From an uncultured Alphaproteobacteria bacterium (GTDB lineage: Bacteria > Pseudomonadota > Alphaproteobacteria > Rhizobiales > Ancalomicrobiaceae), in assembly GCA_937864925.1 (NCBI GenBank), contig CALMFH010000153.1:1-64000 (forward strand): a DNA stretch of 64,000 nucleotides, in the 5' to 3' direction. Positions 1 through 64,000 of the stretch are shown here, one piece after another. Position 1 is the first letter of the stretch. The number at the start of each line of letters is the position of its first letter. A program made the translations under genes and the position numbers. Below the pieces are notes generated by a model. The model saw only the letters and a list, made by a program, of their open reading frames with translations, had not been told where the DNA came from and did not search any database.

Positions 1-2
1 CC

Positions 3-218
3 GCGGATGCCGCGGCGAAGAAGGCGTCGGACGATGCCGCTGCCGCGAAGGCGGCTGCGGATGCCGCGGCGAAGAAGGCGTCGGACGATGCCGCTGCCGC
101 GAAGGCGGCCGCGGAAGCTGCGGCGAAGAAGGCGTCGGACGATGCCGCTGCCGCGAAGGCGGCTGCGGAAGCTGCGGCGAAGAAGGCGTCGGACGATGCC
201 GCTGCCGCGAAAGCGGGC
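3..218 (+). repeat. Four tandem 54-bp coding repeats
   Basis: Four consecutive 54-bp units (3-56, 57-110, 111-164, 165-218) share GAAGAAGGCGTCGGACGATG and differ at only a few positions. They lie in frame in the first gene and encode an 18-residue alanine/lysine repeat. The array may continue to the left of the window. The near identity of the units suggests recent expansion or ongoing copy-number change. Confidence 0.95.
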
Positions 219-929
219 GACGGGGCGGCGGCGTCCGACGAAGCCGAGCGTGCCGCTGCCGCCGATGCGGTCGGCATCCGCCCGGCGGCGATCGCCGCTC
301 CGCTCGCCGGCAAGGCCGACGAGCTGACGTTGATCAAGGGCATCGGTCCGCAGAACGAGAAGAAGCTCCACGGCATCGGCGTCTACCATTTCGCCCAGAT
401 CGCCGACTGGTCCCCCGAGAACGCCGCCTGGGCCGGCTCGTTCATGGCCTTCCCCGGTCGGATCGAGCGCGAGGATTGGATCGGTCAGGCCAAACGATTG
501 GCGAGCGGTTCCACGGCCGCCGCGCCGGCCGCCGCCGCCGGCCTGCCCCCGGAGATGGCCGCTGCCGCCATCACGCCGACGGTGGCTCCCGAGGATGCCG
601 AGCGTGCCGCTGCCGCAGACGCGGTGGGCACCCGTCCGATGGCGCTCGCCGCGGCGATGGGCGGCAAGGCCGACGACCTCAAGCGCATCCGCGGCATCGG
701 CCCTGCCAACGAGAAGAAGCTGAACGGCCTCGGGGTCTATCACTTCTCGCAGATCGCCGCCTGGACGGCGGAGAACGCCCGGTGGGCCGGCTCGTTCATG
801 GCCTTCCCCGGCCGCATCGAGCGCGAGGAGTGGATCGCCCAGGCCAAGGTGTTGGCGACCGGTGCCGAGACCGAGTTCTCCAAACGGGTCGACGCCGGCG
901 AGGTGCCGACGTCCAAACCCGGCGCCTGA
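3..929 (+). CDS. Ala/Lys-rich repeat protein with two C-terminal helix-hairpin-helix domains (5' end outside window)
   Basis: The reading frame is open from the window edge, so the start is missing; 308 codons are seen. The first 72 residues are four copies of an 18-residue Ala/Lys/Asp repeat with the core AAAKKASDDAAAAKA. Two copies of a ~60-residue domain follow, near residues 106-168 and 224-286. Each contains a KGIGP/RGIGP helix-hairpin-helix motif, then GVYHF, QIA, W and GRIERE. This domain is known as a C-terminal extension of NuoE and of some L21 proteins in Hyphomicrobiales, and the ending TEFSKRVDAGEVPTSKPGA matches those tails. A true nuoE would be followed by nuoF, and a true rplU by rpmA; neither follows, so the N-terminal identity is open. 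Helix-hairpin-helix folds usually contact nucleic acid, which would fit the basic, low-complexity arm, but this is inference. Confidence 0.75.
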   Translation, partial: ADAAAKKASDDAAAAKAAADAAAKKASDDAAAAKAAAEAAAKKASDDAAAAKAAAEAAAKKASDDAAAAKAGDGAAASDEAERAAAADAVGIRPAAIAAPLAGKADELTLIKGIGPQNEKKLHGIGVYHFAQIADWSPENAAWAGSFMAFPGRIEREDWIGQAKRLASGSTAAAPAAAAGLPPEMAAAAITPTVAPEDAERAAAADAVGTRPMALAAAMGGKADDLKRIRGIGPANEKKLNGLGVYHFSQIAAWTAENARWAGSFMAFPGRIEREEWIAQAKVLATGAETEFSKRVDAGEVPTSKPGA

Positions 930-966
930 TCGTTCCGGCGACGGAAACGACCCGACGACAGAGTGA

Positions 967-997
967 GGGCGGGTGTGGTTCGGCCGCACCCGCCCTT
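967..997 (+). terminator. Terminator hairpin between convergent genes
   Basis: A 12-bp stem (GGGCGGGTGTGG, 967-978, paired with CCGCACCCGCCC, 984-995, one G-U pair) closes a TTCGG loop and is followed by TTGGTT. It lies between the end of the repeat protein (929) and the end of the leftward hydrolase gene (1024), so it may act in both directions. Confidence 0.65.
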
Positions 998-1023
998 GGT
1001 TCGTCGTCGGCACGACGACGTCG

Positions 1024-1980
1024 TCACGCCCCGACACGATCGAGGAAGGCGACGATCGCATCGAGGGTCGGGGCATCTTCCAGCAGTGGTGCGTGGCCCT
1101 GGTCGGCGACCTCGACCACATCGAGCCCGGGATGCCGCTCCGCCATCTTCGCGACCGTCGCGGCGGAGAGCAGATCGGAGCGCGCGCCGCGCAGCACCTG
1201 GAGGGGCACGGCGGCGAGCGAATCGAACGGCGCCCAGAGATCCGGCATCGGCGTCTCGGGTGTCACCGCGGCGAGGGTCGAGGCGATCGCCGGGTCGTAG
1301 TCCATCTTCGGCCGCCCGCCGACGTCGCGATGCAGCCGCCGGGCGAAGCGTTGCCAACCCGCGTCGTCGAGTGCCGGGAAGACCTCCCGATTGGCGAACT
1401 TCATCGCCGCCACCACCGCGTCCCAGGTCGCGCCCTCCGGCAGCGGTTGGCCGACGTAGCCTCGGATCCGCATCAGCCCGGCGATGTCGATCTCGGTCCC
1501 GATGTCGTTGAGCACCGCCGCCTTCACCAGCCCCGGCGCCACCAGCCCCGAGACGAGCGTGACGATGCCGCCCCGCGACGTGCCGAAGGCGGTGATCTCG
1601 TCGATCCCGAGCGCCGTGAGGCCGAGCCGGGTGTCGGCGAGTTCCTGCACCACGGTGTAGCGGCTCGGATCCGGATCGTACTGCGACGTGCCGCGCCCGC
1701 GGAATTCGAACACCACCACGCGCCGTGCCGGCGAGGTCGCCGATCCGCCGACGAGGCGGGCGGCGAGCGGCTCGAAGTCACGGCAGTTGCGGGTGAGCCC
1801 GGGCAGGCACACCACCGGCCGCCGGTCGGTCGGCCCGAGCGGCGCGTAGTCGCGCCCGGCGAGAACGAGGCCGTCCGCCGAGAAGAAACGGAACGGACGG
1901 TGAAGGGTGCCGAGCGCGTCGCGCGTCTCGGGACCGAAGGCGACGCCGGTCGGCGGCGCGAGGGGCGGGGAGGCGTCCAA
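1024..1980 (-). CDS. Alpha/beta-hydrolase fold protein
   Basis: 318 residues with the alpha/beta-hydrolase order. An oxyanion-region motif (VCLPGLTRN) comes first, then a strand ending FRGRGTS, the nucleophile elbow GTSRGG (Ser), and a late histidine in DQGHAP with acidic residues before it. No signal peptide is evident, so a cytoplasmic esterase, lactonase or C-C hydrolase is likely; the substrate cannot be deduced. The gene lies downstream of slt on the same strand, separated by about 180 bp that include a strong palindrome, so it is probably transcribed separately. The start at 1980 is the first reasonable ATG. Confidence 0.8.
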   Translation of the reverse strand: MDASPPLAPPTGVAFGPETRDALGTLHRPFRFFSADGLVLAGRDYAPLGPTDRRPVVCLPGLTRNCRDFEPLAARLVGGSATSPARRVVVFEFRGRGTSQYDPDPSRYTVVQELADTRLGLTALGIDEITAFGTSRGGIVTLVSGLVAPGLVKAAVLNDIGTEIDIAGLMRIRGYVGQPLPEGATWDAVVAAMKFANREVFPALDDAGWQRFARRLHRDVGGRPKMDYDPAIASTLAAVTPETPMPDLWAPFDSLAAVPLQVLRGARSDLLSAATVAKMAERHPGLDVVEVADQGHAPLLEDAPTLDAIVAFLDRVGA

Positions 1981-2115
1981 GGGTGAACTCCGCGGGAGAG
2001 GGTCCCGCCGAAGGTCCTCGCTTCCGGGACGCGGTGCAAGTCTCCGAAGGGAGAAGGTCGCCGCGACCGGTCCTCTCCACGACGGTGGAGGCGAGCGGGG
2101 CCTTGGCCCGCCGCT

Positions 2116-2168
2116 CTCATACCGGTCACGAAGTTTCGACCTGTTCGAAACTTCGTGACCGGTATCAG
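2116..2168. repeat. Palindromic intergenic element, copy 1
   Basis: A perfect inverted repeat with 21-bp arms (2119-2139 and 2145-2165) closes the 5-nt loop CCTGT. The inner arm GAAGTTTCGA-CCTGT-TCGAAACTTC recurs at 21763-21787. The outer edges read CTCATAC (2116-2122) and GTATCAG (2162-2168), the same edges as copy 2. The TCA inside GTATCAG is the stop codon (TGA on the minus strand) of slt. There is no T-tract, so it resembles a mobile or REP-type palindrome more than a classic terminator, though its transcript would fold strongly. Confidence 0.85.
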
Positions 2169-4207
2169 TTCCCGCCGAACAGGAAGCTGCCGATTCCGCC
2201 GGACGGCTTCTGCGCCGGCACCGAACCGGTCATCGACGACGACTTCGCTCCGATGCCGCGTTTCAGATCCTGGGCGAGTTCGAGCTTCCGGCCTTCGAGG
2301 CGGAAGCGGTACACCTGCAGATTCTCCAACACGCGGTGGACGTAGTTGCGCGTCTCGGAGAACGGGATGCGCTCCATCCAGTCGACGATGTCGATCTGAC
2401 CGGTGCGCGGATCACCGTATTCGCGCACCCAGTCGCGGATGCGCCCCGGCCCTGCATTGTAGCCGGCGATCGCCATGACGTAGTTGCCGTCGTAGTTGTT
2501 GACGAGATTGGCGACGTAGCCGGCCCCGAGGCGGATGTTGTAGATGGGATCGTTGCGCCAGGCGTCACGGTTGTAGGCGATGCCGAGCTTCTTTGCGGCG
2601 TCGCGTCCCGTGTCGGGCATCACCTGGAAGATGCCGGTGGCGCCGGCCGACGACACGACCGCCTGATTGAACTCGCTCTCCTGACGCATGATGGCGAAGG
2701 CGAGCGCCTTCTCGAGCCCGGAGGTGTCGACATCGGGCTTGACGCCGATCGGGAAGGCCATCGCCTGCATGTCCATGCCGCGCTGGGCACCCGCCTTGCC
2801 GGCGGTGACCGCGAGATTTGTCCAGCCCTGTTTTTCCGCCATCTCGATCACCGCGGCGATCTGGCCGGCGGTCGGTAGGGTCTCGGCCATGTGCTTGTAG
2901 AACACCGCGGCGAGATCCTTGCGCCCGAGTTTGCCGATACGTCTGGCCGCCTCGAAGCGATCGTCGTGGTCCATCGCCGCACGGTCGGAACCGTTCGGCG
3001 ACACGCTACGCGAGATGCCGAGATCGCTCATTCCGAGCTTGGCGCGCGCCATCTGGCCGTAGAAGGTGAAGCCGAATTCGGCCGCCTTGCGATAGTAGTC
3101 GTTGGCCGATCCGCCGGCACCGGCCTCCGCCGCCCGACCCATCCAATAGTAGGCACGGGCACGGGTGACCGGCTTGCCGGAATCCTCCGCCACCGCAGCG
3201 AAATGCTTCATCGCGGCGTTCGCATCCGAGAGGAAGCGCAGAGCGTACCAACCGGCGTGGAAATCGGCCTCGGCCTGATTGGCCGGCGACGAGCCCGAGT
3301 GGCCGACCACCACCCGATAGGCGGTCTTGGCGTCACCCATGTCGAGGAGCTTACGGCTGACGATCCGCTTCTCTTCCCACCATTCGTCCGGCCGCCCCAT
3401 GGCGCGCGGATCCTTCGGCGCGCGGACGAGCAATTCGGCCGCCTCCTTCCAGCGGTCGCTGCGGCGTGCGTACTGGGCTCGGGCGAAGAGGAAGATCGGG
3501 TCGTCCTTGAGCGAGGCGGGCACCTGATCGAGCAGCGAGCCGGCATTCGCCTGCTTCTTCTCCACCGCCTGCGCCGCCTTGGCCAGCGTCTGGTATCCAC
3601 CACCGAGCTTACCGGCGGCGCGCTGTGCTTCGCCGGGATGGCCTTTCAGTACCAGGAGATCGAAACGCGCCTTGTAGTCGGCCGAGCCGAGCAGATCGCC
3701 GAACTCGGTCTCGAGCACGGTCGCCTCGTCGCCGGCGAGCTTGTCGTCGCGATAGGCGTAGCGCACCCATTGCTTGGCGTCGTCCTTGCGGCCCTTCTGG
3801 ACCAGGGCACGCGCCAGCATGATGCGGCCGCGGTTGGAATAGGGCCGTGACCCCTGGAAGGCGAGGATGACGTCGTCGGCCGACGGCGCCTCCTTCTCCA
3901 GCGCCTGTTCGGCGCGCCGGCGGAAGAACTCCGGATCCGGCCAGGTCGGGTTGGCGATGGCGAAACGGGTGATGGCGGCCGACGGCAGGCCCGACCCCAT
4001 GCGGATCAGATACCAGTCGACGATCTTCTGATCGATGCGGTCGAGATCGCCGCGCATGGCGTTGATGCCGGCGACGTCGCCACGCGACGCGATCTCGATG
4101 GCGCGGGCGAGATCGCCGGCCTGCGCCGGGCCGGTCGAGACGAGCGCCACCGCCAGCGCCGCGGCGGGCGCCAGGGTGCGGATCATCCGTCGGGTGGTGG
4201 CCAGCAT
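2165..4207 (-). CDS. slt: Soluble lytic murein transglycosylase, Slt70 family
   Basis: 680 residues. It cleaves the MurNAc-GlcNAc bond of peptidoglycan in the periplasm, leaving 1,6-anhydro-MurNAc. A signal peptide (MLATTRRMIRT, then a hydrophobic stretch ending GPAQA) is followed by a long alpha-helical repeat region typical of Slt70. The C-terminal SLT domain carries the catalytic Glu510 in RQESEF, then GATGIFQVMP and AGYNAGPGR. The start at 4207 is chosen because GAGGAG precedes it and it begins the signal peptide; an upstream in-frame ATG at 4237 would add ten charged residues. It is divergent from dapA, an arrangement familiar in Hyphomicrobiales. Its stop codon lies in the edge of a palindromic element. 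Confidence 0.93.
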   Translation of the reverse strand: MLATTRRMIRTLAPAAALAVALVSTGPAQAGDLARAIEIASRGDVAGINAMRGDLDRIDQKIVDWYLIRMGSGLPSAAITRFAIANPTWPDPEFFRRRAEQALEKEAPSADDVILAFQGSRPYSNRGRIMLARALVQKGRKDDAKQWVRYAYRDDKLAGDEATVLETEFGDLLGSADYKARFDLLVLKGHPGEAQRAAGKLGGGYQTLAKAAQAVEKKQANAGSLLDQVPASLKDDPIFLFARAQYARRSDRWKEAAELLVRAPKDPRAMGRPDEWWEEKRIVSRKLLDMGDAKTAYRVVVGHSGSSPANQAEADFHAGWYALRFLSDANAAMKHFAAVAEDSGKPVTRARAYYWMGRAAEAGAGGSANDYYRKAAEFGFTFYGQMARAKLGMSDLGISRSVSPNGSDRAAMDHDDRFEAARRIGKLGRKDLAAVFYKHMAETLPTAGQIAAVIEMAEKQGWTNLAVTAGKAGAQRGMDMQAMAFPIGVKPDVDTSGLEKALAFAIMRQESEFNQAVVSSAGATGIFQVMPDTGRDAAKKLGIAYNRDAWRNDPIYNIRLGAGYVANLVNNYDGNYVMAIAGYNAGPGRIRDWVREYGDPRTGQIDIVDWMERIPFSETRNYVHRVLENLQVYRFRLEGRKLELAQDLKRGIGAKSSSMTGSVPAQKPSGGIGSFLFGGN

Positions 4208-4524
4208 GATCGTCTCCTCGATACGCACCGGTCGCATCCGTCGACCTCCCGCCCGGAGCCCGATGGGAACGACGACGGCCTCACCGCCGTCGAGTGCGGG
4301 AGGCGGACCGGATCGATCCTCGACCCTAGGTCCCGTATCGTGAACAATTCCTTACGATCCGGCCGTGGCCCCGCCCGAATCCAGTCGCCGCTTGCCGTCG
4401 TGCGGGCGCGGGACTATTGTCGCCGCCCGCTCGCCCGCGCAACGATGGATCCGACGATCCCGCCGGTGCGAGCGGATCATGCGCCGTTTCTCGCGGCATT
4501 TCCAGGCTCCGAAGGGGTTCAACG
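4208..4524. other. Divergent slt/dapA promoter region
   Basis: 317 bp without a credible gene. It must hold the promoters of both flanking genes. A small stem (CGACGGC ... GCCGTCG, about 4272-4291) and a short AT-rich patch (GAACAATTCCTTACG, about 4340-4354) are visible. No promoter could be assigned with confidence. Confidence 0.5.
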
Positions 4525-5400
4525 ATGTTCAAGGGCTCGATCACCGCACTCGTCACGCCGTTCTCGAACGGGCGCGTCGACGAGAAAGCCCTGCAGGACT
4601 TCGTCGCCTGGCAGATCGCCGAAGGTTCGAACGGTGTCGTGCCCTGCGGCACCACCGGCGAGAGCCCGACACTGTCCCACGCCGAGCACAAGCGCGTCGT
4701 CGAACTCACCCTCGAGGTGGCCAAGGGCAAGGTGCCGGTGATCGCCGGCGCCGGCTCCAACAACACGGCCGAAGCGATCGACCTCGCCACCCACGCCGAG
4801 AAGGCGGGGGCCGACGGCGTGCTGGTGGTGGCGCCCTACTACAACAAGCCGAGCCAAGAGGGGCTCTACCGCCACTTCATGGCGATCGACGCGGCGATCG
4901 GCATCCCGATCATCGTCTACAACATCCCGCCGCGCTCGGTGGTCGACATCTCGGTGGAAACCATGGACCGGCTGTTCCGCGACAGCCGCAACATCAAGGG
5001 CGTCAAGGATGCCACCGGCAATCTGGCGCGGCCGGCGTTGCAGCGCATGAAGTCCGGACCGGAGTTCGTCCAGCTCTCCGGTGAGGACGCCACCGCCCTC
5101 GGCTTCAACGCCCAGGGCGGGGTCGGCTGCATCTCGGTGACCGCCAACGTCGCCCCGCGGCTCTGTGCCGAGTTCCAGGCGGCGATGGCGGCCAACGACT
5201 ACGAGAAGGCGCTCGAGTACCAGGATCGCCTGATGCCGCTGCATCGGGCGCTCTTCCTCGAGCCCAACCCGGCCGGCCCGAAGTATCTCGCCTCGCGTCT
5301 GAACAAGATGGCGAACGAACTGCGGCTGCCGCTGGTCGAAGCCTCGGAAGGCATGCGAGCCGAACTCGAGGCGGCCGCGCGTCACGCCGGCATTCTCTGA
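4525..5400 (+). CDS. dapA: 4-hydroxy-tetrahydrodipicolinate synthase
   Basis: 291 residues, the usual DapA length. It condenses pyruvate with aspartate-semialdehyde, the first committed step to diaminopimelate and lysine. The TIM-barrel hallmarks are present: ALVTPF near the N-terminus, GTTGES for the substrate carboxylate, the tyrosine pair in YYNKP (residue 106), Tyr132 in VYNIPPR, and the Schiff-base Lys161 in GVKDATG. An upstream in-frame start would add 36 unrelated residues. ATG 4525 begins the conserved MFKGSITAL and is preceded by a GAAGGGG ribosome-binding site, so it is preferred. smpB follows after 13 bp, probably in the same transcript. Confidence 0.97.
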
Positions 5401-5413
5401 ACGGAGAGATCCG

Positions 5414-5887
5414 ATGTCCGCCGACAAGGGCGGCGGGCATCGGCTCGCCGCCGAGAACCGCAAGGCGCGCTTCTCCTATCACATCATCGACACCTGGGAG
5501 GCCGGCATCGTCCTGACCGGCACCGAGATCAAGTCGTTGCGCGGTGGCCGTGCCAACATCACCGACGCCTATGCGGCGCCCTACGGCACCGACCTGGTGC
5601 TCTACAACGCCTATATTCCCGAATACCTCCAGGCCAATCGCTTCAATCACGAGACCCGTCGGCCGCGCCGGCTGCTCCTTCATCGCAAGGAGATCAATAA
5701 ATTGATGGGCGCGGTCGAACGCGAGGGCCTGACCGTCGTCCCCCTCGACATCCACTTCACCGACAAGGGCCGCGCCAAGGTCCTGCTCGCCCTCGCCAAG
5801 GGCAAGAACGTCGCCGACAAGCGCGAGACGGAGAAGGAACGCGAATGGAACCGCGAGAAGTCGCGGTTGATGAAGTATCGCGAGTGA
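5414..5887 (+). CDS. smpB: SsrA-binding protein SmpB
   Basis: 157 residues, normal for SmpB. It binds tmRNA and delivers it to ribosomes stalled on truncated messages (trans-translation). The core motifs [21 protein letters not shown] and NITDAYA are followed by the C-terminal basic tail ([15 protein letters not shown]) that inserts into the empty mRNA channel. It lies 13 bp after dapA, preceded by GGAGAG. Confidence 0.97.
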
Positions 5888-5888
5888 C

Positions 5889-5912
5889 GCCGGAGGGGCG
5901 TCCCTCTCCGGC
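5889..5912. terminator. Hairpin between convergent smpB and SH3-like gene
   Basis: GCCGGAGGG (5889-5897) pairs with CCCTCTCCGGC (5902-5912) with one bulged base and a GCGT loop. It fills the 31-bp gap between two convergent genes and probably terminates both. Confidence 0.5.
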
Positions 5913-5918
5913 CTCGCC

Positions 5919-6701
5919 TCACAGCAGCGCCGACACGAAGGTGGTGAGCACCCACCCCGCCGGCCCCTTCTCGAAGCACAGGCTCCAGTCCGCCGGGTCG
6001 CCGGTCTTCTCCATCGGCACCCAGCCGATCCGGCCGTTCGGCAGGACGATGCTCGAAAAGCCGTTCTCCTCGTCGCTCTGTCTGAGCCGGTAGAGGAGCC
6101 CCGGCGTCAACGTCGCCACCACCTTCGCCGTGGCGTCGGCCGAGGCCCGCGCCGCGACCTTCTCGGTGACGTAGACGCCACGGTCGCCGCCGAGACCGGC
6201 CCTCGCTGCCGCCTTCGCGTCCCAGCGCACCCCGCGCACCGTACACCACGCCCCCGGCACCCGCGGATCGCGTCCCCACTTCGCCGCGGCGAGCCGATCG
6301 CCGATCGTCGTCATCGCGGTCTTCACCCGCGACGCGGTCCAGTCGATCGTCTTGCCACCGGGCAGCACCGGCTCGCCCTCGGTGTAGGCGAGCCCGATCT
6401 CGGCGAGCGCCGGGACGGCATCCTTGAACGGCCCTTTCGTCTCCACCGAGCGCGGCACTCCGAGCGTGACCCCCGCCATGACGATCGTCGGCCGATCGGC
6501 GACGAAGGCGAACACCTCCTCCACCGAATCCGCTGCGACCGCCTCGGCGACCGCCTTTGCCCGTTCGAGGAGGTCTGCCGGTGGTCGCCCGCCGGCACCG
6601 ATCTCGGCGACGAGCGGCGAGTAGGACGGCGCGGCGGCGGGCGCGGTCGAGGCGACGAAGGACAGGGCGAGGAGTCCGGCGAGGCGGAGAGCGAGAGTCA
6701 T
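5919..6701 (-). CDS. Exported SH3-like (SH3b) domain protein
   Basis: 260 residues from the chosen ATG at 6701, which begins a clear signal peptide (MTLALRLAGLLALSFVASTA). The ORF extends further upstream without signal-like sequence. The middle region is not recognised. The last ~90 residues (VYVTEKVAARASADATAKVV ... LYRLRQ ... NGRIGWVPME) resemble a bacterial SH3 domain, usually a cell-wall-binding or protein-interaction module. The predicted location is the periplasm. No catalytic motif was found. Confidence 0.65.
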   Translation of the reverse strand: MTLALRLAGLLALSFVASTAPAAAPSYSPLVAEIGAGGRPPADLLERAKAVAEAVAADSVEEVFAFVADRPTIVMAGVTLGVPRSVETKGPFKDAVPALAEIGLAYTEGEPVLPGGKTIDWTASRVKTAMTTIGDRLAAAKWGRDPRVPGAWCTVRGVRWDAKAAARAGLGGDRGVYVTEKVAARASADATAKVVATLTPGLLYRLRQSDEENGFSSIVLPNGRIGWVPMEKTGDPADWSLCFEKGPAGWVLTTFVSALL

Positions 6702-6868
6702 GTCGGCGGGATCCCGCGGTCGAGGAATTCGCGAAGCACGGCCGTGGCCATGGGCTCGTCCGGTGCTCTGGAATGCCACGACGATGCCGCGTCCGATCGC
6801 CCGAGACAACCGGTCCGTCGATGACGAATGTCGTCATGCGAGCCGGTCGCGCTTCGATCTCGGCCGTC

Positions 6869-7519
6869 CTATCGACCCATCTCGCGTGCGATCCCGTCGA
6901 ACACCGCGCGGAACATCTCGCGTGTCAGCCGGCCGGTGTTGGTGTTGTAGCGCGAGCAGTGATAGCTGTCGTGCAACCTCAGCCCCGACTTCAGCCGATG
7001 GACCGCGCCGTGCGCGAAGGGATGGGCCGTGAGCTTCTCGCCGACCGTCCGCAGGAACGTCTCGTGCGCCACCCGTCCGAGCGCCAGCACGTCGGTGAGG
7101 CCCGGATGTGCCGCCAGCGTCGCGGTGAGGAACGGCCGGCAGGCGTGGATCTCCGCCGGCGTCGGCTTGTTCTCGGGCGGGACGCAACGCACCGCGTTGG
7201 TGATCATCGCCCCCGTCAGTCGCAGCCCGTCGCCCGGATCGGCGCGGAAGGCGCCGCGCGAGAAGCCGTAAGACGCGAGCGTCTCGTAGAGGAGGTCGCC
7301 GGCGTAGTCGCCGGTGAAGGGCCGCCCCGTCCGGTTCGCCCCGCGCACCCCCGGCGCCAGCCCGACGATCAGCAGGCGCGGCGCCTCGCCGCGGAAGCTC
7401 GGCACCGGCGCGTTGAACCACGTCGGCTCCTTCCCGCGCCACTCGGCGCGAAAGGCGACGAGACGCGGGCAGAGCGGACAGTCGCGGTCCGGATCGAGTG
7501 GGGCAGGGCGGGGAGCCAT
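6869..7519 (-). CDS. Type-5 (UDGb-like) uracil-DNA glycosylase
   Basis: 216 residues from ATG 7519, which has GAGG a few bases upstream; the ORF runs on 43 codons without family similarity. Uracil-DNA glycosylases excise deaminated bases to start base-excision repair. Motif 1 reads GLAPGVRGANRTGRPFTGD, close to the family-5 form that lacks the usual catalytic Asp/Asn of other families. The second motif is HCSRYNTNTGRLT. The Cys pair in CPLCPRL plus later cysteines suits a 4Fe-4S cluster. Position between smpB and the NYN/rpoZ block is typical of Hyphomicrobiales. Confidence 0.87.
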   Translation of the reverse strand: MAPRPAPLDPDRDCPLCPRLVAFRAEWRGKEPTWFNAPVPSFRGEAPRLLIVGLAPGVRGANRTGRPFTGDYAGDLLYETLASYGFSRGAFRADPGDGLRLTGAMITNAVRCVPPENKPTPAEIHACRPFLTATLAAHPGLTDVLALGRVAHETFLRTVGEKLTAHPFAHGAVHRLKSGLRLHDSYHCSRYNTNTGRLTREMFRAVFDGIAREMGR

Positions 7520-7688
7520 CGGATGACCTCGGCAATGGGGGCGATGCGGCAGGCGCCGACCATCGAGAGGGCCGTGCCTTCCGTCAATCCCGTCGCGACG
7601 CGGATCCCGCCGCGATGCCGTGGTGGGCAAACGCGAAAACGCACCCACCCGGTCGGATGGGTGCGCCCGCGATCGCGACGGACGCGGC

Positions 7689-8297
7689 TCACGCCTCGTC
7701 GTAGTCCTCGTCGTCCTGGGCCACCTGACGGCGCTGCGCCTCGCGTTCGGCCATACGCGCCATGCGCTCTGCCGGATCGCGGCCGATTCGATTCTGCAGC
7801 GAGGCGAGGTCGATGAAGTGGTCGGCCTGTCGGCGCAGGTCGTCGGCGACCATCGGCGGCTGCGTCTGCAGCGTCGAGATCACCGAAACCTTCTTGCCCT
7901 TGCGCTGCACCGCCTCGACCAGGCGCCGATAGTCGCCGTCGCCGGAGAACAGCACCATGTGGTCGATGTGGTCGGCGATCTCCATCGCATCGACCGCCAG
8001 TTCGATGTCCATGTTGGCCTTGATCTTCCGCCGCCCCGAGGCGTCGTAGAATTCCTTCGTCGGCTTGGTCACGACCTTGTAGCCGTTGTAGTCGAGCCAG
8101 TCGATGAGCGGGCGAATCGACGAATATTCCTGATCCTCGATCAGCGCCGTATAGTAGAAGGCTCGGAGAAGATAGCTCGTCGATTTGAACTCGCTCAGGA
8201 GGCGCTTGTAGTCGATGTCGAAGCCGAGGGCCTTGGAGGTTGCATAGAGATTCGCGCCGTCGATGAACAGCGCGATTTTTTCGCGAGGGTCGAACAT
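7689..8297 (-). CDS. NYN (LabA/DUF88, PIN-like) domain protein
   Basis: 202 residues. NYN domains are PIN-like metal-dependent nuclease folds, thought to act on RNA. The acidic residues expected at the active site are visible: FIDGANL near residue 12, the Asp of NMDIELAVDAM, and FSGDGDY. The C-terminus is polar and acidic (AQDDEDYDEA). Family members sit next to rpoZ in many alphaproteobacteria, as here. ATG 8297 fits the conserved N-terminus MFDPREKIALFIDG. The specific RNA substrate is unknown. Confidence 0.88.
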   Translation of the reverse strand: MFDPREKIALFIDGANLYATSKALGFDIDYKRLLSEFKSTSYLLRAFYYTALIEDQEYSSIRPLIDWLDYNGYKVVTKPTKEFYDASGRRKIKANMDIELAVDAMEIADHIDHMVLFSGDGDYRRLVEAVQRKGKKVSVISTLQTQPPMVADDLRRQADHFIDLASLQNRIGRDPAERMARMAEREAQRRQVAQDDEDYDEA

Positions 8298-8710
8298 TTC
8301 TTCGTAGTCTTCCCATCTGGGGGTCTTCGGAGGCCTCGACGATCGGTCACGTCAAATCGAGATCGTAAGGCCGGCAATTGCACGGTAGGGTCGTCCATTC
8401 TTGTTTCTTGGCCCGACGAGAATATTCGTCGGTTTCCCACCGATGCGTAGATGACCGTACAGCAATTTGCATGCACACGCCAGCACTTCCCATGGGAAGT
8501 ACCGAAAATCCGCTTTGTCGGAACTGTCGTAGGGTGAGGTCGAGGCGCTGCCATTTCGTCGACCACGCGCCGAAGTCTCGGTGATGGGCCTCTCCCACCG
8601 GATCGCTGCACGAGCCGAGTGGATCGTCGTGTTCCGGTCGCTATGGCGTTGCTTTTCGGCGCGTCACGACGTATGTCTCCGCTTTCGAAGACCCCCCGAG
8701 GAGTTGAGGA
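8298..8710. other. Divergent NYN/rpoZ intergenic region with two palindromes
   Basis: 413 bp without a convincing gene, lower in GC than its surroundings. It contains an interrupted inverted repeat (CCGACGA 8413-8419, TCGTCGG 8426-8432, spacer GAATAT) and a perfect 16-bp palindrome ACTTCCCATGGGAAGT at 8485-8500. Both are operator-like, but no regulator can be assigned. Confidence 0.6.
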
Positions 8711-9091
8711 ATGGCCCGCGTCACCGTCGAAGACTGCATCGACAAGGTGGAGAACCGGTTCGAGCTCGTGCTTCTGGCGAGCCACCGCGCCCGCATGATC
8801 TCGTCCGGCTCGCCGATCACCGTCGATCGCGACAACGACAAGAACCCGGTGGTCGCGCTGCGCGAGATCGCCGACGAGACCATCAGCCCGGACGATCTCC
8901 AGGAGGAGTTCATCCACTCGCTGCAGAAGTTCGTCGAGGTCGACGAGCCGGAGCCGGAGACGGTGCCGATGGTGCCGGTCGCGGCCTCCGCCGACGACGA
9001 CGGCGAGATGCAGTTCGACCGCATGTCGGAAGAGGAACTGCTGCGCGGCCTCGAAGGTCTGGTGCCGCCGGACAAGGAAGAAGAGGACTGA
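8711..9091 (+). CDS. rpoZ: RNA polymerase omega subunit
   Basis: 126 residues. The N-terminal omega domain ([20 protein letters not shown], then [11 protein letters not shown] and VVALREIAD) promotes assembly of the polymerase core and contributes to ppGpp binding. The ~60-residue acidic tail (EPEPETVP ... [11 protein letters not shown] ... DKEEED) is longer than in E. coli but usual in alphaproteobacteria. It is followed by rsh about 200 bp downstream, the conserved rpoZ-spoT order. GAGGAG lies upstream of ATG 8711. Confidence 0.97.
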
Positions 9092-9143
9092 GCCTCGAGG
9101 CTCGTCCCGTCCGCCGAGAGCGACGCAACGCCGCACCCCGGCT

Positions 9144-9167
9144 CGACGCCCGCTTCGGCGGGCGTCG
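9144..9167 (+). terminator. UUCG-tetraloop terminator after rpoZ
   Basis: A perfect 10-bp stem (CGACGCCCGC and GCGGGCGTCG) closes a TTCG tetraloop about 50 bp after the rpoZ stop. Only a weak T-containing tail (CCGTTCG) follows. It probably separates rpoZ and rsh transcription, at least partly. Confidence 0.65.
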
Positions 9168-9288
9168 CCGTTCGTCGGGGTCCGGAAGCCATTCGACGTC
9201 TTGGGTTTTCCCGATTCCTTCTGCTACCATCGTCGCCCCGTGTCGCGCACCGCCGACGTGGGCTGCGCGAGGAAGGATCGATCCCCGG

Positions 9289-11505
9289 ATGATGCGGCAA
9301 TACGAACTCGTCGAGCTGGTCCGGCGCTACAATCCGAACGTCGACGAGGCATTGCTCGACAAGGCCTACGTCTACGGGATGATGAAGCACGGCCCGCAGA
9401 AGCGAGCCTCCGGCGATCCCTACTTCTCCCACCCGCTCGAAGTGGCGGCCATCCTCACCGACATGCGGGTCGACGACGCCACCATCGCGGTGGCGTTGCT
9501 GCACGACACCATCGAGGACACCGATGCCACCCGCGACGAGATCGACGCCAAGTTCGGCGGCGAGATCGGCGAACTGGTGGAGAGCCTCACCAAACTCGAG
9601 AAGCTCGACTTCGTTTCCAAGAAGACCGAGCAGGCGGAGAACTTCCGCCGCCTGCTGTTGGCGGTCGCCGCCGACGTGCGGGTGCTGCTGGTCAAGCTCG
9701 CCGACCGCCTCCACAACATGCGCACCCTCCAGTTCATGCGCGAAGACAAGCGCCTGCGCATCGCCGAGGAGACGATGGAGATCTATGCACCGCTCGCCGG
9801 GCGCATGGGCATGCAGTCGATGCGCGAGGAACTCGAGGATCTGTCCTTCCGCTGGCTCCAGCCCGACGGCTACCAGGGCATCACCGCCCGTCTGGCGGCG
9901 TTGCGCGAGGAGAACAAGAACCTCATCCCCGCCATCGAGCAGGCGCTGACCGAGAAGCTTTCGTCGAACGGCATCATCGCCAAGGTCAAGGGCCGCGAGA
10001 AGAAACCCTATTCGATCTTCACCAAGGTGCAGCGCAAGAACCTTTCCTTCGAGCAGCTCTCCGACATCTTCGGATTCCGGGTGGTGGTCGACACGGTGGA
10101 GAACTGTTACCGGGCGCTCGGCATCGTCCACACCACCTGGTCGATGGTGCCGGGTCGGTTCAAGGACTACATCTCGACGCCGAAGCAGAACGACTATCGT
10201 TCGATCCACACCACCGTGGTCGGGCCGGGGCGCCAGCGCGTCGAACTGCAGATCCGCACCGAGGAGATGCACCGCTTCGCCGAATACGGCATCGCCGCCC
10301 ACGCCCTCTACAAGGACGGCGATCGCACCATCGGCGGCCGCAACATCCAGAAGCTCTCCGAGGCGTCGGGCGCCTACGCCTGGCTACGCGAGACCATCCA
10401 GCGTCTCAACGACCCCAACCTCGCCCCCGAGGAATTCCTGGAGAACACCAAGCTCGAGCTGTTCCAGGATCAGGTCTTCTGCTTCACCCCCAAGGGCAAG
10501 ATCATCGCCCTGCCGCGCGGCGCCACCCCGATCGACTTCGCCTATGCCGTCCACACCGACGTCGGCAACACCTGCGTCGGCGCCAAGATCAACGGCCGCA
10601 TCAAGCCGGTGATGACCGAACTGGGCAACGGCGACGAGGTCGAGATCATCCGCTCCAAGGCGCAGGTGCCACCCGCCGCCTGGGAGCAGATCGCGGTGAC
10701 CGGCAAGGCCCGCGCCGCCATCCGCCGTGCCACCCGCGACGCGGTCAGGAAGCAGTTCGGCGGCCTCGGCCGGCAGATCCTGGAGCGTGCCTTCGAGCGG
10801 GCGGGGCGCGACTTCTCCGACCCGATTCTCGCCGGCGCCATCCATCGCCTCGGCCATTCCTCGATCAACGAGGTGCTGGCGGCGGTCGGCCGCGGCGAGA
10901 TCGCCTCCGACAGCGTCTTGAAGGCGGTCCACCCCGAACTGGTCGACAAGCGCGGTCAATTGCCGAAACCCGCCAGCGGCGAAGGCTGGTTCGAGGCCGG
11001 CGCCTCGGGCGTGATGAAGTTCCGCGTCCCCGACGGCGGCTCCGACGATCGCACCGCCATCCCGATTCGCGGCCTCTCCGGCGACCTTCCGGTGCGCTTC
11101 GCCCCCGAAGGCGGCGCCGTGCCGGGCGATCGCATCGTCGGCATTCTGACGCCGGGGGAGGGCATCACCATCTACCCGATCCAGTCGCCGGCGCTGAAGG
11201 CCTTCGACGACCATCCCGAGCGTTGGCTCGACGTGCGCTGGGACATCGACCCGGCCGCCCCGTCGCGCTTCCCGGCGCGCATCTCGCTGTCGTCGCTCAA
11301 CGAGCCCGGCTCGCTCGCCCAGATCACCCAGGTGATCGCCGACAACGACGGCAACATCGACAACATCAAGATGATCCCCAAGGCCGCCGACTTTCACGAG
11401 ATCATCATCGACCTCGAAGTCTGGGACCTGAAGCACCTGACGCGGATCATCCAGCAACTCCGGACGAAGCCGATCATCGCGTCGGCGACGCGGGTCAATG
11501 GGTGA
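9289..11505 (+). CDS. rsh: Bifunctional (p)ppGpp synthetase/hydrolase, RelA/SpoT homologue
   Basis: 738 residues from ATG 9289; the open frame extends far upstream but without homology, and MMRQYELVELVRRYNP is the conserved family start. It makes and degrades the alarmone (p)ppGpp. The N-terminal HD hydrolase domain has YFSHPLEVA and the HD pair in LLHDTIED. The synthetase domain has RFKDYISTPKQNDYRSIHT. A TGS domain follows (CFTPKGKIIALPRGATPIDF), and a C-terminal ACT domain ends the protein (NIDNIKM). Intact HD and synthetase motifs argue for both activities. In related genomes rsh is followed by pyrE/acpS/lepB; here it is not. Confidence 0.96.
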   Translation: MMRQYELVELVRRYNPNVDEALLDKAYVYGMMKHGPQKRASGDPYFSHPLEVAAILTDMRVDDATIAVALLHDTIEDTDATRDEIDAKFGGEIGELVESLTKLEKLDFVSKKTEQAENFRRLLLAVAADVRVLLVKLADRLHNMRTLQFMREDKRLRIAEETMEIYAPLAGRMGMQSMREELEDLSFRWLQPDGYQGITARLAALREENKNLIPAIEQALTEKLSSNGIIAKVKGREKKPYSIFTKVQRKNLSFEQLSDIFGFRVVVDTVENCYRALGIVHTTWSMVPGRFKDYISTPKQNDYRSIHTTVVGPGRQRVELQIRTEEMHRFAEYGIAAHALYKDGDRTIGGRNIQKLSEASGAYAWLRETIQRLNDPNLAPEEFLENTKLELFQDQVFCFTPKGKIIALPRGATPIDFAYAVHTDVGNTCVGAKINGRIKPVMTELGNGDEVEIIRSKAQVPPAAWEQIAVTGKARAAIRRATRDAVRKQFGGLGRQILERAFERAGRDFSDPILAGAIHRLGHSSINEVLAAVGRGEIASDSVLKAVHPELVDKRGQLPKPASGEGWFEAGASGVMKFRVPDGGSDDRTAIPIRGLSGDLPVRFAPEGGAVPGDRIVGILTPGEGITIYPIQSPALKAFDDHPERWLDVRWDIDPAAPSRFPARISLSSLNEPGSLAQITQVIADNDGNIDNIKMIPKAADFHEIIIDLEVWDLKHLTRIIQQLRTKPIIASATRVNG

Positions 11506-11511
11506 GCGACG

Positions 11512-11543
11512 GTTCGATCTCGCGCCTGGGCGCGAGGTCGAAC
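11512..11543 (+). terminator. Terminator hairpin after rsh
   Basis: A 14-bp stem (11512-11525 with 11530-11543, one G-U pair) and a CTGG loop begin 6 bp after the rsh stop codon. A second small stem (ATCGCCC-GGTG-GGCGAT) follows. There is no strong U-tract. Confidence 0.65.
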
Positions 11544-11726
11544 GAGATCGCCCGGTGGGCGATTGCCTGAACAATGGATTCAACAGTTCGGTATGTCCGA
11601 CCTGCCCATTTTCGCTCGTGGCGTCTCATGGGCTTTCGCGGCGATTGTCCAACCGGGAGCGGCTTCGTAATCGGCATGCCGCCCCCGGATCGGCTTCTTC
11701 GAGTTCCGGATGTCGTAGAACCGCGC

Positions 11727-12124
11727 TCAGTGGCCGTGCCGGTGGTGGGATAGGGAGAGTGGGCGTGGGCCCGCGGCGTATGGCGGTGGAGATGCGCATG
11801 GGGCTCGCTCACCGGTCCGTCGTGGACGTACGCGTGACGTTCGTCGCGAGAATGTAGGTGATCGTGCTCGATCTCGTCGTGGGCATGGTCGTGCTCGTGG
11901 CGTTCGCTCGGATGCAGCCGGAGGCCGATCGCCATGAGCGCCGCAGCGAGGCCGAGCCAAGGTGGCGCGGCGCCCGGATGAAGAGCACGAGGCCGACGCC
12001 GACGGCGAAGAAACCGAGCAGTCCGGCGAGACCTCGGCGACGAGGAGCTTCGCCTCCGGCGTCGTCGTCCAGAAGAGAAGCGCGGAGCCGAGCGCCAGCG
12101 GTACGCCGGGCCACAGATGGTCAT
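11727..12124 (-). pseudogene. Multiply frameshifted small membrane protein with His-rich tail
   Basis: Pieces of one protein are scattered over three frames in the right order. MTI is followed, after a shift, by WPGVPLALGSALLFWTTTPE (first membrane segment). In another frame comes GLAGLLGFFAVGVGLVLFIR (second segment). In a third come GLAAALMAIGLRLHPSERH and the His/Asp-rich run HEHDHAHDEIEHDHLHSRD. The last piece is SLSHHRHGH and a stop, back in the first frame. At least four frame changes occur in about 400 bp, so no intact protein can be made by normal reading. Short membrane proteins with such His-rich tails occur in Hyphomicrobiales and may bind Ni/Co/Zn, but the family is not named with confidence. 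It lies just downstream of chrA. The pieces could also reflect poor base calling. Confidence 0.7.
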
Positions 12125-12211
12125 GTCGGTCGCCACCATCGTGATCCCTCCCTCGCTCCCGAGATCGGTCGGTTTCCGGCTCCGCTTCGACGGCGTGGTG
12201 AAGCGGACGCC

Positions 12212-13570
12212 TCAATGCCAGAGTGACACCGCCAATCCGATGAGAGCGCATCCGGTGATCACCCTGACCACGCTCTGCCGGAAGCGGAACAGCGCCACCG
12301 TGGCGCCGAGCGCGATCGCCGCCGAGATCCAGTCGAAGCGGCAGCCCCAGCCGTCGGGCCACAGCACGTGGCCGCCGAAGAACAGGGCGAGGTTGAGGAT
12401 CACCCCGACGACCGCCGCGGTGATCGCGGTCAGCGGCGCGGTGAACTCGATGTTGCCATGGGTGCTCTCGACCAGCGGCCCGCCGGCGAGGATGAAGACG
12501 AAGGACGGCAGGAAGGTGAACCACGTCACCAGGACCGCCCCGGCCAGCGCCGCGACGAGCTTCGCCTCCGGCCCGAACGGCGCCTCCGTCCAGCCGCCGA
12601 CGAAGCCGACGAAGGTCACCACCATGATCAGCGGCCCCGGCGTCGTCTCGCCGAGTGCCAGACCGTCGATCATCTGGGTCGGGGTCAGCCAGCGGTAGTG
12701 GCCGACCGCACCCTGGTTGACGTAAGGCAGCACCGCATAGGCGCCGCCGAACGTCAGCAGCGCCGCCTTGGTGAAGAACCAGCCCATCTGGGTCAGCGTG
12801 TGGTCCCAGCCCAGGGCCACCGTCAGGCTCGCCATCGGCGCCAGCCACAGCGCGAAACCGCCGGCCACCACCAGTACGAGCCGTCCCCAGGCGAAGCGGG
12901 CATGCGGCGGTGGCGGCGTCGCGTCGTCGATCAGCGCGGTGCCCCAGCTCTTACCTGCCGCGCCGTGCCCCCCGCCGGCGTGGAAGGCCTGCGGCAGCAG
13001 CCGCGAACCGACCCAGCCGGCGAGCGCAGCGAGTCCGACGATGGCGGGGAACGGCACGTCGCAGACGAAGATCGCGACGAAGGAGGCCACCGCGATCCCC
13101 CACAGAACGCGGTTCTTCAAGGACCGCATGCCGATGCGGTGGGTGGCCTGGAGGACGATGGCGGTGACCGCCGGCTTGATGCCGAAGAACAGGCCCGCGA
13201 CCAGCGGCACGTCACCGAAGGCGCAGTAGATCCACGAGAGCGCGATCAGCACGAACAGCGACGGCAGGACGAAGAGGCCGCCGGCGACGATGCCGCCCGC
13301 CGTGCGGTGCATCAGCCAGCCGATGTAGGTGGCGAGCTGCTGCGCCTCCGGTCCGGGCAGGACCATGCAGTAGTTGAGGGCGTGGAGATAGCGGCGCTCG
13401 GAGATCCAGCGCCGCTCCTCGACCAGTTCGCGGTGCATCAGGGCGATCTGGCCGGCGGGGCCGCCGAAACTCAGGCAGCCGATCTTCAGCCACAGGGCGG
13501 CGGCCTCGGCGAGGCTCGGGGCCGCCGGGCGCTCGGCGACAGCGGCGGGTGAGGAGACGGGGTCGGTCAT
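12212..13570 (-). CDS. chrA: Chromate efflux transporter ChrA
   Basis: 452 residues with two homologous membrane halves, the long-chain ChrA form. ChrA expels chromate from the cytoplasm. The N-terminal half has the signature WLKIGCLSFGGPAGQIALMH followed by ALNYCMVLPGPEAQQLATYI. The second half repeats it as WFFTKAALLTFGGAYAVLPY and GLALGETTPGPLIMV. A His/Gly-rich linker separates the halves. ATG 13570 follows a GAGGAGGG ribosome-binding site and lies 10 bp after the chrB-like stop, so the two genes form an operon. Confidence 0.95.
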   Translation of the reverse strand: MTDPVSSPAAVAERPAAPSLAEAAALWLKIGCLSFGGPAGQIALMHRELVEERRWISERRYLHALNYCMVLPGPEAQQLATYIGWLMHRTAGGIVAGGLFVLPSLFVLIALSWIYCAFGDVPLVAGLFFGIKPAVTAIVLQATHRIGMRSLKNRVLWGIAVASFVAIFVCDVPFPAIVGLAALAGWVGSRLLPQAFHAGGGHGAAGKSWGTALIDDATPPPPHARFAWGRLVLVVAGGFALWLAPMASLTVALGWDHTLTQMGWFFTKAALLTFGGAYAVLPYVNQGAVGHYRWLTPTQMIDGLALGETTPGPLIMVVTFVGFVGGWTEAPFGPEAKLVAALAGAVLVTWFTFLPSFVFILAGGPLVESTHGNIEFTAPLTAITAAVVGVILNLALFFGGHVLWPDGWGCRFDWISAAIALGATVALFRFRQSVVRVITGCALIGLAVSLWH

Positions 13571-13580
13571 GGCGCCCTCC

Positions 13581-14399
13581 TCACTTCACCCGCCGATCGG
13601 CCGGCCAGTCATGGGTCTCCTCGACCGCGTCGCGGCACCAGCGATAGAGCGCGTCGTAGAGCACCATGCTGGCGTCGAGTTGCTCGAGGTCGTCGCGATA
13701 CATGCGCGAGAGGCCGAGCGAGGCGGCGAGGAGGCCGGCGGCCTGCGGGGCGAGATCGTGACGATCGGTGTCGGCGCCGCGGATGATCGTCGCCAGACGG
13801 GCGAGCGCTTCCGAGGCGAGGCCGAACTCGTCGAGCATCGTGTCGAAGGTGCATCGTTCGCCGCGATGGCTCCAGAAGGCACCGTCGATGTCGAAGGGCG
13901 CGGCGCCGAACACCTCGGCGACGGCCGGCACCTCCGCCGCATCGACGTAGAGGAAGAGCGCACGGGGGTCGACGAAGCGGCGGATCAGCCAGGGGCAGGC
14001 GATGCGGTCGATCTTCGGCCGGGCGCGGGTGACCCACACGCTGCGACCCTCGGCGTCGCGCGGCGGCAGCGCCGAGCGGTCGACGAGGAGCGCCCCGGCG
14101 TCGCGCCAGGCGACGAAGCCGCCCTCCAGCGTCTCGGCGCGAATGCCCTCGGCGCGCAGCCGGGCGGCAGTGCCCTGCGCCAGCTTGCCGCCCTTCTGGC
14201 AGGCGACCACCACGCGGCGGCCGGCATAGAGCGGTGCCCAGGCCGCGACGGTGCGCGGGTCGCGGTGGTCGGCGGCGGGAAGCGATCGCGGGTCGCCCGC
14301 GACGTCGTCGTCCAGCCGCACGTCGACGATCGTCGGCGCGGCGGGGGTGCCGACGAGCCGGGCGAGTTGGGTGACGGAAATCTCGGTGTTGGAAGGCAT
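13581..14399 (-). CDS. Rhodanese fused to ChrB-type chromate resistance domain
   Basis: 272 residues from ATG 14399, which is preceded by AGAGGGAT. Residues 1 to ~110 form a rhodanese-like domain (SVTQLARLVG, IVDVRLDDDV, and the cysteine loop ACQKGGKLAQG). The rest is the ChrB C-terminal domain (WVTRARPKIDRIACPWLIRR, FDIDGAFWSHRGERCTFDTM), found in regulators and sensors of chromate resistance. The usual N-terminal half of ChrB is absent and replaced by the rhodanese. It lies immediately upstream of chrA and is probably co-transcribed. A role in chromate sensing or reduction is inferred from context. Confidence 0.85.
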   Translation of the reverse strand: MPSNTEISVTQLARLVGTPAAPTIVDVRLDDDVAGDPRSLPAADHRDPRTVAAWAPLYAGRRVVVACQKGGKLAQGTAARLRAEGIRAETLEGGFVAWRDAGALLVDRSALPPRDAEGRSVWVTRARPKIDRIACPWLIRRFVDPRALFLYVDAAEVPAVAEVFGAAPFDIDGAFWSHRGERCTFDTMLDEFGLASEALARLATIIRGADTDRHDLAPQAAGLLAASLGLSRMYRDDLEQLDASMVLYDALYRWCRDAVEETHDWPADRRVK

Positions 14400-14599
14400 G
14401 CGCGTCCATCCCTCTTGCAAGGCCGGTGGACGCGATCTTTGGGCCGAGGCCTCACGGGGTAGTCGCGCGAGACCCCCTGGGGATCGCACTTAGCGCGGCG
14501 CGAAGCGGAGGGCAAGCGCCGCGCAGGGGCGCCGCCGGCTCGAACGAAGAACGGCCGACCGAGGCTCGCGCTTCGATCGGCCCGAGGTGGGAGGCATTG

Positions 14600-14624
14600 C
14601 CGGCGGGTTCTCGTTGCCCGCCGG
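14600..14624 (-). terminator. Hairpin after the electron-transfer operon
   Basis: CCGGCGGG (14600-14607) and CCCGCCGG (14617-14624) form an 8-bp GC stem 15 bp past the last gene of the leftward operon. No T-tract follows. The rest of the gap to the rhodanese-ChrB gene shows nothing recognisable. Confidence 0.5.
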
Positions 14625-14638
14625 TCGGGGGCGTTCGA

Positions 14639-15703
14639 TCACTTGTCGAAGATCAGGTGGAGCGGCTCGCGCACCTGAGCGTGGCGGACCTGGGCATTGT
14701 CGAAGAAGGCGACGCCGAAGCCGTAGACCTTGGCGAGGTCGGAAAACTGCACGTCGAACTTCGAGGCGGTGGTCAGCGGCCGCTCGATCAGGATCGTCCA
14801 CTTGCCGGCCTTCCACTTGGCCGAGGTCTTGATCACGCCGCGGTCACCGGTGAAGGGCTCGACCAGGATCGAGGCGACCTCGTCGCCGGCGACGTACTTC
14901 GCATCGTCGAAGGGCGCCTTGTCGGCCTCGCGCAGCCAGTAGGTGCCGCCCTTGTTCGCGGCTTGGCCGGACTTGTTCATGAACTCCGGCTTGCCGTCGA
15001 CCAGCTTGATGTCGGCATAGCCGCCGCCGGTCTTGGCGTCGGACTTGCGGCCGGCTTCGGGCGCCTTCGCCGCGTCGAAGCGGGTGCTGTCGAGATACTG
15101 GTTGTCGATCTGGCCGAGGAAGCCGCCACGGACGTACTTCAGATGCCAGATGTCGCCGAGTTCACCCTCGTCCTCGGTGTACTTGTTGCCGTAGGGTTTG
15201 CCCGGCTCGCCGGCGTGGCACGAGGCCTGGCAGCCGAACTTCTCGTCGAAGCCGAAGATCGAGTGGTCGATGTTCCAGATGATGGCGAGCTTGTCCTCGT
15301 AGAACTTGTTGTTGTCGCCGCCCTTGTCCTCCGGGTCGACGAGCTTCTTCCACGAGCCGTCGGCCTGCTTGACGAAGGGACTGCGGCGCACCGACAGAGT
15401 CGGGTCGTCGTAGGTGATGCGCAGCCAGATCGACTTGGCGTCGTAGGCGGCTTGGATCGTGCCGGTGGTCTCGCCGAGGTTGTCCTTGAAGTTGACGCCC
15501 TTCTGCGCCTTGAGGGCAGTGGCCGGGGCCTTCTCCCAGACCCCGGTTGCGACATCGGCGTCGAGCGTCGGGGCGGCGGCGGCCTTGACCGCATGGACCG
15601 GGACGGGCTTCAGCGGAACCTTCTTCTCTTCTTCGCCGAGAGCGGCGCCGGCGAGGAGCGAGAGCGGCAACACGAGGGCGGCGGTGCGAAGCAGGGTCTT
15701 CAT
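14639..15703 (-). CDS. Exported ethylbenzene-dehydrogenase-gamma-like haem protein with CxxxCH
   Basis: 354 residues with a signal peptide (MKTLLRTAALVLPLSLLAGA). The body resembles the haem-b-binding gamma-subunit fold of ethylbenzene dehydrogenase and related DMSO-reductase-family enzymes: AAYDAKSIWLRITYDD near residues 85-100 and the late segment WTILIERPL. It also contains GCQASCHAGE, a CxxxCH motif that could bind a c-type haem covalently. It is the third gene of the operon after the seven-haem cytochrome and the cytochrome b. An extracytoplasmic electron acceptor or donor role is inferred. No molybdopterin catalytic subunit is encoded nearby. Confidence 0.75.
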   Translation of the reverse strand: MKTLLRTAALVLPLSLLAGAALGEEEKKVPLKPVPVHAVKAAAAPTLDADVATGVWEKAPATALKAQKGVNFKDNLGETTGTIQAAYDAKSIWLRITYDDPTLSVRRSPFVKQADGSWKKLVDPEDKGGDNNKFYEDKLAIIWNIDHSIFGFDEKFGCQASCHAGEPGKPYGNKYTEDEGELGDIWHLKYVRGGFLGQIDNQYLDSTRFDAAKAPEAGRKSDAKTGGGYADIKLVDGKPEFMNKSGQAANKGGTYWLREADKAPFDDAKYVAGDEVASILVEPFTGDRGVIKTSAKWKAGKWTILIERPLTTASKFDVQFSDLAKVYGFGVAFFDNAQVRHAQVREPLHLIFDK

Positions 15704-15738
15704 GATCGCGTTCCTTCTCTTCGGGTGCGCGGCGAGGA

Positions 15739-16353
15739 TCACTCCTCGTGCCAGCCCGTGATCATCATCTTGAAGAGCGAGGTGGGTCGGACACCGGTGG
15801 TGCCGAGGTAGATGTGCGCCAGCATGAACAGGATCACGGCGGCGCCGGAGAGGTAGTGGAGCATCGCCACCGGCAGCAGGCCGTCGAGGCCGAAGACCTT
15901 GGCGGGGGCGAGATCGGGGAAGAGGAAGACGACGCCGGTGAGGATCACGGTCGGAACGACCAGATACATGATCACCCAGTAGACGATCGCCTGAAGGGCG
16001 TTGAAGTTGGCTTCCTTCGTCGGCGGATAGGGATGCGGCGCGCCCCGGAAGATGCCCCAGCCGTAGAAGACGATCTGCTTCCAGCAGCGGGCGAAGACGC
16101 CCGGCGGCTTCGGCACGTATTGCCACCAGTTGCCGGTGACGATGTTGGCGAGCACGAAGAAGCCGTAGGCGACGAGCAGGGCCACACCGGCGATGTCGTG
16201 GAACTTCGCGGCGAGGCTGAAGGGCACGAGATAGAGGCCGGGATCGGCGAAGTGCAGGCTCGCGCCGGTCACCGCCAAGACGATCATCAGCGCGGCGTTG
16301 GTCCAGTGCCAGATCCTGAGCCAGGGCGGCAGGAGATAGATGCGATGGCTCAT
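15739..16353 (-). CDS. Membrane cytochrome b (b561 / formate dehydrogenase gamma-like)
   Basis: 204 residues, four to five hydrophobic segments. Haem-ligand-like histidines are visible in WLRIWHWTNA, KFHDIAGVALL, AMLHYLSGAAV and LAHIYLG. This matches the cytochrome b561-type subunits that exchange electrons between the quinone pool and periplasmic haem proteins. Its ATG overlaps the stop of the multihaem cytochrome gene by four bases (ATGA), implying translational coupling. The predicted role is quinol dehydrogenase/quinone reductase of the operon. Confidence 0.87.
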   Translation of the reverse strand: MSHRIYLLPPWLRIWHWTNAALMIVLAVTGASLHFADPGLYLVPFSLAAKFHDIAGVALLVAYGFFVLANIVTGNWWQYVPKPPGVFARCWKQIVFYGWGIFRGAPHPYPPTKEANFNALQAIVYWVIMYLVVPTVILTGVVFLFPDLAPAKVFGLDGLLPVAMLHYLSGAAVILFMLAHIYLGTTGVRPTSLFKMMITGWHEE

Positions 16354-17345
16354 GACGTCCTCCTGCGGCGGAAGAAGGCCATGACGATCCGCACCGCCCC
16401 GTGGCCGAGGAGCCCGGCGACGGTGAGCCCGAACAGGGCGATCACGGCGCGATCGATCAGCGGATGGCGGGTGGCGCCGACGACATAGGCCGAGCCGAGA
16501 ACCGAGGCGTTGGCGAAGCCGAGGTCGGTGCCGACGTTGGCGGCCGAGAAGCGATAGAGGCGAGTGGCGAGCGCCGAGTCCTGCGAATGACAGGTGAGGC
16601 AGGCCTTCTCCGCCTTGTCCTTGCCGAGGATCTCGTGAGAGGTGGCGAGGCTCTTCACCGGCGACATCGGCGTGTGGCACTCGATGCAGCGCACCGCCGA
16701 CCAGTGCAAGCGGGCGTTGGGCAGGAAATCGTGTGTCGCGTAGAGGTCGGGCCGGACCTTCTTCGTCGGCAGCACGGCCGAGAACGAGGCGTAGCGCAGA
16801 TCGGAATTGTGGCAGTCGACGCACATGGCGTTGTCCTGCGCCACGATCTTGCGCGGATCGCCGACCTTCACGGCCACTTTGTAGACGTGCGGGTCGTGAC
16901 AGGTCTGACAGGTGAACTTGTCCGCGAGGTTCTTGGCGTGGACCGAGTCCTTGAACTGGGTCTCGACCCGGAGCGCCTTGGTGGCGTGGCACTCGCCGCA
17001 CTCGCTGATCGCCTTCTTGGCTTCGGGCGCGTGCGGGAAGGCGACGTAGCCCTGGCCGTGGCAGATCTTGCACTCCATCCCGGTGTGGTTGGAGCCGTCG
17101 AACTGCTTGGGGTCGTGGATGGTCTTCGCCAGCGCCGCGAGGTCCATGTCGGCGCGCGGCGGGTTCTTCAGCCCCGCCTCGGTATGGCAGGCGTAGCATT
17201 CGGCGTTGGAGGTGCGGATCTTCTCGATCAGCGCCGGATCGGTCGGCGCCGCGCCTTTGACGTCGGCGGCGTTCGCCGCTCCCAGTGCGGCCGCGAACAG
17301 CGCGAGGGCGAAAGCGGCGAAGAGCGATGGCGAGGCGGACCTCAT
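16350..17345 (-). CDS. Seven-haem c-type cytochrome with C-terminal membrane anchor
   Basis: 331 residues with a signal peptide (ending GAANAAD). Seven CxxCH motifs are present: CYACH, CKICH, CGECH, CQTCH, CVDCH, CIECH and CLTCH. A hydrophobic segment near the C-terminus (VIALFGLTVAGLLG) and a basic end (FFRRRRTS) anchor it with the haem domain in the periplasm. Motif spacing and DPHV-type residues suggest a relative of tetrathionate-reductase/NapC-like or doubled-CxxCH cytochromes, without a precise match. It is the first gene of the three-gene operon behind a sigma-54-type promoter. Confidence 0.9.
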   Translation of the reverse strand: MRSASPSLFAAFALALFAAALGAANAADVKGAAPTDPALIEKIRTSNAECYACHTEAGLKNPPRADMDLAALAKTIHDPKQFDGSNHTGMECKICHGQGYVAFPHAPEAKKAISECGECHATKALRVETQFKDSVHAKNLADKFTCQTCHDPHVYKVAVKVGDPRKIVAQDNAMCVDCHNSDLRYASFSAVLPTKKVRPDLYATHDFLPNARLHWSAVRCIECHTPMSPVKSLATSHEILGKDKAEKACLTCHSQDSALATRLYRFSAANVGTDLGFANASVLGSAYVVGATRHPLIDRAVIALFGLTVAGLLGHGAVRIVMAFFRRRRTS

Positions 17346-17378
17346 GAGGCGTTCCCCCTTCCGGTCGAAGGGAGAACC

Positions 17379-17393
17379 GCAAGTCCCGGGCCA
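17379..17393 (-). promoter_or_regulatory. Sigma-54 (-24/-12) promoter of the cytochrome operon
   Basis: On the minus strand the sequence reads TGGCCC-N5-TTGC, with GG and GC at the exact -24/-12 spacing of RpoN promoters (consensus TGGCAC-N5-TTGCA). It lies 34 bp before the start codon of the seven-haem cytochrome gene, giving a predicted leader of about 20 nt. An NtrC-family activator gene is directly upstream. Confidence 0.75.
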
Positions 17394-17467
17394 GTCCGGT
17401 GGAATTCCGGAAGTCGCTGTTTCGCGTCGCTTTCTCGGGATCGCGCGAGGGACGGCCGGGCGGGCGA

Positions 17468-17489
17468 CCTGTCACGATTTCGCGACAGG
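17468..17489. promoter_or_regulatory. Candidate enhancer (UAS) inverted repeat for the NtrC-type regulator
   Basis: CCTGTCACGA-TT-TCGCGACAGG is a 22-bp inverted repeat with 9 of 10 matched positions per arm. It is centred about 85 bp upstream of the -24 element, the usual distance for an activator that loops to RpoN polymerase. It also lies 5 bp past the regulator's stop codon, so it might double as a weak terminator. Confidence 0.6.
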
Positions 17490-17494
17490 TGTCG

Positions 17495-18874
17495 TCAATC
17501 GATGACGATGCCCCAGCGCTTCATGCGGACGTAGAGGTTCTGCCGCGGGATGCCGGAGAGCCGTGCTGCTTCCGAGACGTTGCCGCCGGCCGCGACGAAG
17601 AGGCGACGCAGGTAGTCCTGCTCGAAGCCCTCGCGGGCCTCGCGATAGGCGGCGACGTCGTGGCCGCCCGCCTCGGCGCCGGCCGGCGCGACGCCGACGG
17701 GCGCCGCCGCCGGCTCGATCACCGCGGCGACGTGGGAGACGTCGATCGGCCCACCCGGGTGCAGCGCCACCAGCCGCTCGATGGCGTGTTTCAGCTGGCG
17801 GACGTTGCCGGGCCAGGCCTGGGCTTCCAGCAGCCTCAACGCCTCTGGCGACCACGGGCCGACCACACGGCCGAACTTCGCCTGGAAGTGCTCGAGGAAG
17901 TGGGTGGCGAGCAGCACCACGTCGCCGGCCCGCTCGCGCAGCGGCGGTAGGCGCAGCACCACGACGTTGATGCGGTAGAAGAGGTCCTCGCGGAAGGCCC
18001 CGGTCGCCACCAGCCCGGCGAGCGGCCGATTGGTCGCGGCGATCAGACGGAAGTCGCTCGACCGTCGCTCGGTCGAGCCGACCCGCGAGAAGCAGCCGTC
18101 CTGAAGGACGCGCAAGAGCGCCGACTGCAGCTTGGGGCTCATGTCGGCGATCTCGTCGAGGAAGAGCGAGCCGCGGTCGGCCTTTTCGATGGTGCCGGCC
18201 GTGGTCTTGGCGGCGCCGGTGAAGGCGCCCTTCTCGTAGCCGAAGAGCAGGCCCTCGAGCAGGCTCTCGGGCAGGGCTCCGCAGTTGACGTCGAGATAGG
18301 GGCCGCGCCCTCGCCGGCTCTCGGCGTGGATCAGCCGGGCGACGACGTCCTTACCGGTGCCGCTCTCGCCTTCCAGCAACACGGTGGTGTCGAGCGTCGC
18401 CACTTGCCGGATCTGGTCGACGAGGCGGGTCATCGCCGGCGAGGTGGCGATCAGCCTCGGCCCGGCGACCGCCGCCTGTAACCGATCGATCTCGCGATAG
18501 GCGCGGTCCATCTCCAGCGCCTTGTCGATGACGCGTTCCAGGTCGTCGAGATCTTCGAAGGGCTTGGTGCGGTAGTCGAAGAGCCCTTCGCGCACCGCCC
18601 GCATCGCGTCGCGCACGTCGGCGTGGCCGGTGATCATGATCGCCACCATATGCGGCTTCTGCGCACGGAACTCGCGCAGGAGGTCGAGACCGTCGGCGTC
18701 GGGCAGGCGTTGGTCCATCAGGATCAGATTGAAGTCGTCCGCCGCGAAGGCCGCGCGAGCTTCCGTTCCGGTCTCGGTGAGGGTCAGCACCTCGCACCGA
18801 TCGCGCAACAGCCCGTCGAACAGGGTCCGCGTGAAGTGGTCGTCGTCGACGACGAGGATCCGGGGCTTCGTCAT
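17495..18874 (-). CDS. NtrC-family sigma-54-dependent response regulator
   Basis: 459 residues. The receiver domain has phospho-acceptor Asp54 (LILMDQRLPD) and the acidic pocket VVDDD. The central AAA+ domain has the Walker A GESGTGKD, the sigma-54 contact loop GAFTGA, and a Walker B ending SLFLDEIADM. The C-terminal Fis-type helix-turn-helix reads NVSEAARLSGIPRQNLYVRM. It activates RpoN promoters. Its ATG overlaps the kinase stop by four bases. The nearest sigma-54-type promoter is that of the cytochrome operon immediately downstream, its most likely target. Confidence 0.94.
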   Translation of the reverse strand: MTKPRILVVDDDHFTRTLFDGLLRDRCEVLTLTETGTEARAAFAADDFNLILMDQRLPDADGLDLLREFRAQKPHMVAIMITGHADVRDAMRAVREGLFDYRTKPFEDLDDLERVIDKALEMDRAYREIDRLQAAVAGPRLIATSPAMTRLVDQIRQVATLDTTVLLEGESGTGKDVVARLIHAESRRGRGPYLDVNCGALPESLLEGLLFGYEKGAFTGAAKTTAGTIEKADRGSLFLDEIADMSPKLQSALLRVLQDGCFSRVGSTERRSSDFRLIAATNRPLAGLVATGAFREDLFYRINVVVLRLPPLRERAGDVVLLATHFLEHFQAKFGRVVGPWSPEALRLLEAQAWPGNVRQLKHAIERLVALHPGGPIDVSHVAAVIEPAAAPVGVAPAGAEAGGHDVAAYREAREGFEQDYLRRLFVAAGGNVSEAARLSGIPRQNLYVRMKRWGIVID

Positions 18875-20667
18875 GCGGCACTCTCGTCGGGGGCTCGCGG
18901 GGCGACGGAGACCGCCTCCGGCAACCACAGAGCAAGAGACGCACCACCTTCCTGCCGGTTGGCGGCGCCGACCTCGCCCTCGTGCAGCAGCACGATGTGC
19001 TGCACCACCGCGAGGCCGAGGCCGGTGCCCTCCTTGCGCGTCGTGAAGAACGGCGTGAACAAGCGGCGCATGGCGTCGTCGGAGATCCCCGGGCCGTCGT
19101 CCTCCACGGTGAAGCGCCAGCCGGGCCGGCCGTCGGCATGGGCAGCTTGCGCCAGAGAGATGCGAACCCGACCTCCTTCGCCGGTCGCCTGGGCGGCGTT
19201 GGTGAGCAGGTTGAAGATAGCGTGTCCGAGCAGGTTGGGATCGACGACGGCGACGGCGGGAGCGTCCGGCATGACGCGTTCGATCGAGACCCTGCGGCCG
19301 ATGCTCTGGTTGAAGAGCGCGAGCGCCTCGTCGGCGATCGCGCGCAGGTCGGTCGGCCGGCTGTCGAAACAGGAGACCTTGGTGAAGTCGAGCATGCGCT
19401 TGACGAAGGCGGAGCAATTCTGACCGGCCTTACGGATCTCGCCGAGCATCTCGCGCACCCGATCCGGCTTGTCGACCGAGCGCTCGGCGAGCTGCGCCAT
19501 GTTGACCACCCCGACCAGCGGATTGTTCAGCTGGTGGGCGATCTCGCCGACCATCGTGCCCATCGCCGAGAGCTTCTCCAACCGGACGATGCGTTGGTGT
19601 TCGTCGGAGATGGTCAAGAGGCGATGCTCCAGCTCGTGCTGACGTCGGTAGGCGGCTTCGACGCCGGCGAGCGCTCGGTTGAACGAGAAGAAGACGGCTG
19701 CGCCCGCGGCGAGGCTCGCCAGGGTGGCGAGGATCATCCAGTAGGTGAAGGTCGCCTGGGCGCGGCTGCGGTCGGCGAAGATCGCCAGGACGCCGACCGC
19801 ACGCCCCGAGGCGTCGCGGAGCGGCGCGGTGGCCACCGACAGCGGCCCGCCGCTGGTCTGAACCGTCCGGATCGATCCGTCGTACAGAAGCTCGGGGAAG
19901 AGTGCCCGTTCGGCCGGGAGCGTTTCGGGCGACGACTGCGACACCAGGATGTGGTCACCGAATTCGAGGTGGCGAGCCGGCTGCCCCGACATGCGCCGCC
20001 CCTGTCGCCAGATCGTCGGATCGGTCGTGTCGCGGCGGATCAGGGCGTAGAGGTGAACGCCGAGCGACAGGCCGGTATCGGCGAGCAGCGGACCGATCTC
20101 CTCGCCCAGTTCGATGAGGCCGATGGTCGCCCCGTCGTGTTTCCACGGCGTCACCGAACGCAGGGTCAGCGTACCGAATGGGCCGAGTTCGATGCCGGCG
20201 CTCGGTGCGCCCGTCTCCGCCGCCGTCCGGGTGGTGAAACGGTCGATGAGATCGCCATGGGTCTCCGGCTCGTGCATGCGCAGCACGTTCACTCGGTCGA
20301 GACCGGTGAAGTAGAGATGGGTGATGCGGTGGTCGCGGCGGAGAGTGTCGAAGAGCGGCCCGACCGACGACCGCAGCCGGTCACGATCGCGCATCTGGAA
20401 GGCATGGGCGATCTCGTCGGAGGTGCCGAGCGCCGCGACGGTCGCCCGCATCAGTCCCGTGGCCGTGTCGATCTTCTGGGCGAGCAGGGTCTCGACCGAG
20501 CGGACCGCGGCGGAGAATTCGTCGTCGCGGGTGCGCCGCTCGATGATCCAGACCGTCATGACGAAGGCGACGACGACGAAGGCGATGAGCCCGGCGAGCC
20601 GCGCCAGGATGTGGCGCCGGACCGGCGGAGTCGCGATGTCGTTGCCGCTGCGCCTGCCGAGCGCCAT
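18871..20667 (-). CDS. Membrane sensor histidine kinase with periplasmic sensing domain
   Basis: 598 residues from ATG 20667, which has GGGGATC upstream; another in-frame ATG at 20706 lacks a ribosome-binding site. Two membrane helices (about residues 20-40 and 305-327) enclose a ~265-residue periplasmic region that looks like a double-Cache/MCP-type ligand domain. The H-box (MVGEIAHQLNNPLVG, His near 375), N-box (NLLTNAAQA) and G-boxes (DDGPGIS, GTGLGL) are intact. It pairs with the following response regulator and resembles DctB-type kinases that sense small molecules outside the membrane. Confidence 0.92.
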   Translation of the reverse strand: MALGRRSGNDIATPPVRRHILARLAGLIAFVVVAFVMTVWIIERRTRDDEFSAAVRSVETLLAQKIDTATGLMRATVAALGTSDEIAHAFQMRDRDRLRSSVGPLFDTLRRDHRITHLYFTGLDRVNVLRMHEPETHGDLIDRFTTRTAAETGAPSAGIELGPFGTLTLRSVTPWKHDGATIGLIELGEEIGPLLADTGLSLGVHLYALIRRDTTDPTIWRQGRRMSGQPARHLEFGDHILVSQSSPETLPAERALFPELLYDGSIRTVQTSGGPLSVATAPLRDASGRAVGVLAIFADRSRAQATFTYWMILATLASLAAGAAVFFSFNRALAGVEAAYRRQHELEHRLLTISDEHQRIVRLEKLSAMGTMVGEIAHQLNNPLVGVVNMAQLAERSVDKPDRVREMLGEIRKAGQNCSAFVKRMLDFTKVSCFDSRPTDLRAIADEALALFNQSIGRRVSIERVMPDAPAVAVVDPNLLGHAIFNLLTNAAQATGEGGRVRISLAQAAHADGRPGWRFTVEDDGPGISDDAMRRLFTPFFTTRKEGTGLGLAVVQHIVLLHEGEVGAANRQEGGASLALWLPEAVSVAPRAPDESAA

Positions 20668-21029
20668 GGACGTGATCCCCGATGCCTTTCTCCGCTCAGA
20701 TAGCATGAGAGGCGCCGTCGGGGGAAAACGTATGGCCCACCCGTTCGCGAGTTGGTCGTTCGGATGGCTGCCGACGGGGTCTGCGTCGACGTTTCTGGTT
20801 TCACGAGCAGCGACGCCAGTGTCCGAGATGGAGATCTGCGCGGTCCGATCCCCAAAATGGCCTCGGCATCGTGTGCCGCTCCTCTCGGACCGATCTTTCA
20901 GAGTCGTCCATCGCCGGCGATGGTGGTCGCCGGCATCGAACGCTCCTGTTGCGGCTCGGCATGGACGGCGAAAGCCGGCTCGTGTCTTACTTGGTCGACC
21001 TGGACGCAGACCTTCTTCGCGGAGATCCC
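20668..21029. other. Divergent gap between kinase and racemase-like gene
   Basis: 362 bp. Several open frames cross it, but they are GC-rich shadows without a ribosome-binding site or recognisable protein. No promoter, palindrome or RNA was identified. Confidence 0.4.
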
Positions 21030-21743
21030 ATGACGCGCATCGGCATGCTGACGCCCTCCTCCAACACCGTACTCGAACCGCAGAGCCAATGCCTCGTCGC
21101 GGCACTCCCCGAGGTGTCGCTGCACTTCGCCCGTTTCCGCGTCACCGAGATCGCGCTCGACGCCCGGGCGCTCGGTCAGTTCGACGGCTCGCCGATGCTC
21201 GCCGCCGCCGAACTCCTCGGCCACGCCAAGGTCGACTGCATCACCTGGAACGGTACGGCTGCCGGCTGGATGGGGCTCGACGGCGATCGGGCGCTGGTGG
21301 CGGCGATCGAGGCGACGACCGGCATCCGCGCCACCACCTGCGTGCTGACGCTGTTCGATCTCATGCGCCGCGCCGGTCTCTCGCGCATCGGCCTCGTCAC
21401 CCCCTACACGACGGATGTCCGCGACCGCATCGTCGCCAACTTCGCCCGCGAGGGCGTCTCGATCGTCGCCGAGAGCGGCCTCGACATCCGCGACAACTTC
21501 ACCTTCGGCACGGTGACCGGCGACACTCTCGACGCTCAGGTCGCGGAGGTCGCCGCCGCCGGGGTCGACGCGGTGGTGGTTCTGTGCACCAACCTCGCCG
21601 GGGCCGCCCGCGTCGCCGATTGGGAGGCGCGGCACGGGGTGCCGGTGCTCGATTCCGTCGCCGTGTCGCTCCTCGGCGCGCTCGAAGCGACCGGGGTCGA
21701 CCCCCGACCGCTCCTCCCTCACGGCCGCATCTTCGGCTGGTGA
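21030..21743 (+). CDS. Maleate-isomerase/Asp-Glu-racemase superfamily protein
   Basis: 237 residues. ATG 21030 follows GGAGATCCC and starts the conserved MTRIGMLTPSSNTVLEP, as in maleate cis-trans isomerases and arylmalonate decarboxylases. These enzymes use two cysteines. The second is plausible here (VVLCTNLAG), but at the first position, usually ACTSG, this protein has WNGTAAGW with no Cys. The chemistry may therefore differ. It is convergent with the hydantoinase gene and separated from it by a composite palindromic element. The substrate is probably a small dicarboxylate or a ureide-derived acid, by context only. Confidence 0.75.
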   Translation: MTRIGMLTPSSNTVLEPQSQCLVAALPEVSLHFARFRVTEIALDARALGQFDGSPMLAAAELLGHAKVDCITWNGTAAGWMGLDGDRALVAAIEATTGIRATTCVLTLFDLMRRAGLSRIGLVTPYTTDVRDRIVANFAREGVSIVAESGLDIRDNFTFGTVTGDTLDAQVAEVAAAGVDAVVVLCTNLAGAARVADWEARHGVPVLDSVAVSLLGALEATGVDPRPLLPHGRIFGW

Positions 21744-21747
21744 GGGC

Positions 21748-21880
21748 TCATACCGAGTTAACGAAGTTTCGACCTGTTCGAAACTTCGTGAAAGAAGGCG
21801 AGCCCGAACGGGCGTCGGCCGGTCGGGTCGTAGCGCTCATGAAATTCGGACGAGTCCGAATTTCATGAGCCCAGTATCAG
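21748..21880. repeat. Composite palindromic intergenic element, copy 2
   Basis: 133 bp bounded by CTCATAC (21748-21754) and GTATCAG (21874-21880), the same edges as copy 1. Hairpin A has perfect 12-bp arms (21761-21772, 21778-21789) around CCTGT and matches the inner part of copy 1. Hairpin B has perfect 17-bp arms (21835-21851, 21854-21870) and an unrelated sequence. It fills nearly the whole gap between two convergent genes, and the right edge contains the hydantoinase stop codon. Confidence 0.85.
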
Positions 21881-23328
21881 GCCTCCTCGGCGCGGAAGAG
21901 CCCGCTCGGGCGGCGGGCGCCGAGCGGACGGGCCGGCGCGGGGCGGTCGCAGGGGAGGAAACGGCCCTGACCCGGCTCGGCGAAGAGGTGGCCGCGTTCG
22001 GCCAGGACCTCGCCGCGCTGGACGACGATCTCCGGCCAGGCCGGTACGGTGATGCCCTCGTAGGGGGTGTAGTCGCAGGCCGAATGCAGGTCCACCTGGG
22101 CGATGGTCACCGGCGCGCGCGCGTCCCAGATCACCAGATCGGCGTCGGAGCCGACGGCGATGACGCCCTTGCGGGGATGGAGGCCGTACATCTTCGCCGG
22201 GCCGGTCGCCGTCAGATCGACGAAGCGATCGAGATCGATGCGACCCTCGACGACCCCGGCGAAGAGGAGCGGCAGCCGTGTCTCGACGCCCGGGATACCG
22301 TTCGGCACCCAGCGGAACGAGGCGTCCTCGCCCTTCAGCTTCTTGCCGGCGGGGTCGTCGAAGCGGAACGGCGCGTGGTCGGAGGAGACGATCGAGAACA
22401 CCCCGGTCGCCAGCCCCTGCCAGATCGCGGCCCTGTTGGCGGCCTCGCGCGGCGGCGGTGAGCAGATGCACTTGGCGCCCTCGAAGCCGGGGCCGGTGAG
22501 ATCGTCCTCGCTGAGGAAGAGATACTGCGGGCAGGTCTCGGCATGGAGCGAGACGCCGCGACCCTGGGCGCGGCGGATCTCCTCCATCGCTTCGGCGCCG
22601 GAGACGTGGACGATGAGGATGGGCACGTCGACCAGTTCCGAAAAGGAGATGGCGCGGTGGGTCGCCTCGCGCTCGATCACCTTCGGTCGCGCGGCCGCAT
22701 GGAAGATCGGCGCGGTCCTGCCCTCGGCCTCCAGCCGATCGGTGAGCCAGGCGATGCAGTCGGCGTTCTCGGCGTGGACCATGACCATGGCGCCGTGGTC
22801 GCGAGCGACCGACAACACGTCGAGGATCTGGCGATCGGAGAGCTTCAGATCGTCGTAGGTCATGTAGATCTTGAACGAGGTGTAGCCCTCGGCGATCAGC
22901 GCCGGCAGTTCGCGCTCCAGCACGTCCGGCGTCGGGTCGGTGACGATCAGATGGAAGGCATGATCGATCATCGCCTTGCCCGAAGCTCGAGCATGATAGT
23001 CGTCGACCGCCGCTCTGAGGCTCTGCCCGCGGATCTGCGCGGCGAAGGGGATGATCGTCGTCGTGCCGCCGAAGAGCGCCGAGCGCGTGCCGGTGAGGAA
23101 GTCGTCGGCCATGCGCGAGCCGTCTCCGGTTGGCTGGTCGAAGTGGCAGTGGCCGTCGACGCCGCCGGGCAGAACCAGACGGCCGGCCGCGTCGATGTCG
23201 CGCTTTCCGGGGGAAAGCCGCTCGGCGAGTGCCACGATACGGCCGTCGCGCACCCCGACGTCGCAGGCGACGAGCGCCCCCGGAAGGGCGACGCGCCCAC
23301 CGCGTATCGTCAGATCGTAGGTTTCCAT
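21877..23328 (-). CDS. Dihydropyrimidinase/D-hydantoinase family cyclic amidohydrolase
   Basis: 483 residues. It opens a cyclic amide ring (hydantoin, dihydropyrimidine or allantoin type) with a binuclear metal centre. Ligands are visible: DGHCHFDQP (HxH), the carboxylated Lys in SFKIYMTYDDLKL, HAEN, HVSG and SSDHAPF. ATG 23328 is chosen because GGAGG lies six bases upstream; an ATG at 23334 abuts the same GGAGG and is too close. The family includes allantoinase-like members, so the substrate is not fixed. It is downstream of the GntR-amidase-MFS run on the same strand. Confidence 0.92.
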   Translation of the reverse strand: METYDLTIRGGRVALPGALVACDVGVRDGRIVALAERLSPGKRDIDAAGRLVLPGGVDGHCHFDQPTGDGSRMADDFLTGTRSALFGGTTTIIPFAAQIRGQSLRAAVDDYHARASGKAMIDHAFHLIVTDPTPDVLERELPALIAEGYTSFKIYMTYDDLKLSDRQILDVLSVARDHGAMVMVHAENADCIAWLTDRLEAEGRTAPIFHAAARPKVIEREATHRAISFSELVDVPILIVHVSGAEAMEEIRRAQGRGVSLHAETCPQYLFLSEDDLTGPGFEGAKCICSPPPREAANRAAIWQGLATGVFSIVSSDHAPFRFDDPAGKKLKGEDASFRWVPNGIPGVETRLPLLFAGVVEGRIDLDRFVDLTATGPAKMYGLHPRKGVIAVGSDADLVIWDARAPVTIAQVDLHSACDYTPYEGITVPAWPEIVVQRGEVLAERGHLFAEPGQGRFLPCDRPAPARPLGARRPSGLFRAEEA

Positions 23329-23487
23329 CGTCATCCTCCGATGTCGTCGGTGGGGCCGGGCCCGTCGATTCTTCGTCTCCGTCGCCACCTCTCGTCATGA
23401 GCGGCGCACCCGCTCGACGTCGCCGCGGCGTCGGTTGCGGCGAAGGGGCCGGGATCGGCGCGGCCGGACGTCCGGTCCGCGCCCACG

Positions 23488-24234
23488 TCACGTCCGCCGC
23501 CGTCGGGCGATCCCGCGCCCGCCCGGCGGCTCCCGCGAGCCGAGGAGATCATGTCGGCAGACCTCTGCCACGATCGCACCGGTTCGCGCGATGTGCCGTG
23601 CCATGGCGGTGCGCGCCACATCGCGGTCGCCGCAGCGCAGCGCCTCGAGGATCTCGCGGTGTTCGCGAATGGATTCCTCGACCCGCCCCTCGGTCGCGAG
23701 CGCCACGTTGCGGGCACGCTGCAGCCCTCCGAGAACCCGCTCGTGGGTCTTGGCGAGTGACGGATTGCCGCTCGCGGCAATGATGACGAGGTGAATCCGT
23801 TGGTTGAGCCGGATGTAGCGATCGCGGTCGCCGGCCGCTTCGGCCGCTTCCATCTGGATCTGGAGGCGCTCCAGTCTGTCGATGTCGAGGGGCGAGATCC
23901 GGTCGGCGGCGAGCCCGGCGGCGAAGGACTCGAGCGCCTCCTCGACCTCGAACAGATGCCCGAGTTCGACCGGGTCGAGGGGCGCGACGATCGCCGCCCG
24001 ATTGCGACGCAGATCGACCAGTCCTTCGGCGGCGAGGAGCTTCAGCGCCTCGCGGATCGGAGTGCGCGACACGCCCAACCGCTCGACCAATTGGCTCTCG
24101 ACCAGCGGTAGGCCGGAACGCAGCCGATTGCTCAGGATCTCGCGCCGCAGTTCTTCTGCGACCCGATCGGTGGCCGAAGGATCCGGTTCGGGGCGACGGC
24201 GGCGCAGGGGGTGGTCGGTGTCGGCGACGGTCAT
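23488..24234 (-). CDS. GntR-family regulator, FCD (FadR-type) subfamily
   Basis: 248 residues. An N-terminal winged helix-turn-helix (VAEELRREIL ... LVESQLVERLGVSRTPIREA, then LAAEGLV) is followed by a helical FCD ligand domain. That domain carries metal-site-like residues: RLNQRIHLVI, the His of EEHREIL-type EEIREHREIL, and MARHI. Its start overlaps the amidase stop by ATGA, so MFS, amidase and regulator are probably one operon. It likely represses this ureide/hydantoin region in response to a carboxylate intermediate; its operator was not found. Confidence 0.9.
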   Translation of the reverse strand: MTVADTDHPLRRRRPEPDPSATDRVAEELRREILSNRLRSGLPLVESQLVERLGVSRTPIREALKLLAAEGLVDLRRNRAAIVAPLDPVELGHLFEVEEALESFAAGLAADRISPLDIDRLERLQIQMEAAEAAGDRDRYIRLNQRIHLVIIAASGNPSLAKTHERVLGGLQRARNVALATEGRVEESIREHREILEALRCGDRDVARTAMARHIARTGAIVAEVCRHDLLGSREPPGGRGIARRRRT

Positions 24235-25592
24235 GTCGAGATCAACGCCTCCAGAGCGGCGGCAGCGTCGAGCACGTGCCGATCCGACCCGCGCGGCCCG
24301 ACGATCTGGAGGCCGATCGGTAGACCATCGCCGGTGCGGCCACAAGGGATCGTCACCGCCGGAACCAGCGCGTGATTGAAGAACGGGGTGAAGACGGCAT
24401 GGGCGCGCGGCTCGACCGTGACGCCCGCGATGGTCTCCGGCCCCAGCCGATCGAGCGGCCACGGTGCGCAGGGAACGGTCGGACAGAGGAGGAGATCGAC
24501 GTCGCCGAAGAACGCCGCCAGTGCCCGGGCGATCGCCTCGCTCGCCAACCGCGCCCGCGCCACAGCCACGGCGTCGAGCGCCAGACCGGCGTCGATCTGC
24601 CGGCCGACGTCCGGATCGAAGAGGTCGGGCTCGGCGCGACGACGGTCCCCGTAGAGCGCCGCGAGGCCGGCGTGTTGCAGCGGCATCAGCCCCGCCTCGC
24701 CGAGACCGGTCGGCCACGCCGGATCGGCGCGGCGGAGGTCCGAGCCGATCTGCGCGAGGCGTTCCGCGACCCGTTCGATCGCCGCACTCACGCTCGCATC
24801 GACCGGAACGTCGAGCCCGAGTCGGGGCGACAGGGCGATCCGCGTCGCTGCGAGCGAACGCGGCGCCCCGGCCGGGATCGCGATCGACTCCGGGTCGCGC
24901 GGATCGGGCCCGGCGATCGCGTCGAAGACCAGCCGGGCATCGCCGACGTCGCTGGCGATCGGCGCGAGGCACTCGATGCCGGAGAACGGGCCGGGGAACC
25001 CGGGGCCGTTCGGCACCGCCCCGAAGGACGGCTTGAAGCCGACGATGCCGCAATGTGCCGGCGGCCTCCGACTCGATCCGCCGGCGTCGGTCCCGATGGC
25101 GACCGGCACCAGCCCCGCCGCGACCGCCGCCGCCGGTCCCCCCGACGAGCCGCCGGGGGTGAGGCGCGGGTCGAGCGGATGGCGGGTCGGCCCGTAGACG
25201 CGGTTCGTGGTGACGCCCTTGCAGGCGAACTCCGAGGTGTTGGCCACGCCCATGATCACCGCCCCGGCCCGCCTCAGTCGCTCGACGACGATGGCGTCGC
25301 GCGGCGGGCGGAAGTCGCGGAAGAGCAGGGAGCCGTTGGTCACCCGCCGCCCGGCGACCCAGATCGTGTCCTTGACCACGACCGGCAGGCCGGCGAGCGG
25401 CAGATCCTCGCCGTCGGCGAGCCGGCGATCGACGGCCCTCGCCGCCGCGACACCCTCGTCCGGGTCGAAGTCGACCACGGCGCCGAGGGTCGAGACGGCG
25501 ATGCGCTCGATCGCGGCACGGGCGACCGTCTCGGCGGTGGTCCGGCTGGCCCGAACGGCGGCGACGATGGCGCAGGCGGATTCGGCGGTCAT
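24231..25592 (-). CDS. Amidase-signature family amidase
   Basis: 453 residues with the Ser-cisSer-Lys triad of the amidase signature family: Lys in LPVVVKDT, cis-Ser in GGSSGGPAAA, and the nucleophile in GTDAGGSSRRP. The family hydrolyses amides or ureides such as N-carbamoyl compounds, allophanate or aryl amides. Both ends overlap the flanking genes by four bases (MFS upstream, GntR downstream), showing tight coupling. Together with the hydantoinase it may act on the ring-opened product, which is inference. Confidence 0.9.
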   Translation of the reverse strand: MTAESACAIVAAVRASRTTAETVARAAIERIAVSTLGAVVDFDPDEGVAAARAVDRRLADGEDLPLAGLPVVVKDTIWVAGRRVTNGSLLFRDFRPPRDAIVVERLRRAGAVIMGVANTSEFACKGVTTNRVYGPTRHPLDPRLTPGGSSGGPAAAVAAGLVPVAIGTDAGGSSRRPPAHCGIVGFKPSFGAVPNGPGFPGPFSGIECLAPIASDVGDARLVFDAIAGPDPRDPESIAIPAGAPRSLAATRIALSPRLGLDVPVDASVSAAIERVAERLAQIGSDLRRADPAWPTGLGEAGLMPLQHAGLAALYGDRRRAEPDLFDPDVGRQIDAGLALDAVAVARARLASEAIARALAAFFGDVDLLLCPTVPCAPWPLDRLGPETIAGVTVEPRAHAVFTPFFNHALVPAVTIPCGRTGDGLPIGLQIVGPRGSDRHVLDAAAALEALIST

Positions 25593-26794
25593 GAGCGGCC
25601 TCGCGACAGGAAGACGGCAGCGAGCACCGCGGCGGCGCCGATCACCACGAAGGCGCTGGCGAGGCCGGCGATCGCCGTGACGGCGGCGACGACCAGCGGG
25701 CCGACGACGAGGCCGACGTAGGAAACCGCCAGAACCGCCCCGGTGGTCTCGGCCACCCGGCCATCCGGCGCGAGACGTGCGACTTCGGCGACGAAGATGC
25801 CGTTCCAGCCGCTGGCGGTGAGACCGAGCACCGCGGCCATCGGCCAGGCGGCCGCCGACGGTAGTGCGGCTCCGGCGATCGCCGACCCCACCGCTGTGAC
25901 GCCCATCGCCAGCCCGAGCCCGATCAGCAGAGGACGCGTGCCCGTCACCGTCGCGACCGCGCCCCAGCCGAGCCGGCCGACCAGACCGCCGATCTGGGCG
26001 ACCGCCAGGAGGCGGCCGGCGCCGATGGGGTCGAGCCCGCGGGTCTCGACCACCAAGAGGACGAACCAACCGTTGACCAGGAGCTGCAGCGCCCCCCACG
26101 GCACCGAGACGAGCGCCAGACGCCCGAGCTCGCGATGGTCGCGGAGAAGCCGGACCACGGCGGGGAGGGCGAGCGGCGACCCGATCGTCCCGACACCACG
26201 CCACCGGCGCGCCAGGACTGCGAGGCACCCGGCGAGCAGCAACGCCAGGACACCGACGAGACCGAAGGCCGCGCTCACCCCGGCCGTCGCGGCGACGACC
26301 GGCAGCACGAGTGAGGCGCCGGCCGCACCGATCTGGTTGCCCGTCTGGCGCACCGACAGAACGAGCGGGCGGCGCGACGGTGGCGTCAGCGCCGCGAGGA
26401 GCGCGGTCGAAGCGGGCGTCTCCGGGCCGAAGGCGAACCCGACCGCGACGCCCGCGACGACGAGCGCGACGAGCCCGGTCGACCCCGAGAGGATCGCCGC
26501 ACCGACCGCGACCGCCAGGGCGCAGAAGATCGCCGTCGTCGCCGAGCCGCGGGTCCGCACGAGGCGTCCCCCGAAGAAGGCCGTGGTGGTCCCGACGGCG
26601 AAGACCGTCGTCGACCACACCGCCAGCCGTTCGGCATCGAGCCCGGCGCTCGGCGCGAGCACGCCGGGAGCGAAGAGCGTCGCGGCGACGATCGCCTGCA
26701 GGCCGGTCATGGCGGCGAGCGCCGGTGCCAGCGGCGACGCGGTCGCGAACCTCGCCTCTCCCTCTGGCGCGATGGGGCTCGGCCGCTCTACCAT
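25589..26794 (-). CDS. MFS transporter
   Basis: 401 residues, about 12 hydrophobic segments. A motif-A-like loop (GGRLVRTRGS) follows the second helix, and SVRQTGNQIGAAGA resembles the fifth-helix region of drug/nutrient MFS carriers of the CynX/NreB type. It is first in the MFS-amidase-GntR operon and divergent, by only 26 bp, from the hydroxyisourate-hydrolase-like gene. It probably imports the substrate or exports an intermediate of this island. Confidence 0.85.
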   Translation of the reverse strand: MVERPSPIAPEGEARFATASPLAPALAAMTGLQAIVAATLFAPGVLAPSAGLDAERLAVWSTTVFAVGTTTAFFGGRLVRTRGSATTAIFCALAVAVGAAILSGSTGLVALVVAGVAVGFAFGPETPASTALLAALTPPSRRPLVLSVRQTGNQIGAAGASLVLPVVAATAGVSAAFGLVGVLALLLAGCLAVLARRWRGVGTIGSPLALPAVVRLLRDHRELGRLALVSVPWGALQLLVNGWFVLLVVETRGLDPIGAGRLLAVAQIGGLVGRLGWGAVATVTGTRPLLIGLGLAMGVTAVGSAIAGAALPSAAAWPMAAVLGLTASGWNGIFVAEVARLAPDGRVAETTGAVLAVSYVGLVVGPLVVAAVTAIAGLASAFVVIGAAAVLAAVFLSRGRS

Positions 26795-26820
26795 CGGGAC
26801 CTCGCGAGAGGATGGGGATC

Positions 26821-27174
26821 ATGGCGGGCGGCATTTCGGTTCACGGCGTCGACATCGCGCGCGGCATCGCCGCCGAGGGCCTCCGGGTCGAACTCTTCGC
26901 GCTCGAGCCCGAGCGGCGCCTGATCGCCGAGGGCCGCCTCGCCGCCGACGGGCAGCTGCATCACCCGGTGGTGAAGGGCGACGGGGTGACGCGCGGTGCC
27001 TGGGAATGCCTCTTCCATCTCGGCGACTGGTACGCCGAGCGCGGCGACGCCGAGGGCGTGCCGCGATTCCTCGACGTCGTGCCGTTCCGCTTCGTCGTCG
27101 ACCGGGTCGAGGAACATTTCCACCTGCCTCTGAAGTTCACGCCTTGGGGCGTCCAGCTCTTCCGCGGCGTCTGA
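26821..27174 (+). CDS. Hydroxyisourate-hydrolase-like (transthyretin-related) protein
   Basis: 117 residues, the usual size. HIUase hydrolyses 5-hydroxyisourate in urate breakdown. Family landmarks are seen: GISVHGVDIARGIAAEGLRV (catalytic His), the DG turn after the second strand, and HFHLPLKFTPWG (second His). However, the conserved DGR is DGQ here, and the hallmark C-terminal YRGS is FRGV, so two expected active-site residues are missing. It may be a diverged enzyme or a relative with a new substrate. ATG 26821 follows GGGGATC; an ATG at 26812 is also possible. Confidence 0.75.
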   Translation: MAGGISVHGVDIARGIAAEGLRVELFALEPERRLIAEGRLAADGQLHHPVVKGDGVTRGAWECLFHLGDWYAERGDAEGVPRFLDVVPFRFVVDRVEEHFHLPLKFTPWGVQLFRGV

Positions 27175-27188
27175 CGGCCGCGCGCCGT

Positions 27189-28001
27189 TCAGGCGAGCCG
27201 CCGTGACAGGCCGGTCACCCGCTCCATCAGGATCATCACCGCGACCGTGGCGACGATCAGCACGCCCGAGAGCGCCGCGATGGTCACGTCGAGCCGCCCC
27301 TCGAGGTCCTGCCACATACGGATCGGCAGCATGTCGGTCGCCGCGTCGCGCAGGAAGAGCGAGACCGGGACATTGTCGAAGGACGACATGAAGGCGATGA
27401 AGCCGCCCGACAGAATGCCGGGCTTGACCAGCGGCAGGGTGATCCGGCGGAAGGTCGTGAACCGGCTCGCACCCAGGCTCGCCGAGCATTCGAGCAGTAC
27501 CGGATCGAGCTGGGCGAGCGAGGCGATGGTGTTGCGCACCACGAAGGGCACGCACACGACGGTGTGGCCGATCACCAGCGTCACCTTCGACACAGGCAGG
27601 CCGATCGCCGAGAAGAACATCAGCCCGGCGAGCCCGAAGGCGAGAGCCGGCAGCACCAGCGGCGACATGAAGACGCTGTCGAGGATCCGCGCCGAGAGCG
27701 TCTTCGACCGCGCGATCGGCAGCGCCGCCGCCACGCCGAGGACGATCGACAGCCCCGTCGACCACGCCGCGACGACGAAGCTGTTCTTCGCCGCGAACTG
27801 GAGCTGCCAGGCGTTCCACAGCTCGACGTACCAGCGTGTCGACCAGCCGGGCGGCGGGAACTTCAGCGAGAAGCCGGAGGTGAAGGAAACGATCAGCACC
27901 ACGGCGGAGGGCGCCACCAGGACGATCAGAGCGATGATCGAGAGGCCGATCATCACGCCGTGGAAGGTGAGGACGTCGAGCGTCGGACGACGAGCGGCCA
28001 T
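27189..28001 (-). CDS. ABC transporter permease, PotC-type
   Basis: 270 residues, six hydrophobic segments and the permease EAA loop (LECSASLGASRFTTFRRITLPL) that contacts the ATPase. It is the last gene of a four-gene leftward operon and begins 5 bp after the partner permease. It resembles the spermidine/putrescine/2-aminoethylphosphonate import family (PotC). Confidence 0.92.
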   Translation of the reverse strand: MAARRPTLDVLTFHGVMIGLSIIALIVLVAPSAVVLIVSFTSGFSLKFPPPGWSTRWYVELWNAWQLQFAAKNSFVVAAWSTGLSIVLGVAAALPIARSKTLSARILDSVFMSPLVLPALAFGLAGLMFFSAIGLPVSKVTLVIGHTVVCVPFVVRNTIASLAQLDPVLLECSASLGASRFTTFRRITLPLVKPGILSGGFIAFMSSFDNVPVSLFLRDAATDMLPIRMWQDLEGRLDVTIAALSGVLIVATVAVMILMERVTGLSRRLA

Positions 28002-28006
28002 GGTTC

Positions 28007-28876
28007 TCACCCTTGCGCGAAACCGCGCGACAGGCGGCCGAGCGTGTTGAAGACGGTGACGACGGCGAGCACCGCGATCAGGAAAATGATCGAGATCGCC
28101 GCGGCGAAGGGCCAGTTCTGCAGTGTCGAGGCCTGCTGATAGAGGTACATCGGCATGAACAGCATCTGCCCGCCGCCGATCAGCGACTGGGTGATGAAGG
28201 CGGTGATCGAGGCGGCATAGGTCAGCATCGATCCGGCGACGATGCCCGGCAGCGACAACGGCAGGATCACCTTGGCGAAGGTCCGCCATTCGCCCGCCCC
28301 CAACACCTCGGAGGCGGCGACGAGGTTGGGGTCGATGCGCGACAGCGCCGTCGCCAGCGGCAGCACCATCAACGGCATCTGCACCTGCGCCAGGGCCGTC
28401 ACCACGCCGAGATCGGTGTAGAGCAGCTTCAGCGGCGCTTCGACGAGGCCGAGCGACATCAGCGTCGCGTTGACGATGCCCTGGCGGCCGAGGATGACGA
28501 TCCAGGCGAAGGTGCGCACCACCACCGAGGTGAGCAGCGGCAGCAGCACGATCAGCATGATCAGGCTCTTGACCGTCGGACCCGAGCGCGCGTGCAGCCA
28601 GGCGACCGGCCAACCGAAGACCAGACAGACCGCCGTCACCTTCACTCCCAGCCACAACGTCGAGGCGAGGACGCCGAGGCTGAAGGCATCGCCGAGGAAC
28701 TGGACGTACTGGGTGACACCCCAGTGCGCCCCGGTCGTGTCCGTCTGGAACGACAGGACGACGAGGACCGCCAGCGGTGCCAGGAAGAAGGCGGCGAAGA
28801 AGCCGGCCAACGGCATCGCCAGCCGCAGATCGTAGCCGGAGACGTCGATGGAGCGGCGGAGCCCGGATGCGGCCAT
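28007..28876 (-). CDS. ABC transporter permease, PotB-type
   Basis: 289 residues from ATG 28876 (GGGAGAC upstream); the longer frame lacks a better start. Six membrane segments, with the EAA loop AASEVLGAGEWRTFAKVILPL. It forms the membrane channel with the following permease and is separated from the binding-protein gene by a hairpin that may lower its expression. Confidence 0.92.
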   Translation of the reverse strand: MAASGLRRSIDVSGYDLRLAMPLAGFFAAFFLAPLAVLVVLSFQTDTTGAHWGVTQYVQFLGDAFSLGVLASTLWLGVKVTAVCLVFGWPVAWLHARSGPTVKSLIMLIVLLPLLTSVVVRTFAWIVILGRQGIVNATLMSLGLVEAPLKLLYTDLGVVTALAQVQMPLMVLPLATALSRIDPNLVAASEVLGAGEWRTFAKVILPLSLPGIVAGSMLTYAASITAFITQSLIGGGQMLFMPMYLYQQASTLQNWPFAAAISIIFLIAVLAVVTVFNTLGRLSRGFAQG

Positions 28877-28915
28877 GCGATGTCTCCCGTCGAGCGGCGT
28901 CCGAAACGGAGGGGA

Positions 28916-28940
28916 GGGCGGGTCCGGACCGAACCCGCCC
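28916..28940 (-). terminator. Intercistronic hairpin after the binding-protein gene
   Basis: GGGCGGGT (28916-28923) and ACCCGCCC (28933-28940) form a perfect 8-bp stem in the 72-bp gap between binding protein and permease. Such hairpins commonly stabilise the upstream message or attenuate read-through, giving excess binding protein. Confidence 0.5.
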
Positions 28941-28948
28941 ATCGTACG

Positions 28949-29992
28949 TCAGAGCTTGATGTCGCGGTTGAACCGCTCGATCCAGGCGGCGCGCTGCTGG
29001 TTGATCTTCGCCCAGTCCTGGAAGACGAACTTCTTCTTGAGGTCGTCGGTGTCCTTGGCCAACACCTTGGCGATCTCGCCGGCCATCTTCACCTTGGTGT
29101 TGGTCGGCACGATCAGATAGGGCGCCTCCATCAGTGTCGCCTGCACCTCGGGCGACAGCGCCGCTTCGATCAGCTTGAAGGCGAGATCCTTGTTGGGCGA
29201 GTTCTTGACGATGTGGATGGTCGTCTTGAAGGCGATGGCGCCCTCCTTCGGAGCGACGAACTCGACCGGCACGCCCCGCGCCTTGAGGATCTGGATGGCG
29301 TTGAAGTTGCCGGGCGAGATGTCGATCTGGCCCTGCTGGAACAGCGAGGCGAGGGCGCCGGGATTGGCGGCGACGGCGGCGAGATTGGGCTTCAGCTTCT
29401 CGATCGCGGCGAAGGCCGGGTCGATGTTCGCTTCCGAGCCGCCGTACATCTTGGCGATCTCGACCATGAAACCGGTACCGAGGGTCGAGTTCATGTTGGT
29501 GATGCCGACGCGGCCCTTGAACTCGGGCTTCCACAGATCGGCCCACGAGGTCGGCGGCGTCTTGATCGCCTCCGGGTTGTAGGTGAGGCCGACCACCTGG
29601 AAGAACGGTGCCGGGCCGCTGGCGATCTGCGCCTCACCGATCAGATCCTTGAAGTAGGCGCTCTTCTCGACCGGATAGGGCTCGACGAGATCCTGCCCGA
29701 TCGCCACCAGCGCCGGGCCCGGATCGTGCAGCATGACGTCGATCGGCGGGTTGGCGCGCGCCGCATTGACCTTGGCGATCTGGTCGACCGACAGCATCGG
29801 ATCGAGCACGATCTGGGCATCCGCGTTCGCCTTGCGGAAGGCGGGGACGAGCACCGCCTTGTGCGCCTCTTCCCAGCTGCCGGTGAAGGTGGCGAAGACC
29901 AACGGGCGAGCCTGGGCCAGCGACAGGCCGGGGAAGGCCTGCATCGCGCCGAGCGTCAGGGCGGTTTCGAGAAGGCGACGTCTGGTGAGCAT
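28949..29992 (-). CDS. ABC transporter substrate-binding protein, PotD/Fbp-type
   Basis: 347 residues with a signal peptide containing an RRR start (MLTRRRLLETALTLGAMQAF ... LAQA). The mature part has the two-lobed extracellular solute-binding fold of group 1/8 (VFATFTGSWEEA, NPPIDVMLHD, GVGLTYNP-like VVGLTYNPEAI, GALASLFQQGQIDISPGN). It captures the solute in the periplasm for the two permeases. Its ligand is unknown; context favours a ureide, hydantoin or amide. Confidence 0.9.
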   Translation of the reverse strand: MLTRRRLLETALTLGAMQAFPGLSLAQARPLVFATFTGSWEEAHKAVLVPAFRKANADAQIVLDPMLSVDQIAKVNAARANPPIDVMLHDPGPALVAIGQDLVEPYPVEKSAYFKDLIGEAQIASGPAPFFQVVGLTYNPEAIKTPPTSWADLWKPEFKGRVGITNMNSTLGTGFMVEIAKMYGGSEANIDPAFAAIEKLKPNLAAVAANPGALASLFQQGQIDISPGNFNAIQILKARGVPVEFVAPKEGAIAFKTTIHIVKNSPNKDLAFKLIEAALSPEVQATLMEAPYLIVPTNTKVKMAGEIAKVLAKDTDDLKKKFVFQDWAKINQQRAAWIERFNRDIKL

Positions 29993-30028
29993 GGGACTCT
30001 CCTTGTTCGTCCGATGACCCGGGCGGGC

Positions 30029-31129
30029 TCAGACCGTCTGCGGATAGGCTGTGGCGAGGCCGGGACCCGCCGTGGAGATGCGCACGGCGGTTCCGGCCGC
30101 GCGCAGGAGCGAGCCGCCGGAACGCGGCTCGGAGATCTTCAGCGCCGCCCCGGTGCCGGTGCGGACCTCGTGGACGACCGTCGGTCCGAGCGGTAGCGCC
30201 ATCTCGACCACGCCGGCGAAACCGTCCTCGCCCGGCGCGTCGATCCTGAGATGCTCGGGACGCAGGCAGACGGCCACGCGGCTGCCCTCGGAGAGCATCC
30301 CACCGGGCGCACGCACGGAGACGTCGCCGCCGCTGTCCAACCGCACTCGGAGAAAATCGCCGTCGGTGCCGAGGACGGTGCCGCCGAGTTCGTTGGCGCT
30401 GCCGACGAAGGTGTTGACGAAGCGTGTGGCGGGCGTGTCGTAGATCGAAGTCGGCGTGGCGAACTGCTCGAGCCGCCCATGCGACAGCACCGCGACGCGA
30501 TCGGCCATAGACAGCGCTTCCTCCTGGTCGTGGGTGACCAGGATCGTGGTGATGCCCGAGAGGCGCTGCAGCCGCTTCACCTCGATCTGCATGTCGAGGC
30601 GCAGGTTCTTGTCGAGCGCCGCGAAGGGCTCGTCGAGGAGCAGGATAGACGGTTCGATGGCCAGCGCCCGGGCGAGCGCCACGCGCTGCTGTTGGCCGCC
30701 GGAGAGCTGGCGCGGCAGACGCTCGCCGAAGCCGCCGAGCTTGACGAGGTCGAGCATGCGCGCGACCGTCTCCTTCTGCACCGTCCGAGAGGCGCCGCGC
30801 GCGGCGAGGCCGTAGGCGATGTTCTCGGCGATCGTCATGTGCGGGAAGAGGGCATAGTTCTGGAAGACGATGCCGACCGCTCGCCGGGCCGGCGGCAGCG
30901 CGTCGACCACGTCGTCACCGATGACGATCCGTCCCTCGCTCTGCGCGATGAAGCCGGCGATGATCCGGAGCAGCGTGGTCTTGCCACAGCCCGACGGACC
31001 GAGCAGGGCGACGAGCTCTCCCCCCTTGACGTCGAGGTTGATGTCCTGGAGCGCTGTCGACGGACCGAAGCGGTGCGAAACGGCATCGACGACGAGGGAA
31101 CGTCCGGCGTGGATCGGGGCTGACGACAT
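30029..31129 (-). CDS. ABC transporter ATP-binding protein, PotA-type
   Basis: 366 residues from ATG 31129 (GGAG upstream). Walker A GPSGCGKTT, Q-loop FQNYALFPHM, signature LSGGQQQR and Walker B ILLLDEPF are followed by the H-loop (LVTHDQEEA). A ~110-residue TOBE domain at the C-terminus is typical of PotA/FbpC importers. It is the first gene of the importer operon, reading away from the amidase gene at 31281, and the two share a 151-bp control region. Confidence 0.94.
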   Translation of the reverse strand: MSSAPIHAGRSLVVDAVSHRFGPSTALQDINLDVKGGELVALLGPSGCGKTTLLRIIAGFIAQSEGRIVIGDDVVDALPPARRAVGIVFQNYALFPHMTIAENIAYGLAARGASRTVQKETVARMLDLVKLGGFGERLPRQLSGGQQQRVALARALAIEPSILLLDEPFAALDKNLRLDMQIEVKRLQRLSGITTILVTHDQEEALSMADRVAVLSHGRLEQFATPTSIYDTPATRFVNTFVGSANELGGTVLGTDGDFLRVRLDSGGDVSVRAPGGMLSEGSRVAVCLRPEHLRIDAPGEDGFAGVVEMALPLGPTVVHEVRTGTGAALKISEPRSGGSLLRAAGTAVRISTAGPGLATAYPQTV

Positions 31130-31183
31130 GCGGCACTCCGGCATCGAGATTGCATCCGAAATGGAGCAAACTGCATGCCGTTT

Positions 31184-31207
31184 TTTGTTTTTATGAATAA
31201 AAACAAA
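31184..31207. promoter_or_regulatory. AT-rich palindrome in the divergent importer/amidase control region
   Basis: TTTGTTTTTAT-GA-ATAAAAACAAA is a 24-bp inverted repeat with perfect 11-bp arms, in a locally AT-rich patch within a 68% GC window. It lies between the divergent starts at 31129 and 31281. It is a good operator candidate for both transcripts; the acting regulator (perhaps the GntR protein at 23.5 kb) is unproven. Confidence 0.55.
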
Positions 31208-31280
31208 TATATGGTTTGTTGCAGAACTGCTCGCCAAGGCCTCCGCGATGAAATCGTGAGCAGAATCGGAGGGGTCGTGA

Positions 31281-32699
31281 ATGCACTTGCCGCCGAATGA
31301 GGCGCCGCTCTGCGATCGATCGGCAGTCGAGCTCGTCGCGGCGATGCGCAACGGGTCGGTCGCCGCCGGTGACGTCGTCGCGGCCCATCTCGATCGCATC
31401 GCCGCCCTCGATCCGGCGCTCGTCGCCTGGATCACCGTCGACCGCGAGGCGGCCCGCACCACCGCCGCCGCACTCGATGCGCTCCCCGCCACCCGTCGCG
31501 GGCCGCTGCACGGACTGCCGGTCGGCGTGAAGGACCTGATCGACACCGCCGGACCGGTGACCACACAGGGTTCGATCCTCTACGCCGACCGGCTTGCGGC
31601 CCGCGACGATCTCGTCGTGACGCGTCTCCGGGCGGCCGGCGCCGTGATCCTCGGCAAGACCAACACCCCGGAATTCGGCATGGGCGCCATCTGCTCCAAC
31701 CGCATCTGCGGCCCGACGCGCAATCCCTTCGATCTCGCGTTGACGAGCGGCGGGTCGTCCGGCGGCTCGGCCGTGGCGGTGGCGACCGGCATGGCGGCGG
31801 CGGCGCTCGGCACCGACTTCGGCGGCTCGGTGCGGACCCCGTCGAGCTTCTGCGGCACGGTCGCGATCCGCCCGACCCCCGGGCGCCTGCCGTCGCCGAC
31901 CCGTGCGCTCGGCGCCGACACGACGGCGACGCAGGGCGTGATGGGGCGCGGCGTCGACGACTGTTTCCTGCTGCTCGACGCCCTCGTCGGTCCCCACCCG
32001 CACGATCCGACGTCGGCGATCGTCGATCGGCCGGCGGTCGCGGCGCCGCGCGTCGCAGTCTCCGTCGATCTCGGCGTCGCGCCCGTCGCCGCGGCGGTGC
32101 GAGCCCGCTTCGCCGAGGCGGTCGACGTGCTCGAGGCCGTGCTCGGTCCGCTCGTGCGGGCGGCGCCGGACTGCACGGGAGCCGTCGAGGCATTCAAGAC
32201 GATCCGCGCCGCCCACGTCCACCACGCCTACGGGTCTCTCGCCGATCGCTTCGGCGATCGGCTGACGCCGACCGTCGCCTGGAACATCGCCGCCGGAGCC
32301 GGGCTCTCGGCCGCGGCCTATCTCGCCGCCGAAGCGCAGCGGACGACGCTCCGCCGGCGCTTCGCCGACTTCTTCACCGAACACGATCTGCTCATCACCC
32401 CCGCCGCCGCGGTCCTGCCCTGGCCGAACGCCGATGGCGAGGTCACGGCGATCGACGGCCTGCCGCTCGGCGATGTGCTCGACTATCTCGCGATCACCTT
32501 CGTCGTCTCGCTCACCGGCCATCCCGTCCTGGCGCTACCGGCCCCGCAGGGAGGCCACGCCCTGCCGTTCGGGCTCCAGATCGTGGCGCGGCCGGGAGAG
32601 GAGGAGACGCTGCGACGCCTCGGGCACCGACTCGAGGCCGCTGGCTTCTGCCATCGCGCCCCCCCATTCCTCGTCCCGCGCCCCCCGCCGATCCTCTGA
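31281..32699 (+). CDS. Amidase-signature family amidase
   Basis: 472 residues. The Lys-cisSer-Ser triad is intact: LPVGVKDLID, TSGGSSGGSAVAV and GTDFGGSVRTP. GatA/AtzF-like enzymes of this family hydrolyse diverse amides and carbamoyl compounds. It is only distantly similar to the amidase at 24.2 kb, so it is not a recent duplicate. It is divergent from the importer operon and followed by a hydantoin-racemase-like gene 46 bp downstream. Confidence 0.9.
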   Translation: MHLPPNEAPLCDRSAVELVAAMRNGSVAAGDVVAAHLDRIAALDPALVAWITVDREAARTTAAALDALPATRRGPLHGLPVGVKDLIDTAGPVTTQGSILYADRLAARDDLVVTRLRAAGAVILGKTNTPEFGMGAICSNRICGPTRNPFDLALTSGGSSGGSAVAVATGMAAAALGTDFGGSVRTPSSFCGTVAIRPTPGRLPSPTRALGADTTATQGVMGRGVDDCFLLLDALVGPHPHDPTSAIVDRPAVAAPRVAVSVDLGVAPVAAAVRARFAEAVDVLEAVLGPLVRAAPDCTGAVEAFKTIRAAHVHHAYGSLADRFGDRLTPTVAWNIAAGAGLSAAAYLAAEAQRTTLRRRFADFFTEHDLLITPAAAVLPWPNADGEVTAIDGLPLGDVLDYLAITFVVSLTGHPVLALPAPQGGHALPFGLQIVARPGEEETLRRLGHRLEAAGFCHRAPPFLVPRPPPIL

Positions 32700-32745
32700 T
32701 GTTCGCCCACCAACCCCCGCCCGTCCGCAGAAGGCTGCCGTCTCG

Positions 32746-33501
32746 ATGAAGATCCTCGTCGCCAACCCCAACACCACCGCCGGCGTCACCGATCGCCTCG
32801 TCGAGGTCGGCCGACGCATCGCGGCCCCCGGCACCGATCTCGTCGGCCTCACCGCGCCGCGCGGCGTGCCCTACATCGCCAGCCGCGCCGAGGCCCAGAT
32901 CGGCGGGGCCGTGTTGCTCGAGATGCTCGCCGACCATTTGCCGGGGTGTGACGCGGCGATCGTGGCCGCCTTCGGCGACCCTGGACTCGGCGGCGCGCGC
33001 GAACTCTTCGACGTCCCGGTCGTCGGCCTCGCCGAGGCCGCCATGGTGACGGCGCTCATGCTCGGGAGACGTTTCGCGGTGGTCACCTTCGCCGAGGCGC
33101 TCGAGGCCTGGTACGAGGAGACGATCGACGCCTACGGGCTCCGTGCTCGGTCGGCGGGCGTCTTCTGCGCCGATCGCGCCTTCGCCAGCCTGCTGACCGT
33201 CGGCGACGAGATGGCCGATGCGCTCGTCGATTTGTCGGGGCGCGCGATCGCGGCCGGCGCGGACGTCGTGATCCTCGGTGGCGCGCCGATCGCGGGGCTG
33301 GCGGCGGCGATCGGCGACCGCATCCCGGTCCCGTGCGTCGATCCGATCTCGGCAGCGGTCGCCCAGGCCGAGACCCTGGTTCGGCTCGCGCCGGCCAAGC
33401 CTCGCGCCGGGACCTTCCGCCGGCCGGCCTCCAAGAGTTCACTCGGCCTTTCGCCGGCGCTCGCCGCCCGCATCGGCTTCGTGGGCTCCGAAGCCGGCTG
33501 A
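32746..33501 (+). CDS. Asp/Glu/hydantoin-racemase family protein lacking both usual cysteines
   Basis: 251 residues from ATG 32746 (MKILVANPNTTAGVTDRLV, the family start). Hydantoin and allantoin racemases use two Cys: one in a CFGDPGL-type motif and one in a GCAGM-type motif. Here the matching places read AAFGDPGLGG and LGGAPIAGLA, so both Cys positions are replaced. VVGLAEAAM and PCVDPISAAV fit the rest of the fold. It may catalyse another reaction or use other residues. It probably shares a transcript with the upstream amidase. Confidence 0.8.
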   Translation: MKILVANPNTTAGVTDRLVEVGRRIAAPGTDLVGLTAPRGVPYIASRAEAQIGGAVLLEMLADHLPGCDAAIVAAFGDPGLGGARELFDVPVVGLAEAAMVTALMLGRRFAVVTFAEALEAWYEETIDAYGLRARSAGVFCADRAFASLLTVGDEMADALVDLSGRAIAAGADVVILGGAPIAGLAAAIGDRIPVPCVDPISAAVAQAETLVRLAPAKPRAGTFRRPASKSSLGLSPALAARIGFVGSEAG

Positions 33502-33840
33502 ACCTCCACCGGCAGGTGTCGGTCCTCCGCCGCCGAACGGCAGGACCTCGACGATTCGGGCGGCGGTACGAAGGATCCGACGTTCGGTCGAATTCGGCGT
33601 CGCCCACGCTCGAGCAGGAGCCCCCCCGGAGATCCCTCGAGACTCCTGGCTTGCGCCGACTGCGCGCCGTCAGATACCGCCTCCGGCAAGCCCGGGGCGG
33701 TTCGGGATTGGACAATTGCTCGATAGCAATGCCCTTTAATTCGAATTGATTTCCAGGCTCGGCAAGCTCCTGTGGCGTATTTGAGGTTCATAAAGTCAAT
33801 AACTCATGAAATCCGGCTCGACTTCTTCGTTCATCTGGTG
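33502..33840. other. Gap between convergent racemase-like gene and tcuB
   Basis: 339 bp without a credible gene; the right half is unusually AT-rich. Two small palindromes are seen: ATTGCT-CGAT-AGCAAT (33715-33730) and AATTCGAATT (about 33737-33746). These could be terminator or protein-binding sites; nothing more can be said. Confidence 0.45.
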
Positions 33841-34956
33841 TCAAGAGCTTCCACCCTGATCGTCCTTCGGATGGGCCTTCTGCGCTTCGATGATCAGAGT
33901 TGCGAGCCGGAAGGCGCCGTGGACCATCTTCGTGAAGGGCAGCGTCAGGAACAGCGTCGCCACACACCCGAGATGGAACGCCAGAAGCGCCTTCGACGGA
34001 TCGGTTCCCGAGGCGAACGTGAGCGCCGACCCCGACAATGCGGTGAGACCGACGAGGCAGATGAAGGCATATTCGCCGCGCAGAACACGCCGCGACCCGA
34101 GGTCCGGATCGGCGCGGCGTTTCAACAGGATCATGGCGGCGGATCCGAGAACCAGGAGGACACCCCCCGTGACCCCGAGGATCTTCGGCGGGGATCCGAA
34201 TCCGTAGGGTGCCGGCCACTGGAACAGGTAGTGCATCACGGTGGCGGATGCGGTGGCGAGGAAACACAACAGGAATCCCACCAACACGGCTTGATGAGCG
34301 AAACGGCGTGCATTGGAATACCGATCGCCCTTCTCGTAATTGCAGCCCTCGCCGTGTCCGCAGGCCAGATTCGTCATGCGAGCGACGGACCTCGTCGCCG
34401 CCATCACGGCCGAGAGCGCCATTCGGTCCCCGCAGGTTTCCCGCCAGTAGGACCGTAGACCGGCCGCCACGGCGACGATCGGCAGGACGACGGCGGGCAG
34501 GAAGAACGCCACCATCCAAGTGTGCGGCAGCTTGTCATAGAACGGAGCCGACGCGTCCGCACCGCGAAGCGATGCCGCCGCGTAGAGTGCCGCCGTTGCC
34601 GCGAGCATGGTGACCACCGTCGCCGTCCAGCCCTCCTGGAAGATCTTCACCAGGATCGCCGGCCTCAGGTGTCGTTCCCAACTCGCCTGCCGCACCTCGG
34701 CCAAGGCGGCCGGCAGATTGAGGGCAAAGGCATGGGGCGCCGCGTATTGGCAGGAGTAGTGACACCCTCGACAGTTGTGGCAGAGGTTGGCCAAGTGCGT
34801 CAGCTCCGCCACGCCGTGGACGGCGTCGCGCATCATCGCAGGAAAGACCGAGCAGTAGCCTTCGCAGTAGCGGCAGGCGTTGCAGATCTCCAATTGCCGC
34901 CGGGCTTCGATGATCGACGGGCTCGAGGTCGACACAAGCGATGGGTCAAGCGACAT
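33841..34956 (-). CDS. tcuB: Tricarballylate-utilization protein TcuB (membrane Fe-S/haem electron carrier)
   Basis: 371 residues. Two clusters for 4Fe-4S centres are near the N-terminus (CNACRYCEGYCSVFP and CHNCRGCHYSCQY). About six hydrophobic helices follow, with haem-b-type histidines. TcuB/CobZ-C proteins reoxidise the flavin of TcuA and pass electrons to the quinone pool. Its ATG lies inside the last codons of tcuA (11-bp overlap), showing co-expression. Confidence 0.92.
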   Translation of the reverse strand: MSLDPSLVSTSSPSIIEARRQLEICNACRYCEGYCSVFPAMMRDAVHGVAELTHLANLCHNCRGCHYSCQYAAPHAFALNLPAALAEVRQASWERHLRPAILVKIFQEGWTATVVTMLAATAALYAAASLRGADASAPFYDKLPHTWMVAFFLPAVVLPIVAVAAGLRSYWRETCGDRMALSAVMAATRSVARMTNLACGHGEGCNYEKGDRYSNARRFAHQAVLVGFLLCFLATASATVMHYLFQWPAPYGFGSPPKILGVTGGVLLVLGSAAMILLKRRADPDLGSRRVLRGEYAFICLVGLTALSGSALTFASGTDPSKALLAFHLGCVATLFLTLPFTKMVHGAFRLATLIIEAQKAHPKDDQGGSS

Positions 34957-36352
34957 GGGCCGCCGCCTCCCGTCCCGCGATGCGCCCGAAGACGGTCCCG
35001 ATGGCCATGCCGAAACCGGCGAGATAACCGCGTCCGAGGATGGACCCGGCCATGATCTCGCCGGCGGCCCAGACGTTGGCGAGCCGACCGTGCGGCCCCT
35101 CGACCCGCGCGGTGGTGTCGACCTTCAGGCCGAGATAGGTGAAGGTCACCCCCGGGCGCAGTTGATAGGCGAAGTAGGGGGGCGTATCGATCGGACGGGC
35201 CCAATTGGACTTGGGCGGATCGAGCCCGATGGTGGTCAGGCCGTCCCGCTCGGTCGGATGGAAGCGTCCGTCTTGGCAGGCCGCATTGAAGGCGGCCACG
35301 GTGCGGCCGAGGCGAACCGGGTCGAGCCCGAGTTTCTCGGCCAGTTCCTCGATGTCGTCGGCGCGGATCGGCGGAAAGACCGACGGCATGAAGAGATCGG
35401 TCGACTTGGAATCGATGATCGAGAACCCGATCTGGTCCGGCTGGGCGGCCACCAGCCGTCCCCAGATCGCGTAACGCTTCGGCCACGTGTCCTCGCCCTC
35501 GTCGTAGAAGCGATCACCGTCGCGATTCACGACGATCGAGAAAGGCACGCAGTCCAGCCGGGTGCAGATGCCGCCGTCGAATTTGGGCGCTCGACCGTCG
35601 ATCGCAACACAATGGCATTGCGTCGGGTCGCCGACACTCGGGCAACCTTGGTCGATCATGTTCTTGAGCACGACTCCACGATTGTGTGGGGTACCCCGGA
35701 TCAGGAAGTTGGCGGCGGCCGGACCCCAGGCGCGTGTCAGCCAATCCAGATCCGATTGAAACCCTCCCGAAGCCAGCACCACGGCACGTGCCGCGATCCG
35801 CCGCGCCGCCGCGCCGGCGACCGAGACGTCGACGCCGATCGCGCGGTCGCCTTCGATGTGGACGTGATCGACCCGCGCCTCGTAGACCACCGAGACTCCG
35901 AGATCTCGCGCGACGTTGTAGTAGGCGTTCACCAGCGCCTTGCCGCCGCCGAGAAAGAACGCGTTGGTTCGCGACAGCGACAATGTTCCGGACAGCGACG
36001 GCTGAAAATGGACGCCGTGGCGCCGCATCCACGGCAGACACTCTTCCGTCTCGCGGATGACCAGGCGGGCGAGCGTCTCGTCGGTCTCCCCTTTGGTCAC
36101 CACTCGGAGGTCGTCGAAATATTCTTCTTCGCCGTAGGTCTCGGTCAGGACGGACATCGGCTGGCGGTGCATACAGCGAAAGTTGCGCGTATGGCGACTG
36201 TTGCCGCCGCGGTAGGACTCGGGCGCGGCCTCCAGAATCAACACCGATCGTCCCGCCTCGGCGGCGGTGAGGGCGGCACAGAGCGCCGCGTTGCCGCCAC
36301 CGACGATCACGATGTCCCAGGGGCCTTCCGGCCGAGGCGTCCGACGTCCCAT
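34946..36352 (-). CDS. tcuA: FAD-dependent tricarballylate dehydrogenase TcuA
   Basis: 468 residues from ATG 36352, chosen for TTGGAG six bases upstream; the in-frame ATG at 36370 lacks one. It belongs to the succinate dehydrogenase/fumarate reductase flavoprotein family. The N-terminal FAD fold reads IVIVGGGNAALCAALTAAEAG, and the C-terminal motif is VWAAGEIMAGSILGRGYLAG. TcuA oxidises tricarballylate to cis-aconitate in Salmonella. In this context the true substrate could be another polycarboxylate. Confidence 0.92.
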   Translation of the reverse strand: MGRRTPRPEGPWDIVIVGGGNAALCAALTAAEAGRSVLILEAAPESYRGGNSRHTRNFRCMHRQPMSVLTETYGEEEYFDDLRVVTKGETDETLARLVIRETEECLPWMRRHGVHFQPSLSGTLSLSRTNAFFLGGGKALVNAYYNVARDLGVSVVYEARVDHVHIEGDRAIGVDVSVAGAAARRIAARAVVLASGGFQSDLDWLTRAWGPAAANFLIRGTPHNRGVVLKNMIDQGCPSVGDPTQCHCVAIDGRAPKFDGGICTRLDCVPFSIVVNRDGDRFYDEGEDTWPKRYAIWGRLVAAQPDQIGFSIIDSKSTDLFMPSVFPPIRADDIEELAEKLGLDPVRLGRTVAAFNAACQDGRFHPTERDGLTTIGLDPPKSNWARPIDTPPYFAYQLRPGVTFTYLGLKVDTTARVEGPHGRLANVWAAGEIMAGSILGRGYLAGFGMAIGTVFGRIAGREAAAHVA

Positions 36353-36720
36353 GCGCACTCCAACCCTCATGTCGGATTCGGTTCGACCGTCGGTCATCGC
36401 CGCCACCCCGGTCAGTGGGTCGAGGACGAGGCAACGAGGTGCCGCCGCGCCGGAATGGTACGATGATGTTCTGCCGAACAGAACGTATGGTCTATTAAAT
36501 ATTAGGTCCACCGACGTTCGATCGTCAACTCCGATTTCCGCGAAAGTCGTCGGGCGACCGCGATGCGACGCCGGCACAGGTTCGGCGTGTCGGTCCTGGC
36601 GATCGGTTGTCTGTTTCGGACTGAGGCGAAGCACCGCGATCGATCGCGGTCGTCCGCGGCGAGCCGTCGTGAAGCACTGCCCGATCGACGTGCTCGTCGG
36701 GTCGGTGGCGGGGAGGCGGC
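36353..36720. other. tcuA/IclR intergenic region with promoter
   Basis: 368 bp. It contains the tcuAB promoter and operator-like motif described separately and, beside it, a small repeat (TGTTC-TGCC-GAACA, about 36468-36481). The rest is GC-rich without a recognisable gene. Confidence 0.5.
36484..36528 (-). promoter_or_regulatory. Promoter and operator-like motif of tcuAB
   Basis: Read leftward: -35 TTGACG (36523-36528), an 18-bp spacer, and -10 TAATAT (36499-36504). AATAGACCATACG (36484-36496) follows directly, where a repressor would block initiation. The same motif sits at the same place in the ABC promoter at 48.1 kb. An IclR gene lies next to it. Confidence 0.6.
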
Positions 36721-37452
36721 TCAGAGTTGGGCGGGGGTCGGCAATTCGCCCGAGAGCTGCCCGCCGAAACGCGCCGAGAGCCGTTGCGCGGCGGTATGAA
36801 GGAGGCGCGACATGCGGTCCACCGCCTCCGGCGTGAACCGGTCGATCGGTCCGGAGAGCGATAGAGCACCGATGAACCGGTCGTCGGAGCCGAGCACCGG
36901 GCAGGCGATGCCGGCGCAGGCCGGATCGCGCTCCCCGTAAGAGGCCACCAGGCGTGTCCCCCTGCCACGGGTGGTGCCGGGGACGGCGAAAGCCGCGACG
37001 ACGTTCCCCGCCGCTCCCTTCAGCGGCAGAATTTGTCCCGCTCGAACGCTGTCGAGCGTCGCATGGTCGGAATCACGACGAAGGAGGCACAGCCTCCCGT
37101 CCACACCGTAGGGAATGTGGAACGATGCGCTCTCCGTCCCGGCCGCGACCAACTCGTCCAGGACCGGCGCGACGAGTGCCTTGATGTTGTTGTTGCGATC
37201 GTAGGCCATGCCGAGACGCCAGGCCATCGGGCCGAGCGTGTAGCGGGTGTCGAGCACGCGACCGACGTATTGCGCCCGTTCGAGCGACTCGAGAAGGCGA
37301 AGGATCGTGCTCTTGTAGAGTCCGGTCGCACGGGAGATCTCGGAAAGCGTCATCGACGGAGTGCCCGAAGCCAGAGCCGCAACGATCGCCAGCGCTCGAT
37401 CCACGGCCGCCACCCCGGATTGCTGTCGGAGCTCGTTCGTCGGCTCGGTCAC
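36721..37452 (-). CDS. IclR-family transcriptional regulator
   Basis: 243 residues with a GTG start at 37452 (GGGGAG upstream). The N-terminal helix-turn-helix (AVDRALAIVAAL ... LSEISRATGLYKSTILRLL) is followed by the IclR effector domain (YTLGPMAWRLG ... CAGIACPVLG). These proteins bind small carboxylates. It begins 22 bp after the aldehyde dehydrogenase stop, so it is likely the last gene of the long leftward train. It is the best candidate to control the tcuAB and first ABC promoters. Confidence 0.92.
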   Translation of the reverse strand: MTEPTNELRQQSGVAAVDRALAIVAALASGTPSMTLSEISRATGLYKSTILRLLESLERAQYVGRVLDTRYTLGPMAWRLGMAYDRNNNIKALVAPVLDELVAAGTESASFHIPYGVDGRLCLLRRDSDHATLDSVRAGQILPLKGAAGNVVAAFAVPGTTRGRGTRLVASYGERDPACAGIACPVLGSDDRFIGALSLSGPIDRFTPEAVDRMSRLLHTAAQRLSARFGGQLSGELPTPAQL

Positions 37453-37474
37453 TCGGCGTCTCCCCGTTCCCTCT

Positions 37475-38938
37475 TCATCCCACCCCGTTCATAGCACCGA
37501 TTTTGGCGGATCGCGTCAAATGCGAAACGTTCTTGACCGTCGTGTAACATTGGAGACCTTCGACGCCACCTTCGCGACCGTAACCACTCTCCTTGACCCC
37601 GCCGAAAGGTGTCTCGGCCACCGAAGCGACATAGTGATTGATGGAAAGATTGCCACATTCGAGGTTCGCGACCATCGCCGCCACGCGGTCGGCATCGTCG
37701 CTGAAGCCGTAGGCCGCGAGCCCGAAAGGAAGGCTGTTGGCCTGTTCCAAGGCCTCCTCGATGGTGGAGTAACGGCAGATGAGCGCCAGCGGGCCGAAGG
37801 GCTCTTCGACCATGCAGCGCGCGTCCGGTGGCAGATCGGTCAGGACGGTCATCGGATAGAAGTTGCCCACGTTGCCGTGGCGGGCGCCACCGGTGACCAC
37901 CCTCGCTCCTCGCGCGACCGCGTCCGCGACCAGGGTCTCCATCGCATCGACACGGCGGGTGTTGGCGAGCGGGCCGAGGTCCACGTCGAGATCGAGCCCG
38001 TTGCCCATCCGCATCGCCCCGGCATGTCGCGCGAAGACATCGACGAAGCGGTCGTGGATCCTGTCCTGGACGAAGAAGCGGGTCGGGGCGACACATACCT
38101 GACCGGCGTTCCGCGACTTCGCGACGGCGGAGATGCGGGCGACGTGGTCGACGTCGACATCGTCGCAGACGATCGCCGGACCATGGCCGCCGAGTTCCAT
38201 GATCGCCGGCTTCATGTGCCGTCCGGCGAGCGCGGCGAGGGTCTTGCCGACCGGGATCGAACCGGTGAAGGTCACCAGCCGCACCGCGGGATGGGTGATC
38301 AGGTACTCCGAGATCTCGGCAGGGATCCCGAAGACGAGGTTGACGACGCCCGCCGGCAGGCCCGCATCCTCGAAGGCGCGGACCAGCGCGACGGCGCTGG
38401 CGGGCGTTTCCTCGGCGGCCTTCAGGATGATCGCGCAGCCCGACGCCAGGGCCCCGGCCACCTTGCGCGCCGGTGAACTCACCGGGAAGTTCCATGGCGA
38501 GAACGCCGCCACCACCCCGATCGGCTCTCGCAGGGCGAGATGGATCATACCCGGCTCGGCTGGAATCTGCCGTCCATAGATCCGGCGACCCTCGTTGGCG
38601 TCCCATTCGATGATGTCGCAGGCGCGGCGGACCTCGCTTCTCGATTGTTCGATCGGCTTGCCCTGCTCGAGCGTCATGACGGTGGCGACGCCCTCGATGC
38701 GTTCCCGCAGCAGGGCCGAGGCTCGCAACATGATCTGCATACGTCGCTCCGGCGGGGTCGCACGCCAGATCGCGAGACCCTTTCGGGCGGCTTCGACGGC
38801 GTCGTCGAGGTCGGCGATGCCGGCGCGCGGCACCTGGCCGATCACGGTACTGTCGGCGGGATTGAGCACCGGGATCGTCTCCGCGGTCTGCCGCCAGGTT
38901 CCGCCGATGAAGAGGCCGAGATCGGGATAGTTGGCCAT
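37475..38938 (-). CDS. NAD(P)-dependent aldehyde dehydrogenase, succinate-semialdehyde type
   Basis: 487 residues. Catalytic Cys in NAGQVCVAPTRFFV, general base Glu in MELGGHGP, and the cofactor loop FTGSIPVGK are present. The 'SPWNFPVSSPARK' region is typical of GabD/SSADH-like enzymes. It oxidises an aldehyde to an acid, perhaps one made by the GMC oxidoreductase directly upstream. ATG 38938 begins the conserved MANYPDLGLFIGG. Confidence 0.92.
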   Translation of the reverse strand: MANYPDLGLFIGGTWRQTAETIPVLNPADSTVIGQVPRAGIADLDDAVEAARKGLAIWRATPPERRMQIMLRASALLRERIEGVATVMTLEQGKPIEQSRSEVRRACDIIEWDANEGRRIYGRQIPAEPGMIHLALREPIGVVAAFSPWNFPVSSPARKVAGALASGCAIILKAAEETPASAVALVRAFEDAGLPAGVVNLVFGIPAEISEYLITHPAVRLVTFTGSIPVGKTLAALAGRHMKPAIMELGGHGPAIVCDDVDVDHVARISAVAKSRNAGQVCVAPTRFFVQDRIHDRFVDVFARHAGAMRMGNGLDLDVDLGPLANTRRVDAMETLVADAVARGARVVTGGARHGNVGNFYPMTVLTDLPPDARCMVEEPFGPLALICRYSTIEEALEQANSLPFGLAAYGFSDDADRVAAMVANLECGNLSINHYVASVAETPFGGVKESGYGREGGVEGLQCYTTVKNVSHLTRSAKIGAMNGVG

Positions 38939-39009
38939 TCGTTTGGTTCCTTCTTCCTCGGATCGGTGACGACACGACCGACCACGAACTCGCGTCTCGG
39001 AGCGGCAGG

Positions 39010-40629
39010 TCAGGTTCCGCGGGAAGCCGTACGAATGATGTCGGCCGCCTTGTCGCCGATCCCCTGAGCGACCGCGTTCAGGTTGCCCGAGATCATCCGC
39101 GGCATGATCGACGCGTCGACGACGCGCAGCCGTTCGAGCCCGTGGACACGCAGTTCGGCATCGACGACGGCGCCGCCGTCCTGGTCCGGCCCCATCGCGC
39201 AGGAGCAGGCGGGGTGGAAGGTCGAGTTGCCTTTCTGCCGTGCCGCGTCGAGGAGTTCGTCGTCGGTCCGCACCTCGGTGCCGGGAAACTCCTCGAAATC
39301 GTAGTAGGGCCGCATCGGCGCGGACTCGAGCAGCCGGCGCGCCAGACGCATCCCGGCCACCACCACCCGGCGATCGAGATCCGTGTCGAGATAGTTGTGA
39401 CGGATCACCGGGGCATCGAAGGGATCGCGGGACCGGATGTGGACCGAGCCGCGGCTCTCGGGCCGTTGTTGCCAGACCGCGACGGTCATCCCCGGCGTAT
39501 CGGCGAGACGTCCGATCACGCCTTCGTCGTAGCTCGCCGGGGTGAAGGTGAACTGTAGGTCGCAACGCTCCGGTGTGACGCCCGAATGCCACGAGCCGTA
39601 GAGCAGGGTCGGCGACAGCGACAGGATCCCGCGCCGCGCGACCACCCACTTGGCGATCTCCAGCGCCAGCCGCGGTCCGCGCGACAACTCGTTGATGGTC
39701 CGGATGTTCTTCACCCGGACCACGGTACGAGGTGCGTAATGGTCCTGTAGACCCTCCCCGACGCCGGGCAGGGCGTGCACCACGTCCAATCCCGCGGCCC
39801 GCAGAAGCTCGGGCGCGCCGACGCCCGAGAGTTCCAGGAGTTGCGGCGAGTTGTAGGCCCCGCCGCACAGCACCACTTCTCGGCGCGCCGTCACCGTCGT
39901 CGGCGCACCCCGGCGCCCGCCGCGTTCGTAGCGCACGCCGATCGCCCGCCGCCCGTCGAAGACGATGCGCGTGGCATGAGCATGGGTGCGGACTTCGAGG
40001 TTGGGCCGCCGCATCGCCGGGCGCAGGAAGGCCGTCGCCGCGCTGACGCGGAGCCCGCCATCGATGGTCCGCTGCGCATAGGCGACGCCGGCCTGATCCG
40101 GGCCGTTGTAGTCGTCGTTGCGCGGGATGCCGAGGCTCGCCGCCCCGTCGAGGAAGGCGTCGCAGAGTGGGTGACGGTGGTCGAGGTCGGTGACGACGAG
40201 GGCGCCGTCGCGCCCGCGGTAGGCGTCGTCACCGCTCCCGACCCGGCGCTCCAGGCGCCGGAAATGGGGAAGGAGGTCGGCGTGACTCCAGCCCCGATTG
40301 CCCATCTGTGCCCAGGTGTCGAAGTCGATCGCCTGTCCACGGTTGTAGATGTGCCCGTTGATCGCGCTCGAACCGCCGAGCGTCTTGCCGCGCGGGGCGA
40401 GCAGGGTCCGCCCGGCGACGTTGGGAGCCGCCTCTTGCCTGTACCCCCAGTTGACCGACGAATTCTCGAAGGTCTTGATGAAGCCCGCAGGGATGTGGAT
40501 GTAGGGGTTCCAGTCCCGCGGGCCGGCCTCCAGGAGGCAGATCGTGACGGCCGGGTCTTCGGCGAGGCGGTTGGCCAGGACGCAGCCGGCCGATCCTGCC
40601 CCGACGATCACGTAGTCGAACGTGTCCAT
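39010..40629 (-). CDS. GMC-family FAD oxidoreductase (choline-dehydrogenase-like)
   Basis: 539 residues from ATG 40629 (GGAAGGTGGG upstream). The FAD-binding start reads YVIVGAGSAGCVLANRL, and GMC signature 1 reads GKTLGGSSAINGHIYNRG. The active-site His is in FHPACSCAMG, with the second residue Asn in SGNLNAVA. It oxidises an alcohol to an aldehyde or ketone. It lies between the metallo-hydrolase and the aldehyde dehydrogenase, suggesting an alcohol-aldehyde-acid sequence. Confidence 0.92.
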   Translation of the reverse strand: MDTFDYVIVGAGSAGCVLANRLAEDPAVTICLLEAGPRDWNPYIHIPAGFIKTFENSSVNWGYRQEAAPNVAGRTLLAPRGKTLGGSSAINGHIYNRGQAIDFDTWAQMGNRGWSHADLLPHFRRLERRVGSGDDAYRGRDGALVVTDLDHRHPLCDAFLDGAASLGIPRNDDYNGPDQAGVAYAQRTIDGGLRVSAATAFLRPAMRRPNLEVRTHAHATRIVFDGRRAIGVRYERGGRRGAPTTVTARREVVLCGGAYNSPQLLELSGVGAPELLRAAGLDVVHALPGVGEGLQDHYAPRTVVRVKNIRTINELSRGPRLALEIAKWVVARRGILSLSPTLLYGSWHSGVTPERCDLQFTFTPASYDEGVIGRLADTPGMTVAVWQQRPESRGSVHIRSRDPFDAPVIRHNYLDTDLDRRVVVAGMRLARRLLESAPMRPYYDFEEFPGTEVRTDDELLDAARQKGNSTFHPACSCAMGPDQDGGAVVDAELRVHGLERLRVVDASIMPRMISGNLNAVAQGIGDKAADIIRTASRGT

Positions 40630-40655
40630 GTCCCACCTTCCGGACGTCGGTCCGC

Positions 40656-41471
40656 TCATTCGGAAATGTCGTCCCGAGGGGGGACGTCGAGCCGCACACA
40701 GATGCCTTCGAGAGCCGGAGACGGCGCCGGATAGCGTCGCATCACCAGAGGGTCGTGGCCCGGGATCACATGCCGGGGCGAGGAGGCGAGCTCCTCGAGC
40801 CGGGCGTAGCCGTCGAGCATCTCATCCACCCGCACGACGTTGGGAAACGGCCGGCGCGTCTCGAAATGGGCGTAGTGGTGGCTCGCATCGGAGGCGAGAA
40901 CGACCCGGCCACGCGCCGTCCGCACCCGCACGCACTGCAGTCCGCGCGTATGGCCGCCGATCAGGTGAACCGAAAGCCCCGGTGCTATCTCCGCGTCGCC
41001 GGCGTGGAACCGCACCCGATCCTGGTAGACGCAACGCACCATGGCCGCCACGTGGTCGACGTCGTAGGGATGGCGCAGCCGCGCATGGCACATGTGCCGG
41101 CCGGTCGCATACGCCATCTCCGCATCCTGAAGGTGGAAGCGAGCCTTGGGAAACAGAGCGAAATTGCCGATGTGATCGTAGTGGAGGTGGGTGACGATCA
41201 CGTCGGCCACCTCGGCCGGGTCGACTCCGAGCCGCCGCAGGGCCTCGGCTGGTTCACAGGTCAGCGTGCGGCCTCTCCGGTGCGCGGTCGCCGCGTCGAA
41301 GCCGGTGTCGATCACGAAGACCGAAGACGCACCGCGCGCCACCCAGAGAAAATAGTCGAGCGGCATCGGCCCGTCGTGGGGATCGCCGCCGATGAAGTTG
41401 TCGTTTCGCCGCCGATCGTGGGTCGCATAGCGCAGGGCGAAGAGTTCGAAGGTGTCCTCGGCTCCCGTCAT
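40656..41471 (-). CDS. Metallo-beta-lactamase-fold hydrolase (AHL-lactonase-like)
   Basis: 271 residues with the zinc motif THLHYDHIGN, a further His in GGHTRG, Asp in LASDASHHY and a late His in HVIPGHDP. This matches the AttM/AiiA-type lactonase group. In a catabolic operon it more likely opens a lactone or lactam intermediate than a quorum signal. ATG overlaps the stop of the glutamate-cyclase-like gene (ATGA). Confidence 0.9.
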   Translation of the reverse strand: MTGAEDTFELFALRYATHDRRRNDNFIGGDPHDGPMPLDYFLWVARGASSVFVIDTGFDAATAHRRGRTLTCEPAEALRRLGVDPAEVADVIVTHLHYDHIGNFALFPKARFHLQDAEMAYATGRHMCHARLRHPYDVDHVAAMVRCVYQDRVRFHAGDAEIAPGLSVHLIGGHTRGLQCVRVRTARGRVVLASDASHHYAHFETRRPFPNVVRVDEMLDGYARLEELASSPRHVIPGHDPLVMRRYPAPSPALEGICVRLDVPPRDDISE

Positions 41472-42472
41472 GCCGACCTCCTCGCTTGGTGGGCGACCTC
41501 GAGGCAGAGGGCGTAGATCGCCTCGCTCGCCTCGAGAGTGGTGCCGTCGACGGTGGACACGTTCTCTCCGGAATAACCGTCGTTGGCGCCCCCCCGCACC
41601 GAGGCTTCGATCGACCCGGCGACGGCCTCCGGTCCGGGCAGCCCTTCGGCGAAGCCGGTCAGCACCGTCACCGCCACCGCCACTCCGTAGGCTCCCCAGT
41701 TCGACGTCGACGCCGAGACCAGGCAGGCGACCGACGTGGCGTTCACGATGCCGCCGCCACAGCCGCAGCCGCAGGCGCGGGCCTGCGGCAGGGTCGCCTC
41801 GAGAGCGCGACCGACGCGGCCGAAGCCGATCTCGTTGCCGCCGTCGCCGATACCCACGGTGACACGGCGGTCGGCCGCGAGTGCCTCCGCCAGCAGATGG
41901 AGGTGAGCGACACTCTCGCCGTTCTTGGCGCGGCCGGCGCTGGTGTGGAAGACGCCACGGTCGTTCGGGCCGGGCTTCTCGACGAAGACCGCCGCCACCA
42001 CGTCGGGATACCGGGCGAGGAGATCGCGAACCGCTCTGCGACCGGCCGCTGCACCGAGCGGAAAGGCCTCGACACGGATCCGGTCACCCACGCCGTCGGC
42101 GCCGACGGCGAAGCCGATCTCGACGAAGGCGGCGACGATGCCGGGCAGGAAGGCGGCGTCGGAGAGCAGGACGATGTCGTGGCCCCTCGCCCACAGCAGG
42201 CGGGCGAGAAAGGCCGCGCCGGACGGCCCGTCGGTCTCGCCGCGCGGCAACGTCTCGGGGTTGCCGGCGCCGGTGGTGACGAAGACGGTTCCCCGCCCGT
42301 CGAGCCCCGCAAGCAGACGAGCGGCCTGAAGCGTCAGAGGCTCTCCGGCGACGTGTCGCGCCGCATCGTAGCGGGCGCGCGTGCCGCCCAAGAGGGCACG
42401 TTTGGCCTTGAATTCGACGTTGACGAGGTCGTCCAGCGACTGGAAGTACGCCTCTGCCGGTTCGCTGGTCAT
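41468..42472 (-). CDS. Glutamate-cyclase-domain (DGLUCY C-terminal type) protein
   Basis: 334 residues from ATG 42472. It resembles the glutamate cyclase domain that converts D-glutamate to 5-oxoproline: VFVTTGAGNPETLPRGETDG, VFVEKPGPNDRGVFH, IGDGGNEIGFG. A glycine/cysteine-rich segment (ACGCGCGGGIVNATSVACLV) lies near residue 240. Overlaps of 4 bp with both neighbours show tight coupling. The product might be a lactam that the following metallo-hydrolase opens, which is speculation. Confidence 0.82.
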   Translation of the reverse strand: MTSEPAEAYFQSLDDLVNVEFKAKRALLGGTRARYDAARHVAGEPLTLQAARLLAGLDGRGTVFVTTGAGNPETLPRGETDGPSGAAFLARLLWARGHDIVLLSDAAFLPGIVAAFVEIGFAVGADGVGDRIRVEAFPLGAAAGRRAVRDLLARYPDVVAAVFVEKPGPNDRGVFHTSAGRAKNGESVAHLHLLAEALAADRRVTVGIGDGGNEIGFGRVGRALEATLPQARACGCGCGGGIVNATSVACLVSASTSNWGAYGVAVAVTVLTGFAEGLPGPEAVAGSIEASVRGGANDGYSGENVSTVDGTTLEASEAIYALCLEVAHQARRSA

Positions 42473-43389
42473 GCTCCGCCCTCCTCGGAGAAGCGCACGC
42501 CGGTCCACTTCTCCCAGAGAGTGGCGATGACGGCATAGTCGTCGCCGGCCATGCCTTCACGGGCCGCGATTTCGTAGACGGAGTGGGCGGCCTGGGTCGC
42601 GAAGACCGGGACGGCGAGGCGTTGGGCCGCATCCAGGAAGAGGCGTGAGTCCTTTCGCGCGTTCGCGGTGGACATCCCGCCGTCGAAATCGCGTCGAAGG
42701 AGGCGTTCGCCGATCCGGTGGGTGAGCGGCCGGGTGAGCCCGGACTCCCGCGCCAGCAGGCGATAGAGCACGTCCATCGGGATCTCCTGGGCGGCCGCCA
42801 CCGCGGCGGCCTCGGCCAGAACGACGTAGACCGCGTGGGACACGGCATTGGCGACCAACTTGGCGCGCATACCGCCGCCGAGGCGCCCGAGGTGGTAGAC
42901 CTCGGCCGCCAGTCGTTCGAGCACCGGCGCGATCGGTCCGGCGTCGTCCTTCGCGGCGCCGACCAGGAAGACCGCCCGGCCCTGAGAGAGGGCATGGATG
43001 CCGCCGATCACCGCCGCGTCGACAACACGCACCCCTCGCGGCGACAGCCGCGCGTCGAGATCGAACACGTCCTCCGGCGAGACCGTGCTGGTCTCCAGGA
43101 TGACGAGCCCCGGTCTGTTCGTCTCTGCGATCTCGGCCGCCACCACGCGCGAGGCTTCCGGGGTGGGTAGACAGAAGACGACGAGGTCGACGGTATCGGC
43201 CAGCTCGCTGGGCGACGCGGCGACCGTGATCCGTCCCTCTGCCACCAGCGGGTGGGTCTCGCATCGCGCCCGATCCCGATCGAAGACGGTGATCGAGTGG
43301 GTCGCGGCGAGGACAGCGGCGATGGTCTGGCCGACCTGGCCGAAACCGACGATTCCCAGGTCGATCGATGATGGTGCCGTGTCGGTCAA
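42469..43389 (-). CDS. Beta-hydroxyacid dehydrogenase family NAD(P) enzyme
   Basis: 306 residues. The Rossmann start is LGIVGFGQVGQTIAAVL, and the catalytic Lys lies in GGGMRAKLVANAV, as in 3-hydroxyisobutyrate and tartronate-semialdehyde reductases. The substrate loop reads DAAVIGGIHA. The start is set at TTG 43389, which overlaps the livF-type stop as TTGA; the frame is open further upstream, but only inside the ATPase gene. A related but distinct paralogue is at 52993. Confidence 0.85.
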   Translation of the reverse strand: MTDTAPSSIDLGIVGFGQVGQTIAAVLAATHSITVFDRDRARCETHPLVAEGRITVAASPSELADTVDLVVFCLPTPEASRVVAAEIAETNRPGLVILETSTVSPEDVFDLDARLSPRGVRVVDAAVIGGIHALSQGRAVFLVGAAKDDAGPIAPVLERLAAEVYHLGRLGGGMRAKLVANAVSHAVYVVLAEAAAVAAAQEIPMDVLYRLLARESGLTRPLTHRIGERLLRRDFDGGMSTANARKDSRLFLDAAQRLAVPVFATQAAHSVYEIAAREGMAGDDYAVIATLWEKWTGVRFSEEGGA

Positions 43390-44129
43390 GATGGGTTCGT
43401 CCCTTGCGTGGTTGATCCGAGATATGCCGAGAGAATCTCCTCGGGGCTGCCGGCCGAGCGCATCTCGGCCGCTTCCTTTCGTCCGACGATGCGGCCGTTG
43501 CGCATGAAGTAGGCGCAGTCGGCGATCTTCATCGTGATCCAGTAGTTCTGCTCGACCAGCAGGATGGTGAGACCGGTCCGTCTCAGTTCCTCGAGCCGTT
43601 CGAAGACGCGCTTCACCAGGAGCGGCGCCAGACCCAACGACGGTTCGTCCAGCAGCAGGAGACGCGGTCGCGACATCAGCGCTCGGCCGATCGCGAGCAT
43701 CTGCTGCTGACCCCCGCTCAATTGCCAAGCCGGCGAATGCTGTCGGCCGGCGATTTCCGGGAACAGCGACATGACCACTTCGATCTGTTCGCGATTGTCC
43801 TGCTTGGAGCGGGTCATGCCGCCGAGCACGAGATTCTCCCGCACCGAGAGGGCGCGCGCCATGGCGCGACCTTCGGGGACGTAGGAGACGCCCATCTCGA
43901 CCAGACGCCGCGCGTCCTTGCCGGTGACGTCCGTGCCGTCGAAGCGGATCCGACCCGAGAAGGGCACCACCAATCCGGCGATCGACTTCATCAAGGTGGT
44001 CTTGCCGGCTCCGTTCGCTCCGAGCAGGGCCGTCAGCGACCCGCGTGCCACCGTCAGGGTGACATCCTCGATGGCCACCTTGCCGTCGTAGCCGGCGACG
44101 ATCTCCTCGACGAGCAACTGGTCAGTCAT
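43386..44129 (-). CDS. livF: Branched-chain amino acid-type ABC ATPase LivF, cassette 1
   Basis: 247 residues. Walker A GANGAGKTT, signature LSGGQQQM, Walker B LLLLDEPSLGLAP, and the LivF-typical EGRAMARALSVREN. It powers uptake together with LivG. Its start overlaps the livG end by 8 bp. It is strongly similar to the ATPase at 49601 of cassette 2. Confidence 0.94.
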   Translation of the reverse strand: MTDQLLVEEIVAGYDGKVAIEDVTLTVARGSLTALLGANGAGKTTLMKSIAGLVVPFSGRIRFDGTDVTGKDARRLVEMGVSYVPEGRAMARALSVRENLVLGGMTRSKQDNREQIEVVMSLFPEIAGRQHSPAWQLSGGQQQMLAIGRALMSRPRLLLLDEPSLGLAPLLVKRVFERLEELRRTGLTILLVEQNYWITMKIADCAYFMRNGRIVGRKEAAEMRSAGSPEEILSAYLGSTTQGTNPS

Positions 44130-44895
44130 CGCCGGTCCCCAGGTAGATTTCGGCGACGCGCGGGTCGCACCGGATCTCGGCGGGCGTGCCGGAGGTGACG
44201 ACGGCGCCGAAGTTGAGGACGTGGATGCGATCGCAGATCCCCATGATCAGGTCCATGTCGTGTTCGACCACGATGATGATCCGTCCCGACGCGCGCAGTT
44301 TTCCGATGGTGTCGGCGAGAGCGGCCGTCTCGGTCGAATTCAATCCGGCGGCCGGTTCGTCCAGCAGTACGACGCGCGGATCGCCGACGCCGGCGCGGGC
44401 GAGTTCGACGAGGCGCATGACGCCCGGGGCGGCGTTGGCGGCGAGCAGCGCGGCGTGATCGCCGAGACCGACGAACTCGAGCGCCCTTCGCGCCCTGTTC
44501 TCCGCCTCATCGCGATCGCCGAAACGCCGCGGGATCGGCAACAGCGCGTCGATCCAGCCCGAACGGCGCGCGGTGTTGAGGCCGACGATCACGTTCTCGA
44601 GCAGCGTGAGTTCGGACGAGAGCGCGGCATGTTGGAAGGTGCGGACGATTCCGCGATCGGCGCGACCGACCGTCGGGACGGCATTCAGGACCTCACCATC
44701 GTAGCTCACCGTCCCCCGCGAGGGACGATAGTGGCCGGTGAGACAGTTGAAGAAGCTCGTCTTGCCGGCGCCGTTTGGCCCGATCAGTCCAGTGATCTCG
44801 CCCGGCTGGAAATCCAGGCTCACGTCCCGCAGCACGTGCAGGCCGCCGAAGCTCAGGTCGACGTTTTTCACGATCAGAGAGGCGCGGTCAGACAC
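44122..44895 (-). CDS. livG: Branched-chain amino acid-type ABC ATPase LivG, cassette 1
   Basis: 257 residues. Walker A GPNGAGKTS, Walker B VVLLDEPAAGLN and H-loop VVEHDMDLIM are the LivG pattern. The start is GTG 44895 within GTGTCTGA, an 8-bp overlap with the livM stop. The signature region (GVMRLVELARAG) departs from the canonical LSGGQ, as is usual for LivG. Confidence 0.93.
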   Translation of the reverse strand: MSDRASLIVKNVDLSFGGLHVLRDVSLDFQPGEITGLIGPNGAGKTSFFNCLTGHYRPSRGTVSYDGEVLNAVPTVGRADRGIVRTFQHAALSSELTLLENVIVGLNTARRSGWIDALLPIPRRFGDRDEAENRARRALEFVGLGDHAALLAANAAPGVMRLVELARAGVGDPRVVLLDEPAAGLNSTETAALADTIGKLRASGRIIIVVEHDMDLIMGICDRIHVLNFGAVVTSGTPAEIRCDPRVAEIYLGTGDD

Positions 44896-45877
44896 GATGG
44901 TTTCGCCTCCGACGCACGCGGCGAACGATCGCGGGAACCGTCACGTTGAAGACGATGATGACCCCGAGGAGCGCCAAGCCGTAGATGATCAGGATGAACT
45001 GTCCGTAGTTCGACAGGAGCTGCGGCACCAGCGTCACGAAGGCGGCGCCGACGACGACGCCGTAGATACGGGTCGAATAGAGACTGACGACCGCTCCGAC
45101 GAGCAACGTCACGGAGTTCCAGAAGATGAAGCTGTTCGGCGACACCATCGACGTGGTGAAACCGAGGATCGATCCGCCGAAGCCGGCGATCGCGGCACTG
45201 ACCGCGAAGGCGCTCAAGCGGGCGCTGCCACTGGTCATGCCGAAGGCGGCAGCGGCATGGGGATGATCGCGGGCGGTCAGGATCATCAGGCCGAGGCGTG
45301 ATCCTCGGAAACGATGGGCGACGAACGTGGCGATGCAGAGTGCCGCCAGCGCGACGTAGTACTGCTGGAGGCCGCTCGCGACGCCGCCGACGATTCGAGA
45401 TTCGACGAAGAGCCCTTCGAAGCCGCCCGTCACTTCGGACCAGTAGAGCAGGACTTCCGGCACACACAGGCCGAGCGCCAGGGTCACGACGCTCAGATAG
45501 ACGCCGGAGAGAGTGCGGGACGGCCACGCGAACAGAAGTCCCACCGCGGCACTCACCGCCGTCGCGACCACGACACCGCCGAGGAAGGGGACATTCGGCC
45601 CGTTCTGCAGCAGAGCGATGGTGTAGGCACCGGTCGCCACGAAGAAGTTGTGCCCGATGGACACTTCGCCGCTGTAGCGGATGAGGAAGCTGACCGAGAG
45701 GATGGCGATCCCTTGTGCCAGCAGCAACGAGATCGAATAGAGCCAGAAGCTGCCGATCCAGATCGGCAACAGGCCGAGGAGGAGGACGGTTCCGATCGAC
45801 AACATCCGGTCGTCGATGCGCACCGCGGATCGTCGGGTCCGGTCGGCAGGAAGAGCCGTGGTGGAGGGTTCAGACAC
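44888..45877 (-). CDS. livM: Branched-chain amino acid-type ABC permease LivM, cassette 1
   Basis: 329 residues from GTG 45877, which sits in GTGTCTGA and overlaps the livH stop by 8 bp; an upstream start at 45907 would overlap by more. About nine hydrophobic helices; LivM landmarks are YSGEVSIGHNFFVATGAY and RTRLSGVYLSVVTLA-like RTLSGVYLSVVTLAL. Confidence 0.92.
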   Translation of the reverse strand: MSEPSTTALPADRTRRSAVRIDDRMLSIGTVLLLGLLPIWIGSFWLYSISLLLAQGIAILSVSFLIRYSGEVSIGHNFFVATGAYTIALLQNGPNVPFLGGVVVATAVSAAVGLLFAWPSRTLSGVYLSVVTLALGLCVPEVLLYWSEVTGGFEGLFVESRIVGGVASGLQQYYVALAALCIATFVAHRFRGSRLGLMILTARDHPHAAAAFGMTSGSARLSAFAVSAAIAGFGGSILGFTTSMVSPNSFIFWNSVTLLVGAVVSLYSTRIYGVVVGAAFVTLVPQLLSNYGQFILIIYGLALLGVIIVFNVTVPAIVRRVRRRRNHRV

Positions 45878-46736
45878 GGGAGCCGAGCCTCTGGGAGAGG
45901 ATGCCACCGGGGAAGAAGCTCAGAGAAGCCAACATGAAGGTCAGCAAGAAGGTGTTGAGCAGCTCCGGCGCGACGTAGAAGCTGAAGAGGTTGCAGGACA
46001 CCCCCACGAGGATGCCGCCGATCGCACTTCCCGGAAGACTGTCGAAGCCGCCGATGACCGCCGCCGCGAACGCCTGCAACATGAAGGTCGTCACGGTGGT
46101 CGAGCTGAGGAACGTCGTCGGAACGATCAGCAATGCGGCGATCACGCCGAGCATCGACGATGTCACCCAGGAGAACAGGTGGACCCGAGAAATGCTGAGG
46201 CCGCACACGCGTGCCGCGAAGGGATCGGTCGAGACGGCGCGAAAGGCGACGCCGAGACGGGTGCGCTCGATGACCAGGAACAAGGCCACCACCACCAGGA
46301 ACGTGGCGGAGAGCACCGCGACGTCGTAGGCGGTCAACGCCATGCCGAGAATCGAGAACGAGAGATGCGGCAGCGGCAGGTCGAGCCGGAAGATGTTCGA
46401 TCCGTACTGCCAGAGGATCATGCCCTGAGCGATCAGTCCGATCCCGAGCGTGGCGATCGTCGCCGTCGTGGCAGCACGCTGCAGCAATTCGGCGATCAGC
46501 CCGTAGACCAACACCGATATCGCGATCGCCCCGAGCAGAGCCGCGGCGACGGCGGCGAGCCAGGGCCAGCCCGCTCCGCCTGCCGTCAACGCATGGACCG
46601 AGAACGCCCCGTACCCGGCCAATGCGCCGTGCGCGAAGTTGACCATCTTCGAACTCTTGAAGATCATGACCAGACCGAGTGCCCCCAGCGAATAGAGGCA
46701 TCCGGTCACGATCCCTTGCCATATGACGGGCAACAT
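45870..46736 (-). CDS. livH: Branched-chain amino acid-type ABC permease LivH, cassette 1
   Basis: 288 residues from ATG 46736, preceded by CCGGAG; a GTG at 46763 overlapping the previous stop (GTGA) is an alternative without a ribosome-binding site. Membrane protein with LivH features: SLGALGLVMIFKSSKMVNFA, RTRLGVAFRAVSTDPFAARV and GGFDSLPGSAIGGILVG. Confidence 0.92.
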   Translation of the reverse strand: MLPVIWQGIVTGCLYSLGALGLVMIFKSSKMVNFAHGALAGYGAFSVHALTAGGAGWPWLAAVAAALLGAIAISVLVYGLIAELLQRAATTATIATLGIGLIAQGMILWQYGSNIFRLDLPLPHLSFSILGMALTAYDVAVLSATFLVVVALFLVIERTRLGVAFRAVSTDPFAARVCGLSISRVHLFSWVTSSMLGVIAALLIVPTTFLSSTTVTTFMLQAFAAAVIGGFDSLPGSAIGGILVGVSCNLFSFYVAPELLNTFLLTFMLASLSFFPGGILSQRLGSRV

Positions 46737-46759
46737 CGGCCGCACTCCGGAATGTCTTC

Positions 46760-48030
46760 TCACTTGGAGACCGCGTCGAACACGACTTGCGGATAGGGGC
46801 TGAAATCGCGGACGAGCCTGAACTTTCCGGCCTCGGCGCGAATCATGACCTCCTGGCGGGTCCCGCGGTGATCACCGGCAGTGAAGGTGATCTTGTCGGC
46901 GGCACCGGCCGAGACGCCGTCGATCGTGTTCATGACGGCGATGAGGTTCTCCCTCGTCGGCTCCTTGCCGCTCGACAGCAGACGTTCGAACGCGACGGCG
47001 AAGAGCGAGGCGCCGGTCCAGCCATTGAGGCCGAAGACGCCGAGTTTGTCGTTCGGATAATATTTGGGAACGACGGCCCGATAGGCCTCGATCGCCGGGC
47101 GATCGGCGTCGAGCGGCAGGAGCCACGACGAAAAGTACACGCCGTCCAACAGGTCGCCGGTCAATTCGTAGGTCGACGGGTCCGCGGTGAAGAAGGGGGC
47201 GAACCAGGTGCCTTTCCACGAGATGCGCGCCGCCGAGCGCAACGCACTGGCCAGATGGGCGTTCGAACCGAAGAGGAGGACGACCTCGGCGCCCGCCGCC
47301 GAGACGCGCTGAATCTGAGCCGAGAGGTCGGTGGTGGCGACATCGAAGGAGACGTCGGTCAGAATCGTCTTCTTCCGGGACGACAGGACCAAGTCGAGGC
47401 CGAATTTCGCCCGCCGCCCCAGTTCGTCGTTCTGCCAGATCAGCGCACATTTGTCCTTGCCGAGAACGTCGAGGGCATATTGCGCACTCGATGCCGCCGA
47501 GAGGGCGTAGTCGGGCAGCAGCGGAAACATGTTCGCCTCGGCGATGATCTTGGGCGACCCGCCGCTCGGGCGATCACCGGCAGGTTCTTGGACCTGGCGT
47601 AGGGGATGATGGCGATGTTGGGCGTGGTGCCGTTGCTGACCACCAGGGCGTAGACGTCGTCTTCTTCGACGAGACGACGCGTCGCTGCCAGACTCTGAGC
47701 CGGATCGTAGCCGTCGTCGCGAATGATGTACTGGACCTTCCAACCCCGGATGCCACCACGCTCGTTCAGGTCCTTGAAGTAGGCGTCGGCGGCATGTTGG
47801 ATCGCCGCATAGAACGGAACCGGACCGGTCAGGGGTGAGAAGGCCCCGACGCGTACGACTTTGTTCGCCATGTCGATCCCGGGGAGAGACGCCGCCCGGG
47901 CCGACCGGCCACCGACGACTCCCGCCGCTAGTGCCGCGATCGCACCACTCAAAAACTGCCGCCGGGCCGGGCGGAGCAGAGGCTTCGACGCGAGGATATC
48001 GTTGTGGTGGCCATACTTTCGATCCGTCAT
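46760..48030 (-). pseudogene. Liv-type ABC substrate-binding protein gene with a frameshift
   Basis: The first part starts at ATG 48030 (GGGAGG upstream), has a signal region (RRQFLSGAIAALAAGV) and reads in one frame to ...KNLPVIA. The rest, from GGSPKIIAEANMFPLL to the C-terminus at 46760, is in another frame. Comparison with the intact paralogue at 54766 (LPMLGPIGGAS) indicates that one base is missing near 47568-47572, probably a G in ATCGGCCCG. Both halves are well conserved, so the lesion is very recent or a base-calling error. As read, the importer of cassette 1 lacks a full binding protein. Confidence 0.85.
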
Positions 48031-48657
48031 CCGTCCGCCTCCCGGTGTTCTGTCAGATAGACCATGTGATCTATTTTTCGAGACTAGGGGAAGGGTACGG
48101 CCGCCGTCAACAATTTTTCTCGGCCGATTTTTCGTGACGATGTGCGAACCGATCCGCGGCGACGACCCCACCGGGACAGAGCGCGGCTCGATCGATCCCG
48201 AGACGCCACCGTTCGCCGTCGAGCCGCATTTCTCTTCACGCGTCCACGAAGTGGGTCTTTGGGATCGGACCGTGTCGCGGGGGCTCGATCTCGGCGATCG
48301 GTCCGATCGGTCGAGCAGCGTCGGTGACCGATCGGAGGCGTTCGATCGGATCCGGTTGCATTCCGCTGAGGGGTGCGGCCGCCCGTGGTGCAGAAGGCGT
48401 CACGCACGATCCCGCCATACCGCCGCCGGCAGCGCGATCGCCGCCGCACGCACGACACGACCGGCCGTCGTACGGATGCTTCGACCCGTCGGAAGGACCG
48501 AAGAACTCGGTCGGTCGATGGTCCGCTTCCGACCCGACGATCGGTCACGGCCGAATGGTCACGGCGGTGCGACCGAGTGCAATTCTGCCTTCACGGCCTC
48601 GCACGCGACGCAGTGGACCTCATGGGTGTGCTCGAGAATCCAGCCGGGTCGTGCGGG
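48031..48657. other. Long gap upstream of ABC cassette 1
   Basis: Apart from the promoter at 48057-48110, the 627 bp hold no recognised gene. Open frames are present on both strands, but they are rich in Arg/Ser/Pro, as expected of GC-rich shadows. It is rich in short repeats of CGATCGG-like sequence. No hairpin typical of a terminator for the SMP-30 gene was found. Confidence 0.45.
48057..48110 (-). promoter_or_regulatory. Promoter and operator-like palindrome of ABC cassette 1
   Basis: Read leftward: -35 TTGACG (48105-48110), an 18-bp spacer, -10-like TAGTCT (48081-48086). AATAGATCACATGGTCTAT then begins at 48075, an interrupted palindrome (ATAGA ... TCTAT) covering the likely transcription start. 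The motif AATAGAyCAyAyG recurs behind the -10 box of tcuAB. Confidence 0.6.
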
Positions 48658-49581
48658 TCATCCCGCCAGCACCAACCCGGGTCGCGGCCAGTCGACGGCG
48701 ATCAGGCGTCCGGTGCCCGAGAGCGTGACATAGGCCGTCCTCATGTCCGCCCCACCGAAGCAGATGTTGGTGCAATAGGCTTCCGGCGCCTCGTGGAACT
48801 CGATGAGTTCGCCCGACGGCGAGAACACGCTGATCCCGCCCTTCACCAGCGTCGCCACGCAGATGTTGCCGTTCGCTTCGACCGCCATCGAGTCGAAACG
48901 CTGATAGCCGGGCAGTCCGTGGACAAGACGGCCGCCGTTCGGCGACGGCCAGGGCTCCTTCGCCACCACCCCTTCGCCGACGATGTCGAAGGCCCACAGG
49001 CGGCTGGTCTCGGTCTCCGCCACGTAGAGCGTGCCGCCGTCCGGCGACAGGGCGACGCCGTTCGGGGTGAGGATCGGGAAGATCGCCTCGCGGATCAGCG
49101 AGCCGTCGGTCCGGGCGTAGAAGACGGCGCCGCGGTCCGAGACCCGGCCGTAGGTCTTGCCGAGGTCGGTGAACCAGAAGCCCCCGGCGGCATCGAAGAC
49201 GATGTCGTTCGGCCCCTTCAGCGGGATGCCGTCGCAGGAGTCGTAGAGAACCTTCGCCTCGCCGGTGACGATGTCGACCTGTTCGATCCGGCCGCTGCGG
49301 TAGTCCGAGGCGCGGCCGGTCGGACGGAGGTATCCGGTCTCGTCGCGGTACCAGTCGAAGCCGCCGTTGTTACAGACGTAGCACTTGCCGTCCGGCCCCA
49401 TCGCGGCGCCGTTGGGCCCGCCGCCGAGTTCGGCGACCGTCGTCCGCCGCCCCGTCGCCGGGTCGATCCGGGTTAGCCGCCCACCCTCGATCTCGACCAC
49501 CAGGACGCTGCCGTCGGGAAGCACCACCGGTCCCTCGGGGAAGCCGAGGCCGCTCGCGATTTCTCTGCCTTCGAGTCGCAT
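48658..49581 (-). CDS. SMP-30/gluconolactonase family protein
   Basis: 307 residues from ATG 49581 (GGAG upstream). A six-bladed propeller protein with metal-ligand motifs: FPEGPVVLPDGS (Glu), GPNDIVFDAAGGFWFTD (Asn) and LTPNGVALSPDGGTLY (Asn, Asp). The family hydrolyses sugar or other lactones with a divalent metal. It is the last gene of cassette 2 and could open a lactone made from the transported compound. Confidence 0.9.
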   Translation of the reverse strand: MRLEGREIASGLGFPEGPVVLPDGSVLVVEIEGGRLTRIDPATGRRTTVAELGGGPNGAAMGPDGKCYVCNNGGFDWYRDETGYLRPTGRASDYRSGRIEQVDIVTGEAKVLYDSCDGIPLKGPNDIVFDAAGGFWFTDLGKTYGRVSDRGAVFYARTDGSLIREAIFPILTPNGVALSPDGGTLYVAETETSRLWAFDIVGEGVVAKEPWPSPNGGRLVHGLPGYQRFDSMAVEANGNICVATLVKGGISVFSPSGELIEFHEAPEAYCTNICFGGADMRTAYVTLSGTGRLIAVDWPRPGLVLAG

Positions 49582-49600
49582 GGTGCTCACTCCGTCGATG

Positions 49601-50344
49601 TCACGCGGGGACGGCGGCGGGTGCGCCACCGCCGAGATAGGCCTCCAGCACCTCGGCGAGGCTGGTCGAGGTGTCGAGGTCCGACGCCTTCCGCGTCCCC
49701 AGGATCTGCCCGTTGCGGACGAAGCAGACCGCGTCGGCGACGCGCAGCGTCATGCGGAAGCTCTGTTCGACCAGCAGGATGGAGAGGCCGCTCTCCTCCT
49801 TGATGCGCATCAACCGCTCGAAGACGCGGCGGATGAGGAGCGGCGCCAACCCGAGCGACGGTTCGTCGAGCAGCAGGAGGCGCGGCGAACTCATCAGCGC
49901 CCGGCCGATCGCCAGCATCTGCTGCTCGCCGCCGCTCAGCATCCAGGCCGGCGACTTGGCGCGCTGTGCGATCTCCGGAAAGAGATCGAGCATCTGCGAC
50001 CGCCGCGCCGCCAGGGTGCGCGAGTCGAGAAAATAGCCGCCGAGCGCCAGGTTCTCCTCGACCGTCAGGTCGGTGACGATCTCGCGCCCTTCCGGCACGT
50101 AGACGATGCCGAGGCCGACGCGCTCGCGCGCCGACAGCCGCGACACGTCGCGCCCGTCGAAGACGACCTCGCCCTGGGCTTCGACGAGGCCGGCGATGGC
50201 CTTGAGGATCGAGGACTTGCCGGCACCGTTCGCCCCGAGGAGGGCGAACACGCTGCCCGCCGGAAAGCCGAAGGCGACGCTCTCGGCCGCCAGCGTCTTG
50301 CCGTAGCGCACGTCGAGACCGCGAACGCTCAGGAGGTCAGTCAT
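49601..50344 (-). CDS. livF: Branched-chain amino acid-type ABC ATPase LivF, cassette 2
   Basis: 247 residues. Walker A GANGAGKSS, signature MLSGGEQQM and Walker B LLLLDEPSLGLAPLLIRRVF. Same length as and highly similar to the cassette 1 ATPase. It overlaps the livG stop by 8 bp. Confidence 0.94.
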   Translation of the reverse strand: MTDLLSVRGLDVRYGKTLAAESVAFGFPAGSVFALLGANGAGKSSILKAIAGLVEAQGEVVFDGRDVSRLSARERVGLGIVYVPEGREIVTDLTVEENLALGGYFLDSRTLAARRSQMLDLFPEIAQRAKSPAWMLSGGEQQMLAIGRALMSSPRLLLLDEPSLGLAPLLIRRVFERLMRIKEESGLSILLVEQSFRMTLRVADAVCFVRNGQILGTRKASDLDTSTSLAEVLEAYLGGGAPAAVPA

Positions 50345-51128
50345 CGTCTCCTCCGAGATAGATGCGGACGACTTCCGGGTCGGCGCGCACTTCGGCGGGC
50401 GTGCCGTGGGCGATGATCTGGCCGAAGCTGAGCACGTAGATGCGGTCGCAGAGCTGCATGATCAGATCCATGTCGTGCTCGACCACCACCACCACGAGAT
50501 CCGGCCGGATCAGCCGCTGCAGCGCCCGCATCAGATCGCGGGTCTCCACCGCGTTGAGTCCCGCCGCCGGTTCGTCGAGCAGCAGCGCCTTGGGGTTTCC
50601 CGCCATGGCGCGGGCGATCTCGACGAGGCGCAGGGTGCCGGGTGGCAGTTCCGCCGGCAGGATCTCGGCGACGGCGGTGATGCCGAGGCTCTCCAGAGCG
50701 GCGAGTGCCTTGCGCCGGGCCATGGCGTCTTCCCGGGTTCCCGAGGGCAGCGGCAGGAAGGCGTTCGCCCAGCCGCTTCGTCGCTCCAGCGTCAGCCCGA
50801 CCATGACGTTCTCGAGCACGGTGAGGTCCGGGCACAGCGCCATGTGTTGGAACGAGCGGGAGATACCGAGTGCGGCGCGGCGATGCGGCGGCAGGGTCTC
50901 GAGCGGCACTCCGCCGAAGGCGATGCGGCCGAGCTGAGCCCGGTAGAGCCCGGTGAGGCAGTTGAAGAGGCTGGTCTTGCCCGCCCCGTTCGGCCCGATG
51001 AGCCCGGTGATGCGGCCCGGTTCGAGGTCGACGCTGACGTCCTTGAGGACCTGGACCGCCCCGAACGACAGCCGGAGGTTCTCGGCTCTGAGACGTTGTG
51101 GGACGGATCGATTTTCGATCGCGGTCAT
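50337..51128 (-). CDS. livG: Branched-chain amino acid-type ABC ATPase LivG, cassette 2
   Basis: 263 residues from ATG 51128, which overlaps the livM stop by four bases; the open frame continues upstream inside livM. Walker A GPNGAGKTS, Walker B ALLLDEPAAGLN and VVEHDMDLIMQL identify the LivG subunit. Confidence 0.93.
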   Translation of the reverse strand: MTAIENRSVPQRLRAENLRLSFGAVQVLKDVSVDLEPGRITGLIGPNGAGKTSLFNCLTGLYRAQLGRIAFGGVPLETLPPHRRAALGISRSFQHMALCPDLTVLENVMVGLTLERRSGWANAFLPLPSGTREDAMARRKALAALESLGITAVAEILPAELPPGTLRLVEIARAMAGNPKALLLDEPAAGLNAVETRDLMRALQRLIRPDLVVVVVEHDMDLIMQLCDRIYVLSFGQIIAHGTPAEVRADPEVVRIYLGGDDD

Positions 51129-52102
51129 GGCCGGCCTCCGCGCGTCAGGATGCGGCGGAGGTCGGACGCCGAATTGACCGCCAGCGTCACGCCGAGGAGA
51201 ACTGCGCCGTAGAGGACGGGCACCCAGTCGCCGGCGCCGGCGAGGTAGTTGGGGACGAGGGTGAGAAAGGCACCGCCGACCAGCGCCGGCACCAGGGTCA
51301 GTCCGTTGAGGCTCACCACCGATCCGACCAGGAGAAAGATCGCGCTCCACAGGGTGAAGCTGTTCGGGGAAACCGCCGAACTGGCGACCGCGACCATCGC
51401 GCCGGACATCGAGGCGAGTGTGGCGCTGAGTGCGAACACCGAGATGCGGGCCCAACCGCGGGTGATGCCGAAGGCCTCCGCGGCTCGCGGATGGGCGCGA
51501 GCCATCAGCAGTGCCAGCCCTTGCGGCGACTTGCGCAGCCGCGCGAGAGCGAGGCAGACGAGAACGAGGAGCGCGAGCGCCAGATAGTAGCGCTGCGGTG
51601 CCTTGGGCAGGCCGGCCAGCGGATCGAGTGCGACGTAGAGCCCCTCGAACCCACCCGTGAACCTCTCAGAGTGAACCAGGATCTCGGGCAACGCCAGCGC
51701 CAGAGCCATCGTCGACACCGCGAGGTAGATCCCCGACAGGCGACGCGACGGGTAGGCGAAGACGAGACCGCCGACGAGGCCGGCGAGAGCCGCGACCGGC
51801 AGGCCGACGAAGAAGCCGACGCCCGCCTGCTTCTCCAGGATGGCCACGGCATAGGCGCCGAGGGCGACGAAGAAGGAGTGTCCGATCGACACCTCGCCGC
51901 CGTAGCGCACCAACACACTCACCGACAGGACGCCGATCGCGTTGGCGAAGCACAGGGACAGACTGTAGATCAGATAGCCTCCTGCGCCGAACGGCAGCAC
52001 CAGGAGAAGACCGACGAGGGCGACGGTGGCGAGAGTCTTCGGATCGAGCGCCCGGTTCGCGAAAGGCTGCGGGGGCGTTTCGGTTTGCGTGAGGTCAGAC
52101 AC
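51125..52102 (-). CDS. livM: Branched-chain amino acid-type ABC permease LivM, cassette 2
   Basis: 325 residues from GTG 52102. This GTG lies in the sequence GTGTCTGA overlapping the livH stop, exactly as in cassette 1; another GTG at 52108 is possible. Hydrophobic throughout, with RYGGEVSIGHSFFVALGAY and RRLSGIYLAVSTMALA. Confidence 0.92.
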   Translation of the reverse strand: MSDLTQTETPPQPFANRALDPKTLATVALVGLLLVLPFGAGGYLIYSLSLCFANAIGVLSVSVLVRYGGEVSIGHSFFVALGAYAVAILEKQAGVGFFVGLPVAALAGLVGGLVFAYPSRRLSGIYLAVSTMALALALPEILVHSERFTGGFEGLYVALDPLAGLPKAPQRYYLALALLVLVCLALARLRKSPQGLALLMARAHPRAAEAFGITRGWARISVFALSATLASMSGAMVAVASSAVSPNSFTLWSAIFLLVGSVVSLNGLTLVPALVGGAFLTLVPNYLAGAGDWVPVLYGAVLLGVTLAVNSASDLRRILTRGGRP

Positions 52103-52988
52103 GTCCACCGCTCCTTCTGGCGAGAAGCCCGTCGGGGAAGAAGTTGAGGGTGACGAGGATGACCGCGAGCAGGAACGAGTTCATGAACTCGGGCGACACG
52201 TAGAAGGAGAACAGGTTGGTGGCGATGCCGACCAGGATGCCGCCGAGCGCGGCACCGGGAAGGCTGGCGAAGCCGCCGACCACCGCGGCGGTGAAGGCCT
52301 GGAGCATGAAGGACGACACCGTGGTGGAGGAGAGGAAGGTCGTCGGCACGATGAGCAGTGCCGCCACCAGACCGAGGACGGCGCTCACCAGCCACGAGAA
52401 GAGATGAACCCGCCGCAGGTCGAGACCGCAGACGCGGCTGGCGAAGGGGTTCGACGAGGTGGCGCGGAAGGCGATGCCGAGCCGGGTCCGCTCGATGACC
52501 AGGAACAGCGAGCCGATGATGAGCAGGGTCACCACCAGAACGGTGAGGTCGTAGGAGGTGATCCGCACACCGGCGAGCGACAGGCCGAAGCGGGGGATCG
52601 GCAGATCGAGATTGACGATCTCGGCGCCGAACACCAGCTGGATCGCGCCCTGCAGGATCAGGCCTATGCCGAGCGTGGCGATGGTGCTGGCGAGATCCGA
52701 CTTGAAGACGATCGGCGCGATCAGCGCATAACTCAGCACCGCGATGCAGGCGACCAGTGCAACCGCCGTGGCGACGGCGCCGCCCCACGACAGGTTGGCG
52801 AGACCGCCGCTGGAGAAGCCGTAGACCAGGAAGGCGGCGAGGCCGGCGAGATTGCCGTGGGCGAAGTTCACCACGCGCGAACTCTTGTAGATCATCACCA
52901 GACCGAGCGCGCCGAGGCCGTAGAGACAGCCCGAGACGATGCCCGACCAGAGGAGTGGCGGCAGATCCCCGACGAGGGTCTTCAACAT
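52095..52988 (-). CDS. livH: Branched-chain amino acid-type ABC permease LivH, cassette 2
   Basis: 297 residues. LivH features GLGALGLVMIYKSSRVVNFA, RTRLGIAFRATSSNPFASRV and GGFASLPGAALGGILVGIA. It starts 4 bp after the dehydrogenase stop, so catabolic enzymes and transporter are co-transcribed. Confidence 0.93.
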   Translation of the reverse strand: MLKTLVGDLPPLLWSGIVSGCLYGLGALGLVMIYKSSRVVNFAHGNLAGLAAFLVYGFSSGGLANLSWGGAVATAVALVACIAVLSYALIAPIVFKSDLASTIATLGIGLILQGAIQLVFGAEIVNLDLPIPRFGLSLAGVRITSYDLTVLVVTLLIIGSLFLVIERTRLGIAFRATSSNPFASRVCGLDLRRVHLFSWLVSAVLGLVAALLIVPTTFLSSTTVSSFMLQAFTAAVVGGFASLPGAALGGILVGIATNLFSFYVSPEFMNSFLLAVILVTLNFFPDGLLARRSGGRV

Positions 52989-52992
52989 GTCG

Positions 52993-53904
52993 TCACTCCG
53001 CTGGGGCGTCGACGGGGCGCCCGGCTTTCTCGATCACCTCGATCACGCCGGGGAAGTAGCGCCCGGAAAGTCCTCCGTCTCGTGCAGCCTCATAGTAGTT
53101 TCGGGCGATGCCGGTGACCCGCGCCTCGACACCCGTCTCGGCCGCCAGCCGCAGCACGTAGTCGATGTCCTTGAGGACGTATTCGGGCGGGAAGGCCTTC
53201 TCCGGGAAGGCGCGCGGCACCATCGCCTTGAGGCCGTGGTTGCGCAGCGCGAAGCTGTCGCCGGAGCCCTTGGACACCGCCTCGAGCAGAGTGCGCGGCG
53301 CGACGCCGGCGCGCTCGCCGATCACCATCATCTCCGCCAGCGCCACCACGTGTTCGAAGAGCAGGGCGTTGTTGATCAGCTTGACCACCTGACCGGAACC
53401 GATGTCGCCACAGTGGGTGACGTCCGATCCCATGTGGCGGAGCAGCGGTTCGATGCGGGCGAAGACCGCGTCGCTGGCGCCGACCATGATGCTGAGTTCG
53501 CCGCGCTGCGCCGCTTCACGCGTCCGCGCCACCGGCGCATCGGCGAAGGAGATGCCGCGCGCGGCGAGAAACGCCCCGATCTCTCGAGCCCCGGCGACCG
53601 AGGTGGTGCTGAGGTCGACCACCGTGGTTCCGGATCTCGCCGCGGCTGCGACCGGGCCGTCGGGTCCGCAGACGGCGCGAACCTGGGCATCTCCGGGAAG
53701 CGAGAGGAAGATCACGTCGGCCGCCGCAGCGATGTCGGCAATCGAGGCGGCCGGCTCCGCCGCAGTGTCGGCGAGGGCCTTCACCGCGTTCGCATCGAGG
53801 TCGAAGGCGAGGACGCGGCCTCGGTGCTTGGTCGCCATGTTGCGGCACATGGGACCTCCCATGACGCCGAGACCGACGAATCCGATCGTCACGTTGTTCG
53901 TCAT
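52993..53904 (-). CDS. Beta-hydroxyacid dehydrogenase (3-hydroxyisobutyrate dehydrogenase-like)
   Basis: 303 residues. NAD-binding start IGFVGLGVMGGPMCRNM and catalytic Lys in GSGQVVKLINNAL. The substrate-specificity loop, usually DAPVSGG, reads DAPVARTREAA, pointing to an unusual substrate. It lies between the SDR gene and livH with 4-bp gaps on each side. Confidence 0.9.
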   Translation of the reverse strand: MTNNVTIGFVGLGVMGGPMCRNMATKHRGRVLAFDLDANAVKALADTAAEPAASIADIAAAADVIFLSLPGDAQVRAVCGPDGPVAAAARSGTTVVDLSTTSVAGAREIGAFLAARGISFADAPVARTREAAQRGELSIMVGASDAVFARIEPLLRHMGSDVTHCGDIGSGQVVKLINNALLFEHVVALAEMMVIGERAGVAPRTLLEAVSKGSGDSFALRNHGLKAMVPRAFPEKAFPPEYVLKDIDYVLRLAAETGVEARVTGIARNYYEAARDGGLSGRYFPGVIEVIEKAGRPVDAPAE

Positions 53905-53908
53905 CGCT

Positions 53909-54658
53909 TCAGTCCATCAACATGCCGCCGTTCACGTCGAGCACGGTTCCCGTGATCCAGTTCGAGGCGGGCGAACAGAGGAACAGGATACCTTGGGCGA
54001 TGTCTTCGGGTGCGCCATAGCGGCCCAGCGGGACACTGCCGTGCGCCGACGGAGGAGCCCGGCCGGTGACGTTCGCCCACATCGGCGTCTCGACCGGTCC
54101 GGGCGCGACCACGTTGGCATAGACGCCCTTGCTCGCGCCGGCCTTGGCGACCCACTTCATCAGGCCGTGAACCGCCGACTTGGCCGCGACGTAGGACGGC
54201 CCCGAAGCGACGCCGCCGATCTTCGCGGCGATCGAGCCGAGGGCGACGATCTTGCCGTACCCCTGCTCGACCATGACCGGGTAGAGCTTCCGGACGGGAT
54301 TGACGACGCCCATCACGTTGACGTCGAAGATGGCGCTCCATTCCTCGTCCGTCGAGTCCTGCAGCGGCTTGTTCGAGATCGTGCCGGCGCACAGGACCAG
54401 GATGTGGATCGCCGCCCGCTCGCCGAGGACGTCGTCGATCAACGCCTCGGTGTCGCCCCGCGAGGTGACGTCGCAGCGGCGATAGACGGTGCCCGGCGGC
54501 AGTTCGTCGAAGGCCTCGACGATGTCGGTCGCGATCACCCGGGCGCCGGCGGCGGCGAGGGCCGCGACGACCGCCCGTCCGATGCCGCCGGCGGCGCCGG
54601 TGACGAGTGCGATCTGACCATCCAGTCGCGGCGGCCCACTCAAAGGAGATCCTACCAT
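53909..54658 (-). CDS. Short-chain dehydrogenase/reductase
   Basis: 249 residues, the classical SDR size. NAD(P) motif VTGAAGGIGRA, then LCAG, and the Ser-Tyr-Lys triad in GSIAAKIGGVASGPSYVAAK. GGAG precedes ATG 54658. It probably interconverts an alcohol and ketone in the pathway fed by cassette 2. Confidence 0.92.
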   Translation of the reverse strand: MVGSPLSGPPRLDGQIALVTGAAGGIGRAVVAALAAAGARVIATDIVEAFDELPPGTVYRRCDVTSRGDTEALIDDVLGERAAIHILVLCAGTISNKPLQDSTDEEWSAIFDVNVMGVVNPVRKLYPVMVEQGYGKIVALGSIAAKIGGVASGPSYVAAKSAVHGLMKWVAKAGASKGVYANVVAPGPVETPMWANVTGRAPPSAHGSVPLGRYGAPEDIAQGILFLCSPASNWITGTVLDVNGGMLMD

Positions 54659-54702
54659 GGTCCGTTTCCGATGCTTTCTCTTGGCGTTGGAATGGAGGGG
54701 GG

Positions 54703-54744
54703 CGAAAGGGGGCGGTGTCGCGGCGGATCGGCCGGCCCCCTTCG
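54703..54744 (-). terminator. Intercistronic hairpin after the cassette 2 binding-protein gene
   Basis: CGAAAGGGGGC (54703-54713) pairs with GCCCCCTTCG (54735-54744) with one bulge around a GC-rich loop. It sits in the 107-bp gap after the binding-protein gene, where partial termination would keep binding protein in excess of the rest. Confidence 0.45.
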
Positions 54745-54765
54745 ACGACGGAACGCTCACGCGTC

Positions 54766-55974
54766 TCAGCCGGCCTTGGCGTCGAACGCGACCGCCGGAT
54801 AGGGCTTGAAGTCGCGGACCATGACGAACGAGCCGTTCTTCGCCTGCTGAATGGCTTCCTGGCGCGTGCCGCGATGGTCGCCGGAGCGGAAGCTCACCTT
54901 GCGGGCGCCGCCCACCGACGCACCGACGAGTGCATTGGCCGCCGCCACGAAGTTGTCGCGGGTGATCGGCTTGCCGGACGCGATCAGCGCTTCGAGAACG
55001 ACGCCGAACAGCGCCGCATTGCTCCAGCCGTTCAGACCGAACACGCCGATCGGATCGTTGGGGTAGTACTTGGAGACGGCAGCCCGATAGGCCGCGACTT
55101 CCGGCTCGTCGCTCGACACCGGCAGCAACCAGGACGAGAAGTAGACGCCGTTGAGAAGGTCGCCGGCGAGCTTGAAGGTCGACGGGTCGGCGGTGAAGAA
55201 CGGCGCGAACCAGGAGATCTTCAGTCCCTGGCGATCCGCCGCCTTGAGGGCGCCGGCGAGGTTGGCGTTGGAGCCGAACAGGATCGCCGCCTGGGCGCCG
55301 GAATTGGCGACCCGCAGGAGATGCGGGGTGAAGTCGGTGGTCTTCACCTCGAAGGAGACCGACTCGGCCGGCGCGACCTTCTGCTCGGCCATGTACAGAT
55401 CGAAGCCACGCTTCGCCGAACGGCCGAGTTCGTCGTTTTCCCAGAGCAGCGCGATCTTGTCGAGCTTGAGGTCCTTCAGCGCGTATTCGGCGTTGGAGGC
55501 GGCCGACCAGCCGTAGTCGGGGAGCAGCGGGAAGATGTTCGGTTCCGCGAAGAACGCACTGGCGCCACCGATCGGCCCGAGCATCGGCAGACCCGCCTCC
55601 TTGGCGTAGGGGATGACGGCGACGTTGGTGGCGGTACCGACCGACGCGACCAGCGAGAAGATCTTGTCCTCTTCGACCATGCGCTTGGTCACCGCGACGC
55701 TGCGGGCCGGGTCGTAGCCGTCGTCGAGGGTGACGTACTTGATCTTCCAACCGCGAATGCCGCCGGTCTCGTTGACATGGCGGAAGTAGGATTCCGCCGC
55801 GTGAGTGAGGATCGCATAGAACGGCACCGGCCCGGTGACCGGGGTGAAGCCACCGACGGTGATCGTCTTGCTCGCCTCGTCGACGCCGATCTCGGCCGCC
55901 AGCGAGGACCGCAGGGGCAGCGCCGCGCCGAGAGCCGCCGCGCCGAAGAGTTTCAGTGCACTGCGTCGATCCAT
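54766..55974 (-). CDS. Liv-type ABC substrate-binding protein, cassette 2
   Basis: 402 residues from ATG 55974 (GGGAGGAC upstream), with an N-terminal RRSALKLFG export signal. It is a type-I periplasmic binding protein of the LivJ/leucine family (VGGFTPVTGPVPFYAILTH, NDELGRSAKRGFDL, FFTADPSTFKLAGDLLNGVY). It is the intact paralogue of the frameshifted gene at 46760 and heads cassette 2. The ligand is unknown; enzyme content suggests a hydroxy-carboxylic acid rather than an amino acid. Confidence 0.92.
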   Translation of the reverse strand: MDRRSALKLFGAAALGAALPLRSSLAAEIGVDEASKTITVGGFTPVTGPVPFYAILTHAAESYFRHVNETGGIRGWKIKYVTLDDGYDPARSVAVTKRMVEEDKIFSLVASVGTATNVAVIPYAKEAGLPMLGPIGGASAFFAEPNIFPLLPDYGWSAASNAEYALKDLKLDKIALLWENDELGRSAKRGFDLYMAEQKVAPAESVSFEVKTTDFTPHLLRVANSGAQAAILFGSNANLAGALKAADRQGLKISWFAPFFTADPSTFKLAGDLLNGVYFSSWLLPVSSDEPEVAAYRAAVSKYYPNDPIGVFGLNGWSNAALFGVVLEALIASGKPITRDNFVAAANALVGASVGGARKVSFRSGDHRGTRQEAIQQAKNGSFVMVRDFKPYPAVAFDAKAG

Positions 55975-56024
55975 CGTGTCCTCCCATCGATCGCGCGCCG
56001 GCGTTTCCCGCCTTGTCGGCTTCA

Positions 56025-56053
56025 TGTGTAGGCGGCCCTACCGGCGATGTCAA
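56025..56053 (-). promoter_or_regulatory. Promoter of ABC cassette 2
   Basis: Leftward -35 TTGACA (56048-56053, a perfect match), 17-bp spacer and a weak -10 TACACA (56025-56030). It lies about 50 bp before the binding-protein start codon. A palindromic operator lies directly upstream. Confidence 0.6.
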
Positions 56054-56059
56054 GCATAC

Positions 56060-56074
56060 GATGCATAATGCATC
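56060..56074. promoter_or_regulatory. GntR-type operator, site 1
   Basis: GATGCAT-A-ATGCATC is a perfect 15-bp palindrome, 6 bp upstream of the -35 box of cassette 2. Its core TGCAT-A-ATGCA is repeated as TGCAT-G-ATGCA at 56909. FadR/GntR proteins bind short palindromes of this length, and a GntR gene is 1 kb away. Confidence 0.65.
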
Positions 56075-56093
56075 ATTCAGAAAGACTGTTCTC

Positions 56094-56888
56094 TCACCGT
56101 CGTTTCGCCAGCAGCGCCCGGGCCCGCTCCACCACCGGGCGATCCACCATCTTGCCGTCGAGCGAAACGGCGCCGCCGCCGGCCGCTTCGATCGCTCCGA
56201 CGACGCGTTCGGCCCAGGCCAGCTCTTCCGTGCCGGGTAGAAAACCTCCGTTCACCGGCTCGATCTGGCTCGGATGGATGCAGAGCTTGCCGCCGAAGCC
56301 GAGGGCCTTCGCTCGCGCCACCCTCACGGCCAGCGCCGAAGGATCGGCGAGCGAGGGAAACACTCCGTCGATCGGTGCCGGTAGACCTGCATGCCGCGAC
56401 TCGAGCGCGAGTTGCAGGCGGACCGGGTCGAGTTCCCGGTCGGCCTCCTCGACCCCGGAATCGAGCGAGAAATCCAGGTTTCCGAAGGCGACGCGGGCGA
56501 TACCGCTCTCCGTACAGATCTTCCGCACCTGCATGAGTCCGGCCACGGATTCGATCAGAGCGGTGATCTCGATGTTCGGCCCGAGTTCATGTCGGACGAC
56601 CCGCAGGACGTCCGGCTCGGCCTTGGGGACCATGACGCGCGTGATCCCGCCGCGACCGATCGCAGCGACATCGCTTTCGAACCAGGGGCTGTCGAGACCG
56701 TTGATTCTGACCATCGCTTCGGTTCGACCGGCCCAGGTGGCGACGGCCTCACGTGCGGCCTCCTTGCCTTCCGGGCGAACCGCGTCCTCGAGGTCGACGA
56801 TGACCCGGTCGGCACCACTGGCGAGCGCCTTGTCGAAGCGATCGGGGCGTTCGGCGGGGACGAAGAGATAGGACCGTTCGAGGGGCAT
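56094..56888 (-). CDS. CitE-like HpcH/HpaI-family C-C lyase (citramalyl/malyl-CoA lyase type)
   Basis: 264 residues from ATG 56888 (GAGG upstream). CitE-family motifs: ERSYLFVPAERPDRFDKAL, IVDLEDAV (metal-ligand acid), RINGLDSPWF (CoA-region Arg), VPKAE, IESVAGL (Glu ligand) and FGNLDFSLD (Asp). Such enzymes split malyl-, citramalyl- or citryl-CoA into acetyl-CoA and an oxo acid. With the CoA-transferase and hydratase at 61-64 kb, (S)-citramalyl-CoA is a reasonable substrate by inference. Confidence 0.88.
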   Translation of the reverse strand: MPLERSYLFVPAERPDRFDKALASGADRVIVDLEDAVRPEGKEAAREAVATWAGRTEAMVRINGLDSPWFESDVAAIGRGGITRVMVPKAEPDVLRVVRHELGPNIEITALIESVAGLMQVRKICTESGIARVAFGNLDFSLDSGVEEADRELDPVRLQLALESRHAGLPAPIDGVFPSLADPSALAVRVARAKALGFGGKLCIHPSQIEPVNGGFLPGTEELAWAERVVGAIEAAGGGAVSLDGKMVDRPVVERARALLAKRR

Positions 56889-56908
56889 TGTAATCCTCAG
56901 CTGCATTC

Positions 56909-56947
56909 TGCATGATGCATTTTATGCTCGGCTTTTCGATCCCGCAA
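56909..56947 (-). promoter_or_regulatory. Promoter of the CitE-like gene with GntR-type operator, site 2
   Basis: Leftward -35 TTGCGG (56942-56947), 17-bp spacer, -10 TAAAAT (56919-56924). The perfect palindrome TGCAT-G-ATGCA (56909-56919) abuts the -10 box, an ideal position for repression. It lies between the CitE-like gene and the divergent gntR. Confidence 0.65.
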
Positions 56948-57034
56948 GGTTGTGTTAGATGCTGACGGTATGCGGCACCGGAGGAGCGTCTCCCGACGCG
57001 GCCGCCAGAGGGACGGGGCGATCCCGACGGCACG

Positions 57035-57700
57035 ATGGAATATCGAACCAAGGAAGAGCAGGTCGCCGACTATCTTCGCGAGGGCATCCTCTCCGGGCGA
57101 CTGCCGCGCGGCACCCGGCTGAAGCAGCAGGAAATCGCTCAACAGCTGAAGATCTCGATCACTCCGGTACGCGAGGCGCTGAAGCTGCTCGAGGCGGAGG
57201 GCTACATTTCCTCCGACAGCTACCGCGGCGCCACCGTCGTGCCCTTCGACATCGGAACCTCGACCGAAGCGCTGAAGCTGCGCATCATGTTGGAGACCCA
57301 ACTGGTGGAGAGCGCGGCGCGCAACCTGACCTCGGCGGACATCGCCGAGCTGCAGGTCCTCGCCGATCAGTTCGAGAAGGCCGCCGACAGCGGCGACAGC
57401 ACCGGCGCCCGTGGCGTCAACTACCGCTTCCATCGCCGAATCTACGATTTCGCCGATCTGCCCCAGACCCTCCATTTCGTGCAGGTCCTGTGGGCGCGCT
57501 ACCCCTTCGACGCGATCAACCGTATCGGAGGCCGGGCCAGCCGCGCCGCGGAAGAGCATGCCGAACTGTTGCGCAACTTCATCGAAGGCGATGCCGCCGG
57601 GGCCATGCTGACCATGCGCCGGCACATCGAATCCGGTTGGGCCGAGTTCCGCGAGAGCCTCGAAAGCCGCGCCGACGCGAAGCCGACCGACCGGGCCTGA
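57035..57700 (+). CDS. GntR-family regulator, FCD subfamily
   Basis: 221 residues. DNA-binding winged helix (VADYLREGILSGRLPRGTRL, QQEIAQQLKISITPVREALK) followed by an FCD effector domain with metal/ligand residues (NYRFHRRIYD, the His of EEHAELL and MRRHIESG). It reads away from the CitE-like gene, sharing a 146-bp control region with operator site 2. It likely represses that gene, itself and cassette 2 until a carboxylate or CoA ester binds. Confidence 0.92.
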   Translation: MEYRTKEEQVADYLREGILSGRLPRGTRLKQQEIAQQLKISITPVREALKLLEAEGYISSDSYRGATVVPFDIGTSTEALKLRIMLETQLVESAARNLTSADIAELQVLADQFEKAADSGDSTGARGVNYRFHRRIYDFADLPQTLHFVQVLWARYPFDAINRIGGRASRAAEEHAELLRNFIEGDAAGAMLTMRRHIESGWAEFRESLESRADAKPTDRA

Positions 57701-57723
57701 GACCCGATCGAGAGTTCTCACCC

Positions 57724-58302
57724 ATGAAACCCTCCATGCTTCTGGTCATGGACATGATCAACGACCTCGTCCATGCCGACGGGGCCGGCGCCAAGACCTA
57801 TGTGCCGCTGATGGCCGAACGCGACGTCCTCGGCCGCACCCGTGCCTTCGTCGATCGCGCCCGTGCCGCCGGCGTCCTCGTCGGCTACGTCCGCGTCGCC
57901 TTCGCCCCGGACTATCGCGACTGTCCGCCGAATTCGCCGGTCTTCTCCCGCGCCCGCGACAACGGCCTGTTCCGGCTCGGCACCTGGGGCACCGAGGTGC
58001 ACGACGCGGTGGCACCGGCGGAAGGCGACTTCGACTTCGTCAAGCCGCGGGTCAGCCCGTTCTACGGCACGGCGCTCGAACCGGCGTTGCGTGCCCGCGG
58101 CATCGAGCGTCTCTTCCTCTGCGGCGTCTCGACCAACGGCGTGGTTCACACCGGCGCGCGCGAGGCCCACGACCGCGACTACGAGACGATCGTGCTCGAA
58201 GACTGCTGCGCCGGAGCGACCGTCGAGGAGCACGCCAACGCGCTGAAGTGCGTCGCGCGCTTCGCCGCCATTCGCGACGGCGCCACCATCGACTTCGCCT
58301 GA
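57724..58302 (+). CDS. Isochorismatase-family cysteine hydrolase
   Basis: 192 residues. The catalytic triad of the family is visible: Asp in LLVMDMIND, Lys in FDFVKPRVSPF, and Cys in LFLCGVSTNGVV with the non-proline cis-peptide region. Members hydrolyse amides such as nicotinamide, N-carbamoylsarcosine, ureidoacrylate or biuret. It follows gntR by 23 bp and is probably co-transcribed. Confidence 0.9.
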   Translation: MKPSMLLVMDMINDLVHADGAGAKTYVPLMAERDVLGRTRAFVDRARAAGVLVGYVRVAFAPDYRDCPPNSPVFSRARDNGLFRLGTWGTEVHDAVAPAEGDFDFVKPRVSPFYGTALEPALRARGIERLFLCGVSTNGVVHTGAREAHDRDYETIVLEDCCAGATVEEHANALKCVARFAAIRDGATIDFA

Positions 58303-58310
58303 GAAAGAAG

Positions 58311-58348
58311 AGCCGGGTGAGCGGGTCTCGCGACCCCTTCACCCGGCT
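58311..58348. terminator. Bidirectional terminator between convergent genes
   Basis: Two 17-nt arms (58311-58327, 58332-58348; one mismatch, one G-U) enclose TCGC. On the minus strand the stem is followed by CTCTTCTTTCTC, a T-rich tract, so it mainly terminates the leftward importer transcript. It also ends the isochorismatase-family message. Confidence 0.75.
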
Positions 58349-58443
58349 TCGACCGCAACGCCGGGGACGCGGGAGGTTCGCCCGGCGCAACGGTAGTTTC
58401 GGCCGGAGGACGTCATCGGGCGTCGCCGGCCGAGAGAGTCGCG

Positions 58444-59481
58444 TCAGGGCCGTGACCAACCGGTGTCCATCACGTCGGCGGCGGCGACCTGTTTCACCTC
58501 GTCGCCGAAGCGCAGCATGAAGTCGCGGTTCTGTTCGAACTGGCCGGGCGTGAAGGCGAGCGGCACCGAGACCGTCGCCGCCTGATCGGCGACCGCCTTC
58601 TGGACGAGGCCGAGGTCGGTCTGCGGAAAATACTGCTCCTGGATGAGGCGCCCGGCCTTCGCCGGATCGGCGCGCACCAATGCGCCGCCCTTCGCCAGAC
58701 CGGTGACCAGACGGCCTATCGGATCCGCCTTCGAAGCGAGGACGTCGGGCTTCGCCCCCAGCACCGTGTAGAGGAAGTTCTCGAGCCCCGGAACCTCGCC
58801 CTGCGAGGGCCGCGCCGCCCAGACGGCGAGCCCGTCTTCCACCGCCCGGTTGTTGGCCGGCGCGGTGGTGTTGAAGCCGTCGATCTGGCCCGACTTCAGC
58901 GCGGCGTACATCTGATCGAGCTTGACCACAGTGAGAGTGACGTTGCGATCGGGATCGAGACCACCGAGCATGACGAGATGGCGCCACAGCTTGTCGGTGC
59001 CGCTGCCGCGCCCGGAGATCGCCAGCGTCAGCCCCTTGAGCCGCGCCATGCGTTCGGCGAGCGGCATCTTCTCGGTGAGGCCGATCTTCTCGGCGGCCTT
59101 GACACTGATCACCGCGTCGCTGGCGTACTGCACCATCAGCGGCGCGAAGGCCTTGATCTTCTGCCCCTTCGATGCGGCGAGGATGATGTCGCTCATCACC
59201 AGACCGCAGACGTCGACGCTGCCGCCGAGGGTGGCGGCCATCGCGTTGGTGCCGCCGCCGGTGTTGACGAAAGTGACGTCGAGACCCTCGGCGTCCAGGA
59301 AGCCGGCCGCCTTGGCGGTGAGGAGCGGCAGGTAGGCGAAGGTGAAGCCGCCGATGCCCACGGTGAGCGGTAATGCCCCGGCCGCAGCAGCACGTTGCGG
59401 GCCGAGCCCGGCCAGGGCGGTCAGCGCCAGGGATCCCGCCCCCCATCGGCCGAAGGTTCGCAAGGCGTCGCGTCTGTCCAT
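58444..59481 (-). CDS. NitT/TauT-type ABC substrate-binding protein
   Basis: 345 residues with an export signal (MDRRDALRTFGRWGAGSLAL ... AAAAG), possibly Tat-like. NMT1/SsuA-like fold: VGIGGFTFAYLPLLTAKAAG, GGGTNAMAATLGGSVDVCG and LAISGRGSGTDKLWRH. GGGAGGAAGAG precedes the start. It is the binding protein of the importer with the two genes upstream. The ligand could be a sulfonate, nitrate, pyrimidine precursor or, by context, a carboxylate. Confidence 0.88.
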   Translation of the reverse strand: MDRRDALRTFGRWGAGSLALTALAGLGPQRAAAAGALPLTVGIGGFTFAYLPLLTAKAAGFLDAEGLDVTFVNTGGGTNAMAATLGGSVDVCGLVMSDIILAASKGQKIKAFAPLMVQYASDAVISVKAAEKIGLTEKMPLAERMARLKGLTLAISGRGSGTDKLWRHLVMLGGLDPDRNVTLTVVKLDQMYAALKSGQIDGFNTTAPANNRAVEDGLAVWAARPSQGEVPGLENFLYTVLGAKPDVLASKADPIGRLVTGLAKGGALVRADPAKAGRLIQEQYFPQTDLGLVQKAVADQAATVSVPLAFTPGQFEQNRDFMLRFGDEVKQVAAADVMDTGWSRP

Positions 59482-59525
59482 CACTCTTCCTCCCAGGGTT
59501 CCACCCGCGTTCCGTCGCGGTGTGT

Positions 59526-60320
59526 TCATCTCCATCGAAAGATCCGGTGTTCGAGCCGCCCCAGCCCTTCGTTGAGAGCTGCGGTCACGACCATCAGGGC
59601 GAAGAGCGCGGCGAAGACCCCCGCCGTATCGAGCTGGCCGGCGGCGTTCTGGGTGAGGAAGCCGATGCCGGCATTGGAGGCCATCATCTCGGCCGCCACC
59701 GCGCCGACGAAGCCGTAGGGCAGGCCGAGCTTCAGGCCGGAGAAGACCCAGGGCAGCGCCGAGGGAAAGGTCACGCGCCGATGCACCGTGAACCGCCCGG
59801 CGCCCATGATCCGGAGCGCGTCGACCATCTTGCGGTCCGCTTGGGCGATGCCGCCGATCGTGCTGAAGAGCACCAGGAAGAAGACGCTCACCGCCGCGAG
59901 GACGATCTTCGGCGCCAGGCCGATGCCGAACCACATGATGAACAACGGCGCCAACGCCACTTTCGGCACACCGTAGACGGCGGTGAGGAACGGATCGACC
60001 GTCCGCCGCAGGATGTCGCTCGAGCCGATGACGAAAGCGGCGAGAATGCCGAAGGCGGCGCCGAAGACGAAGCCGGTGGCGGTCTCCTTGAAGGTCACCA
60101 GGAGGTGATACTGGAGCGCGCCCGACCGGGTCCATTTCACCAGGGTCGCCCCGATCGCCGATGGGCTCGACACCCAGAATGGGTCGAGGAGCGGCCCCGA
60201 GGCGAGTTGCCAGGTCCCGAGGAAGGCGACGAGGAACAGCGCTCGATAGAACCAGACCGCGTCGAGGCGCCGAAGTTTCCCGGCGAACGCGGAAGGCGGT
60301 GTCGTCGGTCCGTCGCTCAT
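59526..60320 (-). CDS. NitT/TauT-type ABC permease
   Basis: 264 residues from ATG 60320. Six hydrophobic segments and the EAA loop (ALRIMGAGRFTVHRRVTFP), as in SsuC/TauC. The start overlaps the ATPase stop by four bases. Confidence 0.93.
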   Translation of the reverse strand: MSDGPTTPPSAFAGKLRRLDAVWFYRALFLVAFLGTWQLASGPLLDPFWVSSPSAIGATLVKWTRSGALQYHLLVTFKETATGFVFGAAFGILAAFVIGSSDILRRTVDPFLTAVYGVPKVALAPLFIMWFGIGLAPKIVLAAVSVFFLVLFSTIGGIAQADRKMVDALRIMGAGRFTVHRRVTFPSALPWVFSGLKLGLPYGFVGAVAAEMMASNAGIGFLTQNAAGQLDTAGVFAALFALMVVTAALNEGLGRLEHRIFRWR

Positions 60321-61141
60321 GGGGTTTTCTCCGCTCCGCCGATCTCGATCGCGCTCCACAGGCGCCGGTAGTGGTCCTCGAACCCCGGGGCGAAGCGGGC
60401 CTCGTGTACCTCGCGCGGCCGGCCGATCGCGATCGCCTCGTCGAGCTTGATGCGCGACGGGCGGTGCGACAGCACGATCACCCGATCGGCGAGAGTGATC
60501 GCCTCGACGATGTCGTGGGTGACGAAGACCACCGTCTTGCCGGTGGCGTTCCACAGCCGCATCAGATCCGCCTGGAGCACGACCTTGAGCTGGGCGTCGA
60601 GCGGCCCGAAGGGCTCGTCCATCAACAGCGTCGGCGGGTCGTAGATCAGGGTCCGCGCCAACATGGCGCGCTTGCGCATGCCGCCGGAGAGCTGGTTGGG
60701 GTGATGGTGTTCGAAGCCGCCGAGGCCGACGTCGGCGAGCATCCGACGCACCCGCTCGCGCCGCTCGGCCTTGGGGATGCCACGGATCTCGAGCGGCACC
60801 GCGACGTTGTCCTCGACCGTCAGCCACGGCATCAGGCTGTCGTGCTGCGTCAGGTAACCGATCTCGGAATTGACGCCGGTGATCGGATGGCCGTGGCAGG
60901 CGACCGTGCCCGACGTCGGTGTGTCGAGCCCGGCCATGAGATTGAGGACCGTCGACTTGCCGCTGCCGCTCGGCCCGACGATCGCCAGGAACTCGCCCTT
61001 GCGCACCTCGAGATCGAAGTCGCGGAGCACTTCGAACTGCCCTTTGCGCGACGCGAACACCTTTCCGACCTTGCGGAATTCGATGTCGAGCGCCGCCCTC
61101 GCCGGACCGAAGTCTCGGCGCGTGGACCCAGGATTTTCCAT
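60317..61141 (-). CDS. NitT/TauT-type ABC ATP-binding protein
   Basis: 274 residues from ATG 61141 (a start about 80 bp further upstream is unlikely). Walker A GPSGSGKST, Q-loop LTQHDSLMPW, signature NQLSGGMRKR, Walker B TLLMDEPFG and H-loop VTHDIVEA. It energises the importer and is downstream of the hydratase gene in the same direction. Confidence 0.94.
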   Translation of the reverse strand: MENPGSTRRDFGPARAALDIEFRKVGKVFASRKGQFEVLRDFDLEVRKGEFLAIVGPSGSGKSTVLNLMAGLDTPTSGTVACHGHPITGVNSEIGYLTQHDSLMPWLTVEDNVAVPLEIRGIPKAERRERVRRMLADVGLGGFEHHHPNQLSGGMRKRAMLARTLIYDPPTLLMDEPFGPLDAQLKVVLQADLMRLWNATGKTVVFVTHDIVEAITLADRVIVLSHRPSRIKLDEAIAIGRPREVHEARFAPGFEDHYRRLWSAIEIGGAEKTP

Positions 61142-61228
61142 GATGCGGCCCTCCCTCGGGCACTCGGGCGTCGATCGCCTCTCTCGGGCGGGCCGGCACG
61201 ACCGTCGGTGGCGCCGGCCCACAGGTCG

Positions 61229-62110
61229 TCAGGCGGTGAAGCGCGCCGAGGCGCGCATCGCCAGTTCGCCGGAGGGGCCTCGAGCCCAGAGATCGAGTGC
61301 GGCGGCATCCCCCTCGACGGATTTCGCCTCGAGCGTGAATGGCGCCGAGCCGAACAGCGGATGGACGCCGCGGAACTCGAAGCGCTCGAGCGCCGCGTCC
61401 GGTCGGATCGATGCGGCGAAGTTCTGCAGGAGCGTCGCGGTCAGCGGCCCGTGCACCACCAGATCGGGGTAGTGCTCCTCGTTCCGGGCATAGGCCTGGT
61501 CGTAGTGGATGCGGTGACCGTTGTAGGTGAGCGCCGAATAGCGGAAGAGCAACGTCGTGTCGGGGACGATCACTTCGTGCCATTCGGCCCCGTCCGGCGC
61601 CGGGGTGAGGGCGGGCGCCGGTCCACCGGCGAGGGCGGCCTCGCGGTAGACGATGTCCTGCTCCTCGACGATGCGCTCGATGCCGTCCGAGGTGAGGCGG
61701 TGGGTCACGGTGACGAAGACCAGCCGCCCGGCGCGACCGGACTTGGCTTCGACCTTGTCGATGGTGCTGCGCCGCCGCGCCTCGCCGCCGACGGTGAGCC
61801 GGCCGGCATGAGCGATCCGTCCACCCGCCCACATGCGGCGCGGCAGCGGCACCGGGGGCAGGAACCCGCCGCGCTTCGGATGGCCGTCGACCCCCAGTCC
61901 GCGGCGCTGCACGAAGGGGTTGAAGTAGAGCCAGTGCCAGCCCGGCGGCAGCGCCTCGCCCGACTGCGGCGCCCGCTCGAGATCGAGCGCCGCCGCCAGG
62001 GCGGCGACGCGTTCGGGGTCGATGAAGTCTTCGACCACCTCCTCGCGCCCGACCCAATCCTGCCAGTTCGGCTCGGCAGCGCTGCTGCCGGCGTCGGAGT
62101 TCTCGCTCAT
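61229..62110 (-). CDS. MaoC/FAS1-like hydratase (itaconyl-/mesaconyl-C4-CoA hydratase type)
   Basis: 293 residues from ATG 62110. A double hot-dog protein. HWLYFNPFVQ ... GHPKRGGFLPPVPLPRRMWA is the signature of the mesaconyl-C4-CoA and itaconyl-CoA hydratase group, followed by HYDQAYARNEEHYPDLVVHG in the second domain. It hydrates or dehydrates a C5-dicarboxylyl-CoA. It lies 19 bp after a class III CoA-transferase, as in itaconate pathways, supporting the same reaction sequence. Confidence 0.88.
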   Translation of the reverse strand: MSENSDAGSSAAEPNWQDWVGREEVVEDFIDPERVAALAAALDLERAPQSGEALPPGWHWLYFNPFVQRRGLGVDGHPKRGGFLPPVPLPRRMWAGGRIAHAGRLTVGGEARRRSTIDKVEAKSGRAGRLVFVTVTHRLTSDGIERIVEEQDIVYREAALAGGPAPALTPAPDGAEWHEVIVPDTTLLFRYSALTYNGHRIHYDQAYARNEEHYPDLVVHGPLTATLLQNFAASIRPDAALERFEFRGVHPLFGSAPFTLEAKSVEGDAAALDLWARGPSGELAMRASARFTA

Positions 62111-62129
62111 CGTCTCGTTCCGTTCCGTC

Positions 62130-63320
62130 CTAGTAGATGACCTGGGCGTCGACGAGCGCGTCGCGCTCGGCCTTGCCGAGCCCGAGCAACTCGCCGAACA
62201 CGTGGTCCTCGTCCTCGCCGAGCCGTGGCGTGCCACGATCGAGCCCGGTCTGCGAGCGCGAGAACCGCACCGGCACCGACAGCGCGGCGCGCCGGTTCCC
62301 CTCGAGATCGTCGACGTCGATCACCATGCCGCGCTCCCTGAGGTGGCCATCGTGGACGACGTCGTGGATGGTGGCCGAGACGTGGGCGGCGACGCCCGCC
62401 GCCTGGAGTTCGGCCGCCGCCGCGTCCGCATCCCGGGTCGCCGCCCAGCGCTCGATTTCGACGTCGAGCACGTCGCGACGGGCATGGCGGTCGGCCTCGC
62501 TGCGGAAGCGCGGGTCGGCGGCGAGATCCGGTCGGCCGATGACGCGGGCGAAGGCCTGCCATGCCGCATCGGAGTGGACGGCGATGGTCAGCCAGCGGTC
62601 CCTGTCGCGGGAATGGTAGACCCCGTGGGGTGCCATCCGCGGATGCTCGTTGCCGAGACGATGGGGCTCGCCACCGGCGGCGGCGAGGAGCATCGCCTCG
62701 CCGTTCAGCGAGGCCGCAACTTCGCGCGCGCTGACGTCGACGTGACCGCCTTCGCCGGTCCGGCGCAGATGCTGGACGGCTGCGAGCGTCGCCATGGCGG
62801 CGTTCATCCCGACCGAGTGATCCATGACGTGGCGCATCTCCACCGGCGGACCATCGACATAACCGGTGAGCCACCCGAGCGCGCCCCAGGCCCCGAACAG
62901 CGGCGCATAGCCGGCGAAATGGGCGTCGGGACCGGTCTGCCCGGAAGAGGAGACCGAGGTCATCACCAGGTTCGGCCTGATCGCCGAGAGGTCCTTCCAA
63001 CCGAGACCGAGGCGATCCATGACGCCCGGACGGAAGCTCTCGCAGGCGACGTCGCTCACCGCCACCAGCCGCTTGGCCAGTTCGACGCCGCGACGATCCT
63101 TGAGGTTGAGGCGGATCGACAGCTTGTTCGAGGCGACCTGATCGAAGCTCGCCGGTCCCATCCGTCCGTAGACCGCATGCGGTTTGCGAAAGATGTCGGG
63201 GCGGAGCGCGCTCTCGATCTTGATGCACTCGGCGCCCAACTGCGACAGCATGTGTGTGCAGAAGGGACCGGCGGCGTGCACCGTGAAGTCGGCGATCCTC
63301 AGTCCAGCGAGCGGCTTCAT
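62130..63320 (-). CDS. CaiB/BaiF (class III) CoA-transferase
   Basis: 396 residues. Family start LAGLRIADFTVHAAGPFCTH, catalytic-Asp region in MRHVMDHSVGMNAAM, and the later APHGVYHSRDRDRWLTIAV. It moves CoA between carboxylic acids, forming a thioester intermediate with Asp. With the hydratase and the CitE-like lyase it may activate a C5 dicarboxylate such as itaconate, mesaconate or citramalate. Its start overlaps the upstream CoA-transferase stop by four bases. Confidence 0.92.
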   Translation of the reverse strand: MKPLAGLRIADFTVHAAGPFCTHMLSQLGAECIKIESALRPDIFRKPHAVYGRMGPASFDQVASNKLSIRLNLKDRRGVELAKRLVAVSDVACESFRPGVMDRLGLGWKDLSAIRPNLVMTSVSSSGQTGPDAHFAGYAPLFGAWGALGWLTGYVDGPPVEMRHVMDHSVGMNAAMATLAAVQHLRRTGEGGHVDVSAREVAASLNGEAMLLAAAGGEPHRLGNEHPRMAPHGVYHSRDRDRWLTIAVHSDAAWQAFARVIGRPDLAADPRFRSEADRHARRDVLDVEIERWAATRDADAAAAELQAAGVAAHVSATIHDVVHDGHLRERGMVIDVDDLEGNRRAALSVPVRFSRSQTGLDRGTPRLGEDEDHVFGELLGLGKAERDALVDAQVIY

Positions 63321-64000
63321 CTTGCCTCCACGGCCTGTTTCTGTGTCGTCCCGATCGGTGCGGTGATCCGGTCCTGGCTCTCGCCGAGACGGGGCGGCCC
63401 GGCCCTGAGGCGGAGGGGCGCATCGCCGACGTGGAACGGGGCGACCAGCGTCTGACAGGGTCCGAAGCCCGGAATCTCGACCGTCTGGAAGAGCCCTCGC
63501 GCCCGCTCGTGTTCCCCGGCGACCACGTCGGCAGGGCTTGCGTATTTCGCCATCGGCACGCCCAGCCGCTGGGCTCGGGTGACGAGGTCCGCCGTCGTGT
63601 GGGTCCGCGCCCAGGCGCGGATCTCGGCATTGATCTCGGCACCGCGTCGGCTGCGCTCCAGCGGATCGGCGAGCCGCGGATCGAGCGCCCAGGTGGGGCG
63701 TTCCATCAGATCCACCAATCCCCGCCACTGCCGCTCTTCGAGCGTCAGCAGCTCGACATAACCGTCGGCGCATTCGAGGACGCCGCCGTATTTGAACGAA
63801 CGGGTGACCCGATGTTCGAGCGATCCGTCGCCGTAGCGCTGCACGGCGAAGGCCCCGACCGCCAGGGTCGCATCCTGGATCGAGACGTCGACGCCCTGTC
63901 CTTCGACCCGCCGCCCCGCAGCACCCCCGCCATCGGCGAGAAGCGCCGCCAGCGCCCCGAGGGCGGCGACGATACCACCCTGCATCTCGGCGAAGTGGCC
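63317..64000 (-). CDS. CaiB/BaiF (class III) CoA-transferase, N-terminal part outside window
   Basis: The frame stays open through the right edge (GHFAEMQGG continues upstream), so only about the last 228 residues are seen. C-terminal CoA-transferase features include VDVSIQDATLAV, then GGVLECADGYVELLTLEERQW and GVPMAKYASPADVV. The GVPxAKxxSPADV element is typical of CaiB-type subunits. Tandem class III transferase genes often form heteromers or act on consecutive substrates. Confidence 0.88.
   Translation of the reverse strand, partial: GHFAEMQGGIVAALGALAALLADGGGAAGRRVEGQGVDVSIQDATLAVGAFAVQRYGDGSLEHRVTRSFKYGGVLECADGYVELLTLEERQWRGLVDLMERPTWALDPRLADPLERSRRGAEINAEIRAWARTHTTADLVTRAQRLGVPMAKYASPADVVAGEHERARGLFQTVEIPGFGPCQTLVAPFHVGDAPLRLRAGPPRLGESQDRITAPIGTTQKQAVEAR

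Follow-up and report, generated by a model that had tools for sequence, protein, structure and literature searches.

In Azospira suillum PS, two soluble cytochromes of the c type, NapO and PcrO, carry electrons from NapC and PcrQ to the nitrate and perchlorate reductases (PMC5845722). As carriers between NapC/PcrQ and NapAB/PcrABC, they are required and interchangeable; double deletions abolish growth on both nitrate and perchlorate (PMC5845722). They have been described as homologues of the gamma subunit of ethylbenzene dehydrogenase (PMC5845722). In this report, we describe a three-gene operon that follows the same logic with other components. It lies in the window, that is, the whole 64,000-nucleotide stretch of DNA that was analysed, and encodes a heptahaem c-type cytochrome (CYC), a cytochrome b561-type membrane subunit (CYB) and an exported EB_dh-domain protein (EB). 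Like NapC-NapO and PcrQ-PcrO, this trio is predicted to combine a membrane quinol dehydrogenase with a soluble periplasmic c cytochrome of the EB_dh family in a modular, exchangeable arrangement. Unlike NapC and PcrQ, its quinol dehydrogenase would consist of a b561 protein and a heptahaem cytochrome rather than a tetrahaem protein of the NapC/NirT type. EB has one CX3CH haem motif, whereas NapO and PcrO are dihaem, a comparison made by description; judged from its sequence, EB is at best a distant relative of these proteins. Further, the trio differs from the NapO and PcrO loci in having its own dCache_3 kinase and sigma-54 activator and, usually, no reductase alongside.

The trio is real, conserved and specifically regulated, and is built of known parts in a known logic; we found no described, named system to which it corresponds. 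Likewise, the literature searched (PF09459/EB_dh; octahaem with ankyrin and b561) contained no report of the three-gene set, in keeping with an earlier note on this DNA that had not recognised it as a described system.

Layout and predicted control of the locus

On the minus strand of the window, between 20670 and 14639, the genes for a sensor kinase (HK) and a response regulator (RR) are followed by a palindrome, a -24/-12-like promoter and CYC, CYB and EB, in that order (Table 1). The earlier note had recognised all of these elements: a kinase with a large periplasmic domain, an NtrC-type activator with an intact GAFTGA motif, an inverted repeat, a -24/-12 promoter, and an operon for a seven-CxxCH cytochrome, a cytochrome b and an exported protein resembling ethylbenzene dehydrogenase gamma. 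Each was found again where the note had placed it, and the path that it had drawn for this regulated operon, from quinone through cytochrome b and a multihaem cytochrome to an EB_dh protein, is supported. Its observation that the window has no catalytic subunit gene next door also holds. Genes for type II alpha and beta subunits, as well as phsA and phsB, are absent from the neighbourhood of the trio in the window, and arrA is absent from the window as a whole. Genes resembling chrB and chrA lie 3' of EB on the same strand.

Table 1. Features of the trio locus in the window
Feature	Coordinates	Strand	Remarks
HK, sensor histidine kinase	18871..20670	-	coding start ATG at 20667; dCache_3 periplasmic sensor, HisKA, HATPase_c (Pfam)
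RR, NtrC-family sigma-54 activator	17495..18874	-	receiver, AAA+ and Fis HTH (HTH_8) (Pfam); GAFTGA at residue 216
Palindrome ACCTGTCACGATTTCGCGACAGGT, 24 bp, predicted RR binding site (enhancer)	17467..17490	.	core TGTC-N10-GACA
-24/-12 promoter-like site TGGCCCGGGACTTGCG	17378..17393	-	GG-N10-GC; 9/11 consensus bases
CYC, exported heptahaem c-type cytochrome	16350..17345	-	seven CxxCH; C-terminal TM helix
CYB, cytochrome b561-type membrane subunit	15739..16353	-	Pfam Ni_hydr_CYTB, PF01292 E=7e-22; four invariant His
EB, exported EB_dh-domain protein	14639..15703	-	PF09459 128.3 bits; single CX3CH, predicted mono-haem c

The regulatory apparatus is retained well beyond the window's organism. 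Orthologues of HK lie directly upstream of RR in four related loci of the same family (65-86% identity) and in six betaproteobacterial loci (44-45% identity), and RR orthologues occupy the same place in 10 loci (62-93% identity). Each of the 11 assessable loci with adjacent regulators has the palindrome core, TGTC-N10-GACA (18 bp), at 128-157 bp upstream of CYC; it is found in none of the eight trio loci that have no adjacent HK and RR. Across loci, the extended pattern is roughly TGTCRC...RYGACA; shuffled sequences contained a looser form, TGTC-N6-14-GACA, in 0.3-6% of cases. A -24/-12-like site is positioned ~45-55 bp upstream of CYC in the same 11 loci. The site of the window was equalled by two of 300 shuffles, and those of related loci are mostly strong (9-11 of 11 consensus bases), with weak ones in L080 and L019 (8/11, matched by 11% and 28% of shuffles, respectively). 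The hallmarks of an NtrC-type sigma-54 two-component system are thus all present and conserved: the GAFTGA loop, a palindrome upstream of the operon and the -24/-12 site. This conservation of the regulatory sites supports the prediction that the operon is under sigma-54 control via RR; we infer both the dependence on sigma-54 and the inducing signal.

The three proteins and their distribution

The seven CxxCH motifs of CYC (residues 50, 92, 116, 146, 175, 220 and 249) are invariant in aligned relatives. Its N-terminus resembles a signal peptide, and its C-terminal anchor contains an invariant histidine (His315); the structure model, with a mean pLDDT of 53, was used solely for the helix that spans residues 295-330 in this anchor. 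Profile matches were confined to Cytochrome_C7/C3-type families, and sequence comparison with the Protein Data Bank gave weak multihaem matches only. Assignment to the NapC/NirT proteins (Cytochrom_NNT), which are tetrahaem and anchored at the N-terminus, was rejected, as CYC has seven haems and a C-terminal anchor. In CYB, His16, His52, His166 and His180, which occupy the b561 positions, are invariant in 17 aligned sequences. The protein scores 158.4 bits against the PhsC-like profile NF011582, below the cut-off of 204, and neither phsA nor phsB is nearby; identity with PhsABC was therefore rejected. The trio nevertheless resembles PhsC, as well as the pairs of b561 and octahaem tetrathionate-reductase-family proteins, in that a b561 protein partners a periplasmic multihaem protein. 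Unlike in the b561-octahaem pairs, the partner in the trio is a heptahaem NrfB/DmsE-like cytochrome plus EB.

CYC and CYB are not restricted to the trio. The pair is also found without EB, accompanied by an octahaem cytochrome, in many other proteobacteria (14 neighbourhoods read), often with an ankyrin-repeat gene and a sigma-54 activator upstream; a CYC-type match was present in 36 of 398 sampled genomes. Further, the window's own genome has a second CYC-CYB pair (contig C262), in an operon with a molybdoenzyme, an Fe-S subunit, a small dihaem c cytochrome and TorD. CYC-CYB thus appears to be a reusable quinone-side module.

EB, whose N-terminus is signal-peptide-like, belongs to PF09459, for which the gathering cut-off is 33.3 bits, and it has the EB_dh fold. 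Its AlphaFold model (pLDDT 80) gave as best Foldseek matches NxrC (7b04_C, E=3e-10) and EbdC (2ivf_C, E=1e-7), with which it shares both domain and fold. EB departs from EbdC and the type II gamma subunits in three respects: it falls far below the cut-off of TIGR03477 (DMSO reductase type II gamma; 20.9 bits vs 169.85) and is thus not a member of that family, it carries a predicted covalent haem-c motif, CX3CH, and it is not encoded with type II alpha and beta subunits. The CX3CH residues (C158, C162 and H163) are invariant in 21 aligned sequences, including those from Chloroflexi and Methanoperedens, and EB itself is therefore predicted to bind haem c. The earlier note had overlooked this motif. 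The residues directly after it, 163-173, have pLDDT values below 50, so that the haem site cannot be placed in the model.

A search of species genomes for EB yielded 28 loci. The order CYC-CYB-EB, in which CYC and CYB overlap or all but touch, was read in some 20 loci of alpha- and betaproteobacteria; the hosts are Pinisolibacter, Siculibacillus, Magnetospirillum and other alphaproteobacteria, and Propionivibrio, Rhodoferax and other betaproteobacteria. Gene order, the one-base overlap of CYC and CYB and the regulatory layout are kept at 43-96% protein identity across the two classes, which is more than chance would provide. The distance matrices of CYC, CYB and EB co-vary (Mantel r 0.67-0.82, n=19 loci; none of 2000 permutations as high), as they do with those of the regulators (r 0.86-0.97, n=11); shared ancestry accounts for much of this correlation, which thus demonstrates joint inheritance, not physical contact. 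EB homologues are rare overall (two of 385 sampled alphaproteobacteria; four of 398 genomes of the phylum). They are present in 13 of 250 genomes from the family of Propionivibrio soli and in six of 15 from the window's family, among them each of the three species sampled from its genus. EB often has no adjacent quinol dehydrogenase gene (L024, L065, L066, L128 and L130).

Linked reductases and the proposed relay

Four betaproteobacterial loci (L010, L014, L015 and L016) place the trio in an informative setting. There, EB is followed immediately, on its own strand, by genes for ArrA-family, ArrB-like and TorD-like proteins, an arrangement like that of arrAB operons. In such operons the quinol-side protein is CymA or ArrC; here, the trio would stand in for it. 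The ArrA-family proteins are ~854 amino acids long and contain an RGRY motif; signature motifs separate ArrA ((R/K)GRY) from ArxA (GRGWG) (PMC6549141). They match ArrA in the Protein Data Bank with E=1e-270 and score 1012-1040 bits against the ArrA profile. As these scores do not reach 1600, the equivalog cut-off set by NCBI, arsenate is a likely but not certain substrate; antimonate is possible. The linkage in these loci shows that the statement "no known enzyme" in the earlier note is not general, and the second CYC-CYB pair of the window's own genome, which shares an operon with another molybdoenzyme, also runs counter to it. The trio does not always accompany a described enzyme, however: ArrA-type enzymes were found in only five trio genomes, in one of which (G811) the arr cluster is on a contig other than that of the trio, and the majority of trio loci lack a reductase gene in their vicinity. 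ArrA as a universal partner was rejected on this count.

We consider it probable that the trio serves anaerobic respiration as an electron relay, regulated and exchangeable, leading from quinol via CYB, CYC and EB to one or more periplasmic oxyanion reductases. We favour this reading because the trio shares the two-part logic of NapC/PcrQ and NapO/PcrO while using different parts. Counting against it are the scarcity of reductase genes near the trio, the distance of EB from NapO and PcrO, the EB genes that have no quinol dehydrogenase neighbour and the case of Propionivibrio soli described below. CYB would oxidise quinol, and the electrons would pass to the membrane-anchored heptahaem CYC, then to the soluble mono-haem EB and from there to the terminal reductase(s) of the periplasm. 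EB would thereby take the role that NapO and PcrO have for NapAB and PcrABC, and CYC-CYB that of NapC and PcrQ. In some Betaproteobacteria, the reductase would be the arsenate-respiration-type molybdoenzyme from the same gene run, and in the window's organism it may be encoded elsewhere or not yet recognised. The dCache_3 kinase and its NtrC-type partner would turn on the operon with sigma-54 from the TGTC-N10-GACA site. We infer both the direction of electron flow and the identity of the partners.

Other EB_dh proteins are found in comparable company, as they repeatedly adjoin quinol dehydrogenases of the NapC/NirT type. Operons of an EB' gene and NapC, whose kinases and activators are relatives of HK and RR, occur in L131 and L019/L134; L025 has a c cytochrome, NapC and EB together; and a NapC-EB_dh fusion is encoded in a nirS-type cluster of the window's genome. 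That EB_dh proteins can take electrons onward from a quinol dehydrogenase had already been described for NapO and PcrO (PMC5845722).

Alternative readings and significance

EB (or CYC) could itself be a molybdenum-independent terminal reductase, with the CX3CH haem of EB acting in the periplasm on an oxyanion or metal in solution; the trio would then be a full system for respiration or detoxification. In P. soli (L008/G800), the trio lies beside a divergent PhnD-type sensor/kinase/activator set, and the four PF00384 proteins of this organism are NasA/Fdh-like, BisC-like, NarG and NuoG (the last two assigned by eye), with no obvious periplasmic molybdoenzyme partner among them; EB as the terminal reductase thus stays a live rival. 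Candidate molybdoenzymes are few or lacking in three MAGs (two of Propionivibrio, one of Rhodospirillales), although absences from MAGs are weak evidence. Several genomes, and also Methanoperedens, have EB on its own, and its ~60 invariant positions in 21 sequences, archaea included, are many for a mere carrier. Elsewhere, the third gene after CYC-CYB encodes the octahaem cytochrome, which weakly resembles the tetrathionate-reductase family. On the other hand, NapO and PcrO, the EB_dh relatives for which genetics exist, are carriers, and the arrAB linkage points to an enzyme downstream of EB. We regard a catalytic role as unlikely, if worth keeping in mind. Marginally less probable is its fullest form, in which EB, with its CX3CH haem and EB_dh fold, would be a molybdenum-free terminal reductase fed by b561 and the heptahaem cytochrome under its own sensor, the whole constituting a complete, undescribed anaerobic respiration.

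The trio might also operate in reverse, with a periplasmic donor oxidised at or through EB and its electrons entering the quinone pool, as with ethylbenzene dehydrogenase and nitrite oxidoreductase. The nearest folds to EB, NxrC and EbdC, are subunits of oxidising enzymes; TauE/SafE anion-exporter genes are near four trio loci, and DsrE-like and ArsR-like genes are beside one. However, what recurs as a partner is a quinol-oxidising protein, either NapC-type or b561, and the linked ArrA carries the arsenate-reducing motif RGRY, not GRGWG. Reverse flow is, in our judgement, improbable.

The window's own genome offers three candidate acceptors: an ArxA cluster, the molybdoenzyme operon of the second CYC-CYB pair and a (per)chlorate-reductase-like cluster on contig C265. 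This genome does not have an ArrA with RGRY accompanied by ArrB; its best match to ArrA is an ArxA-type homologue (GRGWG) in a separate arx cluster on contig C262. ArxA was rejected as an obligatory partner, since its cluster includes an ArxC and the sister genomes gave no match to it. The C265 cluster encodes a Cld-family protein, type II alpha, beta and delta subunits and a monohaem c cytochrome, without genes for gamma, PcrQ or PcrO, and the only EB_dh proteins of the genome are the trio EB and the NapC-EB_dh fusion. The trio could thus be imagined to feed this cluster. Its alpha subunit is near-identical (84-98%) in the trio genomes G745, G799 and G803 and has no such counterpart in the 384 other sampled alphaproteobacteria. 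The association (Fisher p ~1e-5, own genome excluded) is suggestive only, with shared habitat and ancestry uncontrolled. Further, the sister genome G744, which is complete, and the majority of trio genomes lack the alpha subunit, and cluster and trio are on different contigs. We give this reading a slim chance.

That the trio is a metal-resistance accessory of the adjacent chromate genes is very hard to credit: none of the other loci read showed chrB or chrA next to the trio, the position being taken by copper-efflux-type genes in close relatives and by neither kind in more distant ones, and the chromate genes were rejected as part of the system on account of these differing neighbours.

The trio has the look of a piece of wiring that can be swapped between systems, not of a solitary enzyme with a hidden function. 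EB_dh proteins are routinely annotated as hydrocarbon dehydrogenases; here they look like haem-c carriers that ride with interchangeable quinol dehydrogenases, be these NapC, a b561 with a heptahaem cytochrome, or a NapC fusion. If EB_dh proteins are dedicated haem-c carriers, this would explain how reductases of arsenate and other oxyanions are wired without CymA or an NrfD-type subunit. The conserved regulatory site provides a direct handle for finding both the signal and further members.

Molybdoenzyme clusters in the window's genome

The apparent arx cluster comprises ArxX/S/R-like genes and genes for an ArxA-type enzyme, ArxB, an Fe-S protein, an NrfD-type ArxC-like protein and an ArxD-like protein; no counterpart was matched in the two sister genomes searched. 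The ArxA-type enzyme is 826 aa long and has the GRGWG motif. A second CYC-CYB pair shares its operon with genes for a molybdoenzyme of 849 aa, an Fe-S subunit, a dihaem cytochrome c (125 aa) and TorD, and this operon has its own PhnD-type sensor/kinase/activator set. The profile scores of the 849-aa enzyme (PhsA, 248 bits; ArrA, 168 bits) are both under the cut-offs. Elsewhere, a chlorite-dismutase-family gene is followed by those for DMSO reductase type II alpha and beta subunits, a TorD-like chaperone and a monohaem cytochrome c, in a cluster devoid of gamma, PcrC, PcrQ and PcrO genes. Near-identical versions of its alpha subunit occur in three other trio-bearing genomes (G745, G799 and G803).

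Relatives and neighbors of the trio proteins

The chrB/chrA arrangement downstream of EB is not kept in relatives. The NapC/NirT-EB_dh fusion gene sits within a nirS-type denitrification cluster, and the paralogous operon encodes a kinase, an activator, a dihaem EB_dh protein (CxxCH and CX3CH) and a NapC-type cytochrome. The b561 partner of the tetrathionate-reductase-family cytochrome is related to CYB (37%). The recurrent octahaem set, on which a literature search turned up nothing, comprises a sigma-54 activator, an ankyrin-repeat protein, a CYC-type heptahaem cytochrome, a CYB-type b561 and an octahaem cytochrome of ~715 aa. The archaeal EB homologs, encoded without CYC or CYB, share CX3CH and end in a TM tail at the C terminus.

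Locations of the features discussed
Feature	Location	Strand	Remark
Chromate-resistance-like chrB, chromate transporter chrA	window:12212-14489	-	directly 3' of EB, same strand
Apparent arx cluster	L052 (contig C262, 14001-34000), genes 5809-16182	+	gene content
Second CYC-CYB operon	L052:17118-20000 and L053:1-7149 (C262)	-	with molybdoenzyme
Chlorite-dismutase-family/DMSO reductase type II cluster	L180:9565-15273 (C265)	-	
NapC/NirT tetrahaem-EB_dh domain fusion	L054:7597-9426 (C155)	-	610 aa
Paralogous operon	L131:1281-6153 and L134:17677-20000	+	adjoins trio operon
Octahaem tetrathionate-reductase-family cytochrome and b561	L075:514-2846 (C155)	-	TIGR04315, 595 bits
Recurrent octahaem gene set	L166-L178, e.g. 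L172:7659-12466	+	other proteobacteria
EB homologs	L027:8752-9969, L028:9914-11038		Methanoperedens archaea
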